64,000 bases of DNA from Variovorax sp. DXTD-1. GTDB taxonomy: Bacteria; Pseudomonadota; Gammaproteobacteria; Burkholderiales; Burkholderiaceae_C. The notes under the pieces were generated by a model. It worked only from the letters and a program-made list of their open reading frames with translations. It ran no database searches and was not told the origin of the DNA. Below, one piece after another: positions 1-64,000 of the stretch; the first letter of the stretch is position 1; the number at the start of each line of letters is the position of its first letter. Location of the stretch: the NCBI RefSeq assembly GCF_003984625.1, contig NZ_RWKH01000006.1:124001-188000 (forward strand). Direction: 5' to 3'. Made by a program: the position numbers and the translations under genes.

Positions 1-1248
1 CGGCGCGTCCTGCGTTGCGCTGGTTTCGGCCGCAATGCGCCCGGTGGCCGCGTGCCCGCGCTGCTCCAGCGCGCGCGTGAGCTTCAGTTGCCATGCCACC
101 ACCGTGAACAGCACGCCGTCTTCGATGGTGAGCTCGTGCACGTCGCGCAGCTTGTTCACCAGCTTGCGACCGAAGGGGCCCCACCCCTGCGAAACGGCGC
201 CGCCGATGGCACCGCCCACCGCGGCACCCGCGCCCAACGAAATGCCGGCGACGGCAAGGTCCGCCACCACGCCCACAGCGGCGCCGATGACCGCGCCCTT
301 GCCGAGACGCAGGCCCGCGTCCTTCATTGCCTCGGGGCTGAAGAAGTCCAGCGTCCAGCGGCCTTCGACGAGCGGCAGCGGCGCTTCGCCGGCATCGCCC
401 TGGCGAAAACCGTAGAGCGCGAGCAGGTCGTCCGTGCAGCGCTGCGCCTTGTCGAAAACGTCTTTCTGCAATGCGGCGACGAGCGCCTTCCGGCGCGCGG
501 TGTCCGCGAATTCTTCGGCCGGCACGGTGCGGCGCAATGCCGCGGCGTCGACCAGCAGTTCGGCGATGCGCGCAGAGGCCACGCGGCGCCGCTCGGCGGC
601 TTCGGCGGCCAGCGAATCCACCACGCTGTGCAGCAGTTCGCGCCGGCCGCGCAGCAGTGTCGAAAGATCGGTGTAGAGCTCGCGCTCGGCCCCGACGAAA
701 GGCGCAGCGGCGTCGAAGCGCACCTGCACGTGGAGGCCATAAGCCGAGAGCAGCTCTTTCCATGCGGACTCGCGGCTTGCCGCATCGCGTACAAAGTTGA
801 GCACCGGCAGTACGGGCCGCGCGCAGGAGTTGAGCAGTTCGATCTCGTCTCGAAACTTGGGCAGCACCGGCTCCCGCACATCGATGACGAGAAAGGCCGC
901 ATCGATGCCGAGCATGGTGCGCAGCACCTTGGCCTCCTGCTCGAACACGCCGTGCGCCTCGGGGCCCTGCAGAAAGTTGCGAATGCGCTCGGGCGGCGTG
1001 GCCTGCGGATCGAGCCCGGCCAGGTGCTCGCGCAGGGCCACCGCATCTTCGAGCCCCGGTGTGTCGAAGAAGCGCACGGCAGCCTGGCCGTTCACTTCAA
1101 GGTCGGCCGATTCCACGTGGCGCGTGGTGCCGGGGCGCTGCGACACCTCGCCGAAATTCGCGCGCCGCGTGAGCGTACGCAGCAGCGAGGTCTTGCCGGC
1201 GTTGGTGTGACCGACGACGGCGATGAGGATGGCTTGCTGCTGCGTCAT
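1..1248 (-). CDS. GTPase with DUF3482-type C-terminal region (3' end outside window)
   Basis: The reading frame is open from the ATG at 1248 to the left edge, so the C-terminus lies outside the window. The N-terminus holds a P-loop (G1) motif, GHTNAGKTS, at about residues 11-19. A G3 motif, DTPG, follows about 60 residues in, and TTRH lies in the switch region. A Gly/Ala-rich stretch (GAGAAVGGAIGGAVSQG) near the end of the visible part is typical of the membrane-associating tail of DUF3482 GTPases. The ATG overlaps the stop of the upstream DUF2868 gene as ATGA, so the two are translationally coupled and probably act together at the inner membrane. The cellular role of this pair is not established. 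The call rests on the GTPase motifs and the known DUF2868-DUF3482 pairing; I am fairly sure of the GTPase and less sure of the subfamily. Confidence 0.8.
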   Translation of the reverse strand, partial: MTQQQAILIAVVGHTNAGKTSLLRTLTRRANFGEVSQRPGTTRHVESADLEVNGQAAVRFFDTPGLEDAVALREHLAGLDPQATPPERIRNFLQGPEAHGVFEQEAKVLRTMLGIDAAFLVIDVREPVLPKFRDEIELLNSCARPVLPVLNFVRDAASRESAWKELLSAYGLHVQVRFDAAAPFVGAERELYTDLSTLLRGRRELLHSVVDSLAAEAAERRRVASARIAELLVDAAALRRTVPAEEFADTARRKALVAALQKDVFDKAQRCTDDLLALYGFRQGDAGEAPLPLVEGRWTLDFFSPEAMKDAGLRLGKGAVIGAAVGVVADLAVAGISLGAGAAVGGAIGGAVSQGWGPFGRKLVNKLRDVHELTIEDGVLFTVVAWQLKLTRALEQRGHAATGRIAAETSATQDAP

Positions 1249-2645
1249 GGTGTCGTGCCGAGTTGCTGCAGGGCGTCTTCGAGCCGGTGCGTGGCCGCGA
1301 CGCGTTGCAGGCCTGTGCCCTGTAGCCAGTCCACCCAGCGCTGGGCCAGCCCGGCGTCAGCCGCGTCTTCTGCCGCATGGGCCGGCCACAGCCGGCATTC
1401 GCCGCAATGGGCCAGCACTTCGCGCAGAAAGCGCTCGGTGCCGCGGTCGGGGCTCGATGCGGCATGGCACACCAGCAGCACCGCACGCGGGCGTGCCAGC
1501 GCCAGCTGGTCGACCAGTGCGCGGCGAGCAGGGGCGCTGCCGTCGATCCGCTGCACCTGCGCGGCAGGCAATCCCTCGGGCGGCCATGTCAGGTCGGCAG
1601 GCAGCTCGAACCCGATGACGAAGAGCGCATCCTGCAGTTCCGAAGGCGCGAGGCCGGCAGGTGGGGTGCCGGGCGCGCGGCCTGGGTCGGCATCCACGAT
1701 GGCCGGCGGCGCGAGTGCGGCGAACCTGGCGATGAGCTTGCGGTAGTAGGGCTCGCTCCAGTCCGGCTGCAGTGCGGCCCTGCGCCTGTGCCACACCGCG
1801 GCGCTCAGCAATACCAGCGCAACGCGCGGCAGCAGCCCGTACACGGCAATGCAGCCCGTGAGCCACATCGCCCATGTGCGCTGGCCCGCGGCACCAGGGG
1901 TGACCGAGAGAATGGTCGCGGCATCGGGAACCGGAAAGCCGAGTTGCGCCGGCGCCCAGCCCAGCGCATGGACCGCGCGCACAAAGAAGGCGGGATCGAG
2001 AATCGTCGTTTCCCAACTCAGCGTGTAGCTGCGGAATGCAAGCGCGAACAGCAGCGCGGCCAGCACGACCGCGAAAGACAGCGCCCAGATGCCGTGGCTC
2101 ACGAGCCCGAACGCCCAGGGCAGCAACCGGGCCCGGCTCAAGAGGCCGGTGGCCGCCCGCAGCAGCACCGGTGCCTGGCCCCGCTTGCCGCCGGCTACGC
2201 GCGCGGTGAGCGAAAGCCAGATCCATCCGAGCGAGCTTGTATTGAACGAGCCGAAGGGCAGCCACAGGCCGGCCAGCCACAGCAGCAGCGTGAGCAGGTG
2301 AATGCCCAGCAGGCTGACAAGCGCGACGATCACGTTGATGTGCCGTTCGCCGCCGCCGACCACGTTGCCTGCCAGCCCCAGGCCGGCAACGACGACCAGC
2401 GCCACCAGGCCAAGCAGCACCCACGGCCCCCATTGTCGGATGCGTGACAGTTCGGATTGAAAGCCGATGCGCTCGCCGAGCTGGAGCGCGCGCGACGTGA
2501 TGCGCGCATGCGCATCAGCTGAGCGGGAGGCGGCGGTGCGCATGGCTTGCGCATCGTCGAGTGGACCTTTCTCTTCGGTCCATCGGATCGCCTCGGTAAT
2601 GACCGCGTCCGGAAAAGCAGATTCGCGCAACGCGGTGTTGGTCAA
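1245..2645 (-). CDS. DUF2868 membrane protein, partner of the downstream GTPase
   Basis: A 466-aa protein with a soluble N-terminus and then several hydrophobic segments: about residues 70-95 (PWVLLGLVALVVVAGLGLAG), 105-130, 185-210 and 260-285. A soluble C-terminal part of about 170 residues follows. The layout and the pairing with a P-loop GTPase match the DUF2868 family, whose function is unknown. Its stop overlaps the ATG of the GTPase gene by 4 bp, which indicates an operon. The C-terminal half contains a predicted alternating beta/alpha pattern (ALFVIGFEL, ARPRAVLLVCHA) but no catalytic motif I can name. It is inferred to anchor or regulate the GTPase at the membrane. Confidence 0.72.
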   Translation of the reverse strand: MTNTALRESAFPDAVITEAIRWTEEKGPLDDAQAMRTAASRSADAHARITSRALQLGERIGFQSELSRIRQWGPWVLLGLVALVVVAGLGLAGNVVGGGERHINVIVALVSLLGIHLLTLLLWLAGLWLPFGSFNTSSLGWIWLSLTARVAGGKRGQAPVLLRAATGLLSRARLLPWAFGLVSHGIWALSFAVVLAALLFALAFRSYTLSWETTILDPAFFVRAVHALGWAPAQLGFPVPDAATILSVTPGAAGQRTWAMWLTGCIAVYGLLPRVALVLLSAAVWHRRRAALQPDWSEPYYRKLIARFAALAPPAIVDADPGRAPGTPPAGLAPSELQDALFVIGFELPADLTWPPEGLPAAQVQRIDGSAPARRALVDQLALARPRAVLLVCHAASSPDRGTERFLREVLAHCGECRLWPAHAAEDAADAGLAQRWVDWLQGTGLQRVAATHRLEDALQQLGTTP

Positions 2646-2769
2646 CAGGGTCCCTTCGCAAGTGGCGTTCCGCGATGGCGGAAAGCGCGCAAATTATGCC
2701 CGGCGCGCTGCGAAGGACTCTGTGCGAACGGCTAGAGAAGGGACCGCAAGCGATCCCTTTCGTGCAACA

Positions 2770-2853
2770 CCGCGGAACCGGCTCTGCCGGGCCGCAGGCG
2801 TTGCCCCCTGGCGAGGGGGAGGAGAAGCGGCACGAAGTGTGCGAAGCCTGGAG
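2770..2853. repeat. GC-rich palindromic intergenic element (REP-like)
   Basis: This non-coding stretch lies between the DUF2868 gene and the small membrane peptide. It holds two hairpins: CCGG-ctctg-CCGG, and CCCCCT-ggcg-AGGGGG followed by a purine-rich tail. Dispersed GC-rich elements of this kind are common between genes in Comamonadaceae. I cannot count copies from one window, so repeat status is an inference. Apart from this and the 24-codon gene next to it, I see nothing in 2646-3072. Confidence 0.4.
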
Positions 2854-2865
2854 GAATGGCTGGTT

Positions 2866-2940
2866 CTAGCGAAGGCCGAAGAACGAAAGCACGGCCACGA
2901 CAACCACGACCAGACCGACGATATAGATGATTGAATTCAC
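2866..2940 (-). CDS. 24-residue single-pass membrane peptide
   Basis: A very short frame starting at GTG (2940). It encodes a peptide with a hydrophobic core, IIYIVGLVVVVVAVLSFFG, ending in Leu-Arg and a TAG stop. A strong Shine-Dalgarno sequence (GAGGAG) sits about 8 nt upstream of the GTG, which argues for translation. Peptides of nearly identical pattern (short polar N-terminus, IVGLVV-rich helix, SFFGLR end) are, from memory, widespread unannotated small proteins in Proteobacteria. It should be a single inner-membrane helix with no soluble domain. Function is unknown. It lies alone, read in the same direction as its neighbours but separated from them by more than 100 bp on both sides. Confidence 0.68.
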   Translation of the reverse strand: MNSIIYIVGLVVVVVAVLSFFGLR

Positions 2941-3072
2941 GCGAGGACTCCTCGTTGTTGACGACAGCTTCAGCATCGCGCCTGAGGAGGCCGGTTACTG
3001 TCGGCGAGGGGCGGCCTGTGCTGTAGGACTCGCCAAGACCCAGGCGAGCGCATGTGCCCCGCCGGCGCAGCC

Positions 3073-3696
3073 TCAGGCCGCGGGCTTGCGGCGCGGCTCG
3101 GGGCCCAGCGCCTGCTCGAGCAGCCAGCGCATTGCCGAATGGATTTCTTGCGCGTCGGCGCCTGCATCCATCTCGAGTGCGGCCCGGTCGAAGGCTGCGG
3201 AGAGCAGCCGGGAGAGGGCGTCGAGCGAGACTTCTCCCTTGCCCAGGCCGGCTTTTTCCAGCCCTTGGCGCAGCGAGCCGGCCGAGGTCGCTTCGTCGAT
3301 GGCCGTGAGTTCTTCCAGGCCCAGCACGGCGGGGCCTTCGATGAGCAGCAGCCGCGTTCGGCCCGGCACGCTCATCGCGTTCAGGTAGGCCTTGCTTCCT
3401 TCCAGCAGGGCTTCGCGCGGCGTCATCTGCCCCGGCGTGGCCGCTTCGATGTCGGCGGCCACGGTTTCGGCTTCGCGCACCAGCACCTGCCTGAACAGGT
3501 CGCGCTTGTCCGCGAAATGGTGGTAAAGCGCGCCACGGGTGATACCGGCGGCAACAGCAATCTCGGGCGTCGAGGTGTCCCCGTACCCCTTGCTGACGAA
3601 CAGTTCGCGCGCAGCGTCGATGAGCGCAAGGCGCGTGGCTTCCGTGCGTTCGCGGTTGGTTCTGGATTGATGAGCGTCGGCGAGTGATTTAGGCAT
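3073..3696 (-). CDS. TetR-family transcriptional repressor
   Basis: A 207-aa protein. Residues about 18-64 form a classical TetR helix-turn-helix: [18 protein letters not shown], then [26 protein letters not shown]. The remaining helical part is the ligand-binding and dimerisation domain. It resembles the AcrR/NalC-like group with a [12 protein letters not shown] segment. The gene is divergent from the VOC-fold gene at 3770. The 73-bp gap between them carries two palindromes (separate entry) that would let the repressor control itself and the divergent gene. The effector is unknown. Confidence in the family is high. Confidence 0.93.
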
Positions 3697-3750
3697 TTAC
3701 ATACAGGCTGTCTGTAGATTAATATTCAACTTACATGCAGGCTGTATGTT
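3697..3750. promoter_or_regulatory. Twin TetR operator palindromes in the tetR/VOC divergent region
   Basis: Two copies of the same palindromic motif lie 34 bp apart, centre to centre. The first is TTACATACAGGCTGTCTGTA at 3697-3716, which is imperfect. The second is TTACATGCAGGCTGTATGTT at 3731-3750, whose core ACATGCAG-G-CTGTATGT is close to perfect. The first abuts the tetR start codon and the second ends 19 bp before the VOC gene ATG. Spacing and symmetry are typical of TetR dimer sites. Binding is inferred, not shown. Confidence 0.75.
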
Positions 3751-3769
3751 AATTGAAAGGACGGACGCC

Positions 3770-4198
3770 ATGAAAGTGACGAGCTACTACCCGGTGATCA
3801 TGACCAACGACGTGGCCGGAACCGCCGGCTTCTACCAGGCGCATTTCGGCTTTACCCCGCTGTTCACCAGCGAGTGGTACGTGCACCTGCAGCTGGCAGA
3901 ACATCCGTCGGTGAACCTTGCCGTGCTCGACGGCCGGCACGAGACCATTCCCGCACCCGCGCGCGGCCAGGTCGCGGGCGGGCTGCTGCTCAACTTCGAA
4001 GTGGACGACCCAGATGCCGTTCACGACCGGCTCGCCGCGGCCGGCCTGCCGATTCTTCTGCCGCTGCGCGACGAGGACTTCGGCCAGCGCCACTTCATTA
4101 CCAGCGACCCGAACGGCGTGCTGATCGACATCGTCAAGCCGATTCCGCCGAGCGCCGAGTTCGCGGCGCAATACGAGGCCGGCGCCTTGCCCACCTGA
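3770..4198 (+). CDS. VOC-superfamily (glyoxalase/bleomycin-resistance-like) protein
   Basis: A 142-aa protein starting at the ATG that follows GAAAGGACGGACGCC; an earlier in-frame start at 3746 would run through the operator. It has paired beta-alpha-beta-beta-beta modules: [23 protein letters not shown] at the N-terminus and [21 protein letters not shown] followed by [19 protein letters not shown] at the C-terminus. These are characteristic of the vicinal oxygen chelate fold. It could be a small detoxification enzyme or a binding protein; the substrate is not apparent. Control by the divergent TetR regulator through the two palindromes upstream is likely. Confidence 0.85.
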
Positions 4199-4204
4199 AG
4201 CTGG

Positions 4205-6067
<1,863 letters not shown>

Positions 6068-6165
6068 GGCGTGCAGTCTCCAGGGAGAAGCTGCGACTTT
6101 ATCCCGGGCGGCGTGTCCTTGCCCCGAAAGGGTGCGTTACGGCGTTGCGCCCTGCAGTGCCCGTG

Positions 6166-6612
6166 TCATTCGCCCAGAACACAGAACCAGTGCCAGCGCA
6201 CCACGCGGTGCCCGCAGTAGCGGCCAACGACGCGCGCAGCCAGCTCCTGATTGGCGTACATGTCCGCACGCCTGTCGACCCAAAGCATGGCTTCGTAGAG
6301 GTCGTCCGAGTCGCCGGTCGAGTCGAACTTGTCCAGCAGGGCATTGGAGAGTGCCCAGTTCGAAAATTCGTCGCCGCTTGCCGCCTGGTTGCGCAGCAGG
6401 TCGAGTCTGGACTGCGCCGCGGCACTGAACGGGGCTGCCGCGGCTGCAGGTGCCGGTTCAATCGGTGGCGTGACGCCGACGGCCGGACTGTTCATCGCGA
6501 AGGTCAGGAGAGCGCCGGAGACGACCGCCCCTGTCGCGAAGGACCCGATGAGCTGCGACCGATTGGAGAGCCGAAGCATGATTGAATGCCATACGATGCC
6601 GGGTTGATTCAT
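6166..6612 (-). CDS. Hypothetical protein with an N-terminal signal anchor
   Basis: A 148-aa frame. A hydrophobic segment at about residues 20-40 (LIGSFATGAVVSGALLTFAM) suggests export or a membrane anchor. A Pro/Ala-rich linker follows (PPIEPAPAAAAAPFSAAAQ). The C-terminal helical region has conserved-looking aromatic and charged residues (DLYEAMLWVDRRADMYANQELAARVVGRYCGHR). I do not recognise a family. An internal ATG at 6579 is a plausible alternative start and no good ribosome site distinguishes the two. It is divergent from the disrupted LuxR-type gene. Confidence 0.55.
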   Translation of the reverse strand: MNQPGIVWHSIMLRLSNRSQLIGSFATGAVVSGALLTFAMNSPAVGVTPPIEPAPAAAAAPFSAAAQSRLDLLRNQAASGDEFSNWALSNALLDKFDSTGDSDDLYEAMLWVDRRADMYANQELAARVVGRYCGHRVVRWHWFCVLGE

Positions 6613-6703
6613 CGACGGATCGTAGGCAGGCGGGCTGCGTCGCGTAATAACCTAAACAGGTGATCAATTGAATTTAGGAGTTGCGCTCCCCGCCCAGCCT
6701 TCA

Positions 6704-7652
6704 ATGCCCGATTGCACCGAACAGATCTACGCCCTGTGGGACAAGCTCGCGAATTACCCCATCGGCGATGGCGATGAAGCGCTGGAGCACCTCCTCGGCA
6801 GCCTCTGTTCGATCTTCGGCGCGCACAACGCACTCTGGTCGGTGGTCGTGCGGCTGCCCAGCCCCGCGGTGGGCGACGCGTTGAACGGCTGGCGTCCGCT
6901 GTACGTCCGGCTTTTGCGGCCCTTGCCGCCGGTGGCCGCTTCGGTCCGATTCTGTTGAAAAACTCGAATTGCGCTCTCTTGGGCACATTTGCAGGGGTGG
7001 TCAAACCATTCCCTGGGCCGCGATCGTCGATCCTGGGTCGATCTGAGAGGTCGATTTTCGCCACGGTGCAGCGGTGAACGCTGCGACCGAGTTTTTCAAC
7101 AGAATCGTCCAGGAGCAGTTCGACACCTTGTGGTTGCCGGCTGTCGACCTCTCGCAAATCCTTGCCGTGTCGGGCGAGGCACCGTTCCGCACACAGCTGC
7201 TGTTTGAAGCGCTGCCTCCCGAGTGGTTCAACGGCGCCCACTACCAGCGCCATTACCTGGGTGTCGGACACGCGGACAGCATGTCGATGCGTTGCGCGAT
7301 CAATGCCGATGTGCGGGTGCATCTTTTCATTTTCCGAAGCACGGAAACTCCCCGGTTCTCATCGGCGGAAAAGAACCCTTTCGGCCTGGCGCTTCGCGGG
7401 TTGCGGTGGTTCTATCGCCAGCAATTGCTCAGCCGCGGGCTCCTCATTGCGAACGCGCCGCTCACCGCAACGGAGCGCAGGGTCTTGCTGGGGTTGCTCG
7501 AGGGAAGGGCGGAGAAAGTGATCGCAGCCAATCTGGGTCAAAGCCCGAATACGACGCACATTCACGTGAAGTCGATCTATGCCAAATTCGGCGTGCATAA
7601 CCGGGCGGCGCTGACATCCCTCTGGCTCGGGCGCCTGCCCGAATCCCGCTGA
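6704..7652 (+). pseudogene. LuxR-type transcriptional regulator interrupted by a MITE-like element
   Basis: The 5' part (from the ATG at 6704; an in-frame TTG at 6668 is possible) runs into an in-frame TGA at 6956-6958 inside the inserted element. The 3' part resumes at 7107. Removing 163 bp (the 159-bp element plus one GTCC) restores one continuous frame across the junction, reading ...AASV-QEQFDTLW..., and gives a protein of about 261 aa. Its C-terminus is a LuxR/GerE helix-turn-helix (LTATERRVLLGLLEGRAEKVIAANLG, then HIHVKSIYAKFGV). The downstream fragment alone (GTG or ATG near 7074) could still yield a protein with the DNA-binding domain. The regulatory target is unknown; the 3' neighbour is a DUF3563 gene. 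Confidence 0.85.
6948..7106. mobile_element. 159-bp MITE-like insertion with perfect 19-bp terminal inverted repeats
   Basis: Left end GATTCTGTTGAAAAACTCG (6948-6966) and right end CGAGTTTTTCAACAGAATC (7088-7106) are exact reverse complements, 19/19. The element is flanked by direct repeats GTCC (6944-6947 and 7107-7110), read as a 4-bp target duplication. No transposase frame fits inside, so it is a non-autonomous element that would depend on a full-length IS with the same ends elsewhere. Ends containing TTGAAAAACTC occur in several IS families; I do not assign one. Confidence 0.88.
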
Positions 7653-7793
7653 TCCAACATCGATTCCATCGCGCGGCGACCTCACGCGTCATTGTTTCCG
7701 ATGACTCCTTGAGCGTGCGATCTCCCTAGGCTCGGGACCTACCGTTCCGCCGGGCCAAGACCTCACAGGCGGTTCCAACTCGAGGAGTCCACT

Positions 7794-8036
7794 GTGAACA
7801 CAAGCCGAATCTTCCCGTTGCCGCTGCCGGCCGACGCAGTCAACGTGCCGAGCCCGTCCGTACACGACGCTTTCAAGCGTGCTTTCGAAAGTCTTGTGCG
7901 GCGCTGCGCTGCCGACACAGCCGACCCGCGGGAACGCTACCTCTCGCAATCGGTCGATCATGAAGATCTCGAGAACCGCATGCGTGAATGGGAGGCGTAC
8001 GAAGCCCGCTCGCGATGCCTTCCCCCCGCGCTGTGA
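7794..8036 (+). CDS. DUF3563-like small protein
   Basis: An 80-aa protein starting at GTG, with GAGGAG 6-7 nt upstream (GAGGAGTCCACTGTG). The C-terminal half has the pattern ERYLSQSVDHEDLENRMREWEAYE, which matches the DUF3563 family of small proteobacterial proteins of unknown function. There is no signal peptide or membrane helix. It stands between the disrupted regulator and the dioxygenase gene. A regulatory link to the disrupted LuxR gene is possible but not shown. Confidence 0.65.
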   Translation: MNTSRIFPLPLPADAVNVPSPSVHDAFKRAFESLVRRCAADTADPRERYLSQSVDHEDLENRMREWEAYEARSRCLPPAL

Positions 8037-8068
8037 TGGTCTACTGGTCTGTCGAATCCTGATGGGGA

Positions 8069-8944
8069 ATGTCTGGAGCTACAGTCGACGCAACGCCTTC
8101 ACGGAGCATCGGCTTGACCCACGACGACAACACCTCCCGCCTGCCTACGTACTTCATCTCGCATGGCGGCGGCCCCTGGCCCTGGATGAAGAAAGAGATG
8201 GGCGGCGTCTACGACCAGCTGGCCGCCTCGCTGGCCGACATGCCGCGCCAGATCGGCCGCACGCCCGGCGCCATCCTCATGGTGTCGGCCCACTGGGAGG
8301 CGCCGGTCTTCACCGTGCAGGGCAATCCGCGCCCGCCGATGATCTACGACTACGGCGGCTTTCCGGCCCACACCTATGAAGTGCGCTACGACGCGCCCGG
8401 CTCGCCCCAGCTCGCGCAGCGCGTGCAGTCGCTCCTGACCGCGGCCGGGCAGCCAGCGGCCATCGACCCCGAGCGCGGCTTCGATCACGGCATGTTCTCG
8501 CCCATGGCGGCCATGTACCCGGACGCCAGCGTGCCCGTGGTGCAGCTGTCGCTCAAGCGCGGGCTCGACCCGGCGGAGCACCTGGCGCTCGGCCGCGCGC
8601 TTGCGCCGTTGCGGGGTGAAAACGTGCTCATCGTCGGCAGCGGCCTCAGCTATCACAACCTGCGCAACTTCGGCCCGCAGGCGCACGGCGTTTCGAAGGC
8701 GTTCGGCGACTGGCTCGACGACACCGCTGTGCAGGCATCGCCCCAAGAACGCGTGCGGCAGCTGCAGGATTGGGCCTCGGCCCCATCGGCCCGCATGGCG
8801 CATCCGCGCGAGGAACACCTGATTCCGCTCATGGTGGCGGTCGGCGCGGCCGAGCAGGAAGCGGGCGAACGCATCTATCACGAAGACGACTTCATGGGCG
8901 GGCTGGTGGTGTCGAGCTACCGCTTTGGCGCGGCCGCCAGCTAG
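8069..8944 (+). CDS. Class III extradiol dioxygenase, LigB/DODA type
   Basis: A 291-aa protein with motifs of the 4,5-DOPA dioxygenase-like LigB group. They are YFISHGGGPWPWM near the N-terminus (metal-binding His), VSAHWEAP, RGFDHGMFSPMAAMYPDASVPVVQLSL and GSGLSYHNLRNFG with the second conserved His region. Such enzymes are zinc- or iron-dependent and open catechol-like rings; the substrate here is unknown. The ATG at 8069 is the longest start. A TTG at 8114 preceded by GGAG gives LTHDDNTSRLP and may be the true start, since the family usually begins close to the first His motif. The alpha/beta hydrolase gene follows after 28 bp, so the two may form an operon for ring cleavage and hydrolysis. 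Confidence 0.88.
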   Translation: MSGATVDATPSRSIGLTHDDNTSRLPTYFISHGGGPWPWMKKEMGGVYDQLAASLADMPRQIGRTPGAILMVSAHWEAPVFTVQGNPRPPMIYDYGGFPAHTYEVRYDAPGSPQLAQRVQSLLTAAGQPAAIDPERGFDHGMFSPMAAMYPDASVPVVQLSLKRGLDPAEHLALGRALAPLRGENVLIVGSGLSYHNLRNFGPQAHGVSKAFGDWLDDTAVQASPQERVRQLQDWASAPSARMAHPREEHLIPLMVAVGAAEQEAGERIYHEDDFMGGLVVSSYRFGAAAS

Positions 8945-8972
8945 AAGAACCGCCCGTTGGCAGAATCGGGCG

Positions 8973-9860
8973 ATGCCTTCCATCCCCGATTCGAAATCCA
9001 CTCCAGGCTCGAGCGGCGAAGCCCGCCTGCTCATCGAACGCATCGCCGCCACCGGCACGCGCCACGACGTGGTGCACGGCGGCATCCGCGTCTGCTGGCG
9101 CCGCTTCGGCGCTGAAGAAAGCCCTCATGCGCCGCTGGTTCTGCTGCACGGCGGCCATGGCAGCTGGATGCACTGGCTGCGCAATGTCGAAGCGCTTTCG
9201 GCCGGCCGCACGCTGTGGCTGCCCGACATGCCGGGCTTCAACGATTCGGATGCGCCGCCTCGGGCAGCGCCCGGCGAAGACCCGCTCGGCCCCTTGCTCG
9301 ATGCGCTGGGCGGATCGCTCGACCAGCTGATCGGCGCCGGCACACCGATCGACTTGGGCGGCTTCTCCTTCGGCGGACTCACCGCCGCGCGCTTTGCCGT
9401 GCGGCGCGGTGCCATCCGGCGCCTGGCGCTGGTGGGCAGCGGAGGCCACGGCACCCTGCGGCGCATGGCGGCGCAAATGATCAACTGGCGCGCGGCACCC
9501 AACCGCGACGAAGAACGCGCCGCGCTGCTGCACAACCTGGCCGCGCTCATGCTGCACGACAAGGCCGCCATCGACGCGCTGGCTTTCGAGATTCACGACA
9601 TTTCCTGCCACGGCACGCGCTTTCGCAGCAAGGAGGTGTCGCAGGCCGGCGGGCTGCAGGCCGCGCTCGACACCATCGGTGGGCCGCAACTGCTGCTGTG
9701 GGGCGAGTACGACGTCACCGCCGATCCGCGGCCGCTGGTGGCGCAGCTCACCGCCGGGCAGCCGCAGCGCGAAGGCGTGGTGATCGACGGGGCAGGGCAT
9801 TGGACGCAATACGAGCGCGCTGACGAGTTCAACCGGCTGCTGCTGCGCTTTCTGGGCTGA
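8973..9860 (+). CDS. Alpha/beta-hydrolase fold protein
   Basis: A 295-aa protein starting with MPSIPDSKS. It shows the oxyanion-hole region VLLHGGHGSWMHWLRN, the nucleophile elbow GFSFGG (Ser), a late Asp within LLLWGEYDVTADPRP, and the catalytic His in IDGAGHWTQYERADEFNRLL. This is the full Ser-Asp-His triad of a hydrolase. The group resembles 2-hydroxy-6-oxo-dienoate (meta-cleavage product) hydrolases. That agrees with the dioxygenase directly upstream, but the substrate is inferred from context only. Confidence 0.85.
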   Translation: MPSIPDSKSTPGSSGEARLLIERIAATGTRHDVVHGGIRVCWRRFGAEESPHAPLVLLHGGHGSWMHWLRNVEALSAGRTLWLPDMPGFNDSDAPPRAAPGEDPLGPLLDALGGSLDQLIGAGTPIDLGGFSFGGLTAARFAVRRGAIRRLALVGSGGHGTLRRMAAQMINWRAAPNRDEERAALLHNLAALMLHDKAAIDALAFEIHDISCHGTRFRSKEVSQAGGLQAALDTIGGPQLLLWGEYDVTADPRPLVAQLTAGQPQREGVVIDGAGHWTQYERADEFNRLLLRFLG

Positions 9861-10001
9861 GCGCCCGCAGCCTCGCACCTGCTTCGTGCGCATTCATCGA
9901 ATCTTAAAAAGCCTAAAGAGTTATTAAAGCCTCAGGGTCAGCATCCGGCGGCGAGGCGGCTGTGCCGCTTCGAACCTTCGACTTTTCACCTGAGGATCCT
10001 G

Positions 10002-10817
10002 ATGAAGAAGCAAACCCGCCTTGCCGCCCGAGGCTCCCGTTTTCATGGCCGCCCGGCCTTCACGGCAATTGCCGTTGGCGTCGTCTCCGCCACTTGCCTG
10101 GCACCCGCATGGGCACAGTCCGACGAAGAGAAATTCCGGGCCGGGGGCTCCCAGTGGGGCCTTGGCATTGCAGCGGGAACGGACCGCAAGCCCTACCGAG
10201 AATTCGACGACAAAGGGGTCGTCATTCCCATGGTCACCTACGAGAACCGGTGGGTCAGCGTTGCGGGTCCGAGCCTTGACCTGAAGCTTCCTTCCGCCGG
10301 TCCGGTGTCCTTCCGGCTGCGTGCGCGCTACACGTCCGACGGCTACGAGGCCGAAGACTCTCCCTACCTGACCGGCATGGACGAGCGCAAGGCCAGCATC
10401 TGGCTCGGCGGTGCGGCAATCTGGCACAACGAGCTCGCCAATTTGTCGGCCGAGCTGCTGGCCGACGCTTCCGGGCACAGCAAGGGCACACGGGTCAAGC
10501 TGCAGGTCGATCGTCGCTTCACTTCGGGTGCCTTCAGCTTCACGCCGCGGGTCGCGGTGCAGTGGGCCGATCGCAAGTATGTGGACTACTACTACGGCGT
10601 ACGCGCAGCGGAATCGCGCGCGGACCGCGCCCAGTACGACGGCAAATCCGCCGCGAACATTGAGCTGGGCCTGCGCGTGGACTACGCCGTCGCGCCCAAG
10701 CAGACGATCTTCCTGGACGTCAGCGGCACCAGCCTCGGCAGCGGCATCAAGAACAGCCCGCTGGTCGGCCGGTCGAGCCAGACCGGCGTGCGCGTTGGCT
10801 ACCTCTACAGGTTCTGA
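10002..10817 (+). CDS. MipA/OmpV-family outer-membrane protein
   Basis: A 271-aa protein with a signal peptide ending near PAWAQS (about residue 39). The mature part consists of alternating amphipathic strands (VSFRLRARYTSDGYEAEDS, GTRVKLQVDRRF, ANIELGLRVDYAV) and terminates in YLYRF, the aromatic end of outer-membrane barrels. This is the MipA/OmpV family, linked in other bacteria to murein-synthesis scaffolding or osmotic/antimicrobial response. The start follows GAGGATCCTG. The upstream region 9905-9945 has A/T-rich runs (CTTAAAAAGCCTAAAG, TTATTAAAG). The gene ends 13 bp inside the convergent sensor-kinase gene, so the two coding ends overlap. Control by that two-component system is plausible. 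Confidence 0.85.
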   Translation: MKKQTRLAARGSRFHGRPAFTAIAVGVVSATCLAPAWAQSDEEKFRAGGSQWGLGIAAGTDRKPYREFDDKGVVIPMVTYENRWVSVAGPSLDLKLPSAGPVSFRLRARYTSDGYEAEDSPYLTGMDERKASIWLGGAAIWHNELANLSAELLADASGHSKGTRVKLQVDRRFTSGAFSFTPRVAVQWADRKYVDYYYGVRAAESRADRAQYDGKSAANIELGLRVDYAVAPKQTIFLDVSGTSLGSGIKNSPLVGRSSQTGVRVGYLYRF

Positions 10818-12214
10818 AGCGCAGGAGCCTCGGCGGAGCCCAACGCCGGAAACATCACGCGAATGCCGAGGCCGCGGCCGTCGAGCCCGGCGCCGGTCTC
10901 GATGGTTGCGCGGTGCACCTCGGCGATGCCCGCCACCAGCGACAACCCGATGCCGCTGCCGCGCGACGGCGCGCCGGCCACGCGGTGAAAGCGCTTGAAA
11001 ATGGCCGCGCGCTCCGACGCGGGCACGCCGGGCCCGTCGTCGGTCACCTCGAGGTACACGCGCCGTTCCTGCGGCGGCGCCGTGCCCGGTTCCTCACCGC
11101 AGCTCACGCGCACGCGCCCGCCCTTGGGCGTGTAGCGCAATGCGTTGTCCACCAGGTTGCGCAGCAGGATGCCGATCTCGTCGATGTCGCAGCGGATGGT
11201 GCACGGCTGCGCGTCGAGCAGGATGGTGCGCGCGTGCTGGAGCGCATGCACGTCGAACTCGTTCGCCACGTGCATCACGAGCGCGCCGAGGTCGGCCGGC
11301 GCATGCTGCGGCGCGTTGGCGCCCGCATTGAGGCGCGCCAGGTCGAGCAGCTGCTCCGACAGGCGCGTGCTGCGCTCGGCCACGGCGAGCAGCTTGGCCA
11401 GGGCGATGTCCTTCTCGGCCGCGGTAGGCGCGCGCAGCGCGATCTGGGCCTGCGCCTGCAGCGCTGAGAGCGGCGTGCGCAGCTCGTGCGCCGCGTCGCC
11501 GATGAAGCGGCGCTCGCCCTCGACCGCCTCGTCGAGCTGCCGCAGCGCATGGTTGAACGACGCGACCAGCGGATGCAGTTCGCGCGGCAGCGGCGCCGGA
11601 GACAGGGGCGTGAGGTCGAAGCTGCGCCGCTGGCGCATCTGCTCGCCCAGCGCCAGCACCGGCTTGAGCGAACGGCGCACCACAAACCACATCAGCGCGC
11701 CCACGAGCAGCAGCAACAGCGTATTGATGACCAGCGCGGTCATCGCGTCCGCGCGCAGCTCGGCGTCCACCACGCTGTGCAGATTGCCCACCTGCACATG
11801 CACGCGGCCGGTCTTGTCCGAGACGGAGTAGACGCGCCATCGCGCGCCCCCGATCACGCTGGTGGCCGCGCCCCCGGCGAAGCCGGGCCGCAGCGGGGTG
11901 TCGGGCGCGCCGGGCGAGCGCACGAGCAGGCGGTTGCCGTCGAGCCAGATCTGGAACGCGAGCGCCTCGCTCTCGGGCAGTGCCTCGTCGCGCAGCTGAA
12001 GGCCGTTGGCGCGCGGCCGCAGCCCCTTGAGCTTGTCTTCGCCGGGGATGGTCAGCAGGATGCGCGTGGCGATGGTCTGGAGCTTGTCGTCCCAGATGCT
12101 GTTCCTGTTGTGCGTGAGATAGACGAACAGCACCGCGAGCGCCACCGCCCAGCACAGCGCGATGGTCGCGGCGATCACCATGATCATCCGCGCCTGCAGC
12201 GAGTTCAGCCTCAT
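10805..12214 (-). CDS. Sensor histidine kinase (QseC-like)
   Basis: A 469-aa inner-membrane kinase. Helices lie at about residues 11-33 and 160-179, flanking a periplasmic sensor region. A HAMP-like linker (RRSLKPVLALGEQM) precedes the phosphoacceptor H243 in IGDAAHELRTPLSAL. The ATPase domain shows the N box IGILLRNLVDNALRYTPKGG, G1 VTDDGPGVP and G2 GSGIGLSLV. The gene starts within the stop of the response-regulator gene (ATGA), so the pair is coupled. Length and layout match the QseC/PmrB-type kinases. The signal is unknown. Confidence 0.92.
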   Translation of the reverse strand: MRLNSLQARMIMVIAATIALCWAVALAVLFVYLTHNRNSIWDDKLQTIATRILLTIPGEDKLKGLRPRANGLQLRDEALPESEALAFQIWLDGNRLLVRSPGAPDTPLRPGFAGGAATSVIGGARWRVYSVSDKTGRVHVQVGNLHSVVDAELRADAMTALVINTLLLLLVGALMWFVVRRSLKPVLALGEQMRQRRSFDLTPLSPAPLPRELHPLVASFNHALRQLDEAVEGERRFIGDAAHELRTPLSALQAQAQIALRAPTAAEKDIALAKLLAVAERSTRLSEQLLDLARLNAGANAPQHAPADLGALVMHVANEFDVHALQHARTILLDAQPCTIRCDIDEIGILLRNLVDNALRYTPKGGRVRVSCGEEPGTAPPQERRVYLEVTDDGPGVPASERAAIFKRFHRVAGAPSRGSGIGLSLVAGIAEVHRATIETGAGLDGRGLGIRVMFPALGSAEAPALQNL

Positions 12215-12876
12215 GGACGCGGCTGGCCCACCACGTAGCCGTGCCCGTGCACGGTCCGGATCAGGTCGTCGCCGAGCTTGCGGCGCAGCTGGTGGATAAA
12301 CACAGCGATGGTGTTGCTCTCGACCGCGCTCGCGTTGCCGTAGACGGCGTCCTGCAGATGGTCGCGCGTGACCACGTGGCCGGGCCGCTCGAGCAATGCC
12401 AGCAGCGTGCGGTATTCGTGCGCGCTCAGCGTCACCTCGACACCGGCCTTCGACACCACGCGGCGGCTGCGGTCGACCTCGATGTCGCCGTGCGAGAACA
12501 CCGGGATCACGCGGCCCTGGCTGCGCCGGATCACCGAGCGCACGCGCGCCCAGAGCTCGTCGAACTGGAAGGGCTTGACGATGTAGTCGTCGGCGCCCGC
12601 GTCGAGCCCGTGGATGCGCTCGCTGAGCTGGCCGCGCGCAGTCAGCATCAGCACGGGCGTGGGGTCGTAGCGGCCGCGCATCGCGCGCAGCACCGAGAGC
12701 CCCGACTCGCCGGGCAGCCCGATGTCGAGCAGCACGGCGGCATAGGCATGGTCGATCAGCGCGAGCCGGGCCGTGGGCGCATCGCAGACATGGTCAATGG
12801 TCCAACCGCCCTGGCGCGCGCCGTCGCACACCGCCTCTCCCAGCATGGCATCGTCTTCGACCAGGAGCAGGTGCAT
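12211..12876 (-). CDS. OmpR/PhoB-family response regulator (QseB-like)
   Basis: A 221-aa regulator. The receiver domain covers residues 1-115, with acidic pocket EDD (7-9), phosphoacceptor D51 in AVLLDIGLPGESG, and conserved T/A and K (YIVKPFQFDELWARV). The C-terminal winged helix is complete (VTLSAHEYRTLLALLERPGHVVTRDHLQDAVYG, then NTIAVFIHQLRRKLGDDLIRTVHGHGYVV). It is the first gene of a two-gene operon with the kinase. The A/T-rich stretch just upstream (12930-12950) may be its promoter and autoregulatory site. Confidence 0.93.
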   Translation of the reverse strand: MHLLLVEDDAMLGEAVCDGARQGGWTIDHVCDAPTARLALIDHAYAAVLLDIGLPGESGLSVLRAMRGRYDPTPVLMLTARGQLSERIHGLDAGADDYIVKPFQFDELWARVRSVIRRSQGRVIPVFSHGDIEVDRSRRVVSKAGVEVTLSAHEYRTLLALLERPGHVVTRDHLQDAVYGNASAVESNTIAVFIHQLRRKLGDDLIRTVHGHGYVVGQPRP

Positions 12877-12959
12877 TGGAGGGGCGTGGGTATGGCGCGT
12901 GAAAAGCAGTGCGGATGATGCCCCAGAGTTTTTAATATCTTTCTAAGCTGGAGCTTTTG

Positions 12960-13976
12960 CTATTGCTTCACCAGCCCCAGCTTGCGGATCATGTCGCCCC
13001 ACTGGTCGTAAGTGGCTCGCGTGAGCTCGGCCAATTGGGCGGGGCTCGATGACTCGGCTTCGTAGGCGCCCTGGCGGAAGAAGTCGCGCGTGGCGGGCAT
13101 CGCCAGTACCTGCGCAAGCGCGCCGTTGAGCCTGGCGACGATAGGCGCCGGCATGCGCGCGGGCCCGTAGAAGCCGAGCCAGCTCGGCATGTCGACGCCG
13201 GCAACGCCTTGTTCCGTCATCGTGGGCACGTCGGGCAGCATTGCGCTGCGCTTCGGCGCGGCCACCGCCAGCATGCGAACCTTGCCCGTGGCGGTGTTCT
13301 GGATGGCGTTGGGCGCGGCATCGAAGTAGTACTGCACGCGGCCTGCAAGAAAGTCCTTCGCGGCATCGGCACCGCCTTTGTAGGGCACGTGCACCACGTC
13401 CAGCCCCGCCTTCTGCGCGAAGGCCTCGCCGTAGATGTGCGACGAGGTGCCGGTGCCGAAGGACGCATAGCTCATCTTGCCCGGGTTGGCCTTGATGTAG
13501 GCCACCAACTCCTGCACCGTGCGCGCCGGCACGCTCGCATGCACGGTCAGCACCAGCGGCCCGCGTGCGCCGAGCGAGATGGGCGTGAGGTCCTTGAACG
13601 GGTCGTAGCGCACTTGCGCCAGCGTCTGCGGGTTCTGCGCGACCACGGAAGAAGGCGCGTACATCATCGTGTAGCCGTCGGGTGCGGCGCGAATCACTTC
13701 CTCGGTGGCAAGGATGAAGCTCGCACCCGGCCGGTTCTCGACGATGACCGGCGTTTGCAGCACCTCGCCGAGTTTGTTGGCGACAAAGCGTGCCTGCGCA
13801 TCGGAGGCGCCGCCCGCTGCCAGGCCGAGCACGATGCGGATGCTGCGGCCCTTTTCAGGGAAGGCCGCGGGCTCGGCCGCGAGCACGCTGTGCGGCACTG
13901 CGGTTGCGCCAAGTGCGATGCCGAGGCCAAGGCACGCGGCCATGCGGCGACGGATGAAGAAGGGCGAGCGGTTCAT
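12960..13976 (-). CDS. Bug-family (tripartite tricarboxylate) substrate-binding protein, copy 1
   Basis: A 338-aa periplasmic receptor with a signal peptide (MNRSPFFIRRRMAACLGLGI...VLAAEP). The mature protein carries Bug hallmarks: GRSIRIVLGLAAGGASDAQARFVA, VIVENRPGASFILATEEV, PDGYTMMYAPSS and PFKDLTPISLGARGPLVL. These proteins deliver carboxylates to TctAB-type transporters, and many are orphan. It is coupled to the preceding copy (ATGA overlap), with which it shares long identical stretches such as LAYVKANPGK-type and SYASFGxGTSSHIYGEAF, so the pair arose by tandem duplication. No transporter membrane subunit is in the window. Confidence 0.9.
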   Translation of the reverse strand: MNRSPFFIRRRMAACLGLGIALGATAVPHSVLAAEPAAFPEKGRSIRIVLGLAAGGASDAQARFVANKLGEVLQTPVIVENRPGASFILATEEVIRAAPDGYTMMYAPSSVVAQNPQTLAQVRYDPFKDLTPISLGARGPLVLTVHASVPARTVQELVAYIKANPGKMSYASFGTGTSSHIYGEAFAQKAGLDVVHVPYKGGADAAKDFLAGRVQYYFDAAPNAIQNTATGKVRMLAVAAPKRSAMLPDVPTMTEQGVAGVDMPSWLGFYGPARMPAPIVARLNGALAQVLAMPATRDFFRQGAYEAESSSPAQLAELTRATYDQWGDMIRKLGLVKQ

Positions 13977-14971
13977 TGCCTTGCCAGCCCCACCTGCTGC
14001 ACCATCGCGCCCCAGCGCTCGTAGCTCGACCGCGTAACGCTTGCAAATTCCTCCGGCGTGGAGGCGCCGGCCTCGTAGCCGCCCGAGCGGTAGAACTCGC
14101 GCACCTGCGGCATTGCCAGCACCTGCGTGAGCGCCGTGTTGAGCTTGGCGACCACCGGCGCCGGCATGTGCGCGGGGCCGTAGAAGCCGAGCCAGCTCGG
14201 CAGGTCGAGCCCCGTCACGCCTTGCTCGGCGAAGGTGGGCACGTCGGGCAGGGCGGCAATGCGCGCGTTGGCGGCAATCGCCAGGATCTTCACCTTGCCG
14301 GTGCCCGCGGTGATGAGGGCCGACGAGGCCGAATCGAACATGTACTGCACGCGGCCGCCGATCAGGTCCTTGGCCGCGTCCGAGCCACCCTTGTAGGGAA
14401 TGTGCACCGCGTCGATGCCGGCCTTCTTGACGAAGGCCTCGCCATAGATGTGCGACGAGGTGCCCGCGCCGAAGGAGGCGTAGCTCACCTTGCCGGGGTT
14501 GGCCTTCACGTAGGCGATGAGCTCCTTCACGTTGCTGGCGGGCACGGTGGTGCTCACCGACAGCACCAGCGGGCCGCGGCCGCCCATCGAAATGGCGGTG
14601 AAGTCTTTGAACGGGTCGTAGGGCACCTGCGAGAAGGTGTGGGGGTTCTGCGCCATGGTCGAAGAAGGCGCGTAGAGCAGCGTGTAGCCGTCGGGCAGCG
14701 CACGCGCCACCTCGCTTGCGGCGAGCATGGTGCTGGCACCGGGCTTGTTGTCGACGATCACGCCGGTACCCAGCACTTCGCCGAGCTTCTGCGCCACGAT
14801 GCGCGCCTGCGCGTCGGTGCCGCCGCCGGCGGTAAAGCCCACCACGATGCGTATCGGCTTGCCGCCGCGCACCGGAAAGTCTTGCGCCAGGGCCAACGGC
14901 GCCAAGCCCAGCAAGGCCGCCGCGCCGAGTGCAGCGCCGAACGCACGGCGGGTGCCGCGAGGTTTCTTCAT
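13973..14971 (-). CDS. Bug-family (tripartite tricarboxylate) substrate-binding protein, copy 2
   Basis: A 332-aa protein with a signal peptide ending near LALAQDFP. The motifs are the Bug set: PIRIVVGFTAGGGTDAQARIVAQ, VIVDNKPGASTMLAASEV, PDGYTLLYAPSS, YDPFKDFTAISMGGRGPL and VHIPYKGGSDAAKD. It is a near paralogue of the next gene downstream, overlapping it by ATGA, and is transcribed divergently from the FAD oxidoreductase across a 167-bp A/T-rich region. It should bind the substrate of the adjacent catabolic genes, probably a hydroxylated or sugar-type carboxylate. That is inferred from context. Confidence 0.9.
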   Translation of the reverse strand: MKKPRGTRRAFGAALGAAALLGLAPLALAQDFPVRGGKPIRIVVGFTAGGGTDAQARIVAQKLGEVLGTGVIVDNKPGASTMLAASEVARALPDGYTLLYAPSSTMAQNPHTFSQVPYDPFKDFTAISMGGRGPLVLSVSTTVPASNVKELIAYVKANPGKVSYASFGAGTSSHIYGEAFVKKAGIDAVHIPYKGGSDAAKDLIGGRVQYMFDSASSALITAGTGKVKILAIAANARIAALPDVPTFAEQGVTGLDLPSWLGFYGPAHMPAPVVAKLNTALTQVLAMPQVREFYRSGGYEAGASTPEEFASVTRSSYERWGAMVQQVGLARQ

Positions 14972-15138
14972 CGATGTCTCCGTTTATGAATGTTCTTCTT
15001 ATATTGATTTAGAAATCCATAAAAATCCACATTACCTAGGGAATACCCCGAAGTGGAGCTGTTTTCAAGCTTTTGTGTTTGACAAAATGAACATAGAAAT
15101 CAAAATACGACGAAACAGCCTATCCAAGACACCTATCC
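14972..15138. promoter_or_regulatory. A/T-rich divergent promoter region of the catabolic island
   Basis: These 167 bp separate the Bug pair from the FAD oxidoreductase and are much richer in A/T than their surroundings. A TTGACA at about 15079 is followed 17 bp later by AAAATA, a possible weak promoter towards the oxidoreductase. The near-repeats AGAAATCC and AAAAATCC occur on the other side. The nearby IclR-type gene is the likely regulator, but I cannot identify its operator with confidence. Confidence 0.45.
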
Positions 15139-16590
15139 ATGAAAACTATCGTCCGCACCGACGAGCGCATCCTCAGCTCCGACATCTTCGACCGTGACAG
15201 CCGCGTCAAGCGTCCTGACCACGGCACCTGGGCCGAGCCCGGCAAGAACATTCCGGTCTATCACCGCTGCGGCGTGCTGGTGGTGGGCGGCGGGCCTTCG
15301 GGCACCGCGGCCGCCGCGGCTGCCGCCCGTGCCGGTGCCGACGTGGCGCTGCTCGAGCGCTACAACCACCTGGGCGGGCTTTCCACCGGCGGCCTCGTGA
15401 TCTGGATCGACCGCATGACCGACTGGGAGGGCAAGCTGGTGATCCGCGGCTTTGCCGAAGAATTGTTCGACCGCCTGCCGGCCGATGCCATTGCCGGCCC
15501 CGCGCGCGAAGACTGGGGCTCGCAAGACGCGGCCAAGGCCGCGCACTGGTCGCAGCGCACGGCCGCTTACCACGGCGTCGTCACCTGGTCGCCCACCATC
15601 GACCCCGAGCGGCTCAAGCTCCTGTCGCAAGAGATCGTGCTGGAGCGCAAGGTCAAGCTCATCTATCACTCCTGGGCTGCCATTCCCATCGTGCAGGACG
15701 GCACCGTGAAGGGCGTGGTCTTCGAGAGCAAGGAAGGCCGAATGGCCATCATGGCCGACGTGGTGGTCGACGCCACCGGCGACGGCGACCTGTTCGCGCG
15801 TGCCGGTGCGGCCTACGTGAACGACATCGAGGAAGCCGACGTGCACCACTGCATGAATACCTCATGGCTCTTCGGCGGCGTGGACATGAACCGCTGGATC
15901 GAATTCAAGGCTGGCCAGCCCGAGGCGTTCAGCGCCTTCATGGCGCGCGGGCGCGAAGTGTGCGGCCTGTTCGAGCGGCCCTTCGTCTCGTGGCGCAACG
16001 ACGTGGCGCTGTTCATGGGGCCGCGCCAGTCGGGCTACTCGGCGCTGGACGTGGACGACCTCACGGCCGTCGAGGTGCGCTCGCACCGGGCCATGGCCGC
16101 GCACCTGGACTACTTCAAGGCGCATGCGCCTGGCTTTGAAGATGCGTACCTCATGCTCAGCGCACCGCAGATCGGCGTGCGCCATGCGCGGCGCCTCACC
16201 GGTGTGGGTGCGGTGCTGCGCAGCCAGTGGCCCGACGGCGTGGCGCTGGCCGACGAAGTGGGCGTAACGCCCGCGGTGTCGCCGAAGTTTCCGAACATCT
16301 CCATTCCCTACGGCGCGCTGGTGCCGCAGCAGCTCGACGGCCTGCTGGCCTGCGGGCGCCACATTTCATGCGACCGCAACTCGCACGGCTTCATGCGCGA
16401 GATTCCGCAATGCTGGATCACCGGACAGGCCGCGGGTGTGGCGGCGGCGCTGGCCTCGCAGGGCGGTATCGAGCCGCGCTTTGTCGACGTGGGCACGCTG
16501 CAGTCGGCGCTGCTCGCGCAGGGCGTGTACCTGCGGGGCGGTGCCGTGCAGGGCGCGCATGCACCGGCCGTTGCCGAAGCCGGCGCCTGA
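15139..16590 (+). CDS. FAD-dependent oxidoreductase
   Basis: A 483-aa protein. A dinucleotide-binding motif (VLVVGGGPSGTAAAAAAARAGADVALLE) lies at about residues 46-73 and is followed by YNHLGGLSTGG. VVVDATGDGDLFARAGA lies at about 210-227, and the C-terminal CGRHISCDRNSHGFMREIPQCWITGQAAGVAAA motif is characteristic of the FAD_oxidored (PF12831-like) group. The family includes putative dehydrogenases of hydroxy acids and sugar acids. It leads the plus-strand catabolic set. The substrate is unknown. No Shine-Dalgarno is obvious before the ATG. Confidence 0.85.
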   Translation: MKTIVRTDERILSSDIFDRDSRVKRPDHGTWAEPGKNIPVYHRCGVLVVGGGPSGTAAAAAAARAGADVALLERYNHLGGLSTGGLVIWIDRMTDWEGKLVIRGFAEELFDRLPADAIAGPAREDWGSQDAAKAAHWSQRTAAYHGVVTWSPTIDPERLKLLSQEIVLERKVKLIYHSWAAIPIVQDGTVKGVVFESKEGRMAIMADVVVDATGDGDLFARAGAAYVNDIEEADVHHCMNTSWLFGGVDMNRWIEFKAGQPEAFSAFMARGREVCGLFERPFVSWRNDVALFMGPRQSGYSALDVDDLTAVEVRSHRAMAAHLDYFKAHAPGFEDAYLMLSAPQIGVRHARRLTGVGAVLRSQWPDGVALADEVGVTPAVSPKFPNISIPYGALVPQQLDGLLACGRHISCDRNSHGFMREIPQCWITGQAAGVAAALASQGGIEPRFVDVGTLQSALLAQGVYLRGGAVQGAHAPAVAEAGA

Positions 16591-16663
16591 ACGTTTCGCC
16601 ATGAGTCCGACCGACGCTCTTTCGCCAGCCTCTACATTGCAGAGTCTTGCAAAGGGTTCTTCC

Positions 16664-17512
16664 ATGTCCACTGACAAAAACGACACCTCTTTTTCCGCCT
16701 CCGAAGCCGCCGATGCGCGCGGCGACCGCTCCGACACCGTGAGCGCGCTGGAGCGCGGCATCTCGGTGCTGCGCTGCTTCAGCGAAGAGCGCCCCGTGCT
16801 GGGCCATGCAGACATCGCGCGCATGACCGGTATTCCGCGGCCCACGGTCAACCGGCTCGTCGCCACGCTGCTCTCCATGGGCATGCTCAAGGCCGCGCAG
16901 GTGGCCGACCGCTTCATGCTCGGCCCGGGCGTGGTGTCGCTGTCGCGCGTGTTCCTGGGCAGCCTCGACGTGCGCGCCGCGGCGCGGCCCAGCATGCAGG
17001 CCATGGCGGAGGAGGTGGGCGCCTCGGTCTACCTGGCCATACGCGACGGCATGGAGATGGTGCTGATCGAGGCCTGCCGGCCGCGCTCGTCGATGCTGTC
17101 GGCCCGGCTCGACGTGGGCTCGCGCGCGCCGCTGGCCAATTCGGCCCTGGGCCGTGCGTACCTTTCGGCGCTGCCGGAGGCGCAGCGCAACCAACTCATC
17201 GATTCGATGCGCCTGTTGCGTGGCCCCGAATGGGACGGCATCGCACCCGGCATGACCCGCGCCATCGGCGAAGCGAGGCGGCTGGGTTACTGCCTCTCGC
17301 TCGGCGAGTTTCACCGCGAGATCAATTCGGTGTCCGTGCCCTTCATCGGGCCCGACGGTGAAGTGATGTCGCTCAACGGCGGCGGCGCGGCCTTCGTGTT
17401 TTCCGAAGAGCGCCTGCGCAACGAACTGGCACCGCGCCTGCATGACATTGCGCTGACCATTGCGCGCGACATCGGCGGGCATGTACCCACGCCTACGCCT
17501 TCACCGGGTTAG
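16664..17512 (+). CDS. IclR-family transcriptional regulator
   Basis: A 282-aa protein. I chose the ATG at 16664 because it has AAAGGG upstream; the ATG at 16601 would add 21 residues. The N-terminal winged helix is SALERGISVLRCFSEERPVLGHADIARMTGIPRPTVNRLVATL. The C-terminal effector domain contains AARPSMQAMAEEVGASVYLAIRDGMEMV and ANSALGRAYLSALP. IclR proteins respond to aromatic or carboxylate metabolites. Here it lies between the oxidoreductase and the aconitase-X genes and most likely controls the whole island. Confidence 0.92.
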   Translation: MSTDKNDTSFSASEAADARGDRSDTVSALERGISVLRCFSEERPVLGHADIARMTGIPRPTVNRLVATLLSMGMLKAAQVADRFMLGPGVVSLSRVFLGSLDVRAAARPSMQAMAEEVGASVYLAIRDGMEMVLIEACRPRSSMLSARLDVGSRAPLANSALGRAYLSALPEAQRNQLIDSMRLLRGPEWDGIAPGMTRAIGEARRLGYCLSLGEFHREINSVSVPFIGPDGEVMSLNGGGAAFVFSEERLRNELAPRLHDIALTIARDIGGHVPTPTPSPG

Positions 17513-17567
17513 CGGCCCGGCGCGGGCCGACCCCACGACTGCAAACATAAGAACGGAGACACAGGTC

Positions 17568-18863
17568 ATGCACCTGAGCGATGAAGAAAAAGCCATGATG
17601 GACGGCCGAGACGGACCGGCCGTGCAGAAGGCGATGGACCTCTTGATGCGCTACGGCGAAGCGTTGGGCGCCGAGCGGCTGGTGGAAACGCGCAACGTCT
17701 GCGCCACCATTACCTCGACCACGCCGTTCCAGCGCGACTTTGCGCTGGCCAAGGGCGGCGGCATGGATGCGGTGTTCTCCGAATTCAGCCTCGACAGCCA
17801 GGAGACCGTCGAGATTCCGAAATTCAAGGTCTTCACCAGCCACCTGCAACTGGGCTTCGACCCCGGCCAGCCCGAGCGCATGGGCGTGAGCGAAGAGATC
17901 GTGCAGTTCTACAACAAGAGCGAGCGCCATGCGGCGGGGCTCGGTGCGCAGATCATGAACACCTGCACGCCCTACCAGGTCGGCAACATTCCCACGCGCG
18001 GCGAGCACTGCGCATGGATGGAATCGTCGGCCGTGGTGTATTGCAATTCGGTGCTCGGCGCGCGCACCAATACCGAAGGGCGCGAGAGCACCGGCGCGGC
18101 CATGCTCACCGGGCGCATTCCCTACTGGGGCTACCACCTCGACGAGAACCGCCGCGCCACGCATGTGGTCGAGCTCGACGTCGAGGTCGAATCGGTGCAG
18201 GACTGGGGCCTGCTCGGCTACTACATCGGCGAGCACGTGCAGGAGCGCGTGCCGGTGGTGCACAGCAAGCGCGGCATCGCCCGTGTGCCTAACCTGCCGC
18301 GGCTCAAGCACTTCGGCGCGGCGGCATCGTCGTCGGGCGGCGTGGAGATGTATCACATCGCCGGCATCACACCCGAGGCGCTCACGCTGGAGCAGGCGCT
18401 CGGCGGCCGTGCGCCGGTGGAGGTGCTGCGTTATGGCGAGGCCGAGCGCCGCGCTACCTACGAGAAGATCAACGCGACGGGCAAGGAAGCCGAGGTGCAG
18501 TACGTGATGCTCGGCTGCCCGCACTACACCATCGAACAGATCTGGGAGGCCGCGCAGCTCATCGAAGGGCGCAAGGTGCACCCGGATTGCGAGCTGTGGA
18601 TCTTCACGCCGCGCGCCATCAAGTCGCTGGCCGACCGCAACGGCTACACCAGGATCATCGAGGACGCGGGCGGCATCCTCATGACCGACAGCTGCTCCGC
18701 CATGAGCCGCGCCGTGCCCAAGGGCACGAAGACCGTAGCGCTCGATTCGGCCAAGCAGGCGCACTACCTGCCCGCCATTCTTGGCGTGCAGGCGTGGTTC
18801 GGCAGCACGGCGGAGTGCATCGATGCGGCGTGTACTGGGCGGTGGAATGGAGGCATGCAATGA
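17568..18863 (+). CDS. Aconitase X, large (catalytic) subunit
   Basis: A 431-aa protein starting at the ATG after ACGGAGACACAGGTC. It is colinear with the AcnX large subunit (former DUF521): LSDEEKAMMDGRDGPAVQKAMDLLMRYGEALGAERLV at the start, NTCTPYQVGNIPTRGEHCAWMESSAVVYCNSVLGARTNTEG in the middle with Cys residues for an Fe-S centre, and YVMLGCPHYTIEQIWEAAQLIEGRKV and MTDSCSAMS later. Known members are cis-3-hydroxy-L-proline dehydratase (bacteria) and phosphomevalonate dehydratase (archaea). The companion small subunit follows, but only after an unusual 196-bp palindrome-rich gap. The exact substrate is unresolved; dehydration of a hydroxy acid is expected. Confidence 0.88.
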   Translation: MHLSDEEKAMMDGRDGPAVQKAMDLLMRYGEALGAERLVETRNVCATITSTTPFQRDFALAKGGGMDAVFSEFSLDSQETVEIPKFKVFTSHLQLGFDPGQPERMGVSEEIVQFYNKSERHAAGLGAQIMNTCTPYQVGNIPTRGEHCAWMESSAVVYCNSVLGARTNTEGRESTGAAMLTGRIPYWGYHLDENRRATHVVELDVEVESVQDWGLLGYYIGEHVQERVPVVHSKRGIARVPNLPRLKHFGAAASSSGGVEMYHIAGITPEALTLEQALGGRAPVEVLRYGEAERRATYEKINATGKEAEVQYVMLGCPHYTIEQIWEAAQLIEGRKVHPDCELWIFTPRAIKSLADRNGYTRIIEDAGGILMTDSCSAMSRAVPKGTKTVALDSAKQAHYLPAILGVQAWFGSTAECIDAACTGRWNGGMQ

Positions 18864-19059
18864 GGCCCCGGATTTTCTCCCTCCCCCTCTGGGGGAGGGC
18901 AGGGGTGGGGGCATGCGGCGCATCCATCGCGCGCTCTGCCTGCCCCCATCCCAACCTCGGTGCAGGCAGCCAGAGGCTGCCGCTCTTCGGGCTGTCCAGT
19001 TCCGCGCAGGCGGAACTGGAGCCGCAGCCCTCAGCCCCGTCGGGGGAAGGAGCAAAACC
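18864..19059. repeat. Palindrome-rich element separating the two aconitase-X subunit genes
   Basis: These 196 bp carry three consecutive inverted repeats. The first is CCCTCCCCC-tct-GGGGGAGGG (18879-18899). The second is GGCAGCC-aga-GGCTGCC (18965-18981). The third is TCCAGTTCCG-cgcagg-CGGAACTGGA (18995-19020), with perfect 10-bp arms. No coding frame is supported. It looks like a dispersed GC-rich intergenic element that has landed inside an operon. Its copy number cannot be judged from this window. Confidence 0.7.
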
Positions 19060-19512
19060 ATGAATGCACGCGACAACACATCCACCCTGGTCATCCGCGG
19101 CCGCAAGGTGGTCGGCGGCGTGGCCGAAGGCGAGGCACTCGTCACGCGCGACCGCATCTCGGGCTGGGGCGGCATCGATCCGCGCACCGGCACCGTCATC
19201 GAGACGCGGCACGAACTGCGTGGCCAGAGCTTTGCGGGCAAGGTGCTGGTGTTTCCGGGCGCAAAGGGCTCGTCGGGCTGGTCGGCCATGTTCCACATGA
19301 CGCGGCTCATGAACTCGGCGCCCGCGGCCTTCCTGTTCAATGAGATGACGACCAAGATGGCGCTCGGCGCGGTGGTCACGCACTCGCCCTCGATGACCGA
19401 TTTCGAGCGCGACCCGCTCGGGTGCATCGAGACCGGCGACTGGGTGCGCGTGGACGCCGACCGCGGCGTGATCGAGATCACCAAGAAGAACAAACCCGGA
19501 GACCGCCCATGA
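19060..19512 (+). CDS. Aconitase X, small (swivel) subunit
   Basis: A 150-aa protein starting at the ATG after GGGGGAAGGAGCAAAACC. The fold-defining parts of the AcnX small subunit (former DUF126) are visible: VIRGRKVVGGVAEGEALVTRDRISGWGGIDPRTGTVIE, then GKVLVFPGAKGSSGWSAMFHMTRLMNSAPAAFLFNE, ending in DWVRVDADRGVIEI. The swivel domain closes the active site of the large subunit. Its stop overlaps the start of the dehydratase gene (ATGA), so the two are coupled. Confidence 0.9.
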   Translation: MNARDNTSTLVIRGRKVVGGVAEGEALVTRDRISGWGGIDPRTGTVIETRHELRGQSFAGKVLVFPGAKGSSGWSAMFHMTRLMNSAPAAFLFNEMTTKMALGAVVTHSPSMTDFERDPLGCIETGDWVRVDADRGVIEITKKNKPGDRP

Positions 19513-21212
19513 CCACCCGCCCCCTGCGCAGCAACTTTCCGCGCGGCTCGTACCTCTGGTCGGTGCGCAATGCGCACTGGCGCGCGCTCGGCATCCCCGA
19601 AGAAGACTGCGAGAAGCCGAAGATCGCCATCGTCAACAGTTCGTCGGAACTGGCCGCGTGCTTCAGCCACCTCGATAAGGTAGCAGCAGAAATCAAGACC
19701 GCGATCCGCGCCGCGGGCGGCGTGCCGTTCGAGATCCGCACCGCGGCGCCCAGCGACTTCATCACCGGCGCGGGCGCACGCGGCGCCTACATGCTCGGTG
19801 CGCGAGACCTCGTCACCAACGACATCGAAGTGGCCGTGGAGGGCGCGCAGCTCGACGGCATGGTGTGCCTCACCTCGTGCGACAAGACCGTGCCGGGCCA
19901 GCTCATGGCAGCCGCCCGGCTCAACATTCCGACCCTGCTCGTGCCCTGCGGCTACCAGCCCAGCGGCGAGTACCAGGGCCGGCACATGGACATCGAGGAA
20001 GTGTTCATCGGTGCGATGCATGCCGTCACCGGCCACCTGCCGGTCGAAGAACTCGTGGGCATGAGCCGCGAAGCGATCCGCGGGCCGGGTGTGTGCTCGG
20101 GCCTGGGCACCGCCAACTCGATGCACATCGTCTGCGAAGCCCTTGGCCTGGCCTTGCCGGGCAGCGCACCCGTGGCCGCGCTGAGCCCGAAGATGATGGC
20201 CGACGTGCGCGCGGCCGGCACGCGCATCGTGCAAATGGTGTGGGACGACCTGAAGCCGCGCGACATCCTCACGCCAGGCGCCTTTGCCAACGCGGTGCGC
20301 GCGGTGCTGGCCATCGGCGGCTCGCTCAACACGGCCAAGCACCTTCAGGCGGTGTCGACCGAAGGGGAATGCGGCGTCGATGTGTATGGCCTGTTCGAAA
20401 GCCTGGGCCCGACGACGCCGGTGCTGGCCGGCGTGCGGCCGATCGGCGAACACAGCATCGAGGCCTTCGAGGCGGCGGGCGGTTGCCGTGCACTGATGAA
20501 GCAGCTTGCACCGTTGCTCGACACGAGTGCGCCCACCGTCACGGGCGGCACCGTGGCCGACAACCTGCAGAGCGTCGAAGTCGCCGACCCGGAGGTGATC
20601 CGCCCGATGGATCGGCCGGTGGCGCCGCTGCCCGCCATCGTGCTGCTGCGCGGCAATCTCGCGCCCGAATCGGGCCTCATCAAGACCGGCATCGCGCCAC
20701 GCGAGGTGCGCAGCTTCACCGGTCCGGCGGTGTGCTTCTGGACCTCGGATGCCGCCATTGCCGCAATGAAAAAAGGCGAGATCGTGCCGGGCCAGGTGGT
20801 CGTGATGCGCGGCGCCGGTGCCTGCGGCGGACCGGCGATGGGCGGCGGCGCCTCGCGCGTGGTGTTCGCCATCGACGGCGCGGGCCTCGGCGACCAGGTC
20901 GCGATCCTGACCGACGGGCACCTTTCGGGCCTGGTCTGCAAGGGGCTCGTGGTGGCGGAAGTGTCGCCCGAAGCCGCGCTCGGCGGGCCGCTGGGGCTGG
21001 TGCGCGATGGCGACGTGATCACCATCGACCTGGACGCGCGCCGCCTCGACATTGCATTGACCGATGCGGAACTGCAGGCGCGCCGCGCCGATTGGCAGGC
21101 GCCGCCCCCCGCCTTCGATACCGGCTGGCTGCAGCAGTACCGGCGCAACGTGAGCCCGCTGTCCAAAGGCGCCGTGCTCGTGCGTACCGAACGACCCGAG
21201 CCTTCGGGCTAG
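19509..21212 (+). CDS. IlvD/Edd-family dehydratase
   Basis: A 567-aa protein of the dihydroxy-acid/6-phosphogluconate/sugar-acid dehydratase family. Signature segments are GMVCLTSCDKTVPGQLMAAARLNIP (Fe-S Cys and catalytic region, about residues 116-140), GPGVCSGLGTANSMHIVCEALGLALPGSAP (second Cys region) and VVMRGAGACGGPAMGGG, and GLGDQVAILTDGHLSGLVCKG. Family members dehydrate 2,3-dihydroxy acids or aldonic acids to 2-keto acids. It is coupled to the aconitase-X small subunit. Two dehydratases in one operon suggest degradation of a polyhydroxy or hydroxylated acid. The sequence is not close enough in my reading to name the substrate. Confidence 0.88.
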   Translation: MTTRPLRSNFPRGSYLWSVRNAHWRALGIPEEDCEKPKIAIVNSSSELAACFSHLDKVAAEIKTAIRAAGGVPFEIRTAAPSDFITGAGARGAYMLGARDLVTNDIEVAVEGAQLDGMVCLTSCDKTVPGQLMAAARLNIPTLLVPCGYQPSGEYQGRHMDIEEVFIGAMHAVTGHLPVEELVGMSREAIRGPGVCSGLGTANSMHIVCEALGLALPGSAPVAALSPKMMADVRAAGTRIVQMVWDDLKPRDILTPGAFANAVRAVLAIGGSLNTAKHLQAVSTEGECGVDVYGLFESLGPTTPVLAGVRPIGEHSIEAFEAAGGCRALMKQLAPLLDTSAPTVTGGTVADNLQSVEVADPEVIRPMDRPVAPLPAIVLLRGNLAPESGLIKTGIAPREVRSFTGPAVCFWTSDAAIAAMKKGEIVPGQVVVMRGAGACGGPAMGGGASRVVFAIDGAGLGDQVAILTDGHLSGLVCKGLVVAEVSPEAALGGPLGLVRDGDVITIDLDARRLDIALTDAELQARRADWQAPPPAFDTGWLQQYRRNVSPLSKGAVLVRTERPEPSG

Positions 21213-21332
21213 CAAGACCTTTTCACCCCGGCCTTCGCCGACCGGTGCGCGTCCCCGTGCGCACCCGGTGGCGCAGCCCTGCGCGCGTTCCCAGTTTTTC
21301 AACCAAGAGAAGAAGCAGGAGACAAGAAAACC

Positions 21333-22466
21333 ATGAAGAAAATTTTGATGGGGCCGGCGCTGGCGTTAGGGCTTGCGAGCAGCGGCGCGGCACATGCGCA
21401 ATCCAGCGTCACCGTGTTCGGCGTGATGGACCTCGGCATCCAGTACACCAACGGCGATGGCGGCGGTTCGGTAAAAGCGCTGTCCAACGGCGGGCTTTCG
21501 ACCAGCCGGCTCGGATTCCGCGGCACCGAAGACCTGGGCGGCGGCTTGCGCGCGGGCTTCTGGCTCGAAGGAAGCCTGAACCCCGACACCGGCACCGGCC
21601 GCGCGAGCAACAGCAACAACCAGGCGAGCGGCGCGGGCGTGGCGGGGCCGATCACCTTCGACCGCATGTCCTTCGTGAGCCTGTCGCACGACAAGGTCGG
21701 TGAATTGCGCCTGGGCCGCGACTTCATTCCCACGCACTACAACAGCATCTACTTCGATCCCTTCAACGCCAACGGCGTGGCGCGCGCGGGCAACCTCACG
21801 TTCGCGGGCGCGGGCACCGGGCCGTTGCCCACCGGCATCACGGGCAGCAACACGGTGAGCTATTGGCTGCCGTCCAAACTCGGCGGCTTCTACGGCATGG
21901 CGATGATCGGCACGGGGGAGAACAACTCCACCGCACCGAATCGCGACGACGGCAACTTTGCCGGCGCGCGATTCGGTTTCGCCTCGGGCGCATTCGACAT
22001 TGCCGCCGCCGTTACGCGCACGCATTTCGACGCCACCGCCACCATCGGCAACTACACGCACGCCAACATCGGCGGCTCGTGGGACGCGGGGTTTGCGAAG
22101 TTCTTCGCGCTCTACAACAAGGTAACGGTGAAGCTCGCCGCCGGCACGGTGCGCAAGAACACCGCCGAGATCGGCGCGCACATTCCGGCCTTCGAGGTCG
22201 GCCGCATCCGCGTGAGCTACGCCTACCTGGACGATCGCAGCGACGAGAGCCTGCGCAACGCCAACGGCATGCCGCGCAATCGCGACGATGCGCGCCAGTT
22301 CGGCATCGGGTATGTGCACAACCTCTCGAAGCGCACCGCGCTCTACGGCACCTACGCGCGGTTGATGAACAGCGGCCAGGCGCGCTATGTTGTCAGCGGC
22401 GGTGTGGCGCCGGCCGGCGGCCGCCGCTCGTCGGGCTGGGAGCTCGGCGTGCGGCATCTCTTCTGA
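21333..22466 (+). CDS. Gram-negative porin, Comamonadaceae/Burkholderiales type
   Basis: A 377-aa protein with signal peptide MKKILMGPALALGLASSGAAHAQ. The mature protein begins SSVTVFGVMDLGIQYTNG, the standard first strand of the porin_4 family. It continues with GFRGTEDLGGGLRAGFWLEG and FVSLSHDKVGELRLGRDFIPTHYNS, and ends GWELGVRHLF with a terminal Phe. It should form a trimeric 16-strand diffusion channel. Its place between the dehydratase and a Bug receptor suggests it helps uptake of the island's substrate. A GC-rich hairpin near 21240-21275 (ACCGG-TGCGCG / CGTGCGCACCCGGT) lies just before it. Confidence 0.92.
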   Translation: MKKILMGPALALGLASSGAAHAQSSVTVFGVMDLGIQYTNGDGGGSVKALSNGGLSTSRLGFRGTEDLGGGLRAGFWLEGSLNPDTGTGRASNSNNQASGAGVAGPITFDRMSFVSLSHDKVGELRLGRDFIPTHYNSIYFDPFNANGVARAGNLTFAGAGTGPLPTGITGSNTVSYWLPSKLGGFYGMAMIGTGENNSTAPNRDDGNFAGARFGFASGAFDIAAAVTRTHFDATATIGNYTHANIGGSWDAGFAKFFALYNKVTVKLAAGTVRKNTAEIGAHIPAFEVGRIRVSYAYLDDRSDESLRNANGMPRNRDDARQFGIGYVHNLSKRTALYGTYARLMNSGQARYVVSGGVAPAGGRRSSGWELGVRHLF

Positions 22467-22480
22467 AAAAGGAGCAAAAA

Positions 22481-23452
22481 ATGCGACGCAGAAACCTGAC
22501 CCTGGCGGCCCTTGCCGGCAGCACGCTGGCCATGCTGCCCGGCGCGGCAGCCTGGAGTGCGGAGACCTATCCGGACAAGCCGCTGCGCCTGATCGTCGGC
22601 TTTGCACCCGGAGGCGGCGCCGACGCGCTCACGCGCATCATCGCGGAGGGGCTGTCGAAGCAGCTCGGCCAGCAGGTGATCGTGGAAAACCGGCCCGGCG
22701 CCGACGGCGTTCTGGCGGCGCAGGCCACGTCATCGGCCAAGCCCGACGGCTACACGCTGCTGATGGGCACCAACACCGCGATGGTGGCTGCGCCCACGCT
22801 GCGGCCGACGCCGCCTTACGACCCGTTCAAGGCCTTCACGCCGATCAGCTCGGCCGGCCAGTTCTCGATGTTCCTGGTGGTGCCGGCCAGCCTGCCGGCG
22901 AAGAGCGTGAACGAGTTGCTGGCCTTGGTCGCGGCCAAACCCGGCGCCTACAACTCGGCATCGAGCAACAGCGCTTCGGAACTCGCCATGCTGCAGCTGC
23001 TGGGCGAACGCAAGGTGGTGAACGCGCGCTACAAGGGCGACATGCAAGCCATGACCGACCTGCTGGGCGGCCAGATCCACATGATGTTCACCACCGGCAC
23101 GCTGGCCCCGGGCTTCGTGAAAGAGGGGCGCATTCGCGCGCTGGTCACGCTGCTGCCGCAGCGCAGCGCCTTGCTGCCCGACGTGCCCACAGGCAGCGAA
23201 CTGGGATTGGGCAAGCTCACCATCACGCCCTGGGCCGGCTTCTTCGGCCCGCCGGGGCTGCCGCCGGCCATTACCGCCAAGCTGTCGCAGGAACTGCAGA
23301 ACACGCTGAAGCGGCCGGACGTGCATGCACAACTGGTGCAGCAGGGCTTCGAGGGCTACGGCATGAGCCCCGCAAAGTTCACCGAGTTCTTCCGCGCGCA
23401 ATACGACGCCTTCGGCGCCACCGTGCGGCAGCACAACGTCAAGTTCGAATAG
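22481..23452 (+). CDS. Bug-family (tripartite tricarboxylate) substrate-binding protein, copy 3
   Basis: A 323-aa protein starting at the ATG preceded by AAAAAGGAGC, 14 bp after the porin stop. Signal peptide MRRRNLTLAALAGSTLAMLPGAAAWSAE. Bug motifs: PLRLIVGFAPGGGADALTRIIAEGL, VIVENRPGADGVLAAQATSSAKPDGYTLLMG, YDPFKAFTPISSAG and LLPDVPTGSELG. It differs clearly from the tandem pair at 12960-14971, so the island has receptors of two lineages. It is operonic with the porin and probably handles the same substrate. Confidence 0.92.
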   Translation: MRRRNLTLAALAGSTLAMLPGAAAWSAETYPDKPLRLIVGFAPGGGADALTRIIAEGLSKQLGQQVIVENRPGADGVLAAQATSSAKPDGYTLLMGTNTAMVAAPTLRPTPPYDPFKAFTPISSAGQFSMFLVVPASLPAKSVNELLALVAAKPGAYNSASSNSASELAMLQLLGERKVVNARYKGDMQAMTDLLGGQIHMMFTTGTLAPGFVKEGRIRALVTLLPQRSALLPDVPTGSELGLGKLTITPWAGFFGPPGLPPAITAKLSQELQNTLKRPDVHAQLVQQGFEGYGMSPAKFTEFFRAQYDAFGATVRQHNVKFE

Positions 23453-23465
23453 CCGCGGCTGCGGT

Positions 23466-24419
23466 TCAGAGGCCGACCGAGCGCGCGTTGCTGCGCCAGA
23501 ACGCCGCATCCGGAAACGAGCCCGCGCCGGCCGCGGCGTTGTCGGCCATGTGCTCGGCGCGGCTGGTGCCGGGAATGGTGCAGGTCACGGCGGGGTGGCT
23601 CAGCACGAACTTCAGCAGCACCTGCGCCCAGCTCGCGCAGCCGATCTCGGGTGCCCACGCGGGCAGTGGCTTGTCCCGCAGCCGGCGCAGGAGGCCGCCG
23701 CCGCCGAACGGCATGTTGACGATTACCGCCACGCCGCGTTCGGCCGCGAGCGGCAGCAGTCGCTGCTCGGCCTCGCGCGCATCGATCGAATAGTTGATCT
23801 GCAGGAAGTCGAGCTTCTCGGCGCGCAGCACAGCCTCGACCTCGTCGTAGGCCGAAGCGGTGTAGTGCGTGATGCCGATGTAGCGCACGCGGCCTTTCTC
23901 TTTCCAGCCGCGCAGCGTGGCGAGATGGGTTTTCCAATCCACCAGGTTGTGCACTTGCATCAGGTCCATGCGCTGGGTGCGCAGCCGCGCGAAAGACTGC
24001 TCCATCTGCGCAATGCCGGCATCGCGGCCCGATGTCCAGACCTTCGTCGCAAGAAAAGCCTTGTTCTCGCGCTGCTTCGATGAGGCCAGCAGTTCGCCGG
24101 TGGTTTCTTCGGAGCGCCCGTACATCGGCGAACTGTCGATCACCTTGCCACCCGCGGCAAAGAGGGCGTCGAGCACACCCGGCAGGCGCTTGTATTCCTC
24201 GGTACCGGGGCGCTGGTCGAAACCGATCCAGGTGCCGCAGCCGACAACCGGCAGGACCTCCTGCGTGGAAGGAATGGGGCGGGTGTTCATGGTCATCGCA
24301 GGCCTGCCTTGTTGCTGTGCGAAGGAGGGGAGCGCGGCGCCGGCGCAGAGTGCGGCGCCGAGCCTGAGCAGCCGGGCGCGCGTGATGGGGAGGTGTGGGG
24401 TGTTCGTGAGTGGCGTCAC
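23466..24419 (-). CDS. Aldo/keto reductase with an N-terminal export-like segment
   Basis: A 317-aa protein. The reductase domain starts at about residue 55 (LPVVGCGTWIGFDQ). It shows the AKR elements VIDSSPMYGRSEETTGELL (catalytic Tyr), FLATKVWTSG (Lys), MDLMQVHNL (His), RYIGITHY and LKFVLSHPAVTCTIPGTSRAEHM. Before it lies a hydrophobic stretch ARLLRLGAALCAGAALPSFAQQ that looks like a signal peptide. It has R-A-R rather than a strict twin arginine, which is odd for an NADPH-dependent enzyme. A start at the internal ATG (MTMNTRPIPSTQ) would give a cytosolic protein. It converges on the Bug gene, 13 bp apart. Confidence 0.85.
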   Translation of the reverse strand: MTPLTNTPHLPITRARLLRLGAALCAGAALPSFAQQQGRPAMTMNTRPIPSTQEVLPVVGCGTWIGFDQRPGTEEYKRLPGVLDALFAAGGKVIDSSPMYGRSEETTGELLASSKQRENKAFLATKVWTSGRDAGIAQMEQSFARLRTQRMDLMQVHNLVDWKTHLATLRGWKEKGRVRYIGITHYTASAYDEVEAVLRAEKLDFLQINYSIDAREAEQRLLPLAAERGVAVIVNMPFGGGGLLRRLRDKPLPAWAPEIGCASWAQVLLKFVLSHPAVTCTIPGTSRAEHMADNAAAGAGSFPDAAFWRSNARSVGL

Positions 24420-24533
24420 GAATCAAATTTTGCGCCAGGGCTTTTTTTCTCGGCGCTTGCTGGGGCTATCTTTGGGGGGCGTTGTACAGGGAGCGTTGCT
24501 TCAGGGCGGCGCACCCGCCGACGGGGTACCTTT

Positions 24534-24721
24534 CTCCGCGAATGTCCCCCGGCCTGCGGCCTCCTCCTTTATTTCGCTGCGCAAGGCACCCCGCCAGCGG
24601 GTGCGATGTAAGGAGCGGTCGTTGATCAGCGGAACACCAGCAGCGTGCCCAAGTGCACAGGGCATCGGGTACTCCCCGCAGCGAAATAAAGGAGGAGCCG
24701 AAGGCGGGGGACATTCGCGGA
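24534..24721. repeat. Long imperfect inverted repeat in a 376-bp non-coding gap
   Basis: Left arm 24534-24581 and right arm 24677-24721 are reverse complements over about 45 bp. The shared blocks are CTCCGCGAATGTCCCCC and TCCTCCTTTATTTCGCTGCG, with a few mismatches and a 2-bp indel in the middle. The loop is about 95 bp. GGGTAC flanks the outer side of both arms. The transcript could fold into one large hairpin. No frame in the element looks coding. The remainder of the gap 24420-24795 shows nothing I can support. It is probably a dispersed repeat or a non-autonomous element. Confidence 0.75.
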
Positions 24722-24795
24722 GGGGAGTACCCGGTGGCCTTTGCACTCGCCCTGAACAACAGCGCCTCGAATGAATTCACGTCCGGAGAAAGCCC

Positions 24796-25923
24796 TCAGC
24801 GCAGATAGCGCCCATCAGCCTTCAGCATCGAAAGCTCAGAGAAGGTCAGCCCACGGTGCTCCCCCGGCCGGTAAGACACGGCAATCCCGCCGATGTCCAA
24901 AGTCTTGAAAGACTCGAGGCCCTTGTGCAGTGAATCGGCCGTCGGGTTCGCGCCCGCCCGCTTCAGGCCCTCGACCATCACCTTGGCTGCCACATAGCCC
25001 TCGAGGCTGGCGTAGCTGAACTCCGTCGCGCCGATCTTCTTCATGGCTGCCTGGTACTCGGCAATCATCGGCATTGCCGTGTTCCACGGGTATGGCACGA
25101 CCTGCGAAATGACCACGCCGGCCGCGTCCTTCTTGATGTCCTGAAACAGCTTCTGGCCGTTCAGGAAAGAGAACGAATAGAAAGCCGTTTCGCCGCCCGC
25201 CGCGCGGTAGGCAGTGATGAACTTGGCCGCCACGTCGTTCGTGGCCGACAGCACCACGGCCTTGGGCTTGAGCTTGACCAGTTCCGCCGCGCGTTCGGCT
25301 GCGTCCGAGCCGTCGTTCTTGATCGGCACGCTGCCGACCATTTTTTCGCCGCGCTCGGCAATGAATTTTTGCGTGCTCTCCATCGCCGAGCGCGCGCCCG
25401 GGTTGTCGTTGTGCGCGAAGGCAATGCGCGAAAGGCCGATGGTGAACAGGTGGTTCACGATGCGGCTGTATTCCTCGTCGAAGCTGATGCGCACCGGAAA
25501 GCCGTATTCGGACGGTTTGACCACCGGCGCCGCACCTGTGTACGAGCCCACGACCGGAATCTTGAGCTCGTTGGCAGCCTTCAGGGCACCGACCGCCGAC
25601 GACGTGCCGATCGGCATCAGGATGCCCACGGCGCCGTCCTTCACGAAAGTCTTCACGTTCTCGGCGCCCTTGGCGGGGTCGTACGCATCGTCGAGCTGGC
25701 GCAGCTCGATGGGCCGGCCGTTGACGCCGCCGTTCGCATTCACCGCGGTGAACAAGGCGCGAATGCCGACCAACGGCTCGGTCGACAGCGTTGCCAGCGG
25801 GCCCGTCTGAACATAGGTCTGGCCGATCAGCAGCGGCTTGGTTTGCGCCTGCACCGCAGGCTGTACCGCAAGGAGGAGGGCAGCCAAGGCCGAAGCCAGC
25901 AAATGAATCTTTTTGTATTGCAT
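24796..25923 (-). CDS. ABC transporter substrate-binding protein, LivK/periplasmic-binding type I
   Basis: A 375-aa protein. I start it at the ATG at 25923 because this gives a clean signal peptide (MQYKKIHLLASALAALLLAVQPAVQAQ). The mature part has LIGQTYVQTGPLATLSTEPLVGIRALFTAVNANGGVNGRPIEL, VGILMPIGTSSAVGALKAANELKIPVVG and PKAVVLSATNDVAAKFITAYRAAGG, typical of the branched-chain amino-acid/amide-binding Peripla_BP_6 group. No permease or ATPase genes are adjacent, so it is an orphan receptor. It is divergent from imuA; the SOS box in the shared 120-bp region lies nearer imuA. Confidence 0.9.
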   Translation of the reverse strand: MQYKKIHLLASALAALLLAVQPAVQAQTKPLLIGQTYVQTGPLATLSTEPLVGIRALFTAVNANGGVNGRPIELRQLDDAYDPAKGAENVKTFVKDGAVGILMPIGTSSAVGALKAANELKIPVVGSYTGAAPVVKPSEYGFPVRISFDEEYSRIVNHLFTIGLSRIAFAHNDNPGARSAMESTQKFIAERGEKMVGSVPIKNDGSDAAERAAELVKLKPKAVVLSATNDVAAKFITAYRAAGGETAFYSFSFLNGQKLFQDIKKDAAGVVISQVVPYPWNTAMPMIAEYQAAMKKIGATEFSYASLEGYVAAKVMVEGLKRAGANPTADSLHKGLESFKTLDIGGIAVSYRPGEHRGLTFSELSMLKADGRYLR

Positions 25924-26013
25924 GGTCACAAATTGTTTGTTCGACCATCTTAAGAGGCATGGCGCTTTGGGTAAATCGCTATTTGTCCCGTGCTGGTTGC
26001 GGCTCATGGAATA

Positions 26014-26029
26014 CTGTATAAAAATACAG
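26014..26029. promoter_or_regulatory. LexA (SOS) box upstream of imuA
   Basis: CTGTATAAAAATACAG, a perfect CTGT-N8-ACAG palindrome within TACTGTATAAAAATACAGTTA. It ends 14 bp before the imuA ATG, so LexA bound here would block transcription of the mutagenesis cassette. Both half-sites and the A/T-rich spacer fit the standard LexA consensus of beta- and gammaproteobacteria. Confidence 0.92.
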
Positions 26030-26043
26030 TTAACGATTGCATC

Positions 26044-26868
26044 ATGGGCCTCCCTTTCCTCAACTCCTTTTCCGCCACCGCGGGCCGTGGCGTCTGGCAT
26101 GCCGACGAGCTCGGCCTGGCCGACGCGCAGGTCGTCGCCACCGGCCACGCCGCGCTCGACGCCGAGTTGCCCGGTGGCGGCTGGCCTGTAGGCGCCATGA
26201 CGGAGTTGCTGCAAACCGCGCCCGAGGCCCATGTCTGGCGGCTGCTGCTGCCCGCCTTGGCGCAGGCTGTAGAGGCGCGCGGCGGGCCGGTGGTGCTGAT
26301 CGGCGCGCCCTACGAACCCTGCGGGCCGTCGCTCGCGGCGCAAGGCTTGCCGGTGGAAGCGCTGATGTGGGTCCGAAGCGACGCGCCGGCCTCGCGGCTG
26401 TGGGCCTGCGAGCAGGCGCTGCGCTGCGCGGACGTGTCCGCCGTGCTCGCCTGGCTGCCGCAGGCCCGGGTGGGTGAACTGCGCCGGTTGCAACTGGCCG
26501 CCGCCCAGCATGACGTGCTGCTCTTCGTGTGCCGGCCCGAATCGGCCGTGCAGGGTGCTTCGCCGGCACGGCTGCGCCTTCAGGTGGAAAGCTGCGAGGC
26601 CGACAGCTCGCAGATCGAACTGCGCATTCTCAAGCGCCGCGGGCCGCCCTTGGCCGCGCCGGTGATGCTGCCCGCGCGCAACGAGCGCATGGCCGCATTG
26701 CTGGCGGCCGCCCGGTTGCGCCGCAAGCTGCGGCTGCAGCAGCAGGGCACGGTGCCGGCCGGCGAAGCGGCAACGGCAACGGCAACGGCAACGTCGGCCA
26801 CGGTGGTGCGCATCGACGCATGGAAGGGAGGCCCCAATGCACTGGATCGCATTGCGGTGGTCGCTTGA
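26044..26868 (+). CDS. imuA: ImuA, SOS mutagenesis RecA-like accessory protein
   Basis: A 274-aa protein, first gene of the SOS mutasome operon. The start ATG (MGLPFLNSFS) follows the LexA box; the longer in-frame start at 25990 would lie upstream of the box and is unlikely. The protein resembles the RecA/SulA-like ImuA of betaproteobacteria: VWHADELGLADAQVVATGHAALDAELPGGGWPVGAMTELLQ and PVVLIGAPYEPCGPSLAAQGLP. It has no canonical Walker A Lys/Thr, as is usual for ImuA. Near the C-terminus a four-copy GGCAAC hexamer (26769-26792) encodes a Thr-Ala run, probably a flexible linker. It overlaps imuB by 32 bp. Confidence 0.9.
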   Translation: MGLPFLNSFSATAGRGVWHADELGLADAQVVATGHAALDAELPGGGWPVGAMTELLQTAPEAHVWRLLLPALAQAVEARGGPVVLIGAPYEPCGPSLAAQGLPVEALMWVRSDAPASRLWACEQALRCADVSAVLAWLPQARVGELRRLQLAAAQHDVLLFVCRPESAVQGASPARLRLQVESCEADSSQIELRILKRRGPPLAAPVMLPARNERMAALLAAARLRRKLRLQQQGTVPAGEAATATATATSATVVRIDAWKGGPNALDRIAVVA

Positions 26869-28207
26869 ATCCAGTTCGCCTGACGAAGCGCAGCCCCTGC
26901 CCACGCCCGAGGCGCTGGGCTGGTGGGCGCTGCAATACACGCCGCACGTCGCCTGGCAAGACGAGGCGCTGATGCTCGAGGTTTCGGCTTGCGAGCGCCT
27001 GTGGGGCGGGCGCTCGTCGCTGATGCGCCAGCTGGCCCACGAGAACCCCGCGCCCGACGCCGTGATGCGCGGCGCGCAGGGCGCCACCAGCCTCATCGCA
27101 CTGGCCCGGCTGCGCCTGTTCGAGCGCGAAGAGAGCCGGCCCAAGGACATTCCCGCCGGCCTGCCGTTGGACACGCTGAGCGCCGCGCGCGAGCACCTCG
27201 ACCTGCTGGCGCGCCTGGGCTGCCGCACGTGGGGCGACGTGGCGGCCTTGCCGCGCGGCGGCCTCACGCGGCGCTTTGGCGCGGCGCTGCGCGAGGCGCT
27301 CGACGTGGCATGGGGCCTGCGTCCCGAAAGCCACCACTGGCTCACGCTGCCCGACGTGTTTGAGCAGAAGCTCGAGCTGCCCGCGTTGGCCGAAACCGCG
27401 CCCGAACTGATGTGGTCGGCCAACCGGCTGCTCACGGCGCTGCAGTTCTGGCTGCGTGCCCGCCAGCGCGGCGCGCGTGCGCTCGAGCTGCAATGGACGC
27501 TCGACCTCAAGCGCTTCAACGGCGTGAACCTGCCGCCGCACCAGCAGGTCATCGTGCGCACGGCCGAGCCCACGCAGGACATGGCGCACCTGCGCCGCCT
27601 GCTCTCCGAAAAGCTCGCCCTCACCACGCTTGCGGCGCCCGCAAGCTGGCTGCGCCTGCGCACGCTCGAAACCGATCCGTGGGCCGGCGCCAGCACCAGC
27701 TTCCTGCCCGAAGACAACCGCAAGGGCGACAAGCTGCACGAAATGGTCGAGCGGCTCAGCGTGCGCCTCGGGCCGCAGCAGGTGGTGGTGCCCGTGGCGC
27801 AGGCCGACCACCGGCCCGAGCGCAAGCAGGCGTGGCGGCCAGCGTTGCAGAAAGACAATGCGCCACAAGACAAGACCCGCAAGGAAGCAAAGGAAACCGC
27901 AAAGGCGAAGGCCGCGGCTTCGCAGCCCGATGCGCTCTACCCGCCGTGGCTCTTGCCCGAGCCGCTGCTGCTCAAGATGGAGGGCGAGCGCCCGTGCTAC
28001 CGCGGCCCCCTCAGCAAGCTGATCGGTCCGCAGCGCGTCGAAGCCGGCTGGTGGGGCGGCAAGGAAGACGGCGGGCAGCCGGCAATGCGCGACTACTACG
28101 TGGCCGAAAGCCCCGAAGCCGGACTGGTGTGGATCTTTCGCGAGCGGCTCTCCGCGCGCTTTTCCCAGGGCGAAGTGCGCTGGTACCTGCAGGGGTTCTA
28201 TGCCTGA
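26837..28207 (+). CDS. imuB: ImuB, Y-family polymerase-like protein
   Basis: A 456-aa protein related to DinB/UmuC polymerases but lacking the usual catalytic acidic residues. The palm region reads WIALRWSLESSSPDEAQPLPTPEALGWWALQYTPHVAWQDEALMLEVSACERLWGG, without the DxD/SxDE polymerase signature. ImuB acts as the beta-clamp-binding hub that brings DnaE2 to lesions. A charged Lys/Ala-rich linker (about residues 345-370) and a conserved C-terminal domain ending RYYV..RWYLQGFYA-like follow. It overlaps imuA by 32 bp and dnaE2 by 8 bp, so translation is tightly coupled. This is an SOS operon by virtue of the LexA box before imuA. Confidence 0.92.
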   Translation: MHWIALRWSLESSSPDEAQPLPTPEALGWWALQYTPHVAWQDEALMLEVSACERLWGGRSSLMRQLAHENPAPDAVMRGAQGATSLIALARLRLFEREESRPKDIPAGLPLDTLSAAREHLDLLARLGCRTWGDVAALPRGGLTRRFGAALREALDVAWGLRPESHHWLTLPDVFEQKLELPALAETAPELMWSANRLLTALQFWLRARQRGARALELQWTLDLKRFNGVNLPPHQQVIVRTAEPTQDMAHLRRLLSEKLALTTLAAPASWLRLRTLETDPWAGASTSFLPEDNRKGDKLHEMVERLSVRLGPQQVVVPVAQADHRPERKQAWRPALQKDNAPQDKTRKEAKETAKAKAAASQPDALYPPWLLPEPLLLKMEGERPCYRGPLSKLIGPQRVEAGWWGGKEDGGQPAMRDYYVAESPEAGLVWIFRERLSARFSQGEVRWYLQGFYA

Positions 28208-31200
28208 CCTGAGCGAAAAGCAGCTGCGCGGACGCAACTCCGCCAAGGTGCATGCGCTGCCGTTGCCCTTGCGCAAGAAGCCGCCGCCCACGCTGCCCGA
28301 CTATGCCGAGCTGCATTGCCTGACCAACTTCAGCTTTCAGCGCGGCGCCTCCACGCCCGAAGAGATGGTCGAGCGTGCCTACCAGCTCGGCTACACGGCC
28401 CTTGCCATTACCGACGAATGCTCGGTGGCCGGCATCGTGCGCGCGCTCATTTGCCTGCGCGATCTGCCGGCCAAATTGGAGGAGCACGAGCGCGACCATC
28501 CCGAAGAGCCGCCGCTCCCGCGCAACCCCGGGTTCCGGCTGCTGTTCGGCAGCGAGTTCCGCTTCGAGCGCTTCAGGCTCGTGGTCATCGCCAACGACAC
28601 CGAAGGCTGGGGCAACCTGTGCGAGTTCATCACCGCCGCGCGCAACACCGAGCTGCCCAAGGGCGAGTACCGCGTGCGCTGGGACGAGAGCGACGTGGCT
28701 TCGCTGCAGCATTGCCAGGTTCTTTTTGTGCCGCACAGGGCACCGGGCGGTGCCATGGACGTCGCCTCGCTGCATGAAGACCTGCTGGCCGCCAAGGCGC
28801 TCTATGGAGAGAGCCTGTGGCTGGCGGTGGAAATGCTCAACGAGCTCGACGACGACCTGTGGTTCGTCACGCTGATGCAGGCGGGCGAGCACACGGGCGT
28901 GCCGCTGGTGGCGGCCGGCGACGTGCACATGCATGCGCGCTCGGCCAAGCCGCTGCACGACGTGCTCACGGCCGTGCGCGAAGGCCGGGCCGTGGCCGAG
29001 TGCGGCTTTGCACTGCAGTCGAATGCCGAGCGGCATCTGCGGCAGCGGGTGCGGCTGGCCGAGCTGTATCTGCCCGAGATGCTGTCGAACACGCTGGTGG
29101 TGGCCGAGCGGTGCCGGTTCGATCCCAATGTGATCCGCGAGACCTACAAGTACCCGCTCGAAACCGTGGGCAACCACGAGACGCCCGTGCAGACACTGGT
29201 GCGCAAGACCTGGGAGGGCGCGGCGGTCCGCTTTCCCGAGGGCATTCCCGACAAGGTGCGCGAGCAGGTCGAAAAGGAACTCGCGCTGATCGTCGAGCTG
29301 AAGTACGAGATGTTCTTTCTCACGGTGGAAGACATCGTGCGCTTTGCGCGCTCGCAGCACATCCTTTGCCAGGGGCGCGGTTCCTCGGCCAATTCGGTCG
29401 TCTGCTACTGCCTGGGCATTACCGCGGTCAATCCCGAAAAAGGCCACCTGCTGTTCGAGCGCTTCCTGAGCCGGCACCGCAACGAGCCGCCCGACATCGA
29501 CGTCGACTTCGAGCATCAGCGGCGCGAAGAGGTCATCCAGTACATCTACGAGAAATACGGCCGCGAGCGCGCAGCCATTGCGGCTGTCGTCATCTGCTAC
29601 CGCGCACGCAGCGCCTTGCGCGACGTGGGCAAGGCCATGGGCATCGACGAACGCCTGATCGACGAATTTGCAAAAGACCACTACTGGTTCGACGACACCG
29701 TGCTGGGCGAACAATTGTTCAAGGCGGCCGCGCGCGTCGGCGTGCAGGAAGACGAGCTCAAGCTGGTGCAATGGATCGAGATGACGCAGCGTCTCAAGGG
29801 CTTTCCGCGCCACCTGAGCCAGCACGTGGGCGGCTTTGTGCTCACGCACACCAAGCTCACGCGCCTGGTGCCGGTCGAAAAGGCATCGATGAAAGACCGC
29901 TCCGTCATCCAGTGGGAGAAGGACGACCTCGAAGCCATGGGCATGCTCAAGGTCGACGTGCTCGCGCTCGGCATGCTCAGCGCCATACGCCGCGGGCTCG
30001 ACCACATGAACCGCTGGCGGGGCTCGATGATGGAGATGCACCACATCCCCAACGACGACCAGAAAGTGTTCGACATGATCTGCGACGCCGACACCATCGG
30101 CGTGTTCCAGATCGAGAGCAGGGCGCAGATGTCGATGTTGCCGCGCCTGAAGCCGCGCACCTATGAAGACCTGGTGATCGAGGTTGCGATCGTGCGGCCC
30201 GGGCCCATTCAGGGCGGCATGGTGCATCCCTATCTCAAGCAGCGCGAGCGGGTGGCCAAGCGCTTGCCAATCCATTACGAGAAGGAAGAACTGAAGCCCG
30301 CGCTGGAACGCACGCTGGGCATTCCGATTTTCCAGGAGCAGGTGATGCAGATCGCGATGATCGCGGCCAAGTTCACCGCCGACGAGGCCGATCAATTGAG
30401 GCGCGCGATGGCGGCGTGGAAGCGCAAGGGCGGCCTCGAGAAGTTCCACGACAAGCTCGTAAAGGGCATGACCGACAACGGCTACAAGGCCGAGTTCGCC
30501 GAAGCCATCTTCAAGCAGATCCTCGGCTTTGGCGACTACGGCTTTCCCGAAAGCCACGCCGCGAGCTTTGCGCTGCTGGTCACCGTGAGCAGCTGGCTCA
30601 AGAACTACGAGCCCGCCTGCTTTCTGGCGGCCCTGCTTGACTCGCAACCCATGGGCTTCTACAGCCCCTCGCAGCTCGTGCAAGACGCGCGTCGGCATGG
30701 CGTGGAGGTGCGGCCGGTCGATGTCACGTGCAGCGACATCGACACCACGCTCGAAGCCCGCGCCCCCGACGCGCCGCGCATGCCGCCGGGCACCGATGCG
30801 CGCTATGCCGACCGCCTCGGCAACCAGAACCAGCCCGCCGTGCGGCTCGGGCTGAACCGGGTTTCGAGCCTCAGCAAGGAGGGCGCCGAGCGCCTGCTCG
30901 CAGCGCGTGCGCAAGCGCCTTTCACCAGCACCGAAGACCTCGCCCTGCGCGCCGAGCTCGACGGCAAGGACATGGCTGCGCTGGCCGCCGCCGATGCGCT
31001 GATGTCGCTTTCGGGGCATCGGCGCCAGCAGGTGTGGGACGCCACCGCGCAGAGACGTTCGCCGGCCTTGCTCAAGGGCGTGCCGATCAACGAGCAGGTC
31101 CTGCAATTGCCCGCGGCCCCCGAGGGCGAGGAAATCGTGGGGGACTACGCGGCGCTCGGCCTCACGCTGCGGCGACATCCGATCGCGCTGCTGCGCCCGC

Positions 31201-31556
31201 GCCTTGCGCGCATGAAGCTCATGAGCGCCGAAGAGCTGCGCAGCCTGCCCAGCGGCCAGACCGCGCGCGCCTGCGGCATCGTCAAGGGGCGGCAGCGCCC
31301 GGGCACGGCCAACGGCACCATCTTCGTCACGCTCGAAGACGAGACCGGCAACGTCAACGTCATCGTCTGGAGCCATGTCATCGAATCCTGGCGCGAGCCG
31401 CTGCTCAAGTCGCACCTGCTGGCGGTGCAGGGCACCTGGCAGCGCGACGACGAGACCGGCGGCAAGGTGCAGCACCTGATTGCCACCGGCTTCAAGGACC
31501 TGACGCCGCTCATGGGCCGGCTGGCGCAGAGCAATACCAGCCGCGATTTTCATTGA
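28200..31556 (+). CDS. dnaE2: DnaE2 (ImuC), error-prone DNA polymerase III alpha-like
   Basis: An 1118-aa C-family polymerase. The N-terminal PHP domain begins at YAELHCLTNFSFQRGASTPEEMVERAYQLGYTALAITDECSVAG. The palm has the metal-binding motif PDIDVDF near residue 430 and GRGSSANSVVCYCLGIT before it. Fingers and beta-binding regions follow, and the C-terminus holds an OB fold with GRQRPGTANGTIFVTLEDETGNVNVIVW. The length is slightly above the usual 1050 or so. It does the translesion synthesis of the ImuA-ImuB-DnaE2 mutasome. The ATG lies inside imuB (8-bp overlap), so all three are coexpressed from the SOS promoter. Confidence 0.95.
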   Translation: MPDLSEKQLRGRNSAKVHALPLPLRKKPPPTLPDYAELHCLTNFSFQRGASTPEEMVERAYQLGYTALAITDECSVAGIVRALICLRDLPAKLEEHERDHPEEPPLPRNPGFRLLFGSEFRFERFRLVVIANDTEGWGNLCEFITAARNTELPKGEYRVRWDESDVASLQHCQVLFVPHRAPGGAMDVASLHEDLLAAKALYGESLWLAVEMLNELDDDLWFVTLMQAGEHTGVPLVAAGDVHMHARSAKPLHDVLTAVREGRAVAECGFALQSNAERHLRQRVRLAELYLPEMLSNTLVVAERCRFDPNVIRETYKYPLETVGNHETPVQTLVRKTWEGAAVRFPEGIPDKVREQVEKELALIVELKYEMFFLTVEDIVRFARSQHILCQGRGSSANSVVCYCLGITAVNPEKGHLLFERFLSRHRNEPPDIDVDFEHQRREEVIQYIYEKYGRERAAIAAVVICYRARSALRDVGKAMGIDERLIDEFAKDHYWFDDTVLGEQLFKAAARVGVQEDELKLVQWIEMTQRLKGFPRHLSQHVGGFVLTHTKLTRLVPVEKASMKDRSVIQWEKDDLEAMGMLKVDVLALGMLSAIRRGLDHMNRWRGSMMEMHHIPNDDQKVFDMICDADTIGVFQIESRAQMSMLPRLKPRTYEDLVIEVAIVRPGPIQGGMVHPYLKQRERVAKRLPIHYEKEELKPALERTLGIPIFQEQVMQIAMIAAKFTADEADQLRRAMAAWKRKGGLEKFHDKLVKGMTDNGYKAEFAEAIFKQILGFGDYGFPESHAASFALLVTVSSWLKNYEPACFLAALLDSQPMGFYSPSQLVQDARRHGVEVRPVDVTCSDIDTTLEARAPDAPRMPPGTDARYADRLGNQNQPAVRLGLNRVSSLSKEGAERLLAARAQAPFTSTEDLALRAELDGKDMAALAAADALMSLSGHRRQQVWDATAQRRSPALLKGVPINEQVLQLPAAPEGEEIVGDYAALGLTLRRHPIALLRPRLARMKLMSAEELRSLPSGQTARACGIVKGRQRPGTANGTIFVTLEDETGNVNVIVWSHVIESWREPLLKSHLLAVQGTWQRDDETGGKVQHLIATGFKDLTPLMGRLAQSNTSRDFH

Positions 31557-31625
31557 CGGCACCGCATGCAACCGATCGTTCCATGGCTCGCGCAACCGGC
31601 CACTTTTCGCTAACCTGCTTCTTCC

Positions 31626-32567
31626 ATGTCCGCACTTGCACTTGATCCCGTCGTCGCCTTGCCGATCGGTCCGCCGCCGCCTGCGCCCGATGTACCCGTT
31701 CCCATGCCGCCGCCACCGCAGCCCGGTCCGCCGCCCGAGGGCGATCCACCGCCCGTGGAGCCGCCGTTCACCGACCCCGGCTTTCCGCCGCCGGTGATCG
31801 ATCCGCCGCCGCCCATGCAGAAAACCGGCGAAGTGCCTTTCGGAAAGGCGCACGCGCGTCGGTTGCGTGAAATCTATCGATCGGCGGGCTGGCCCTGCTG
31901 CGATGCCATCGAGGTCGAGCTGCTGGCCGGCGGATTTCTCGAGCGCGTTCGCACGCCGCACGGCCACGAGACTCTGCGCGTCACCGACGCCGGCATTGCG
32001 CGCATTGCCACCACGCTCACCATCAACCGTGCAGCGCTCTCGCCGCACGAGGCGTTGGTTGAACGCGTGGCACGCGAAATGACGCGCGGCGGCCGCATCG
32101 CCTGGCGCGGCCTCGGCCTGCGGGCGCGCCTGCCGCCGCTCGAAGAGGGCGGCAAGCCGCGCTGGTGCATTGCAAAGCCCGATGTGTTTTCAATCCGCAA
32201 TACCAGCGTGGAAGCCTATGCGCACCCCATCGTGCACGAGGTGAAGGTGAGCCGCGCCGACTTGCTGGGCGACCTGCGCAAGCCCGACAAGCGCGCCGCC
32301 TACCTCGACCTGGGCGGTGAGTGCTGGTATGTGCTGGGCAACGATGCGCGTGGCCGCTGCATCGCCTCGCCCGACGAAATTCCGCAGGAGTGCGGCGTGC
32401 TGGTGCTCGAAGGCGAACGGCTGGTGGTGGCGCGCGCGGCAGTGCACCGCGCCTTCGACCGCATTCCGTTCGGTGTGTGGCTGGCGCTTGCAAAGGCGCA
32501 ACCCATTGCGGGTTTCGACGACGATGCGCAGGACATGCTGGGCGGACTTGCGGCCGGCGAGGCTTAG
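31626..32567 (+). CDS. mmcB: MmcB-family putative DNA-repair nuclease with proline-rich N-terminus
   Basis: A 313-aa protein. Residues about 14-65 are a low-complexity proline-rich segment (GPPPPAPDVPVPMPPPPQ and similar). The rest resembles the MmcB family: WCIAKPDVFSIRNTSVEAYAHPIVHEVKVSRADLLGDLRKPDKRAAYLDLGGECWYVLG. The pattern PDxF...EVK...AYLDLGGECWYV is a PD-(D/E)xK-like nuclease core. The family is LexA-regulated in Caulobacter, where it aids resistance to mitomycin C (from memory). The gene lies 69 bp after dnaE2 with no own SOS box, so it is probably cotranscribed. The long proline-rich head is unusual for the family. Confidence 0.72.
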   Translation: MSALALDPVVALPIGPPPPAPDVPVPMPPPPQPGPPPEGDPPPVEPPFTDPGFPPPVIDPPPPMQKTGEVPFGKAHARRLREIYRSAGWPCCDAIEVELLAGGFLERVRTPHGHETLRVTDAGIARIATTLTINRAALSPHEALVERVAREMTRGGRIAWRGLGLRARLPPLEEGGKPRWCIAKPDVFSIRNTSVEAYAHPIVHEVKVSRADLLGDLRKPDKRAAYLDLGGECWYVLGNDARGRCIASPDEIPQECGVLVLEGERLVVARAAVHRAFDRIPFGVWLALAKAQPIAGFDDDAQDMLGGLAAGEA

Positions 32568-33103
32568 CGCCGCATGGGATAGGACGCCAGCAGTTCGTGG
32601 TGAAAAAAGTTGCCGCGATGCGAGCGAATCAGCTTGAAGTCCCGCACCTTCCAGTGAATGGGAGCAAGGCGCATCGGCCGCGCGGCACGCTCGGTTTGCC
32701 TGGCGATGGTGACGTGCGGTGTCCAGTTTTTGGCGGGTACTGCAAGACCCGTTCTGCGCACCGCCCGCACGATGTCGTCGTGAAGCGCGCGCAGGCTTTC
32801 ATGCTCCGCCGGCTGCACCACTGAAACGTCGTTGCGCCAGGTGCATGAACTGTCGAGCGTGAGTTCCAGCGGCCGCGTCGGCACTTCGGCCAAGGCCTCC
32901 CGCAGCAGCGCTTCAAGGGTATGGCCGCGGTCTTCCACGCAATGCAGCGTCAGGTGCAGGCGATGGCCCGGCGGAAAGTAGTGGCCCACCGGCCACCACC
33001 ATTCGGCGCAATGCGCCTTGATGGCGGCTTGCACCGCCACGTCGGGGAACAAGCCGATAAGGAACGCTTGTGCTGCCAGCGGCGGTGTCGTTCGCTCGCC
33101 CAC
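32564..33103 (-). CDS. 2'-5' RNA ligase/LigT-like phosphoesterase
   Basis: A 179-aa protein. I start it at the GTG at 33103, which gives VGERTTPPLAAQAF just after the upstream stop; the long upstream extension (from 33247) is compositional noise. Two HxT/S catalytic motifs define the 2H phosphoesterase family: RLHLTLHCV near residue 49 and WTPHVTIARQ near residue 125. Members hydrolyse or ligate 2'-5' or cyclic phosphodiesters in RNA. It follows an SOS-boxed 71-codon gene by 7 bp and ends overlapping the convergent mmcB stop by 4 bp. Cotranscription under LexA control is inferred. Confidence 0.85.
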   Translation of the reverse strand: MGERTTPPLAAQAFLIGLFPDVAVQAAIKAHCAEWWWPVGHYFPPGHRLHLTLHCVEDRGHTLEALLREALAEVPTRPLELTLDSSCTWRNDVSVVQPAEHESLRALHDDIVRAVRRTGLAVPAKNWTPHVTIARQTERAARPMRLAPIHWKVRDFKLIRSHRGNFFHHELLASYPMRR

Positions 33104-33110
33104 GGCTGGC

Positions 33111-33326
33111 TCACTCTGCAGGCGGCCACCACTGTTCGGCCGTGGTGCGGATGACGCGGGCCGCCTGCAGGCGGATGTTCTTGCCGTCGTCGTCGCGCTC
33201 CTTGTCGGAGACCACGCGAAAAGGCCAGGTCGAAATGCGGCCCGCATGCGGGCGCGGCTGCGGGCGCCTCAGCGGCGAAAAAAACAGGATCCGCGCAGAA
33301 GGCGCTGGCGGGCTGGCGGTGGTCAT
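33111..33326 (-). CDS. Small SOS-associated protein of unknown function, upstream of the RNA ligase gene
   Basis: A 71-aa protein starting at MTTASPPAPSAR. GAGG lies about 8 nt upstream, and the LexA box at 33377-33392 is 51 bp further upstream. The stop is 7 bp before the RNA ligase GTG, so they should be one operon. The sequence is rich in Arg/Pro at the start and then has mixed charge (RPHAGRISTWPFRVVSDKERDDDGKNIRLQAARVIRTTAEQWWPPAE). I do not recognise a family. It may be a small DNA/RNA-binding accessory protein. The position between an SOS box and a 2H phosphoesterase gene is the main support for reality. Confidence 0.6.
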   Translation of the reverse strand: MTTASPPAPSARILFFSPLRRPQPRPHAGRISTWPFRVVSDKERDDDGKNIRLQAARVIRTTAEQWWPPAE

Positions 33327-33376
33327 GGTGTCGCCTCGAATGTTGCTCTGGGAGACGAGTAATTCTAGAGGAAACA

Positions 33377-33392
33377 CTGTATGAACGTACAG
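33377..33392. promoter_or_regulatory. Second LexA (SOS) box, for the small-protein/RNA ligase unit
   Basis: CTGTATGAACGTACAG, a perfect CTGT-N8-ACAG palindrome within ACACTGTATGAACGTACAGTATAT. It lies 51 bp before the 33326 start codon, on the minus strand, in the gap between that gene and the lipoprotein stop. As the only gene start nearby is on the minus strand, it controls the 71-aa gene and RNA ligase. Confidence 0.88.
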
Positions 33393-33407
33393 TATATTTG
33401 CGCCGTC

Positions 33408-34004
33408 TCAAATGCTGAGGAGCGGGTGCATGGCCCGTGGCGTGTCCGGCCCGCTGCGCAGGTTGCGCTCGATGAACTCGCGGGCAATGGCATCCAGGTT
33501 GGCCGGCGCCGGCGTGGCGAAGGACATGCGGTATTTCAGCAACCGGCCGTTGCGCCCCGTGAGAAAGGTGAACGACTCGTAGGTCTTCTGGCTCTGGGCG
33601 TGAACCACGCGAAAGCTCACGCGCCGGAAGGCCTGTCCGTCGATCAGCTCATCGCGCACCGGGCCGACTTCCACCTTGGCATAGACACCTCTCGCGCCCG
33701 CAAGCCGGACCTCTTCCACGGCGGCCTTGAAGTGCTCGTCGAACTTCGGGTCGGCAACGCCGGCGGCCCAGTCGCTGCGCTTCATGCCGTACACGTAGAC
33801 GTCAACCCAGCCCACGTTGCTTTGGTACCGGTGGCTGACGCCCAGGCCGGGCTGACCTGCCTCGTACGAGGTCGAGCGCACGTACTGCCACTGCACCGCA
33901 CTGGCGGCCGGAGCCGAGGCGACGGGAGGTTTCGTGGCCGGCGCGGTGCAGCCCGCGAGCAGGGCTGCGGCCGTCAAGATCAAGGCAGGCCAACGCTTCG
34001 TCAT
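33408..34004 (-). CDS. Putative lipoprotein of unknown function
   Basis: A 198-aa protein with a lipoprotein signal (MTKRWPALILTAAALLAGCT, lipobox LAGC, Cys19) and a Pro/Ala-rich linker. The conserved-looking mature region contains QYVRSTSYEAGQPGLGVSHRYQSNVGWVDVYVYGMKRSDWAAG. It contains no enzymatic motif. It probably sits on the inner face of the outer membrane. No functional neighbours are obvious; the gene starts 36 bp after the next small gene stops. Confidence 0.75.
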   Translation of the reverse strand: MTKRWPALILTAAALLAGCTAPATKPPVASAPAASAVQWQYVRSTSYEAGQPGLGVSHRYQSNVGWVDVYVYGMKRSDWAAGVADPKFDEHFKAAVEEVRLAGARGVYAKVEVGPVRDELIDGQAFRRVSFRVVHAQSQKTYESFTFLTGRNGRLLKYRMSFATPAPANLDAIAREFIERNLRSGPDTPRAMHPLLSI

Positions 34005-34040
34005 GAAGGGCCTGCCTGAAACGGGTGGCTGCCTCGGCCG

Positions 34041-34325
34041 TCAGTCCGGCCGGACTTCGAAATACGCTTCGTCGGCCTCGCCCAGCGCGCGAAAGCCCGC
34101 GGTCTTGGCGGCGTCGTAGGCCTTGGCCCAGTTTGCGGCCAGAGCGATCTCGTCTTTCGTCAGCTCGTCGGCACTCGACTCGCTGGCGTTTTCGAAGGCC
34201 TTCAGCGCCTGCGCCACGTTGTCGCCCAGCAGCTTGTCGAGTTCGCGCCGGAAGCGCGACTCCGCCGCGGAAATGACTTCGGCCGGTGCATCGGGGAAGT
34301 CGATCAGGTTCACTGTGTAGCTCAT
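34041..34325 (-). CDS. Hypothetical protein (94 aa)
   Basis: I start it at the ATG at 34325 (MSYTVNLIDFPDAPAEVISAAESRFRREL), because the nine residues before it in the longer frame are unconvincing. It is a soluble helical protein with two acidic segments (ENASESSADELTKDEIALAANWAKAYDAAK). No family is recognised. It lies immediately downstream of the EPS gene run and on the same strand, so cotranscription with manC is possible. Confidence 0.55.
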   Translation of the reverse strand: MSYTVNLIDFPDAPAEVISAAESRFRRELDKLLGDNVAQALKAFENASESSADELTKDEIALAANWAKAYDAAKTAGFRALGEADEAYFEVRPD

Positions 34326-34385
34326 GGGCCGGATGCTACGTGATGGCAACAGCCCCGTCCTCCGGTGGCGTTGTTGCCGCGCGTT

Positions 34386-35894
34386 TCAGGGGTGTGCCGC
34401 CAGCTGTGCACCCGCGCTCACGCTGCCGCTTGCAGCCAGCGCCTCGGGCGGCATCGCCGTCGCGGTTTCGGGCTGCGTTCTGATGGAGGCGCAGCGGCCG
34501 TAGGTGTCGTCGAAGCGCACGATATCGTCCTCGCCCAGATAGCTGCCGGTCTGCACCTCGATCACCTCGAGCATGGTCTTGCCCGGGTTTTCGAGCCGGT
34601 GGATCGCGCCCGAGGGCAGGTAGATGGATTCGTTCTCCCGCACCAGGCTGACCTGGCCGTCGCAGGTGGCCTTGGCGGTGCCGCGCACCACGATCCAATG
34701 CTCGGCGCGATGGTGGTGCATTTGCAGCGACAGCTTGGCGCCCGGGTTCACCGTGAGGCGCTTCACCTGGAAGCGGTCGCCGAAGTCGAGCCTGTCGTAG
34801 GCGCCCCAGGGCCGCACCACGCGCCGGTGTTCGGTCGCTTCGGGCTTGCCTTGCTGCGCGAGCATGCGCACCACCTCGCCGACCTGCTCGGCGCAATCCG
34901 CCTTCGCCACCAGCACGGCGTCGGGCGTGTCCACGATGATCAGGTCCTCGGTGCCCAGCGCCACTACCGGCCGGTGCGGCGCATGAATGAAGGTATTGCG
35001 CGAACGCAGCGTGCTGGCCTGGCCGCTCAGGCGGTTGCCGGTCCCGTCTTCCGGGTGCAGCGTGGCCACCGCGTTCCAGCTTCCCACGTCGCTCCAGGCG
35101 CCTTCGAACTTCACCACGGCAATGTTCTGCTGCTTTTCGAGCACCGCGTAGTCGATGCTGTCGCTGCGGCAGGCCTGGAAGGCCTCGGGATCCAGGCGGT
35201 CGAAGCTGCCCTCGCTCGAAACACCGGCGGTTGCGCGTTGGCAGGCCAGCAGGATATCGGGCGCATGGGCGTTCAAGGCCGAGACCAGCGTACTCGCCTG
35301 CACCAGGAAGATGCCCGCATTCCAGCTGTAGCCGCCGTGCAGGACCAGCGATTCGGCCACCGACGCCGTGGGCTTTTCGACGAAGCGCACCACGGCCCGG
35401 CTGAATCGGTCGGCGGACACCGCGCCGGCTTCGATGTAGCCATAGGCGGTGCTCGCAAAGGAAGGCATCACGCCGAAGGTCACGATATGCCCGGCCAGCG
35501 CCGCGACGACGCCGCGCCGTATCGTCTCGGCGAACAGCGGCGTGTCGGGAATATGGTGGTCGGAGGGGGCGAACAGAAGCAGGTCGTCCTTGCCGGCGAG
35601 CAGTGCCGCCGCCGCCATGGCTGCCGCGGTGTTGCGCGCCATCGGCTCCAGGATCTGCCGTCCGGTGGCACCGGCTTTCTCGACGGCCTCGCGCACCAGG
35701 AAGCGGTGCTCTTCCGATGCGATGCAGGTGATGTTGCTGTTCAGGCTGCACAGGCGCTCCAGCGTCATCTGCAGCAGGCTCTTGTCGCCGATCAGCGGTG
35801 CGAACTGCTTGGGAAGCGTCTTGCGCGAGAGCGGCCACAGGCGCGTGCCGCTGCCTCCGCAGAGCACGACGGGATGGATGGTGGGGGTGTTCAT
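34386..35894 (-). CDS. manC: Mannose-1-phosphate guanylyltransferase / mannose-6-phosphate isomerase (ManC/CpsB)
   Basis: A 502-aa bifunctional enzyme. The N-terminal nucleotidyltransferase has GGSGTRLWPLSRKTLPKQFAPL; the mannose-site region FVEKPT appears near residue 170. The C-terminal cupin isomerase half reads VRPWGAYDRLDFGDRFQVKRLTVNPGAKLSLQMHHHRAEHWIVVRG. It makes GDP-mannose, the precursor of GDP-L-fucose and other sugars for the EPS. A strong ribosome site (AAGGA) precedes it. It is the last gene of the minus-strand EPS run and lies 36 bp after the response-regulator gene. Confidence 0.92.
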   Translation of the reverse strand: MNTPTIHPVVLCGGSGTRLWPLSRKTLPKQFAPLIGDKSLLQMTLERLCSLNSNITCIASEEHRFLVREAVEKAGATGRQILEPMARNTAAAMAAAALLAGKDDLLLFAPSDHHIPDTPLFAETIRRGVVAALAGHIVTFGVMPSFASTAYGYIEAGAVSADRFSRAVVRFVEKPTASVAESLVLHGGYSWNAGIFLVQASTLVSALNAHAPDILLACQRATAGVSSEGSFDRLDPEAFQACRSDSIDYAVLEKQQNIAVVKFEGAWSDVGSWNAVATLHPEDGTGNRLSGQASTLRSRNTFIHAPHRPVVALGTEDLIIVDTPDAVLVAKADCAEQVGEVVRMLAQQGKPEATEHRRVVRPWGAYDRLDFGDRFQVKRLTVNPGAKLSLQMHHHRAEHWIVVRGTAKATCDGQVSLVRENESIYLPSGAIHRLENPGKTMLEVIEVQTGSYLGEDDIVRFDDTYGRCASIRTQPETATAMPPEALAASGSVSAGAQLAAHP

Positions 35895-35930
35895 GACAAC
35901 GTCCTTGATGAAAGGTGAAGGCCGGCCCGC

Positions 35931-36719
35931 TCAGAGCTGCCCGGTGTTGGTGGCAAAGCTCACCGCCTGCGCACGCGAATGCACCTGCAGCTTCTTGTAG
36001 ATGTTCTTGATGTGGGCGTTGACCGTCTGCCCTGAGATCCCGAGCCTCATGCTGATCTCCTTCGACACGCAGCCTCGCGCCACGCAGCGAAGCACCTCGC
36101 GCTCGCGCGTCGTCAGCGTCACCTCGCGCTGCGGCGCCTCGACGTGAGGCGGTTCGCTTGTCTGCTGGTTCATGCGCGTGAGCAGGCGGCGCGCCAGCTT
36201 GGGCGTGATGGCCGCGCCGCCGTTCACCACCTGCAGCACGGCCTGCGCAAAGCTCTGCAACCAGGCGTGCTTGAGCAGGTAGCCCGTGGCGCCAAGCTCG
36301 AAGGCATGCATCACATGGGCGTCGTCTTCCATGGCCGAGATCACGATGATTTCGCAGTAGCGATGCAGCTTGCGCGCCTCGCGGATGAGCTCGAAGCCCG
36401 ATCCGTCGCCGAGCCGCAGGTCGACCATCAGCACGTCGAATTCGTGGGTCGTCAGCAGGCGGCGGCCGTCGCGCACGCTGCCGGCCTGCGCCTCCAGCTG
36501 GATGCGCATGTCCGACAGCAGCTCCTGGGCAATCACGCGGCGCATGAACTCGTCGTCGTCGACGAGCAGCACGCGGACCGGGGCATCTTCCTGCCCCGTC
36601 AGGAAATGCGGCCACAGCGGTTCGGCTGGAGGACAGACGCCGGACGGATAAACCGTGCGGCGCTCGGACGCCCGAGCGTAGTCAGGGGAGTCGGAAGAGT
36701 GAGGCGCGGTGTCGGACAT
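35931..36719 (-). CDS. NarL/FixJ-family response regulator within the EPS locus
   Basis: A 262-aa protein. An N-terminal extension of about 47 residues is unusual for the family. The receiver domain at about 48-165 has DDDE acidic residues and phosphoacceptor D100 (FDVLMVDLRLGDGSGF). The C-terminal LuxR helix-turn-helix reads LTTREREVLRCVARGCVSKEISMRLGISGQTVNAHIKNIYKKLQV. The start has AGGA about 9 nt upstream. No sensor kinase is nearby, so it is an orphan. It probably regulates the EPS operon. A 111-bp gap before it could hold a promoter. Confidence 0.9.
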   Translation of the reverse strand: MSDTAPHSSDSPDYARASERRTVYPSGVCPPAEPLWPHFLTGQEDAPVRVLLVDDDEFMRRVIAQELLSDMRIQLEAQAGSVRDGRRLLTTHEFDVLMVDLRLGDGSGFELIREARKLHRYCEIIVISAMEDDAHVMHAFELGATGYLLKHAWLQSFAQAVLQVVNGGAAITPKLARRLLTRMNQQTSEPPHVEAPQREVTLTTREREVLRCVARGCVSKEISMRLGISGQTVNAHIKNIYKKLQVHSRAQAVSFATNTGQL

Positions 36720-36830
36720 GAAGGTTCCTAGAGAGTTGTTAGGGTTGGAGGAGGTTTCACGTTTGCATCGAGATACGCCGGCCCTCGGGGGCTGGCACTT
36801 GGGGAGCCTTTGCAGGCAGCTTTGAAAGAG

Positions 36831-38111
36831 TCATGGCCGGGATCCGGTGGGGGCGGGAACCGCGAGCGGCTCGGCCACGCAGCGCGTCAGCTCGCGGTCC
36901 AGGCGCTGGAGAATGGCGTTGCGGTCCAGCTCTGTTTCGGCGAACGAACGGGCGGCCGCGCCCATGGCTTCGCGTTGCGGGCGAGACACCGCGAGCTGCG
37001 CGATGGCGTCGGCCAGTGCGTCCGCATCGCCGGGGGCAACCACCATGCCGCGGCCGGACACCACGTTGCTCAGCTCGGTGCCCGCATGGGCCGTGACGAT
37101 CACGGCCTTGCCGCTCGCAAGCATGCCGGCGAGCTTCGACGGCATCACCAGGTCCGCGGCGTCGGCGCGCTGCGGCAGCACGTGGATGTCCGCCATGCCC
37201 AGCAGTTCGTTGAGCCGCTCGGCAGGCTGCAGGTCGATGAAGTGAACGCGCGGCAGGTTTGCGCAGGCGGCCTTCAGCGGCTCGCGGCTCGGGCCGTTGC
37301 CGCAGAACACGAAGTGGATATGCGCCGCCGCAACCAGGCGGTGCGCCGCATCGGCCAGCAGCTCGATGCCCTGCTTGGCCCCCAGGCTGCCCGCGTAGAG
37401 CACCACCACCTCGTCCGCCGGAATGCCGAGCATGTTCCGGTAGCCGGTGGTGCCGTCTGCATCCGATGCACCGGCGGGTTGCGGGAAGATCGAGCGCACA
37501 TCCACCCAGTTGGGCAGCAGCACCAGCCGGGTTTCGTCGATGCCCTTGTCCCTTGCCTTGTCGAGCATGGCGGCCGAGATGGTCGATACGCGGTTGAACC
37601 GGCGAAGCAGCCAGCGCTCGATCGAGAGCGCGAAGCGCCGCACCCGCGCGCCGCGCACCAGGCCCATGCCAAAGGCGGCGTCCACCTCGTAGTCCTGAAT
37701 GTGCAGCCACGACTTGATGCCCAGGACCCGCGAGAAGAGGAGCGCGGACGGCGCGCAGAAAAGGGGCGGTTCGACCACGAAGACCACGTCCGGCTTCCAG
37801 CGGATCTGCGCGAAGAGCAAGGGCAAGCTCGACACCATGAACGAGAACAGATGCGCCAGGCGCGCGAGCGCCCGCGGCCGGGCCGGCACCCAGGTCGGTG
37901 CGCGCCAGATGGTGATGCCGTTCCAGTCCGTCTTGCGGTAGGCCCAGGCCGAATGCCCCTCGAACACTGCCCAGTTCGGAAAGAAGGGCGGCGATGCGAT
38001 CACGCGCACGTCATGGCCCTTTGCATGCAGCCACTGCGCCATCTCGCCCGAGTACTTGCCGATGCCGACCAGCTCTGGCGTGAAGTTCATCGAATAAAGC
38101 AGAATTTTCAC
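36831..38111 (-). CDS. Glycosyltransferase, WcaI-like (GT4)
   Basis: A 426-aa GT-B enzyme of the WcaI type. It has the N-terminal acceptor domain MKILLYSMNFTPELVGIGKYSGEMAQWLHAKGHDVRVIASPPFFPNW, characteristic of colanic-acid WcaI. The donor domain follows with VVLYAGSLGAKQGIELLADAAHRL, ADIHVLPQRADAADLVMPSKLAGMLASGKAVIVTA and DADALADAI. WcaI transfers a sugar (probably fucose) in colanic-acid assembly. It is coupled to the flippase gene by a 4-bp overlap. Confidence 0.88.
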   Translation of the reverse strand: MKILLYSMNFTPELVGIGKYSGEMAQWLHAKGHDVRVIASPPFFPNWAVFEGHSAWAYRKTDWNGITIWRAPTWVPARPRALARLAHLFSFMVSSLPLLFAQIRWKPDVVFVVEPPLFCAPSALLFSRVLGIKSWLHIQDYEVDAAFGMGLVRGARVRRFALSIERWLLRRFNRVSTISAAMLDKARDKGIDETRLVLLPNWVDVRSIFPQPAGASDADGTTGYRNMLGIPADEVVVLYAGSLGAKQGIELLADAAHRLVAAAHIHFVFCGNGPSREPLKAACANLPRVHFIDLQPAERLNELLGMADIHVLPQRADAADLVMPSKLAGMLASGKAVIVTAHAGTELSNVVSGRGMVVAPGDADALADAIAQLAVSRPQREAMGAAARSFAETELDRNAILQRLDRELTRCVAEPLAVPAPTGSRP

Positions 38112-39373
38112 GATGCCCTTTCAAAGGAACCGCGGACCAGCCGCACGATCGGATAGAAGCCGAACAGCGCGCGCATGCGCACCTCATAGAGAAGAAAGTC
38201 AGTGAAGAAGGCGATGAAGAAAACGTAGTGCGGCTTGCCGGGGAAAATCGACACCACCGCGCCGTAGGACACAAGCCGCAGCGCCACTTCGAGCAATGCC
38301 CAGCCGCCGAGCGCGGCCACCGGGCTCTTGAGTGCGAGCAGCATCTCGTGGTGGATCGTGTAGGTGCGCAGCAGGAAGTACGGCGCAATGCACAAGAAGA
38401 TCTCCAGCGCCTCGTGCCCCACCTTCAGCAGCGGCGCGGCCACCGTGATGAGCGCGGCCAGGCCGGCAAAGAGCACGCAGCCCAGCAGGAACGATTGCCT
38501 GGCGAGCTGCAGCGTCGACGCATCGAGCTTGCCGGCCTCGGCACCCAGCATGGCGCGCGTCTTCGTATAGAGAAACGCCTGCACGAACTGCGACGGTGCT
38601 TCCGCCAGCAGAAAGGCGACCTTGAAAGCGCCCACGTATCCGAGCGGCATGAAGAAGGCGACCACCAGCAGGTCCGACTTGCGAAGCAGGAACATCAGCA
38701 GCGAATAAACGGTGGCGCCGCCCTGCGACTGCAGGCGCAGCGCCGGTCGGCCGCGCGGCGGACCCGCGGCCCAGCCCGTGCGCATGCTGGCCGCGCCCAC
38801 GAGCAAAAAGGCCACGAGGTTGATGAGCAGCAGATGCCAGGCACCCAGCTCGAACCCCAGCACGATGAGAGCCGCAATGCCCAGCACCAGAATGCTCGAG
38901 CGGATGCCCGTCTCCAGGTTGAGCAGCCCCGCGTAGCCCAGCCCCCGGCTGTAGGAAAGGCGCAGGCTGATGAACGAGAAAACCGCCAGCGTGCAGACGA
39001 TCAGCGCAAACGGCACGCCCGCCACCGGCAGGTGCTGAACCTTGAGGATCAGCGCGGCCAGCAGCGTAGCCAGCGGAATGCCGATGGCCAGCGTGCGCAG
39101 CACGTCGCCCCGGCTCACGCCCGGCGGCATGCTGGCGGCTTCGCGCGAGAACAGGAGCGAACTGCCCAGCGTTCCCACCACCAGCGCCGCTTCCAGCACC
39201 GACTGGTAGATCGAATACTCGCCGAACTCCGAGGGCGAGACATACGCCGCCATCAGAAAGACGGCCAGGAAGCCCGACATGTAGGCATACAGCCGCGAAG
39301 CCAGCGCACCCAGGCCGCGCAGCTGCACGGCGCGAAAGCCGGGCAGCGTGATGGAGCGATCGAGGAGGTTCAT
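38108..39373 (-). CDS. Polysaccharide repeat-unit flippase (Wzx-like)
   Basis: A 421-aa protein with about 12 hydrophobic helices and few charges, in the MOP/Wzx style. It starts near MNLLDRSITLPGFRAVQLRGLGALASRLYAYMSGFLAVFLMAAYVSPSEFGEYSIYQSVLEAALVVGTLG, which is the typical polysaccharide-biosynthesis-protein N-terminus. I chose the start at 39373 because the ORF upstream of it is unconvincing; no clear ribosome site is seen. It should flip the undecaprenyl-linked repeat unit across the inner membrane. It is part of a Wzx/Wzy-dependent locus with the polymerase-like protein and Wza/Wzc nearby. Confidence 0.8.
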   Translation of the reverse strand: MNLLDRSITLPGFRAVQLRGLGALASRLYAYMSGFLAVFLMAAYVSPSEFGEYSIYQSVLEAALVVGTLGSSLLFSREAASMPPGVSRGDVLRTLAIGIPLATLLAALILKVQHLPVAGVPFALIVCTLAVFSFISLRLSYSRGLGYAGLLNLETGIRSSILVLGIAALIVLGFELGAWHLLLINLVAFLLVGAASMRTGWAAGPPRGRPALRLQSQGGATVYSLLMFLLRKSDLLVVAFFMPLGYVGAFKVAFLLAEAPSQFVQAFLYTKTRAMLGAEAGKLDASTLQLARQSFLLGCVLFAGLAALITVAAPLLKVGHEALEIFLCIAPYFLLRTYTIHHEMLLALKSPVAALGGWALLEVALRLVSYGAVVSIFPGKPHYVFFIAFFTDFLLYEVRMRALFGFYPIVRLVRGSFERAS

Positions 39374-39401
39374 GGCCTGCGCCTGTTGCGTACCAGGTGC
39401 G

Positions 39402-40334
39402 TCATTTCGGCGCTGAGGCGCCCGCGAATGGGCCGGCGCCGGCGGCACGCTGCACGAGCAGGCCGCGGCCGAAGGCCCAGTTCTTGGCGCGGCGCGCCGC
39501 CTGCAGCGCGTACGTCAGCGCGGCGGCCGTGCGCACGCGGCCATGCAGCACGTGCGACATGGCCATCTTTGCGCTACCCTGGAAGTGCAGGGCCATCACG
39601 CCCACCAGCTCGCCGGCTGGTGTTACCACGCTGGGCTGGCCGTCGACGTACACGATGCGCTTGGCGCCGCCCCGTGCCTGGAATTCGTTCAGCAGCAGGT
39701 TGTGGCCGCCGTTGATGTTGTGGTCGATCATCCGTCCGCCGAACACGCGGTTGATCGGGTCCGCATTGCCGCTCGCCTGGGCCCAGAGGTGGAGCAGCGT
39801 CATGTCGGACACGCCGCCGCGCACGCCGCGGGCGGTGAACCGTGCCGCAATCGCGCGCAGCTTGCGGCGGCCGGCGGGCGTGGCGTAGGTGTTGAGCACA
39901 AAAGCGATGAAGCGCTGCAGGCCCATCGCGGTCCAGTAGCTCACGTGCGGCGATATCTGGCACGGGTCCCAGCCGTCGCGGGGGCGCACGTACGAGCCGG
40001 AGAAATCCGCCTTTCCGGCCACGCGCCGGATGTGCGCGCCAACGCCGCGAAACAGCAGCACGTCGCTGTCGATCAGCACGAACTCGCGGCACTCCGGATG
40101 CGCCTTGAGGTACTCGGCCAAGAGGAAGTAGCGCCGGAAGCAGATCTTCTCGAACTCCGGCGAGTTGCTCGACAGGTGCACATAGTGGCTGCACAGGCGC
40201 TCGTAGTCGGGACCGGCGTCGGTGCCCGCCAGCACGACGAGGTGCTCCTCCGCCAAGGCCGCGGACTCGCGGCACAGCAGCAGGGTCTTGTTCTGGCGGT
40301 CTTCCACCACGATGAATGCGAGAGCGTTGGTCAT
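39402..40334 (-). CDS. Glycosyltransferase, GT-A-like with a DSD motif
   Basis: A 310-aa protein. A DxD-type motif lies at FVLIDSDVLLFRG, about residue 90, and there is a C-terminal sugar-acceptor region (ALHFQGSAKM). No transmembrane helix is present. It resembles hypothetical EPS-cluster glycosyltransferases of the nucleotide-diphospho-sugar fold. Which sugar it adds is unknown. It lies between the GH29-like and flippase genes in the operon. Confidence 0.7.
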   Translation of the reverse strand: MTNALAFIVVEDRQNKTLLLCRESAALAEEHLVVLAGTDAGPDYERLCSHYVHLSSNSPEFEKICFRRYFLLAEYLKAHPECREFVLIDSDVLLFRGVGAHIRRVAGKADFSGSYVRPRDGWDPCQISPHVSYWTAMGLQRFIAFVLNTYATPAGRRKLRAIAARFTARGVRGGVSDMTLLHLWAQASGNADPINRVFGGRMIDHNINGGHNLLLNEFQARGGAKRIVYVDGQPSVVTPAGELVGVMALHFQGSAKMAMSHVLHGRVRTAAALTYALQAARRAKNWAFGRGLLVQRAAGAGPFAGASAPK

Positions 40335-40374
40335 GGGCTATGGAAAAAAGATGGCGTTGGTAGTGGGTCGGTGC

Positions 40375-41316
40375 TCAGGGCCGCGGCGCGGTGGCGCTGC
40401 GCACCAGCGCGACATGCGTGGGCAGAAAGCGGTAGTCCGCGTCCAGCGGCAGGTCGAGCGTGAACAGCCCGCCGCGCGCCTTCGCGTCGGCGATCCAGTC
40501 GCGCACCTGGGCGGCCGTGAAGCGCGGCGCAGTGGTCTGGCCCCACGACGCGCCGAGCGGCGTGAGCACGTGGAACGCCAGGCCCGATGCAGGGGTGGTG
40601 GAAGGCCCCGAAGGCGCCGGAGGCTGCAGGAGCTCCCCGGCCATGAGGTTCTGGCACGGTGCGGCCTTGGCGCTGAAGCGCTGCGGCCCCTCGCCGGAGT
40701 TGAAGGCGAGCCACCGCTTGGGCGCACCGGTGCGCGCGGCGGCGCAGAGCCCGTTCCAGTCTTCGGCCGACATGCCCCTGGTGTTGTACACACCGTCGAA
40801 CCACCAGCCCTTGGCCAGCGCGCGGTAGTGTTCCGACCATTCCCGGACCACCGCAGTCCATCCGGCGATGAAGCGCGCGGGCGGCGGCTTCTGCTCCGAA
40901 ACATCGCCCAGGCAATCCATCAGGTAGGCGTCGCCCTGCGGCGCGCGGAAGGGCAGGTACAGCACCAGCCCGATGCCGCGGCGCTGCAAGGCGCGGCCGA
41001 TTTCCATCGGCAGGTCGCGCGGCGGGCGGTTCTCGATGCTGCCGGGGCACAGCAGCTCCAGCGCCGCATTGGGCGCGATGAACTGGCCGTTGTTCTGGCC
41101 CAACGTCAGGATGAGGTAGGAGGCCCGCATGCGTGCGAGCGACGCTGCAAGCGCTTCGGCATCGAATCGCGCCACATCGGCAATGGTTTGCTTGTCGGGC
41201 AGGTAATGCACCATCACGCCGAAGCCCGCCACCGGCGGCGCGGCCGACGCCGCGCAAGCCGCGCACAGCAGCCATGCCGGGAGAAGCCGCCGAAGAGCGC
41301 CTGCAAGCCAGGTCAT
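40375..41316 (-). CDS. Secreted GH29-like (alpha-L-fucosidase-related) protein
   Basis: A 313-aa protein with a signal peptide (MTWLAGALRRLLPAWLLCAACAASAAPP). The mature part resembles the TIM-barrel core of alpha-L-fucosidases. GFGVMVHYLP lies near the start, and WWFDGVYNTRG at residues 171-181 has Asp174 where GH29 enzymes carry the catalytic nucleophile (WFDG). It is shorter than typical GH29 enzymes, lacking the C-terminal beta domain, so it may be a divergent hydrolase or a binding protein. Its start overlaps the GT4 gene stop (ATGA). It is encoded alongside GDP-L-fucose synthase, which suggests a role in trimming or editing fucose-containing EPS. Confidence 0.65.
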   Translation of the reverse strand: MTWLAGALRRLLPAWLLCAACAASAAPPVAGFGVMVHYLPDKQTIADVARFDAEALAASLARMRASYLILTLGQNNGQFIAPNAALELLCPGSIENRPPRDLPMEIGRALQRRGIGLVLYLPFRAPQGDAYLMDCLGDVSEQKPPPARFIAGWTAVVREWSEHYRALAKGWWFDGVYNTRGMSAEDWNGLCAAARTGAPKRWLAFNSGEGPQRFSAKAAPCQNLMAGELLQPPAPSGPSTTPASGLAFHVLTPLGASWGQTTAPRFTAAQVRDWIADAKARGGLFTLDLPLDADYRFLPTHVALVRSATAPRP

Positions 41317-42410
41317 TGCATGGCTCCCGCGAGCGAAACGGCTTCATGCTTGAGCGTGAGGTAGCGCCTTGCCACCGTGCCCGGCGCGCAGGCTTCGGCG
41401 AGCGGCCAGGCCGGCTGCTTGGCCCGGTGCTCGGCCAGGTAGCGCGACAAGCCGCCGAGGTCGGTGGAGCCGTTGCCGATGAAGAAGGCATAGTCGCCGA
41501 ACAGCTCCCGGTGCACCGGAATGTCCGACAGCAGGAGCGGCACGCCCAGCGTGGCGGCCTCGGCGGCGGAGAGGTTGAAGCCCTCGAAGGCCGACAGCGA
41601 AATGAAGGCCGCGGCGCCGCAGTAAAGCTGAGTCAGCTCCTTGCGCGAAACCATTCCCCTGTGGCGCACGCAACTGCGGATGGCAGGGTCCATGCGAGCT
41701 ACCATTCTCGTCACCTCAGCCGCGCCGTTGCCGGTCACGTCCAGCCAATCGACCAGGCCCTCGCGCTTCATGCGCTCGAACAGCTTCAGCGTGCCGTCGA
41801 AGTTCTTGTGCGGGTAGTAGTGGTACGAGGCGATGAGGTAGCGCTCGCCAATGGCCGCCGCGCGCCCCGGCTTGACCGGGCCCGGCGGGCCGGGCGAGCG
41901 GGTTGCATCCACCGGATTGAAGATGACGGTCGGGTGTTCGCAGCGTCCGAAGTAGCGCTCGAAATCCTGCTGGCTGCTTCTGCTGATGAACACCACGTCT
42001 GCCGCGCTGCGCGCCACGCGCCGCAAGCACCAGTCGAGCCACAGGCGCTTGGTGCGGCTGAAATACTGCGGGTAGGCCTTGTACTGCAGGTCGTGCACGA
42101 CCACGATCGAATCGCGGTGGCGCCCGAAAAGCGTGAACGGCAGGAAGTAGTTGGGGAACAGCGAGAACACCGTTTCGCCCGACACCAGCGCCCGCAGCCG
42201 GTGATAGTTGTAGAGCAGTATCTCCAGCAGGAACCGGCTGATCTTCAGGCGCTGCGCGGCGGCGTAGATGCCCGGGTGCCGCTCGCTGATTGGCTGGATG
42301 TGGTCGCCCTTGCACATGCGCATCCTGCGCAGCAGAAGATCGGACACGTTCAGCACGCCGCCCGCGCCTTTGTTGAGGCTGATCGAGTCGTAGAAGAGGT
42401 ATTTGTACAT
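41313..42410 (-). CDS. Glycosyltransferase family 4
   Basis: A 365-aa GT-B enzyme. It has N-terminal YDSISLNKGAGGVLNVSDLLLRRM. In the C-terminal domain it has RYLIASYHYYPHKNFDGTLKLFERM, RMVSRKELTQLYCGAAAFISLSAFEGFNLSAAEAATLGVPLLLSDIPVHRELFGDYAFFIGNG, with the EGFNLSxxE motif typical of GT4. It probably adds one sugar in the repeat unit. A ribosome site (GAGG) precedes the ATG; the gap from the polymerase-like gene is 9 bp. Confidence 0.9.
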   Translation of the reverse strand: MYKYLFYDSISLNKGAGGVLNVSDLLLRRMRMCKGDHIQPISERHPGIYAAAQRLKISRFLLEILLYNYHRLRALVSGETVFSLFPNYFLPFTLFGRHRDSIVVVHDLQYKAYPQYFSRTKRLWLDWCLRRVARSAADVVFISRSSQQDFERYFGRCEHPTVIFNPVDATRSPGPPGPVKPGRAAAIGERYLIASYHYYPHKNFDGTLKLFERMKREGLVDWLDVTGNGAAEVTRMVARMDPAIRSCVRHRGMVSRKELTQLYCGAAAFISLSAFEGFNLSAAEAATLGVPLLLSDIPVHRELFGDYAFFIGNGSTDLGGLSRYLAEHRAKQPAWPLAEACAPGTVARRYLTLKHEAVSLAGAMQ

Positions 42411-42419
42411 GGTGAAACC

Positions 42420-43748
42420 TCAGGTCGTGCCGTGCGCGTACATCGCCGCCCCGCGGCGCGGCTGGCGAAAACGCGAACTCAGCAGCCCGGCAAAAACCGC
42501 CGCGATCAGCCCCGAGGCCGCGAACGGGCCCCACCCGAGAATCGGTCCCCGCATGAAGGGCACGTATGCAGCCAGCAGCACCAGCGCGCAAAGGTAGGAG
42601 GCAGACAGCGCGGCATGCGGCTGGGCCACCTTGTCGAGCATGCGGAACAGGGCCGAGACCGCCAGGCCGAGCATCACCGGCCCCGCCAGGCCGAAGTCGA
42701 AGTACGCCGTGGTGAATGGCGGCAGCGAGAGGTTGCTCTGCGAGAAGTTGCCCAGCACGGCCGGCCATCCGAGGGGGTCGAACTCCGGGTACATCTTCAG
42801 GCTGCGCGGCAGCATGAAAGAGAAGGCTGACAACAGGTAGCGGCCGAAACCCAGTTCGGGTTCAGGCGCGCGCTCCAGCAGCCCGGCCACGATATACATC
42901 GCGTCGAAGTCCTGGCTGTAGGGAAACGTGGTGAGCGTCTCGCCCCAGAAGCTTCCGCGCGAAATCAGGTTCAGCACCGGGCCAAGGCCGGCGATGGCAC
43001 CGAAGATCAGCATGGCCAGCAGCCAGCGGCGCTTGACGCCGAGCACGTAGATGAAAAGCGGCAGCAGGCCGATCAGCAGGATCTGCCGCGGCGTATTGAC
43101 CGGGTAGGCCGCAATGCCGGCCAGCACCAGCGCAAAGCCGGCGGCGCACCATGACCAGACCGTCCGGCGGCGGTATGCGTGGATGGCCAGTGCCACGAAG
43201 CACATCAGCACGATGAGCTTCGGCAGCGTCGAATAGACGATGAAATCGACCGGTAGGTTCTGGCCCTCGTCCGGCAGGCCGCGCGCGATGAAGTTCAGGT
43301 CGGGGCGAATGAACAGCGACGCGAACGCGGCGACCGTGCCGCTCAACAGCAGCAGCACGGGGTGCGCAACGCCGGCGATCTGCGTCTCGGGCACTCCGGC
43401 CCCGCGCGCCAAGGTTGGGGCTGCCGCCTCGTGCATGCCGAACCTGGCGGCCTCCACGCCCGCCATGTACAGCAGCAGCAGCGTGATCGCTTGCGTGTGG
43501 GCGACCGCGCCGATCACGCCCGTGTCCCAGAACGAAACGTCGGCCGCGATCTGCATGGCCGGCGCCACCGAGAAGTAGGTGAGGACCGCGGCGTAGTGAA
43601 TCAGCAGGAACGTGCTCGTTCCCGGGGCGCCGAGCATTGCAAGCTGCACCAGCGAGAGCACGCACACCGCCGCGTAGCCCCAGATCGGGTCTACCTGGGC
43701 GCATGCGAACGCAGCCGCAATGCCGAACCAGAAGCAGAGTGTTCTCAT
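42420..43748 (-). CDS. Membrane protein, Wzy-like EPS polymerase candidate
   Basis: A 442-aa integral membrane protein with about 12 helices. A large extracytoplasmic loop between about residues 230 and 340 (ISRGSFWGETLTTFPYSQDFDAMYIVAG, LPRSLKMYPEFDPLGWPAVLGNFSQSN) is typical of Wzy/O-antigen-polymerase topology. It has no strong sequence family I can name. Placement with Wzx, Wza and Wzc and the absence of any other polymerase in the locus support the role. The start follows AAGGCCTGTC. Confidence 0.65.
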   Translation of the reverse strand: MRTLCFWFGIAAAFACAQVDPIWGYAAVCVLSLVQLAMLGAPGTSTFLLIHYAAVLTYFSVAPAMQIAADVSFWDTGVIGAVAHTQAITLLLLYMAGVEAARFGMHEAAAPTLARGAGVPETQIAGVAHPVLLLLSGTVAAFASLFIRPDLNFIARGLPDEGQNLPVDFIVYSTLPKLIVLMCFVALAIHAYRRRTVWSWCAAGFALVLAGIAAYPVNTPRQILLIGLLPLFIYVLGVKRRWLLAMLIFGAIAGLGPVLNLISRGSFWGETLTTFPYSQDFDAMYIVAGLLERAPEPELGFGRYLLSAFSFMLPRSLKMYPEFDPLGWPAVLGNFSQSNLSLPPFTTAYFDFGLAGPVMLGLAVSALFRMLDKVAQPHAALSASYLCALVLLAAYVPFMRGPILGWGPFAASGLIAAVFAGLLSSRFRQPRRGAAMYAHGTT

Positions 43749-43787
43749 GACAGGCCTTGTGGAGGTCGGGGGTGTGGAGCGTTCGGC

Positions 43788-44765
43788 TCAGGCGTGGGCG
43801 ATCTCTTGGACCGGGCGGATCGCCTCCTGATAGGCCGCATAGGTGCGGCGCAGGCCTTCTTCGAGCGGCACCGTGGCCTGCCACCCGATGGCGGCTGCGC
43901 ACGACACGTCGAGCAGCTTCCTGGGCGCGCCGTCCGGCTGCGAGGTGTCGAAGCGGATCCGGCCGCTGTAGCCGACGACGTCGCCGATCAACGCTGCCAG
44001 CTCGCCGATCGACAGGTCTTCGCCCGTGCCGAGATTGATGTGCGCGCACATGGGCGTGGTGTGCTGCTCGTAGCTGTCGCGCGTCATGTCCATCACCGCG
44101 ATGCAGCCGTCGGCCATGTCGTCGACATAGAGGAACTCGCGCCGCGCGCGGCCGGTGCCCCAGATCACCACCTCGGCCGCGTTTTCGGTCTTGGCCAGGT
44201 GAAAGCGCCTGATGAGGGCCGGCACCACGTGGCTGTTCTGCGCGTGGTAGTTGTCGCCGGGCCCGTACAGGTTGGTGGGCATCACGCTGCGGTAGTCGAT
44301 GCCGTGTGAGGCGCCGTACTGCCGGTTGTAGCTCTCGCACAGCTTGATGCCTGCAATCTTGGCGATTGCATAGGGTTCGTTCGTCGGCTCGAGCTTGCCG
44401 CTGAGCAGCGCATCTTCGTGGATGGGCTGCTCGGCAAGCCGCGGGTAGATGCAGCTCGAGCCGAGGAACAGGAGACGCCTGACGTTCGCGAGGAACGCCT
44501 GGTGCGTGACATTGGCGGCGATCAGGAGGTTCTGGTAGATGAACTCCGCCGGGTAAGTCATGTTGGCGTGGATGCCGCCGACCCTTGCCGCCGCGAGATA
44601 GACCTGGTCGATCTGCTCGGTGGCGAAGAACCGGCGCACTGCCTCCTGGTCGAGAAGGTCGAGCTCCTCACGCCCGCGCGTGACGACCTCGTGCCCGAGG
44701 CCCCGCAGGCGCTTCATGAGCGACTGACCCACCATGCCGCGATGACCAGCAACGTATATACGCAT
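43788..44765 (-). CDS. fcl: GDP-L-fucose synthase
   Basis: A 325-aa SDR epimerase/reductase. The NADP-binding motif is [10 protein letters not shown], residues 5-14. The catalytic triad is visible as Ser (LGSSCIYP, 102-108) and the Tyr-Lys pair Y132-K136 (PYAIAK). It includes the family-typical [23 protein letters not shown]. It converts GDP-4-keto-6-deoxymannose to GDP-L-fucose. The preceding enzyme, GDP-mannose 4,6-dehydratase (Gmd), is not in the window. The gene lies in the EPS operon, so the polysaccharide should contain L-fucose. Confidence 0.95.
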
Positions 44766-44828
44766 ATGTTCTTTCGGTTGAAGGTTGAGAATTGAGATGT
44801 CGGAACAAGGCGTGCACGGCCTTGGCGC

Positions 44829-45491
44829 CTAGCCGGAACCCTTTGCGCCCGCGACCACAAGGAAGGTCTTCAGCAGGATCACGACGTCCTGGCGCAGGGA
44901 CAGCGTGGCGACGTAGTCGGCGTCCATGGCGGCCCTGCGCCGGTAGCTGACCTCGCTGCGCCCGCTCACCTGCCACAGGCCGGTGATGCCGGGCCGCACC
45001 GAGCAGTAGTGGCCCCAGTACGGGCCGTACAGGTCCTTCTGCGAGAACATGCAGGGGCGCGGGCCGACCATGCTCATGTCGCCCTTGAGCACGTTCCAGA
45101 ACTGCGGCAGCTCGTCGAGGCTGTACTTGCGCAGGAACGCGCCGAACGGCGTGATGCGCGGGTCATGCTCGAGCTTCTGGTACATGTCCCATTGCCGGCG
45201 CGCCTCTTCGTTCTCGCGCAGGTGGCGCGCCAGCACCGCGTCGGAGTCGGCCACCATCGAGCGGAACTTGTAGAAGCTGAAGACGCGCCCGTCCCGGCCG
45301 TAGCGCGGCTGCTTGTAGATCGCCGGGCCGCCGGAGGTCAGCCGCACGCCGAGCCACACCAGCGCGTAGACCCAGCCCAGGAAGAGGAAGAAGCAACTCG
45401 CCATCACGATGTCCATACCGCGCTTGGTGGCCATCAACAACCGCGAATTGCCCGCCCACTGGACGGGAGCATTGGATCGCAGGGTGTTCAC
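44829..45491 (-). CDS. Initiating sugar transferase (bacterial_transf/PGT type)
   Basis: A 220-aa protein, read from a GTG overlapping the wzc stop (GTGA). It consists of a membrane-anchored catalytic core: KRGMDIVMASCFFLFLGWVYALVWLG hydrophobic hairpin, then PAIYKQPRYGRDGRVFSFYKFRSMV and SLDELPQFWNVLKGDMSMVGPRP with the conserved DELPQ and VGPRP. It lacks the N-terminal CoA-binding domain of WcaJ, so it is a small monotopic phosphoglycosyltransferase. It should start the EPS repeat unit on undecaprenyl phosphate. Confidence 0.92.
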   Translation of the reverse strand: MNTLRSNAPVQWAGNSRLLMATKRGMDIVMASCFFLFLGWVYALVWLGVRLTSGGPAIYKQPRYGRDGRVFSFYKFRSMVADSDAVLARHLRENEEARRQWDMYQKLEHDPRITPFGAFLRKYSLDELPQFWNVLKGDMSMVGPRPCMFSQKDLYGPYWGHYCSVRPGITGLWQVSGRSEVSYRRRAAMDADYVATLSLRQDVVILLKTFLVVAGAKGSG

Positions 45492-47800
45492 GCTGTCGCT
45501 CCCTCCGCGGCGGCCGCGGCTGCGACCGGCGTTGCGAGCCGGGGCAGTTCGGGCGCTGTCGGGTAGTCGTGGGCCCGCAGCCGGTAGGCACCGTAGCGGT
45601 AGGCAAGGCTGCCGTAGTAGCGGCGGCGCGTATCCAGCGCATTGAGCACCACGCCCTGGAAATGCGCACCGGCGTGACGCAGCTGCTTGACGCTTTCGGT
45701 CAGGTCGCCCAGCTCGTTGTCGCCGGCGCGCGCCACCATGAGCAGCGTGCCCATGCAGGTCGCCATCTCGGCCGTTTCCGATGCGAGCAGCGTGGGCGGC
45801 GTGTCGACAATCACCACGTCGTAGCGCGTCGAGACTTTTTCGAGCACGCGGGCAAAGGCATCGCTCGTGAGAAGGCCCGTCGGGTCGGACGGCAACGCGC
45901 CTGTCGTCATCACGTCGAGATGCGGCAGGACTCCCTTGTGGATGGCGCCGTCGAGTTCGATGGAACCCTGGATCAGCTCCGAGAGGCCGCCAGTGCGCTT
46001 CAGGCCGAAGCGGGGCGCCACGCTGCTGCGCCGCAGGTCGGCATCGATCAGCAGCACGCACCGGCCGCTCGATGCAAGCACCGCCGCGAGGTTGGCCGAC
46101 ACGAAGGTCTTGCCGGCACCGGGCGTAGCGCTGGAAATCATGATCCGGTTGTTCAGCGCGCGCGGCATTGCGAACTTCAGCGCGGTGCGCAGCCGCCGCA
46201 GGCCCTCCAGTGCCGGGTCGTCCGGATGCGCCACTGCCAGCAGGTGCACGCCGGGCTTGCCGTGCAGTACGGCGCGGTCGAGATGGCGCTGCTGGTCGCT
46301 GAGCGTGACCGTGCTGTACACGTCCAGGCCGGTGTGGGATTCGATCTCGGCCGGGCTGGCGATGGTGTTGCGCCACGACCTGCGCATGAAGGTCGAGGCC
46401 GCACCGATGAACAGGCCCGCCAGCAGCGCAAGCGCCATGGTGATCGAGGCCTTGGGCCGGATCTGCTTCTCGGGAGTCAGCGCCTGGTCGAGCACGCGCA
46501 CGTTGCCGATGCGCCCCTCCTTGGCGAGCCGCATCTGCAGCGAGCTGTTCAGGAGCGACACATAGAGGTCGGTGTTGACCTTGATGTCCCGCTGCATGCG
46601 CAGCGAGTCCTGCTGCATCATGGGCATGCGGCGAATGCGCTGCTCCACGCCGCCGAGCGCCTTCTTCAGCGAGGCGATCTGCGCGTCGATGGTCATGACG
46701 CTCGGGTCGCGCGCCGTGAAGCGCTCGGTCAGCTCCAGCCGCTTCTGCGTTGCATCGAAGAGCTTCGCCTGCAGGTCGATGTTCTGCGACAGTGCGTTGC
46801 GCGCTTCGTCGTCGAGGCTGATCGTTCCGTTGCGGTTGCGGTACTGGTTGTAGACCTCTTCGGAGTCCTCCAGCTGCTGCTTGAACTTGGGCAGCTCGCC
46901 GCCCAGGAAGTTGAGCGCGCGCTGCGCCTGCGCCGTCTTCTGGTCGATGTTCACGCGAACATACAGGCGCGCGACTTCATTGAGCAGGTTGGCCAGCTGC
47001 GTGCGGTTGCCGGTCTGCCAGCTCACGTCCATGACCGAGGACTGCTTGCCTTTTTCGATCACGCGCAGGTCCTTCTGCAGCTCGAGCAGGGTGAGCTGCT
47101 TCGACTGGCGCACCAGCGAGAACGCAGCGCCCGGCAGCCCCGAGACGGAGCCCACCAGCAGGTGAACCGGGCCGAGCGGTGTTTCAGCGTCCAGCGGCGT
47201 GCCGACCTTGCCTTCGAGCGGCGCATCCAGCTTGGGGTGCGTCAGCGTGTAGGCGCCGTTTTCGCCCGCGGTCAGCAGGAAGCGCGTGCCCTCCAGATCC
47301 GCCGGCACGTCCATCTGGGCGACCACGATGCGCTCGTTGCCGCTCACGTAGCCGGAGAGGCCCGCAAAGCCGGGCTCGGAGAGCGTCTTCGCGCGGCGTG
47401 CCAGCCAGGGGCCGACGATCGGCACGTAAAGCGGCTCGGCTTCGATGTACAGCTTGGTGTTCTCGATGGCCTGCCCGAGCACCAGGCGCGACTTGAGGAT
47501 CTCGGCCTCGCCCGCCGTCGGCGTCTTGGCGTTCAGCGCGCTGCTTGCGGAGTCGCCGACCAGCGTGCCGCCCGAGCGCTCGGGGTCTTCGACCTGGATG
47601 AGCACGTTGGCTTCGTACACGCGCGGCCCGAACATCGCGTAGGCCGCGCCGATCAGCAGCGCCACCGCGGTGATCTTCGCGATCTTCCATCGGTTGTCGA
47701 TCAGCAGGTCGATATGCTCCCGCAGTCTTGAAGGAGGCTGTTCGGAAGCCGGCGCCGCATCTGTTGGGGCGGTAACCATGGGTTGCCAGTGCGCATTCAT
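45488..47800 (-). CDS. wzc: Polysaccharide copolymerase / tyrosine autokinase (Wzc-like)
   Basis: A 770-aa protein starting MNAHWQPM after the good ribosome site AAAAAGGTGATC. The N-terminal Wzz-type chain-length domain has a first helix (KITAVALLIGAAYAMFG) and a long periplasmic coiled coil; the second helix is SITMALALLAGLFIGAAS. The C-terminal BY-kinase has Walker A SATPGAGKT (about 557-565), Walker A' VLLIDADLRR, Walker B YDVVIVDTPP, and a tyrosine cluster RRRYYGSLAYRYGAYRLRAHDY at about 725-746 for autophosphorylation. It controls EPS chain length and secretion with Wza. Confidence 0.95.
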   Translation of the reverse strand: MNAHWQPMVTAPTDAAPASEQPPSRLREHIDLLIDNRWKIAKITAVALLIGAAYAMFGPRVYEANVLIQVEDPERSGGTLVGDSASSALNAKTPTAGEAEILKSRLVLGQAIENTKLYIEAEPLYVPIVGPWLARRAKTLSEPGFAGLSGYVSGNERIVVAQMDVPADLEGTRFLLTAGENGAYTLTHPKLDAPLEGKVGTPLDAETPLGPVHLLVGSVSGLPGAAFSLVRQSKQLTLLELQKDLRVIEKGKQSSVMDVSWQTGNRTQLANLLNEVARLYVRVNIDQKTAQAQRALNFLGGELPKFKQQLEDSEEVYNQYRNRNGTISLDDEARNALSQNIDLQAKLFDATQKRLELTERFTARDPSVMTIDAQIASLKKALGGVEQRIRRMPMMQQDSLRMQRDIKVNTDLYVSLLNSSLQMRLAKEGRIGNVRVLDQALTPEKQIRPKASITMALALLAGLFIGAASTFMRRSWRNTIASPAEIESHTGLDVYSTVTLSDQQRHLDRAVLHGKPGVHLLAVAHPDDPALEGLRRLRTALKFAMPRALNNRIMISSATPGAGKTFVSANLAAVLASSGRCVLLIDADLRRSSVAPRFGLKRTGGLSELIQGSIELDGAIHKGVLPHLDVMTTGALPSDPTGLLTSDAFARVLEKVSTRYDVVIVDTPPTLLASETAEMATCMGTLLMVARAGDNELGDLTESVKQLRHAGAHFQGVVLNALDTRRRYYGSLAYRYGAYRLRAHDYPTAPELPRLATPVAAAAAAEGATA

Positions 47801-47840
47801 GAGATCACCTTTTTGTGTTGCCTGGACGGGGGGAGAGGGT

Positions 47841-49031
47841 TCAGCGGCGGCTTGCCGTGCCACCGAGGTTCACGACCTGCGCGGCGGGAAGGATCAGGCT
47901 GATGACGCGGTTCCATCGCACCAGCGGCACGGGGTCGATGTAGACGACGTCACGCGCCTGCAGCGGAAAGCGGTCGGCCAGCGCCAGCGCCACCGGGTTC
48001 TTCGCGTCGAGGTGGTAGATCTCGGGCACCTCGCCGCGCGAGTTGCGCACCACGTAGATCTGGCCGGGCGAGGAGGTCAGCAGGTCGGGCCCGCCTGCAT
48101 CGCCCAGCGCCTCGTTCAGGCTCAGCCGGCCGTTGCGCATCAGCAGGGCCGACGGGTTGCGGATCTCGCCCATCACATACACGCGGCTGTCCTCGCGGGT
48201 GCCCACGTTCACGATGTCGCCGTTCTGCAGCGGAATGCGGCTCGCATCGAAACCGTAGCGCTGCAGCAGCGGCAGGTCGATGGTCACCGTGCGCTCGCCG
48301 CGCGTGAGGGTCACGCGCGAGCGGTCGGCGGCGGTGGTCACGCTGCCGGCGCGGTTGATCGCCTCGGCCAGCGTCATCGGCACGTCGGTGAAGATCTGCA
48401 GCCCCGGGGTGCGAACCTCGCCTTCCACGTACACGCGCCGGCTGCGGAACGACTGGATCCGAACGCTCACCAGCGGGTCTTTCACGAAGGGCGAAATGCG
48501 CCGCGTGATCAGGTCGGACGCGGCGCTTTCCGTCATGCCCTCGACCTTGGTGCGCCCGATGTAGGGAAAGCTGATCTCGCCCGATCCGTCGACGATGAAG
48601 CCTGGAGCCACGCTCACGCCCGTCGGGTCCGACTGCTGCGAGATCACGGCGCCCGCGTTGGGCATGAGTTCCGGATGCCGGTACACCACGATGCCGATCA
48701 CGTCGCCCGGGGCGATCGTGTACGCGGGGGCCTTGCCGAAGAGCTGCCGCACCTCCGCCGGCACGCCCTGCGGTTCCTGCGCGGCGCGGGTGCGGATCAG
48801 TTCGGGCGTGATGGGGACGATCTTCGGCTCGCCTTCCGCGTGGGAGCTGCTCCAGCCGCTGGTGTCCGGTGTCTTGAAACCGGGAATCCCGCAGCCGGCC
48901 AGGCACAGCGGCAGCACCAGCGCGACCACCGACCCGATCCGGCGTCGGACGCGCTCGCGGGCGGAAGCTTGGGCTGACGCGGGTGCAACGGGTGCGCCGC
49001 GCGAGGAACTGGCTGGGTCAAGGTGTGCCAT
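47841..49031 (-). CDS. wza: Outer-membrane polysaccharide export lipoprotein (Wza-like)
   Basis: A 396-aa lipoprotein. I chose the ATG at 49031 (MAHLDPASSS) because it has AAAGGACC about 7 nt upstream; the longer start is a weak alternative. The lipobox LCLAGC ends at Cys47. The poly-export domain has APAYTIAPGDVIGIVVYRHPELMPNAGAVI and the repeated SLBB-type folds GTREDSRVYVMGEIRNPSALL and RSRRVYVEGEVRTPGLQIF. It forms the outer-membrane exit channel for the EPS and pairs with Wzc, 40 bp downstream. Confidence 0.93.
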   Translation of the reverse strand: MAHLDPASSSRGAPVAPASAQASARERVRRRIGSVVALVLPLCLAGCGIPGFKTPDTSGWSSSHAEGEPKIVPITPELIRTRAAQEPQGVPAEVRQLFGKAPAYTIAPGDVIGIVVYRHPELMPNAGAVISQQSDPTGVSVAPGFIVDGSGEISFPYIGRTKVEGMTESAASDLITRRISPFVKDPLVSVRIQSFRSRRVYVEGEVRTPGLQIFTDVPMTLAEAINRAGSVTTAADRSRVTLTRGERTVTIDLPLLQRYGFDASRIPLQNGDIVNVGTREDSRVYVMGEIRNPSALLMRNGRLSLNEALGDAGGPDLLTSSPGQIYVVRNSRGEVPEIYHLDAKNPVALALADRFPLQARDVVYIDPVPLVRWNRVISLILPAAQVVNLGGTASRR

Positions 49032-49077
49032 GGGATGGTCCTTTGCTCGTGGGGGATCCTGAAGTCCTGGAATGGGT

Positions 49078-50004
49078 TCACTGCGGCGCGTAGGCGCCAT
49101 GCAATGGGGGCTCGGCAACGGCCGGCGTGGGGCTCACGGTGCGGCGCTCGGCGCCGGCGCCCGAGGCGCATGCGGTCACCCAGTCGCCGACCGACTGGAG
49201 AAAGAGCTGCTGCCCCTTTGCCGTGCAGAAGGTGTGGTCGAGCTCGCGCATGAACTCGTACTGGAGGGCCTGCGCGAAGGGCTCGCGCCGGAAGGGGCCG
49301 AGCTGGTCGCGGCCGCGGTCCGACACATGCAGCGAGCCCGAATACAGCAGCTGCACCGCCACCTTCCGTTCGACCAGGCGCTTCATGGCCGCGCCGAACC
49401 ACACGGCGTTGGCCTGCGGCGGCTTCCTTTCCGTGAAGAAACCGGGCAGCGCCTTTGTCGAATGGCTGCGCAAAAAGTGCCGCTGGAGCCAGCGCTTGGC
49501 CTTGCCCGCGAAGGCCGGGTGCGCGGGGGCTGCAATGGCGCGCCGCACGTTGCGCTCCCAGCGCGAGCGCCATTCCGGGAACGCGAAGCCGTCGAACAGC
49601 GAAATCGCCACCACGCGCGTGTCGGCTTCGGCCACGGCCATGGCGTGCTCCACGCCCGAGCACATGGCCACGATCACGAACTGCCGGATGCCCATCGTGT
49701 TCTCGAGCAGGTCCATGCCGGCCTGCAGGTCGTGCATGGCGCGGGTCTGCAGGTCGTGCGAGAAGTCGGACGCCTCGCTGTCCCCCACGCCGCCCAGGTC
49801 GAAGCGCAGGCTGCTCACGCCGCGCGCGGCCAGCACGTGCGCCAGCTTCACGTTGATGCGGCGCGGGCCGATGCGATGGTTGGCGCCCATGTTGAACATC
49901 AGGCATGCGGCGGTGGCCGGCACTTGCCGCGCGGGCATCGTGACGGTGCCGACCAGCGAGTTGCCGGCGCCGAACCGCACCGGCGTTTGCGTCATGTCAT
50001 TCAT
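49078..50004 (-). CDS. Alpha/beta hydrolase, exosortase A-associated hydrolase 1 type
   Basis: A 308-aa protein, start at MNDMTQTPVRFGAG overlapping the previous stop (an internal MTQ at 49995 is possible). Core motifs are AACLMFNMGANHRIGPRRINVKLAHVLAARGVSSLRFDLGGVGDSEASDF and VIVAMCSGVEHAMAVAEADTRVVAISLFDGFAFPEW. The usual GxSxG elbow is replaced by MCSGV, as in the hydrolase-1 group found beside exosortase-type EPS loci. It is coupled to hydrolase 2. No exosortase gene is in the window. Roles such as thioester or ester cleavage are inferred, not shown. Confidence 0.65.
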   Translation of the reverse strand: MNDMTQTPVRFGAGNSLVGTVTMPARQVPATAACLMFNMGANHRIGPRRINVKLAHVLAARGVSSLRFDLGGVGDSEASDFSHDLQTRAMHDLQAGMDLLENTMGIRQFVIVAMCSGVEHAMAVAEADTRVVAISLFDGFAFPEWRSRWERNVRRAIAAPAHPAFAGKAKRWLQRHFLRSHSTKALPGFFTERKPPQANAVWFGAAMKRLVERKVAVQLLYSGSLHVSDRGRDQLGPFRREPFAQALQYEFMRELDHTFCTAKGQQLFLQSVGDWVTACASGAGAERRTVSPTPAVAEPPLHGAYAPQ

Positions 50005-50815
50005 GAAGGGCCCCCTGCAGGCGGTTGAGCGCATCGGCCGGAACCATGGCGCTGTTGGGGTAGGGGTCGGACGTCCAGTCGAGCCGGTGCTGGAAGTACG
50101 CAAGGCGCACCGGCATGTAGCGCGACTGCTGCTCGGCCGCCCACTGCGCGGTTTCTTCGTCGTCGGGGCCTGTGAGCACCAGCGTGTCGTGCAGGGCCGT
50201 GAGCGGGAGCGATTCCGGCGTGAGCGCGGCCAGCTGCGTGCGCAGCGTGGGCGAAAGCGAGGTGCCCAGTGCCTCCTCGGGCATGGCGCCGGGCTCGCGC
50301 GAAAGGCTGCGGCGCCACGCCAGGTCGGGAATGCAGAAGGTCGTGTCGATGGCTGCCACATGCTCTTCGCGCAGCAGGCGGGCATAGCGCCGCCCGTCGA
50401 TCACCGGCTCCCACAGCACCAGCCGCGCCGGATCGCAGCGCCCGTTGCGCGCCGCCAGCACGGCCAGGGTGGCGCCGAGCCGCGCGCCCACCCAGACGAT
50501 GCGGCTTCCCGGTGCGCGCCGGCGCAGCTCTTCATGCGCCGAGCACAGGTCGCGCCGCCAGCCGTCGAGCTCGCCGTCTTCCTCGTCGCCCGGTGAATCG
50601 CCGGTGCCGTAGAAGTCGAAGCGCAAGGTTGCGATGCCCGAGCGCGCGAGGCGCTCGGCCAGCACCTTGAAGAAGCGGTGCGTGCGCATGCCCTCCTGCC
50701 CGAAAGGCGGGCAGATGAGCACCGCGGTGTTTCCGGGCAGTGCTTCCTCGGCAGCGTGGAACAGGCCGAAGATCTGCCGCGACGCGGGGCCGAACAGGAA
50801 TGGATAGGGGGTCAT
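49997..50815 (-). CDS. Alpha/beta hydrolase, exosortase A-associated hydrolase 2 type
   Basis: A 272-aa protein, start at MTPYPFLFGPASRQIFGLFH, which overlaps the PPTase stop as ATGA. It has the FLFGPASRQIFGLFHAAEE opening and ILICPPFGQEGMRTHRFFKVLAERLARSGIATLRFDFYGTGDSPGDEEDGELD typical of the hydrolase-2 group. The nucleophile position shows WVGARLGATLA, without the Ser of a standard elbow, so its activity is uncertain. It is coupled both to the PPTase before it and to hydrolase 1 after it, and may act on the assembly line product or on EPS intermediates. Confidence 0.68.
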   Translation of the reverse strand: MTPYPFLFGPASRQIFGLFHAAEEALPGNTAVLICPPFGQEGMRTHRFFKVLAERLARSGIATLRFDFYGTGDSPGDEEDGELDGWRRDLCSAHEELRRRAPGSRIVWVGARLGATLAVLAARNGRCDPARLVLWEPVIDGRRYARLLREEHVAAIDTTFCIPDLAWRRSLSREPGAMPEEALGTSLSPTLRTQLAALTPESLPLTALHDTLVLTGPDDEETAQWAAEQQSRYMPVRLAYFQHRLDWTSDPYPNSAMVPADALNRLQGALHE

Positions 50816-51528
50816 GCAAAGCTCTCCGTTGCCCCGCGCGGCATGCTGGCGCGGGTGTGGGTCTGCCGCCACTCGGCAATCGATCCCACGCTGTCCATGC
50901 GCGAAGGCGCGGGCTGCAGCACAAGCCACAGGATTCGGCCGGCAACCGGCACCTCGACGCTGCGGCAGTCCGCGTCCACACCCACTTCAAACCGCTCCGG
51001 AGGCACGATGAGTCCCAGCCCGATGGCCTTGAGGCAGGCTTCCTTGCGCGTCCAGCAGGTGAGAAAGGCCTGGTCGCGCTCGTTGGCCGGCAGTGCGCGC
51101 AGCGCTTCGTTCTCCAGCCGCGTGAAATGCGTTGCGGCAAGCGCCAATGCATCGGGCACCGCGCGAAGCTGCTCCACGTCCACGCCCAGCGGGCCGCGTT
51201 CGCCGATGGCGATCAGGCCCAGCCCCTGGCTGTGGCTCAGCGAGAAATGAACACGCGGCCAGCCCAGCAGCGAAGGCTTGCCGAAGGCGCTGTGCGTGAA
51301 GCGCAGCGCATCGGCGCGCGCGCCGGTCTGCTCGGCCAGTGCGTAGCGCAGCGCGGCGTGCGCCGCGACGTAGCGTTGCCGCTCCTGGGGAAAGCGGAAC
51401 TGTCCGGCGCGTGTGCGTTCCTCCTTGGAGAGGATCAGCGCGGCGCCGGGACCGGCGCAGTCATCCAGGTCGAAATACCGGCAAAGCGGTGCGTCGACAG
51501 AAGAAAGGGCGAAGGCCGCGTGTCCCAT
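50812..51528 (-). CDS. 4'-phosphopantetheinyl transferase (Sfp/HetI type)
   Basis: A 238-aa protein of the two-lobed Sfp group. It has RFPQERQRYVAAHAALRYAL in the N-terminal lobe and HFSLSHSQGLGLIAIG. The Mg-binding motif is PLGVDVEQL (Asp117), and the WTRKEACLKAIG motif (W159, K162, E163, K167) is the WxxKEAxxK signature. It loads the phosphopantetheine arm on carrier proteins; four are present in the two preceding synthases. It lies 5 bp after the NRPS stop, consistent with one operon. Confidence 0.95.
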   Translation of the reverse strand: MGHAAFALSSVDAPLCRYFDLDDCAGPGAALILSKEERTRAGQFRFPQERQRYVAAHAALRYALAEQTGARADALRFTHSAFGKPSLLGWPRVHFSLSHSQGLGLIAIGERGPLGVDVEQLRAVPDALALAATHFTRLENEALRALPANERDQAFLTCWTRKEACLKAIGLGLIVPPERFEVGVDADCRSVEVPVAGRILWLVLQPAPSRMDSVGSIAEWRQTHTRASMPRGATESFA

Positions 51529-51533
51529 GATCG

Positions 51534-54500
51534 TTACTCCTTGCGCAGCCAGCCGCCGAAGGTGCGGCTCAGCAGGCCTTCTCCGCGCGCACCGGCCTTG
51601 AGGTTGCCCATGGCAAGCGGCGCGAGTTCTGACAGGTCGGCGCTGTCATGCGCTTCGCGGGCGGAGGCGGCGATCTGGCCGAGGTTCTCGAACAGGTAGC
51701 GGCGCGACTGCACGCGGTAGCCCAGCGTCTGCTCGGTCTGCTGCAGCGCCCGCAGCACGAGCAGCGAATCCCCGCCGAGGTCGAAGAAGTTGTCGGTCGG
51801 GCGGATGTCGTTGACGTCGATGCCGATCACCGAGGCCCAGATCTGCGCGAGGCGGGCGTGCTCCGGGTTCAGGAGCGTTTCGTCCGCCTTCGGGGCCGCA
51901 GCCGTGCCGTTGACCGGTGCCGTGGCCGTGGCCTTGAGCGGATCTACCGCGGCGAGCCTGCGCAGGTAGACGGCGCTGGGCGAACCTTCTTCGGTGGAGA
52001 GTTCGGCCAGCGTGGCTTCGGGATGCTCGGCGGCCCGTTGCAGCAACTCCAGGTAGCGGTCGCGCAGGTGCGCCCCGGTTTCGCGCAGGTAGATGTCGGC
52101 GTTGTAGTTCAGCGCGCCCTCCAGCCCGTGCGGCTTGTCCATCAGCCACATGCCGATGTCGTCGGTGGCGCCGTGCTGCATCAGGTGCAGCTGGCGGGTT
52201 TGCAGGCTGCCCAGGCGCCGTGCGCGGTCGCGCGCATCCTGGAACGAGAACATCGTCTGGTAAGGGCCGACCGCGCGGATGCGGGCGCCCAGGGCGGGCT
52301 CCGCCATGAGCCGCTCGAACGGCACCTGCTGGTAGTTCATGATCGACAGCAGCTCGCGCTTCACGTAGCGCATGAACTCGGCGAGCGTCTGGTCCAGGCC
52401 GACCTGGAGCGACACCGGCAGCACGTTGTTGAAGAAGCCCATCACGTCTTCGGTTTCGGGCTGCTGGCGCCCGCGCACCGGGTTGGCGATGACGATCGAC
52501 TCCGAGCCGATGACCCGGCTCATGGTGAGCGCATAGATGCCGAAGGTCAGCATGCTCAGCGTCACGTCCATGTCGCGGGCAACCTTGCGCAGCTGCTGCG
52601 TGGTCGAAAGGTCGACACGGATCCACTGCGCGCCGCCCTGGCCGCTCTTGCCCGAGCGCCGCGGCATGTCGGTGTTGGGCAGGCGCGGCATCGGCGCGTC
52701 GGCGAAGCGCTTCAGCCAGAAGTCCAGCTGCTCCTGGAAGCCGGGCTCGTTCATCCAGTTGGCCTGCCATTCGGCATAGTCGCCGTGCGTGGTGGCAAGC
52801 GCGGGCAGGCCGTGCGGGCGACCGCGTTCCGCCGCGTCGTAGATGGCGGAGAGTTCGCGCTGGAGCAGGTCGAAGGACCAGCCGTCCCAGATCAGGTGGT
52901 GGGGCACGAACACGAACACATGCTCATGCGCATCGAGCTGGAACACCGCCGCATGCATCATGGGCGCACGGTGAATGTCGATCGGCCGGTCGGCAAGCTC
53001 CTGCATGCGATCGGCCAGCTCGGCTTCGCGCTGGTCGGCCGGCAGGTTGCGCAGGTCGATGAAAGGCAGCTCGAAGTCCACCGCTTCCGACATCGCCTGC
53101 ACCGGCTGCCCGGTGTGCGGGTCGGTCGCCATGCGGGTGCGCAGGGCGGGCTGGCGGCGAATGATTTCCCTGAACGCGGCCTCGAAGCGCTGCATATCGA
53201 AGTTGCCGGTCAGGCGCTGGGCGGCGGGTGCGTTGTAGACCGAGCGGCCGGGGTGCAGGTCCTCCATGAACCGGATGCGTTCCTGCGACGGCGTCAGGGG
53301 CGCCGTCTTGCGATTGATGCGGCAGGGCAGCGGCGCCTGGGCACGGGAGCCCGCGCTTTGCAGGCCCTCGACAACCGCGGCCAGCTTTTCGGCCGTGGGC
53401 GCTTCGAACAGCGAGCGCAGCGGCAGCGTGATCTTGAATTCGCGGCTCAGCAGCGTTGTCAGGCGCGAGGCCAGCAGCGAATGGCCGCCCATGGCGAAGA
53501 AGTCGTCCCGCATGTCGAGGCCGGGCAGGCTCAGCACCTTTTCCATGGTCTCGAGCACCTTGCGTTCGCAATCGGAGCGGGGGGCCGCGCCGCGCCGCGC
53601 CTCGTCGCGCGAGACGGCCTGCGGCGGGGGCAGCGAAACCCGGTCGACCTTGCCGTTGGGCAGCGTGGGCAGCGTCTTCAGCGCCACCACGTGCTGCGGC
53701 AGCATGAAGGCGGGCAGGTGCTCGCGCAGGTGGGCCATCAGCACGTCCTGGTCGAAATCGACACCGGGCGTGAGCGCAAGGTAGGCCACCAGGCGCACGT
53801 CGCCGGGGCTGTCTTCGCGTGCCACGACCACGCAGCGCGAAACGCCGGCCACCTCGCGGCAGCGCGCCTCGATCTCGCCCGGCTCGATGCGGTAGCCGCG
53901 CACCTTGAGCTGGAAGTCGAGCCGGCCCAGGTGCTGGATCAGCCCGTCGTTGCGCCAGCGGCCGCGGTCGCCGGTGCGGTACAGCCGCTTGGCCGTACCG
54001 AAGACGCGGGCGGTGACGAAGCGCTCCGCCGTGAGCTCGGGCCGGTCGATGTAGCCTTGCGAGAGGCCGTCGCCGGCAATGCAGATTTCTCCGGGCACGC
54101 CGATGGGGCAGGGCTGCAGGTCGGCGTCGAGAATCCATATCTCGGTGTTGTCCACCGGGTGGCCGATGGACACGCCGCGCGACGCAACGGCCTTGGGGTC
54201 GACCAGCCATGCGGTCGAATACACGGTGGTCTCGGTCGGGCCATAGCCGTTCCAGAGCTCCGAAAGGCGCTCGCACAGCGCCAGCGCAAAGCTCGGGCGC
54301 AGCGGCTCGCCGCCGATCCAGCCACGAAAGCCCGGTGCGCCCGGCCATTGGGCGTCGAGCAGCAGCTGCCACATGCCGGGCGTGGCCTGCAGGAAGTTGA
54401 TCTGCTCTTCTTGCAGCAGCTTGCTCAGGCGCACGCCGTCCATGGCCAGCTCGCGCTGCACCATCACGATCTCGGCGCCCACGGCCAGCGGCAGCAGCAG

Positions 54501-56543
54501 GTCGGGCACCGCCATGTCGAACGACAGCGTGGTCACCGCGGCAATGCGGTCGCTTGCGTTCATGCCGGACTTCCTCAGCATCCACTGCAGCAGGTTGGCC
54601 ACGGACGCATGCCGCGCGGACACGCCCTTGGGCAGGCCCGTGGAGCCGGAGGTGTAGATCACATAGGCGGGATCGTCCGGGCCGGCGTCGTCTTCGCTCG
54701 CGGGCAGGGGATCGCCGGAGGCCTGCTGCCAGGCGCTGTCGCGGTCGATCTCGAACACGTGTTCGGCCGCGCCGTCGCGCCAGCTGCGCGGCGCCGCGGC
54801 AATGTCAGAAGAGGTCAGCAGCAGGCTGAGGCCGGCATCCTTGGCGTAGTGGTCGAGCCGCGCCTGCGGAAACGCGGGGTCGAGCGGCACATAGGCGGCG
54901 CCCGCCTTCAGCACAGCGACCATTGCAAGCACCATCTCGAGGCTGCGCTCCAGGCACAGGCCCACATGCTGGCCGCGGCGCACGCCGCGCTCGCGCAATG
55001 CACGCGCAAGCCGGTTGGACTGCGCATCGAGTTCGGCATAGGTGAAGACTCGCGCGCCGTCGCGCACTGCGGGGCGATCAGGCTGCAGCGGCACGCGCGC
55101 CAGGAAGCGTGCGAGCGCATGCGGCGCGCCTTCCAACGCGGTGGGCGGCGGCTGCAGGGCAATCAGCTCTTGGGCACCTTCCGGCGAGAGCACCTCGAGC
55201 CGGCCGACGGTTTCGCCCGGGTTGCGCGCGGCCGAGCGGAGCACGCACTCGAACATGTCGAGCCAGCGCTGGACGCTGGCTTCGTCGAACAGGTCGGCGT
55301 TGTATTGCGCCTCGATCTGCAGGCCGCCGTCGAGCGGGCGCAGGTTCAGGAAGAGCTCGAAGTTCTCGTACTGGCGCGGGATGGTGTCCTGCGTGACATC
55401 AAGGCCGGTGAAGGCCTGCGTGCTGCTGGCCACGTCGGGGTCGACGTTGAAGACCACGCTCACCAGCGGCAGGCGGCTCGGGTCGCGCTGCAGCGCAAGC
55501 TTGCCCAGCAGCGCGCCGTAGGTGAGCGCCTGGTGGTCGAAAGCGTCGAGCACGGCCGTGCTGCATTCGCCCAGCAACGCGTCGAAGCGCATCTGGCCGT
55601 GCGCGGCAAGGCGCAGCGGCAGCAGGTTGACGCAGTGGCCCACCAGGTCGGGCATGTCGCGCGCGATCTGGCCCGACGCCGGAATTCCGACCACGATGTC
55701 GTCCTGCCCGGTGAGGCGGTGCAGCGTGGCGACGAAGCCGGTGAGCAGGCCCGCGAACAGGCTGGCGCCGGTCTTCGCGCTCATCGAACGCAGCGCGGTC
55801 ACCAGGCGGCGGTCGAGCAACCGCTCGGTGCGGCGCGAGCTGAAGGTGCGCGTGGCGGGGCGCAGGTGGTCAAGCGGCAGCTCGATCACGGGCAGGGTTC
55901 CGCCGGGAAAGCGCTCCAGCCAGTAGTCCACATGCACCTGCATGTCGGGATGCGCGGCTTCAGCGGCTTCTTCCGCCGCAAAGCTTGCATAGGTTGGCGC
56001 GGGCTTGAGCCGCAGGCCGTCGCCGGTTTGCTCGGCATACAGATGACCGAGCTGCTCGGTAATGACCACCCACGACCAGCCGTCGCAGACCACGTGGTGC
56101 GCCGACATGACGAGTTCATGCTCGGCATCGCCAAGCCGGTACAGCACGGCGCGGAACAGCGGACCTTGCTCCAGCGAGAAAGGCGTGCACACCGCGGTGT
56201 CGTGGGCCGTCTTCAGCGCCTGTGCCCGGGCTTCGGGCGAGAGGCCGCTCAGGTCCTTTTGCTCCATCGGGTCTTCGGGCGGCTGGCCGACCAGCATGCA
56301 GGTGCCGTCAGGCGAAACCGTGGCCCGCAGCGACTGGTGGCGCGCGACGAGGCGTGCCACGGCACGCGCCATGGCATCGCGGTCGAGCGGCCCGCGAAAG
56401 CGCAGCAGCACTGATTCGTTGTACGAGAGCGAGGCTTCGGTGCTCATCGTTGCGCCGAGCCAGACTTCGCGCTGCGATTCAGTCGTGGGGATGACGCATT
56501 CGATAAGGCCCGCGGCGGCGGGGGGGCGAAGAACGGCGTTCAT
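51534..56543 (-). CDS. Non-ribosomal peptide synthetase, C-A-T-C-T, no thioesterase
   Basis: A 1669-aa NRPS; the ATG overlaps the stop of the PKS/NRPS gene (ATGA). Domains in order: C1 (about 15-460, HHVVCDG at 149-155 intact); A (about 480-970, core TSGSTGLPKG at 631-640, Asp676 in LSFDMAVPDL, GYGPTETT, catalytic Lys965 in LPNGKVDR); T (GGHSLL, Ser1022); C2 (about 1082-1500, HHLIWDG at 1215-1221 intact); T2 (GGDSLLVL, Ser about 1593). No A domain precedes the final T and no TE, reductase or terminal C-like release domain follows. By position the A-domain pocket residues read D-M-P-Q-W-G-G-V-Y-K, which I cannot translate to a substrate with confidence. It should take the product of the upstream synthase, add one residue, and then act through a second C domain that needs an acceptor in trans or releases the chain. 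Confidence 0.9.
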   Translation of the reverse strand: MNAVLRPPAAAGLIECVIPTTESQREVWLGATMSTEASLSYNESVLLRFRGPLDRDAMARAVARLVARHQSLRATVSPDGTCMLVGQPPEDPMEQKDLSGLSPEARAQALKTAHDTAVCTPFSLEQGPLFRAVLYRLGDAEHELVMSAHHVVCDGWSWVVITEQLGHLYAEQTGDGLRLKPAPTYASFAAEEAAEAAHPDMQVHVDYWLERFPGGTLPVIELPLDHLRPATRTFSSRRTERLLDRRLVTALRSMSAKTGASLFAGLLTGFVATLHRLTGQDDIVVGIPASGQIARDMPDLVGHCVNLLPLRLAAHGQMRFDALLGECSTAVLDAFDHQALTYGALLGKLALQRDPSRLPLVSVVFNVDPDVASSTQAFTGLDVTQDTIPRQYENFELFLNLRPLDGGLQIEAQYNADLFDEASVQRWLDMFECVLRSAARNPGETVGRLEVLSPEGAQELIALQPPPTALEGAPHALARFLARVPLQPDRPAVRDGARVFTYAELDAQSNRLARALRERGVRRGQHVGLCLERSLEMVLAMVAVLKAGAAYVPLDPAFPQARLDHYAKDAGLSLLLTSSDIAAAPRSWRDGAAEHVFEIDRDSAWQQASGDPLPASEDDAGPDDPAYVIYTSGSTGLPKGVSARHASVANLLQWMLRKSGMNASDRIAAVTTLSFDMAVPDLLLPLAVGAEIVMVQRELAMDGVRLSKLLQEEQINFLQATPGMWQLLLDAQWPGAPGFRGWIGGEPLRPSFALALCERLSELWNGYGPTETTVYSTAWLVDPKAVASRGVSIGHPVDNTEIWILDADLQPCPIGVPGEICIAGDGLSQGYIDRPELTAERFVTARVFGTAKRLYRTGDRGRWRNDGLIQHLGRLDFQLKVRGYRIEPGEIEARCREVAGVSRCVVVAREDSPGDVRLVAYLALTPGVDFDQDVLMAHLREHLPAFMLPQHVVALKTLPTLPNGKVDRVSLPPPQAVSRDEARRGAAPRSDCERKVLETMEKVLSLPGLDMRDDFFAMGGHSLLASRLTTLLSREFKITLPLRSLFEAPTAEKLAAVVEGLQSAGSRAQAPLPCRINRKTAPLTPSQERIRFMEDLHPGRSVYNAPAAQRLTGNFDMQRFEAAFREIIRRQPALRTRMATDPHTGQPVQAMSEAVDFELPFIDLRNLPADQREAELADRMQELADRPIDIHRAPMMHAAVFQLDAHEHVFVFVPHHLIWDGWSFDLLQRELSAIYDAAERGRPHGLPALATTHGDYAEWQANWMNEPGFQEQLDFWLKRFADAPMPRLPNTDMPRRSGKSGQGGAQWIRVDLSTTQQLRKVARDMDVTLSMLTFGIYALTMSRVIGSESIVIANPVRGRQQPETEDVMGFFNNVLPVSLQVGLDQTLAEFMRYVKRELLSIMNYQQVPFERLMAEPALGARIRAVGPYQTMFSFQDARDRARRLGSLQTRQLHLMQHGATDDIGMWLMDKPHGLEGALNYNADIYLRETGAHLRDRYLELLQRAAEHPEATLAELSTEEGSPSAVYLRRLAAVDPLKATATAPVNGTAAAPKADETLLNPEHARLAQIWASVIGIDVNDIRPTDNFFDLGGDSLLVLRALQQTEQTLGYRVQSRRYLFENLGQIAASAREAHDSADLSELAPLAMGNLKAGARGEGLLSRTFGGWLRKE

Positions 56544-59500
56544 GCTGTGGCCTTTCCATTGATCAGATGGGTGGGGGAAGAGGTGGTGTCCGGCACGTAC
56601 CAGAAGGGCTGGCCGTCGATGTCGCGGGCGAGAACCGAGCCGTCGTCTTCCTCGGCCTTGCGGTAGTCGAAGCCGGTGATGACCGTTGCGCGGCGCGGCA
56701 GGAATCCGGATTCCTGCATCTCGGCAACGGACTCCTTGAATGCGCGCTGGATCGTCGCGATGTCCTCGGCGCTGTGCGCGCTCGTGAGAAAGCACGGGAA
56801 GTTGTCCAGGATGTGCACGCCGCGGCTGCGCATCATTGCGAACAGCAGGTCTTGCAGCGGATGGTCTTCGAGCCAGCTCACGCGCCAGAGCGAAGCGAAG
56901 TGCCTGATGGCGATGGGCGCGCCCACCTCGGCGCACCAGGCGGTGAGCTCCTCGGCCATGGTGCCGGTGCTGGTGCTGAGCCCGATCTGCAGCGCGGGGC
57001 CGGCTTCCTTCAGATAGGTGAGCGATGCCTTGGCCGCGGCCAGCGCGAGCGGGTGCCGCACGAAGGTGCCGGCAAAGTAGGTCACGCCCACGCCGGGAAT
57101 CGAGTCGTCGCCGTATTGCCAGGCGCCGCCGTCGAGCGCATCCATGAACTCGCGCTTGCCGGCAATCACGCCGACCGGGAAGCCGCCGCCGATCACCTTG
57201 CCGTAGGTGGCAAGGTCGGCGCGTATGCCGAACAGTTCCTGCGCGCCGCCCAGGCCGACGCGAAAGCCCGTGATGACCTCGTCGAAGATCAGGCAACTGC
57301 CGCTCTGCGCGGTAATGGCACGCACCTCTTCAAGGAACTCGCGAGGCTGGAAGTCGGGGCGGCGGCTTTGCACCGGCTCCGCCAGCACGGCGGCAAGGTC
57401 GTCGGCATTCTCGCGGATGAAGGCCAGCGCCTCGGGCGTGCCGTAGTCCAGCACGCGGATGTCGCCGAACATGCCGCTCATCACGCCGGGCGCGGCCGAC
57501 AGGCCCTTGCCGCCCTTGCCGGCGCGAACCAGCACTTCGTCGAAGGTGCCGTGGTAGGAGCCCGTGAACACCACCACGGTGCTGCGCCCGGTGACCGTGC
57601 GTGCGATGCGCAGCGCCGCCATGACCGCTTCGGAGCCGGTGTTGCAAAGCGCCGCGCGGTCGCTGCCCGTGAGCTCGCAGATGAGCGCCGTGACTTCGGC
57701 GGCCAGCGGATGCTGCGGGCCGATCTCGTAGCCCTCGTCGAGCTGCCGGCGCACGGCTTCCTGCACGAAGTCGGGCTGCCAGCCGAACATGTTCATGCCG
57801 AAGCCGTTGAGCGCATCGACGTATTCGTTGCCGTCCAGGTCCCAGAGCTTCGACCCCTTGGAGCGCTCGATGACGATCTGGTAGGTGATCTCCTTGGTGA
57901 TCGGGCGGAAGCCGTTGACCACGCGCGGGTCGGCCATGTGGGGGCGGTTGGCTTCGGTGAACTGCTTGCTCTTTTGCGTGCGTGCCACGTAGCGGCGCAT
58001 GAAGGCCGCGAGCCGCGCTTTCTGCCGGCCGCTCGGCTCGGCGGTGCGCTGCGTGTGGATGCGTGCAATGGCGCCGAAAGCCTTTGTCACGTCGTAGCGC
58101 ACCGGCTCCTTGGCTGCGGCGGGCTCGTCGGCATTGGGCAGCGCGGGCGAGGCCGGCATTGCCTGTGCCGCTGTTGCCTGCATGGCGGGCTGGGCCGCCT
58201 GTTGCACCGTCTGGGTAGCTGCTTCCTGGGACAGGTTCGCCCCGGCGCCCGACAGCAGCGCGAGCTGCTGACGCATCAATTCCATTTGCTGCGTAACCAG
58301 TTGTACAAGCGGTGTGGCGCCGATTCCGCTGGCTGGCAGCGGCGTGAAAACGGGCGACGGATGCACCGTGGCCGGCACGGTGATCGCCGTTGCCGCAGGC
58401 GCGAAAACGGCTGTGGACACCGCAGCGGCTACCGGAGCGATTGCCGGAGCAGCAGCCACTGCAGCTGCGGGTTCGGGCGGCAGGCTTTCCCGCAGGAATG
58501 CGCCGAGCGCATCGAGGCTGCGGTAGTTCTCCATGAGCTGGCGAAAGCTCAGGTTTACCTTGAAGCGTTTCTTGATCTGCGTGGCGACCTGCGTCAGCGT
58601 GAGCGAGTCCAGCCCGAGTTCGCTGAAGGCGGCGTTGCCTTCCGCCTGGGCCATGTCGATGCCGGAGATGTCCTCGAACAAGGACCGCAACCGCGCATCG
58701 AGCGAGGCGTCCGACGAAGCGGATGTGGAAGAAACAGGTAGCGGGGGCGCTGCAGCAACTGTCACGGTCGTCTCCAAAACGGGGGGTGGTACGAAAAGGG
58801 CGGGCATGGGCGGCGCGGCTTCCGGCGAAATTGCCGGCTTTGCCGCGGGGGCCGCGATGTCGACCCAGAAACGCTTGCGCTCGAACGGATAGGTGGGCAG
58901 GCGAACCCGCTGCGCGCCGGTGCGCACCGCGAGCCGCGACAACTCGACATCGGCGCCGCATGTCCAAAGGCGCGCCAGCGCCAGGCGCAGGGTGCGGGCC
59001 TCGTCGGCCGGCTCGCCCTGCAGCAGCGGCATCACTTCGCCGGCGCCGTGCTGGCGCACCAGCGTGGCAAGTGCATTGCGGGGGCCGACCTCGACGAAGA
59101 GCGGCCGCGCCGTCTGCGCCATGGCGCTGCGCACGGCCGGCGAGAAGTGCACCGTGCCGCGCAGGTGGCGAGCCCAATAGGCGGCGCTGGTGGCCTCGGC
59201 GTCTTCGAGCAGACGGCCGGTGAGCGTCGAATAGATCGGAATCGTCGGCGGATGCAGCGCCACTTCACTGACCAGCGCTTCGAAGGGCGCCACTGCGCCG
59301 TCCATCATTGCGCTGTGGAATGCGTGCGATGTCTGCAGCGGGCGGCTCGGAATGTCTTCTTCCTGCAGCGAAGCCTGCAGCGCCGCAATGGCTTCGAAGG
59401 GGCCGGCAGCCACGCAAGCGGTCGGGCCGTTGTCCGCGGCAAGAGATAGCGAATCGCCGAGCCTGGCCGTGAGCTGTTCGGCACCCAGGCGCACCGACAG

Positions 59501-62500
59501 CATTGCCCCCGCGGGCTGGGCCTGCATGAGCGCGCCGCGGCGCGCGACGAGCCGTGCGGCATCTTCGAGCCGCATCACGCCCGCGAGCACCGCGGCCACG
59601 AACTCACCCACGCTGTGGCCGATCAGCGCATGCGGCCGCGCACCCAGAGAGAGCAGCCTGCGTGCCAGCGCGTACTCCAGCGCAAACATGGCGGGTTGCG
59701 TCACGGCGGTGGGCGCGAGCGCATCGGCTTCGCCTTCGAACATGCGCTCGCGCAGGTCGAAATCCAGCGCGCTGCCGAAGGCCTTCACGCAAGCATCGAA
59801 GGCGGCGGCGAAGACGGGGTCGTTCGCATGCAGGTTCTTGCCCATGCCGGCGTACTGCGCGCCCTGGCCGGGGAACATCAGCACCAGTTGGGGCGCGCGC
59901 GAATCGATGTGGCCGCTGACGCGCCATGTGCTGTCGCTGCCGCGCAGCGCGGCAATAGCTTCGGCCGCGTCGCTGGCCACCACGGCGCGGCGGAAGGCGT
60001 GAGCCTTGCGGCCGACGCCCAGCGTGTAGGCGACATCGGCCAGCGGCAGCCCGGGCGTTGCATGGAGGTGCGCCGCCAGCTGCTCCGCGGCCACTGCGAG
60101 TGCGGCCTCCGAGCGGGCTGAAAGCGGCAGCACCTGCGGACCGACTGCGATTGGCGAAACGGGGCGCGGGGGCGCCTCTTCGACGATGACATGCGCGTTG
60201 GTGCCGCCCACGCCGAAGGAGCTGACCCCTGCGCGGCGCGGCTCGGCGGCGCGCGGCCACGGCTGAAGGCTGGGCGAGACGTAGAAGGGCGTGCGCGAAA
60301 AGTCGATGGACGGGTTCGGCGCGGTGAAGTGCGCCGTCGGCGGAATCACTTCGTGGTGCAGCGAAAGCGCTGCCTTGATGAGCCCGGCGGCGCCTGCTGC
60401 TGTGACCATGTGGCCCACGTTGCTCTTGAGGGAGCCGAGCGCGCAGAAGCCCAGCGCATCGGTGTGTTCGCCATAAGCACAGGTCAGTGCCTCGACTTCG
60501 ATCGGGTCGCCCATCGGCGTGGCCGTGCCGTGCGCCTCCACGTAGGAGATGCTGCGCGCCTCCACATGGGCCGCCGCCAGCGCGGCGCGGATCACGGCGG
60601 CCTGGCCGTCCACGCTGGGCGCGGTAAAGCTTGCCTTGGCACCGCCGTCGTTGTTGACAGCGGCGCTGCGCAGCACCGCGTAGATGGTGTCGCCGTCGGC
60701 CTGCGCGTCCGCCAGGCGCTTCAGCAAAACCACCGCGGCGCCGTCGCTGAACACGGTGCCCTGGGCCTGCGCATCGAAGCTGCGCGTGCGGCCGTCGGGA
60801 GAGAGCATCGAGCCCTCCTGGTAGAGGTAGCCGCTGCGCGTGGGGCAGGTAACGGACGCGCCGCCCGCCAGCGCCATGTAGCACTGGCCCGTGCGCAGCG
60901 CATGAAAGGCATGGGCCACTGCCACCAGCGATGTCGAGCAGGCGGTGTGCACGCTCACCGCGGGGCCTGTGAGGTTGAGCCGGTTGGCTACCCGCGTCGT
61001 GATGTAGTCCTTCTCGTTGGCCAGCATCACCTGGAACTCGCCCACCGCCTCGATGAGGTCGGGCCGCGTGCTGACGTGGCGCTGGAAGTAGCTGGCGTTG
61101 TACATGCCGGCATACACGCCGACGGGGCCGGGGGCGGCGTCGGGCACATAGCCGGCGCGCTCCAGGCACTCCCAGCAGATCTCGAGGAACACGCGCTGCT
61201 GCGGGTCCATCAGTGCCGCTTCCTTCGGGCCGATGCCGAAGAAGGCGGCGTCGAAGTTCTCGATGCCTTCGATCACGCCGCGGGCGCGCACATAGGCCGG
61301 GTCCGTGCGCAAGGCTTCGGAAACGCCGGCGTCGAGCGTCTCGTCGTCGAAGAAGCTGATAGTGTCGCGGCCGGCAACCAGGTTTTCCCAGAACTGCTCG
61401 ACATCCGCAGCGCCCGGAAAGCGGCCCGCGGTGGCGATCAGCGCCACGGCGTCTTGCAAGTCGGACGTGTTGGCCGACGCCTGGGGTGCGCGTGACCGAT
61501 CAATCGCAGGCGCCGCATCACCGGCGGGAGCCAGCTGGGCCGCCATTGCGGCCGGCGTCGGATAGCGGAAGAAGAGATTGGTCGAAAGCGGCTTTGCGCT
61601 GTCCCGCTGCAGATCGGCCAGCACCTGGAGCACGCGCATCGAATCGCCGCCGAGGTCGAAGAAGTTGTCGTTGCGGCCGACCTTGGCGATGCGCAGCGCG
61701 CGCGCAAAGGCTTCGCACACGCGCTGCTCGGTGGCGCTGCGCGGTTCTTCGAACGGCTGCGCGAGGTCGGGCCGCTCGCCGGCCGGTTCGGGCAGCGCCT
61801 TGCGGTCGAGCTTGCCGTTGGAGGTGACCGGCAACTGATCGAGCCAGACCTGCGCGGAGGGCACCAAGGCCGCGGGCAGGCGGGCCGCAAGGTGCGCGCG
61901 CAGCGCCTCCCACGAGAGCTTTTCTTGCGAACGCGCGACGAGGTAGGCGACAAGGCTCAGCTGCCCGTCGGCATCGGGCCGCGCGACCACGGCGCAGCTC
62001 TTCACCGCCGGATGGGCGAGGATGGCCGCTTCCACCTCGCCGGTCTCGATGCGGTGGCCGTGAATCTTGACTTGTCCGTCGCGCCGGCCGATGAACTCGA
62101 TGGTGCCGTCGGGCAGCCAGCGCGCGAGGTCGCCCGTGCGGTAGAGGCGCTCGCCCGGTGCGCCGAAGGGGTCGGGCACGAAGCGTTCTTCCGTCAGCGC
62201 GGGTTGCCCCAGGTAGCCGCGCGCCAGTCCGTGTCCGCCGATGCAGAGCTCGCCCACCAAGCCCGTGGGAAGCAGGGCCATCGTGGGGCTCAGCACGCGC
62301 AGCACCGTGTCGTTGATGGGCCGCCCGAGCGGCACCGAGCGCAGGTCGGCGGGCAGCGCCGCGGGAATGCGGTAGGTGGCCGCGAAAGTCGTGCACTCGG
62401 TCGGCCCGTAGCCGTTGCTCAGCGCGAGCTGCGGAAGCGCGGCCAATGCGCGCCGCACATGCGGTACCGAAAGGGCTTCGCCGCCGGTGAGCAGGTGCCG

Positions 62501-63976
62501 CAGGCCCGAGAGATGGGCCGGGTCGTCGTCGATCACCGCGTTGAACAGCGCCGCCGTGAGCCAGGCGGTGTGCACGTTGTGGCGTGCAATGGTGCGGGCG
62601 AGGCCGGCGCCCGTGGGCACGCGCTCGTCGTGAATGACGCAGCAGCCGCCGTTGAGCAGCGGGCCCCAGACTTCGAGCGTGGACGCATCGAAGCCGAGCG
62701 GCGCGGCATGCAGCATCGCGCGGCCGGGAGCCAGTTCGACATAGCCCGCATCGACCACGAGGCGAAGGATTGCGCGGTGGCAGATCTCGATGCCCTTGGG
62801 CGTGCCGGTCGAGCCCGAGGTGTACATCACGTACGCCACCGATTCGCCGTCGATGGCGGGGGCTTTCCACGAAGCAGGCGCACTGCCTTCAGCGCCGTCA
62901 GGCACTTCTGCCGGCTCGTCGAGCACCAGCACGGCCATCGATTCGGGCGCGAGATGGCGATGCACGGGCGCGGCGATGGTCAGCCGCGCGTTTGCTTCGG
63001 CCAGCATGTAGGCAATCCGCTCGGCCGGAAAGTCCGTCGGCACCGGCACATAGGCCGCACCTGCCTTGAGAACGCCCAACTGGGTCACCACGGCCGCCAT
63101 CGAGCGGTCGAGCAGCAGCCCGACGGCATCGCCTGCGTGCACGCCCAGGTGCTGGAGGTGCCGGGCAAGCCGTTCGGAGCGGCGTTCGAGCTCGCTGTAG
63201 CTCATTTGCGCATCGCCTTCCGCAAGGGCCGGCGCATCGGGCGTGGCGGCGGCCTGGCGGCTGAACATTTGCGCCACATTGAGTTGGCGGTTCAGCGGGG
63301 CGGGCGGCGTGTTCCACGCAACGAGCTGTTGCTCGCGATCAGCCGCGGGCAGGGTGCGGATGTCGCCCAGCGGTGCGTCGGGGCGGCAGAGCAGGTCGGC
63401 GGCCGTGTCGGCGATTGCGGCCAGCAATTGCTCGATGGATGCGGCGTCCAGAAGACCTGCTGCGGCGTCGGCGTGAAGGCGCGGCGCGTCGGATGCGGCG
63501 TTCAGCCAGAGGTGAAGGGGTGCCTGGAGTGCGGGGGCGACGGTCTCGGCGCGGAGCCAGAGAAAGCTGGGCGAGGACTCGGGCGTGTCTGTGCCGAATG
63601 CTTCAGCGGCCTGGCGCCGCTTCTGGTCGAGCGTGGCCAGCCATGCGCTTGCCGGCTGTGCGGGATCGAACGCCATGGCAAGCGCGGCGTGCCTTGCGGC
63701 TGCTTGCGAGGGGCGTGCCGACGCTTCGTGCAGAACCGCTTGCTGGGCGCCGAGCCAGCGCGCCTGCAACAGGAGCCAGGCTGCTGCAAATGGGGTGTCC
63801 GGCAATTGACCGGCGGCTGCAGCCCATTGGCTCCAATGCCGCATATTTTCCGGTGCGAGTGCGATTGAACTGACAATTCGTTCTGTCGTTGCAGAGCTAG
63901 GCAGCGAAACGAACAGGTCGCCCAGGGAAGGCGGGGGGACTTCGAATTGCACCGAAAAAACGGAATGAAGTTTCAT
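56540..63976 (-). CDS. Hybrid NRPS-PKS-aminotransferase megasynthase (A-T-KS-AT-ACP-AMT)
   Basis: A 2478-aa hybrid. Order and landmarks: a degenerate C-like N-terminus of about 220 aa without HHxxxDG; A domain at about 235-725 (TSGSTGTPKG, Asp430 in LGFDASTLEV, GYGPTECTT, Lys722); T (GGDSM, Ser779); KS at about 840-1265 (TACSTSL Cys1013, EAHGT His1149, NVGHM His1189); AT at about 1360-1700 (GHSVG Ser1455, HAFH 1551-1554, malonyl-type); ACP (GLDSL Ser1791); an Ala/Pro/Gln-rich linker at about 1830-1960; a class III PLP aminotransferase at about 1990-2440 (LWDLDGNEYVDALNGFGMNMFGW, TYGKVIGGG Lys2260). No KR, DH, ER or MT is seen. The expected chemistry: an amino acid is loaded, extended by malonyl-CoA to a beta-keto gamma-amino acyl chain and transaminated at the beta carbon. 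The A-domain pocket residues read D-A-L-W-L-G-G-T-F-K. Confidence 0.9.
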   Translation of the reverse strand: MKLHSVFSVQFEVPPPSLGDLFVSLPSSATTERIVSSIALAPENMRHWSQWAAAAGQLPDTPFAAAWLLLQARWLGAQQAVLHEASARPSQAAARHAALAMAFDPAQPASAWLATLDQKRRQAAEAFGTDTPESSPSFLWLRAETVAPALQAPLHLWLNAASDAPRLHADAAAGLLDAASIEQLLAAIADTAADLLCRPDAPLGDIRTLPAADREQQLVAWNTPPAPLNRQLNVAQMFSRQAAATPDAPALAEGDAQMSYSELERRSERLARHLQHLGVHAGDAVGLLLDRSMAAVVTQLGVLKAGAAYVPVPTDFPAERIAYMLAEANARLTIAAPVHRHLAPESMAVLVLDEPAEVPDGAEGSAPASWKAPAIDGESVAYVMYTSGSTGTPKGIEICHRAILRLVVDAGYVELAPGRAMLHAAPLGFDASTLEVWGPLLNGGCCVIHDERVPTGAGLARTIARHNVHTAWLTAALFNAVIDDDPAHLSGLRHLLTGGEALSVPHVRRALAALPQLALSNGYGPTECTTFAATYRIPAALPADLRSVPLGRPINDTVLRVLSPTMALLPTGLVGELCIGGHGLARGYLGQPALTEERFVPDPFGAPGERLYRTGDLARWLPDGTIEFIGRRDGQVKIHGHRIETGEVEAAILAHPAVKSCAVVARPDADGQLSLVAYLVARSQEKLSWEALRAHLAARLPAALVPSAQVWLDQLPVTSNGKLDRKALPEPAGERPDLAQPFEEPRSATEQRVCEAFARALRIAKVGRNDNFFDLGGDSMRVLQVLADLQRDSAKPLSTNLFFRYPTPAAMAAQLAPAGDAAPAIDRSRAPQASANTSDLQDAVALIATAGRFPGAADVEQFWENLVAGRDTISFFDDETLDAGVSEALRTDPAYVRARGVIEGIENFDAAFFGIGPKEAALMDPQQRVFLEICWECLERAGYVPDAAPGPVGVYAGMYNASYFQRHVSTRPDLIEAVGEFQVMLANEKDYITTRVANRLNLTGPAVSVHTACSTSLVAVAHAFHALRTGQCYMALAGGASVTCPTRSGYLYQEGSMLSPDGRTRSFDAQAQGTVFSDGAAVVLLKRLADAQADGDTIYAVLRSAAVNNDGGAKASFTAPSVDGQAAVIRAALAAAHVEARSISYVEAHGTATPMGDPIEVEALTCAYGEHTDALGFCALGSLKSNVGHMVTAAGAAGLIKAALSLHHEVIPPTAHFTAPNPSIDFSRTPFYVSPSLQPWPRAAEPRRAGVSSFGVGGTNAHVIVEEAPPRPVSPIAVGPQVLPLSARSEAALAVAAEQLAAHLHATPGLPLADVAYTLGVGRKAHAFRRAVVASDAAEAIAALRGSDSTWRVSGHIDSRAPQLVLMFPGQGAQYAGMGKNLHANDPVFAAAFDACVKAFGSALDFDLRERMFEGEADALAPTAVTQPAMFALEYALARRLLSLGARPHALIGHSVGEFVAAVLAGVMRLEDAARLVARRGALMQAQPAGAMLSVRLGAEQLTARLGDSLSLAADNGPTACVAAGPFEAIAALQASLQEEDIPSRPLQTSHAFHSAMMDGAVAPFEALVSEVALHPPTIPIYSTLTGRLLEDAEATSAAYWARHLRGTVHFSPAVRSAMAQTARPLFVEVGPRNALATLVRQHGAGEVMPLLQGEPADEARTLRLALARLWTCGADVELSRLAVRTGAQRVRLPTYPFERKRFWVDIAAPAAKPAISPEAAPPMPALFVPPPVLETTVTVAAAPPLPVSSTSASSDASLDARLRSLFEDISGIDMAQAEGNAAFSELGLDSLTLTQVATQIKKRFKVNLSFRQLMENYRSLDALGAFLRESLPPEPAAAVAAAPAIAPVAAAVSTAVFAPAATAITVPATVHPSPVFTPLPASGIGATPLVQLVTQQMELMRQQLALLSGAGANLSQEAATQTVQQAAQPAMQATAAQAMPASPALPNADEPAAAKEPVRYDVTKAFGAIARIHTQRTAEPSGRQKARLAAFMRRYVARTQKSKQFTEANRPHMADPRVVNGFRPITKEITYQIVIERSKGSKLWDLDGNEYVDALNGFGMNMFGWQPDFVQEAVRRQLDEGYEIGPQHPLAAEVTALICELTGSDRAALCNTGSEAVMAALRIARTVTGRSTVVVFTGSYHGTFDEVLVRAGKGGKGLSAAPGVMSGMFGDIRVLDYGTPEALAFIRENADDLAAVLAEPVQSRRPDFQPREFLEEVRAITAQSGSCLIFDEVITGFRVGLGGAQELFGIRADLATYGKVIGGGFPVGVIAGKREFMDALDGGAWQYGDDSIPGVGVTYFAGTFVRHPLALAAAKASLTYLKEAGPALQIGLSTSTGTMAEELTAWCAEVGAPIAIRHFASLWRVSWLEDHPLQDLLFAMMRSRGVHILDNFPCFLTSAHSAEDIATIQRAFKESVAEMQESGFLPRRATVITGFDYRKAEEDDGSVLARDIDGQPFWYVPDTTSSPTHLINGKATA

Positions 63977-64000
63977 GAAAAGGCTCGAATGGGTAATATC

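Follow-up and report, generated by a model that had tools for sequence, protein, structure and literature searches.

The window, the whole 64,000-nucleotide stretch of Variovorax sp. DXTD-1 DNA analysed here, encodes a two-protein assembly line predicted to make a beta,gamma-diamino-acyl-glycine, and its genes are packed in one run with genes for EPS export and assembly. In the proposed mechanism, valine would be loaded on the T domain of protein 1 by the first A domain (A1), and a single malonyl extension by the KS would yield a gamma-amino-beta-keto thioester. A MycA-type AMT would then convert the keto group to an amine using an outside amino donor, forming 3,4-diamino-5-methylhexanoyl-ACP. 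Protein 2 would join this diamino-acyl unit to glycine, and its second C domain would extend the chain on the terminal T by one unit, which is most likely another glycine from the same A domain. Release would involve a Cys-type alpha/beta-hydrolase (hyd1) acting as an acyltransferase, and the product could be carried by the polymer, for instance as an N-acyl decoration bearing positive charge. The chemistry of the line is well supported by the sequence data, and use on the polymer is the preferred explanation for the window's clade and for the Rhodanobacteraceae. The account as a whole (Val-malonyl-AMT line, Gly extension, hyd1/hyd2 release and use on the EPS) is judged slightly better than even.

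The window lies within a 227 kb contig of a 5.25 Mb genome, and all features described below are on the minus strand. Protein 1 (56540..63976; 2478 aa, ATG start) is a hybrid NRPS-PKS. Pfam assignment returns the order A-T-KS-AT-ACP-AMT (63976-56540), with C-A-T-C-T on protein 2, in agreement with the initial annotation, and the catalytic residues checked are all intact. The N-terminal ~235 aa are without a Pfam match. They are followed by the A domain (residues 238-722; 61811..63265; AMP-binding 238-589, AMP-binding_C 647-722), with the code DALWLGGTFK, and by a KS (residues 842-1217; 60326..61453; ketoacyl-synt 842-1091 and 1099-1217) with an intact Cys-His-His set. The AT (Acyl_transf_1, residues 1367-1675; 58952..59878) has the active Ser and an HAFH motif. 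Two PP-binding stretches are present, including the ACP (residues 1762-1828; 58493..58693), and an Aminotran_3 match (2033-2347) marks the AMT domain (about residues 2000-2430; 56687..57979). The two carrier serines are intact, as is the AMT lysine. Ketoreductase, dehydratase and enoylreductase are absent among the 10 Pfam families reported for protein 1. With the HAFH motif, which we take to be the malonyl type, this supports the use of malonyl by the AT and extension without reduction, as had been proposed from the first reading.

Public genomes contain at least 593 stretches that code for relatives of protein 1, which argues that its architecture is not a product of chance. The nearest are from Variovorax. 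The best 79 distinct loci were kept for counts; the main groups are Variovorax and other Burkholderiales, Rhodanobacteraceae, Lysobacteraceae, Thiomonas and Bacteroidota, with single members from Cyanobacteriota, Verrucomicrobiota and Sphingomonadaceae. Among homologues covering each site, the KS Cys, His and His are each present in 79/79, the AT Ser and HAFH each in 78/78, the T Ser in 78/78, the ACP Ser in 76/76 and the AMT Lys in 68/68. The homologue tree holds 69 of 80 rows, the others being too short, and its branches L060, L080 and L073 are long and unsure.

Protein 2 (51534..56543) is an NRPS of order C-A-T-C-T, with two Condensation, one AMP-binding and two PP-binding matches in Pfam and without a TE. 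The start in the ORF list (57296, TTG) is too far upstream; translation from the ATG at 56543 gives a 4-base overlap with the stop of protein 1. Both C domains have HHxxxDG, the second (51993..53312) as HHLIWDG, and this second C domain is followed by a terminal T that lacks an A domain of its own. The terminal T is missed by a single-sequence T profile and is revealed by Pfam and its Ser motif. The second A domain (A2, 53649..55088) reads DMPQWGGVYK. A2 is Gly-like in 55 of 63 readable homologues, the family majority being of the DILQ type, presumably a Gly-like code. The window's code is a variant of this pattern, less certain and not a textbook Gly code; on this reading A2 looks like a glycine-activating domain.

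The end of protein 2 varies across the family. The window and 25 of the 79 homologue rows (among them Variovorax, Thiomonas and a few Rhodanobacteraceae) end in C-A-T-C, with the terminal T detected or not; 12 rows, mostly from Rhodanobacteraceae, end in C-A-T-C-A-T; 14 end in C-A-T-TE, 12 of them from Bacteroidota; and three end in C-A-T-C-T-TE. Twelve rows are protein 1 itself (A-T only, with no protein 2 in reach) and nine further rows are partial or odd (C, C-A, C-A-T, A-T-C-A). Where a third A domain is present, it is Gly-type in 11 of 14 rows, and the other three (L023, L029, L079) did not align; the Variovorax rows in this reading are A2 picked up again in long frames. Because the Rhodanobacteraceae homologues keep a Gly-type A domain at this place, the terminal T of the window may be expected to receive a second glycine. 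The predicted product is 3,4-diamino-5-methylhexanoyl-glycine, probably extended by a second glycine.

Three genes follow protein 2 immediately: a 4'-phosphopantetheinyl transferase (PPTase; 50812..51528, 5 bp after protein 2) and two alpha/beta-hydrolases, hyd2 (49997..50815) and hyd1 (49078..49995, with an alternative ATG start at 50004). Hyd1 has Cys112-Ser113 at the nucleophile place and Asp253-His254 near its end, and hyd2 has an Arg at the nucleophile position (GARLG); all of these are invariant in 23 aligned sequences of each protein. Hyd1 is a distant relative of TIGR03100 (55.3 bits against a cut-off of 168.45) and hyd2 of TIGR03101 (98.9 bits against 202.75). The predicted structures (pLDDT 82 for hyd1, 89 for hyd2), like sequence profiles, match general alpha/beta-hydrolases only and do not indicate the acceptor. 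Since protein 2 is without a TE, the chain is proposed to leave via this pair. A Cys-type hyd1 with a catalytically odd hyd2 partner would fit acyl transfer.

The two synthases to which the initial annotation confined the finding are real, and the run that it overlooked continues into the PPTase, the hydrolases and EPS genes. A Wza-type polysaccharide export lipoprotein (47841..49031; inferred ATG start at 49031; export family PF02563) is followed by a Wzc-type chain-length/tyrosine autokinase (45488..47800, start inferred) and a WbaP-like initiating sugar-phosphate transferase (PF02397; 44829..45491, start inferred), so that export, chain-length and initiation genes are all found in the run. 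Further along are an NAD-dependent sugar epimerase/dehydratase (43788..44765), a weak Wzy-like repeat-unit polymerase (42420..43748; TIGR04370, 19.7 bits against a cut-off of 40), a GT4-type glycosyltransferase (41313..42410), a secreted-looking protein with no family assigned (40375..41316) and a second protein without an assigned family (39402..40334). A Wzx-like flippase (38108..39373, start inferred; Polysacc_synt, 23 bits against a cut-off of 28.2), another glycosyltransferase (36831..38111), a LuxR-type response regulator (35931..36719) and a ManC-type mannose-1-phosphate guanylyltransferase/isomerase (34386..35894) complete the set. The genome has two PF02397 genes, one of them in this run.

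With the likeliest starts, the gaps on the synthase side are -4 bp (protein 1/protein 2), 5 bp (protein 2/PPTase), -4 bp (PPTase/hyd2) and 1 bp, or -8 bp (hyd2/hyd1). On the EPS side they are 46 bp (hyd1/Wza), 40 bp (Wza/Wzc) and -4 bp (Wzc/WbaP). Between 43500 and 57500, no sigma-70-like promoter was seen and terminator-like sites showed no excess (6 against 7.0 in shuffles), both being weak tests. These data hint that the line through the EPS genes may form one transcript.

The association with EPS genes was assessed in 38 genomes from the 79 best loci, hand-picked for spread over genera and so not a random sample, with PF02397 or PF02563 within 45 kb on the same contig as the line taken as an EPS hallmark. 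PF02397 lies near the line in 23 genomes and PF02563 in 20, against chance expectations of 1.6 and 1.7 of 38, respectively. Both are near in 17 genomes, either in 26, and neither in 12, some of which have the line on a short contig. In 13 of the 38 the two hallmarks are on opposite sides of the line, which places it inside a polysaccharide cluster in those genomes. As a matched control, a hallmark is near 2 of the 33 other NRPS loci listed in the same genomes (C-domain matches at E 1e-50 or better), compared with 26/38 for the line (Fisher value 3e-8, which ignores shared ancestry). Of the two control loci with a hallmark nearby, one (G023) is itself 31 kb from the line. The matches listed include no other C domain for 22 of the 38 genomes, and at least one of these 22 (G032, three matches) has one more.

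Comamonadaceae, Rhodanobacteraceae, Lysobacteraceae and Bacteroidota all show the EPS link, with differing gene orders. In Dyella jiangningensis the line sits amid an EpsB-type transferase, a polysaccharide deacetylase, an O-antigen-ligase-like gene and glycosyltransferases. In a Thiomonas locus (L027), export and Wzz genes are upstream of the line, and in Mucilaginibacter a PF02397 transferase, an OEP gene, a weakly Wzc-like gene and a Wzy_C gene are downstream.

Within Variovorax, the line is near-core; it is EPS-linked in one clade and was not found linked in the other. An AMT match is present in 92 of 101 genomes (one of them partial) and in 79 of the 87 better genomes. In the 46 genomes with an AMT identity of at least 84%, Wza is 8.0-9.1 kb away in 42. 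The four unlinked genomes are all split into 290 to 630 contigs; in three, the Wza listed is on a different contig, and in the fourth (G138) Wza is not among the matches listed. In the second clade, Wza is linked in 0 of 45 genomes and is among the matches listed for 35 of them. One second-clade locus (L020) has a compact phosphatase-protein 1-protein 2-PPTase-hyd2-hyd1 unit between housekeeping genes and an RND pump, with PF02397 on another contig than the line.

Because the unit in the window's clade belongs to an EPS gene run, its product most likely serves the polymer. The main alternative is that the product of the line, a linear or cyclised diamino-acyl-Gly peptide, is a small molecule secreted in free form and not built into the polymer; such a product may act in the biofilm and be regulated jointly with the polysaccharide genes. 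The stand-alone unit of L020, the second-clade genomes with Wza listed apart from the line, and the 12 sampled genomes with no hallmark within 45 kb are all in keeping with this alternative. The C-A-T-TE ending of 14 homologues adds to it, and the TE in the 12 from Bacteroidota suits release of a free product. The N-acyl amino acid synthases are a precedent: their genes recur next to PEP-CTERM/exosortase and EPS genes, and their products (N-acyl tyrosines in the case of the stieleriacines) are free compounds that act on biofilms, for which attachment is not claimed (PMC7293339, with Craig et al. 2011 cited there). Stand-alone units, TE-ending lines and free N-acyl amino acids beside EPS genes together keep a free product alive. 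Against it, four groups share the EPS link in varying gene orders, other NRPS loci of the same genomes show it much less often, and the window genes are packed as one run. Recurrence and packing speak against chance neighbours and less against a co-regulated free product. The free-product alternative has a real, if minority, share of the probability.

Use on the polymer could be reconciled with the unlinked genomes if, in these, the genes for the surface polymer that the product serves are located elsewhere in the genome. The most specific form of this proposal is that the Cys-type hydrolase pair covalently attaches a cationic beta,gamma-diamino-acyl-glycine to the EPS, or to its sugar- or lipid-linked precursor, as a system near-core in Variovorax and present in several phyla. 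No enzyme joining peptide to sugar was identified among the genes analysed. Covalent attachment is the most conjectural element of the account, and this specific form of it is tentative and, on balance, rather doubtful.

Among solved structures, the AMT of protein 1 is closest to its counterpart in mycosubtilin synthase A (6kfm; 412.9 bits), alignable over 426 residues, and the best GSAM chain (6w80) reaches 194.7 bits in this comparison by score rather than by tree. These scores place the AMT nearer to the beta-aminating domain of MycA than to GSAM, and the clustering with GSAM chains named at the outset as the observation that would speak against beta-amination did not appear. The MycA AMT aminates a beta-keto thioester, with Gln as the amino donor, as set out in the part of a 2013 survey that covers this enzyme (PMC3870968). 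Amino-acid loading, malonyl extension without reduction and a MycA-like AMT together point to a beta,gamma-diamino acyl intermediate, which is the best reading of the product of protein 1.

A different course would be a GSAM-like reaction in which the AMT shifts the amine from the gamma to the beta carbon, so that a beta-amino-gamma-keto acid results. The AMT does match HemL models, below their cut-offs (TIGR00713, 232 bits against 527; PRK00062, 259 bits against 398), and the MycA AMT is far closer. In addition, 10 of 77 loci have Pro-type loading codes. A proline-derived gamma nitrogen sits in a ring, and a transaminase cannot pass a ring nitrogen on. An internal shift of this kind therefore cannot be the general mechanism, and since Pro-type lines exist, amination by an outside donor is the course that fits all homologues. 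The GSAM-like reaction is considered very improbable.

The starter unit is indicated by A1. The residue equivalent to Asp235, which binds the amino acid, is residue 430 in the window, exactly where it had been placed, and is kept in 77 of the 77 readable homologues among the 79 best loci. The A1 code is Val-type in the window and in 51 of 77, Pro-type in 10, exactly Thr-type in two and of other kinds in 14; DALWLGGTFK is taken here as a Val-type code, and the meanings of the Val, Pro, Thr, Gly and Gln codes are likewise assumed. Among the 25 NCBIfam matches listed for protein 1, only TIGR01733 (amino-acid adenylation) is above its cut-off (409 bits against 317). These data support the loading of an alpha-amino acid, predicted to be valine, in place of the fatty acid of related synthases, as first suggested. 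That A1 loads a fatty or other non-amino acid, making the line an ordinary iturin/puwainaphycin relative, draws on the AMT being of the mycosubtilin synthase type and is the least credible of the alternatives, because the Asp is invariant and the A1 codes are of amino-acid type (Val-, Pro- or Thr-type in 63 loci), with no fatty-acid-type A domain found.

Compared with known systems, the line resembles MycA/ItuA (mycosubtilin, iturin) in having a malonyl KS-AT-ACP directly followed by a class III AMT. It differs in starting from an alpha-amino acid, carried by an A-T pair, rather than from a fatty acid, and in that the AMT ends the protein within a short, Gly-containing line. The layout has a published precedent: Table 2 of the 2013 survey of PLP domains includes, as one entry without an assigned product, the Pedobacter heparinus orphan C6XWU5 with the same layout (A-CP-KS-AT-CP-PLP1, predicted Nrp-Mal-Gly-Pk), and the word polysaccharide is absent from its main text (PMC3870968). 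No paper tying such an NRPS-PKS line to EPS was found in the open-licence PMC literature, judged by titles and abstract starts.

The neighbouring genes are like those of Wzx/Wzy EPS clusters, with Wza, Wzc, a PF02397 transferase, glycosyltransferases and, both below their cut-offs, flippase- and polymerase-like genes, and unlike them in that an NRPS-PKS line, a PPTase and hydrolases precede in the same run. The N-acyl amino acid synthases share an amino-acid-derived small molecule and genes recurring beside EPS genes; they are single synthases, without NRPS-PKS or AMT, and were reported in connection with the exosortase system (PMC7293339). Exosortase-A (XrtA) EPS systems also have a hyd1-like and a hyd2-like gene next to their polysaccharide genes. 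Hyd1, hyd2 and several neighbours match XrtA-type models; the scores are below cut-offs and no exosortase is near, so the exosortase system was rejected as a label for the window. The single exosortase of this genome is on another contig (C44). An exosortase match is present in 16 of the 38 sampled genomes, within 45 kb of the line only in G012 (L038; 36 kb) and G021 (L060; 26 kb), and none was found in the 14 Rhodanobacteraceae/Lysobacteraceae genomes searched.

Even with a free product, the AMT in most Variovorax genomes and the 22 of 38 sampled genomes with no other C domain listed would point to a core function rather than a sporadic antibiotic. If use on the polymer is correct, the line would join modular peptide/polyketide synthesis with polysaccharide assembly, fields that rarely meet. 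It would give beta-aminating domains a new use and the Cys/Arg alpha/beta-hydrolase pair a role, and it would offer a genetic handle on the charged, amino-acid-bearing slime layers of soil- and plant-associated bacteria.

Just past the right end of the window, two methyltransferase genes (locus L011, positions 1685-3375) diverge from the first protein of the line, lying on the opposite strand. One of the two belongs to the TIGR04325 family (215 bits against a cut-off of 80), and the pair could act in the same pathway as the line. Within the polysaccharide run of the window, neither the protein at 40375-41316 nor that at 39402-40334 has a Pfam match; the former begins with a signal-peptide-like sequence. 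The same genome carries a second NRPS locus (contig C23, 190030-210476), with six C-domain matches. The contig of this second locus is without a gene for PF02397, the initiating sugar-phosphate transferase, as neither of the genome's two such genes is located there.

At the homologue locus L047, from a metagenome bin titled Bordetella parapertussis, a title that is probably a misassignment, the line includes a thioesterase and has a Thr-type specificity code. At L020, an example of the second Variovorax clade, a histidine phosphatase gene (8987-9622) directly precedes protein 1, and relatives of this gene occur at six loci from that clade and its near kin.

The class III aminotransferase (AMT) family can be multiplied, given that Spirosoma luteum (G030, L072) contains three AMT matches within a single genome, at 56-59% identity. 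More distant or partial matches occur in G122 (47%), G024 (40%) and G054 (56% over part); the first two genomes also contain a standard match, and G054 has solely its partial one. These matches are perhaps other aminating lines.

In a few genomes, the line is near a full exosortase-type EPS locus, as indicated by exosortases on the same contig as the line, 36 kb away in G012 (L038; C5:1416293) and 26 kb away in G021 (L060; C102:42038).
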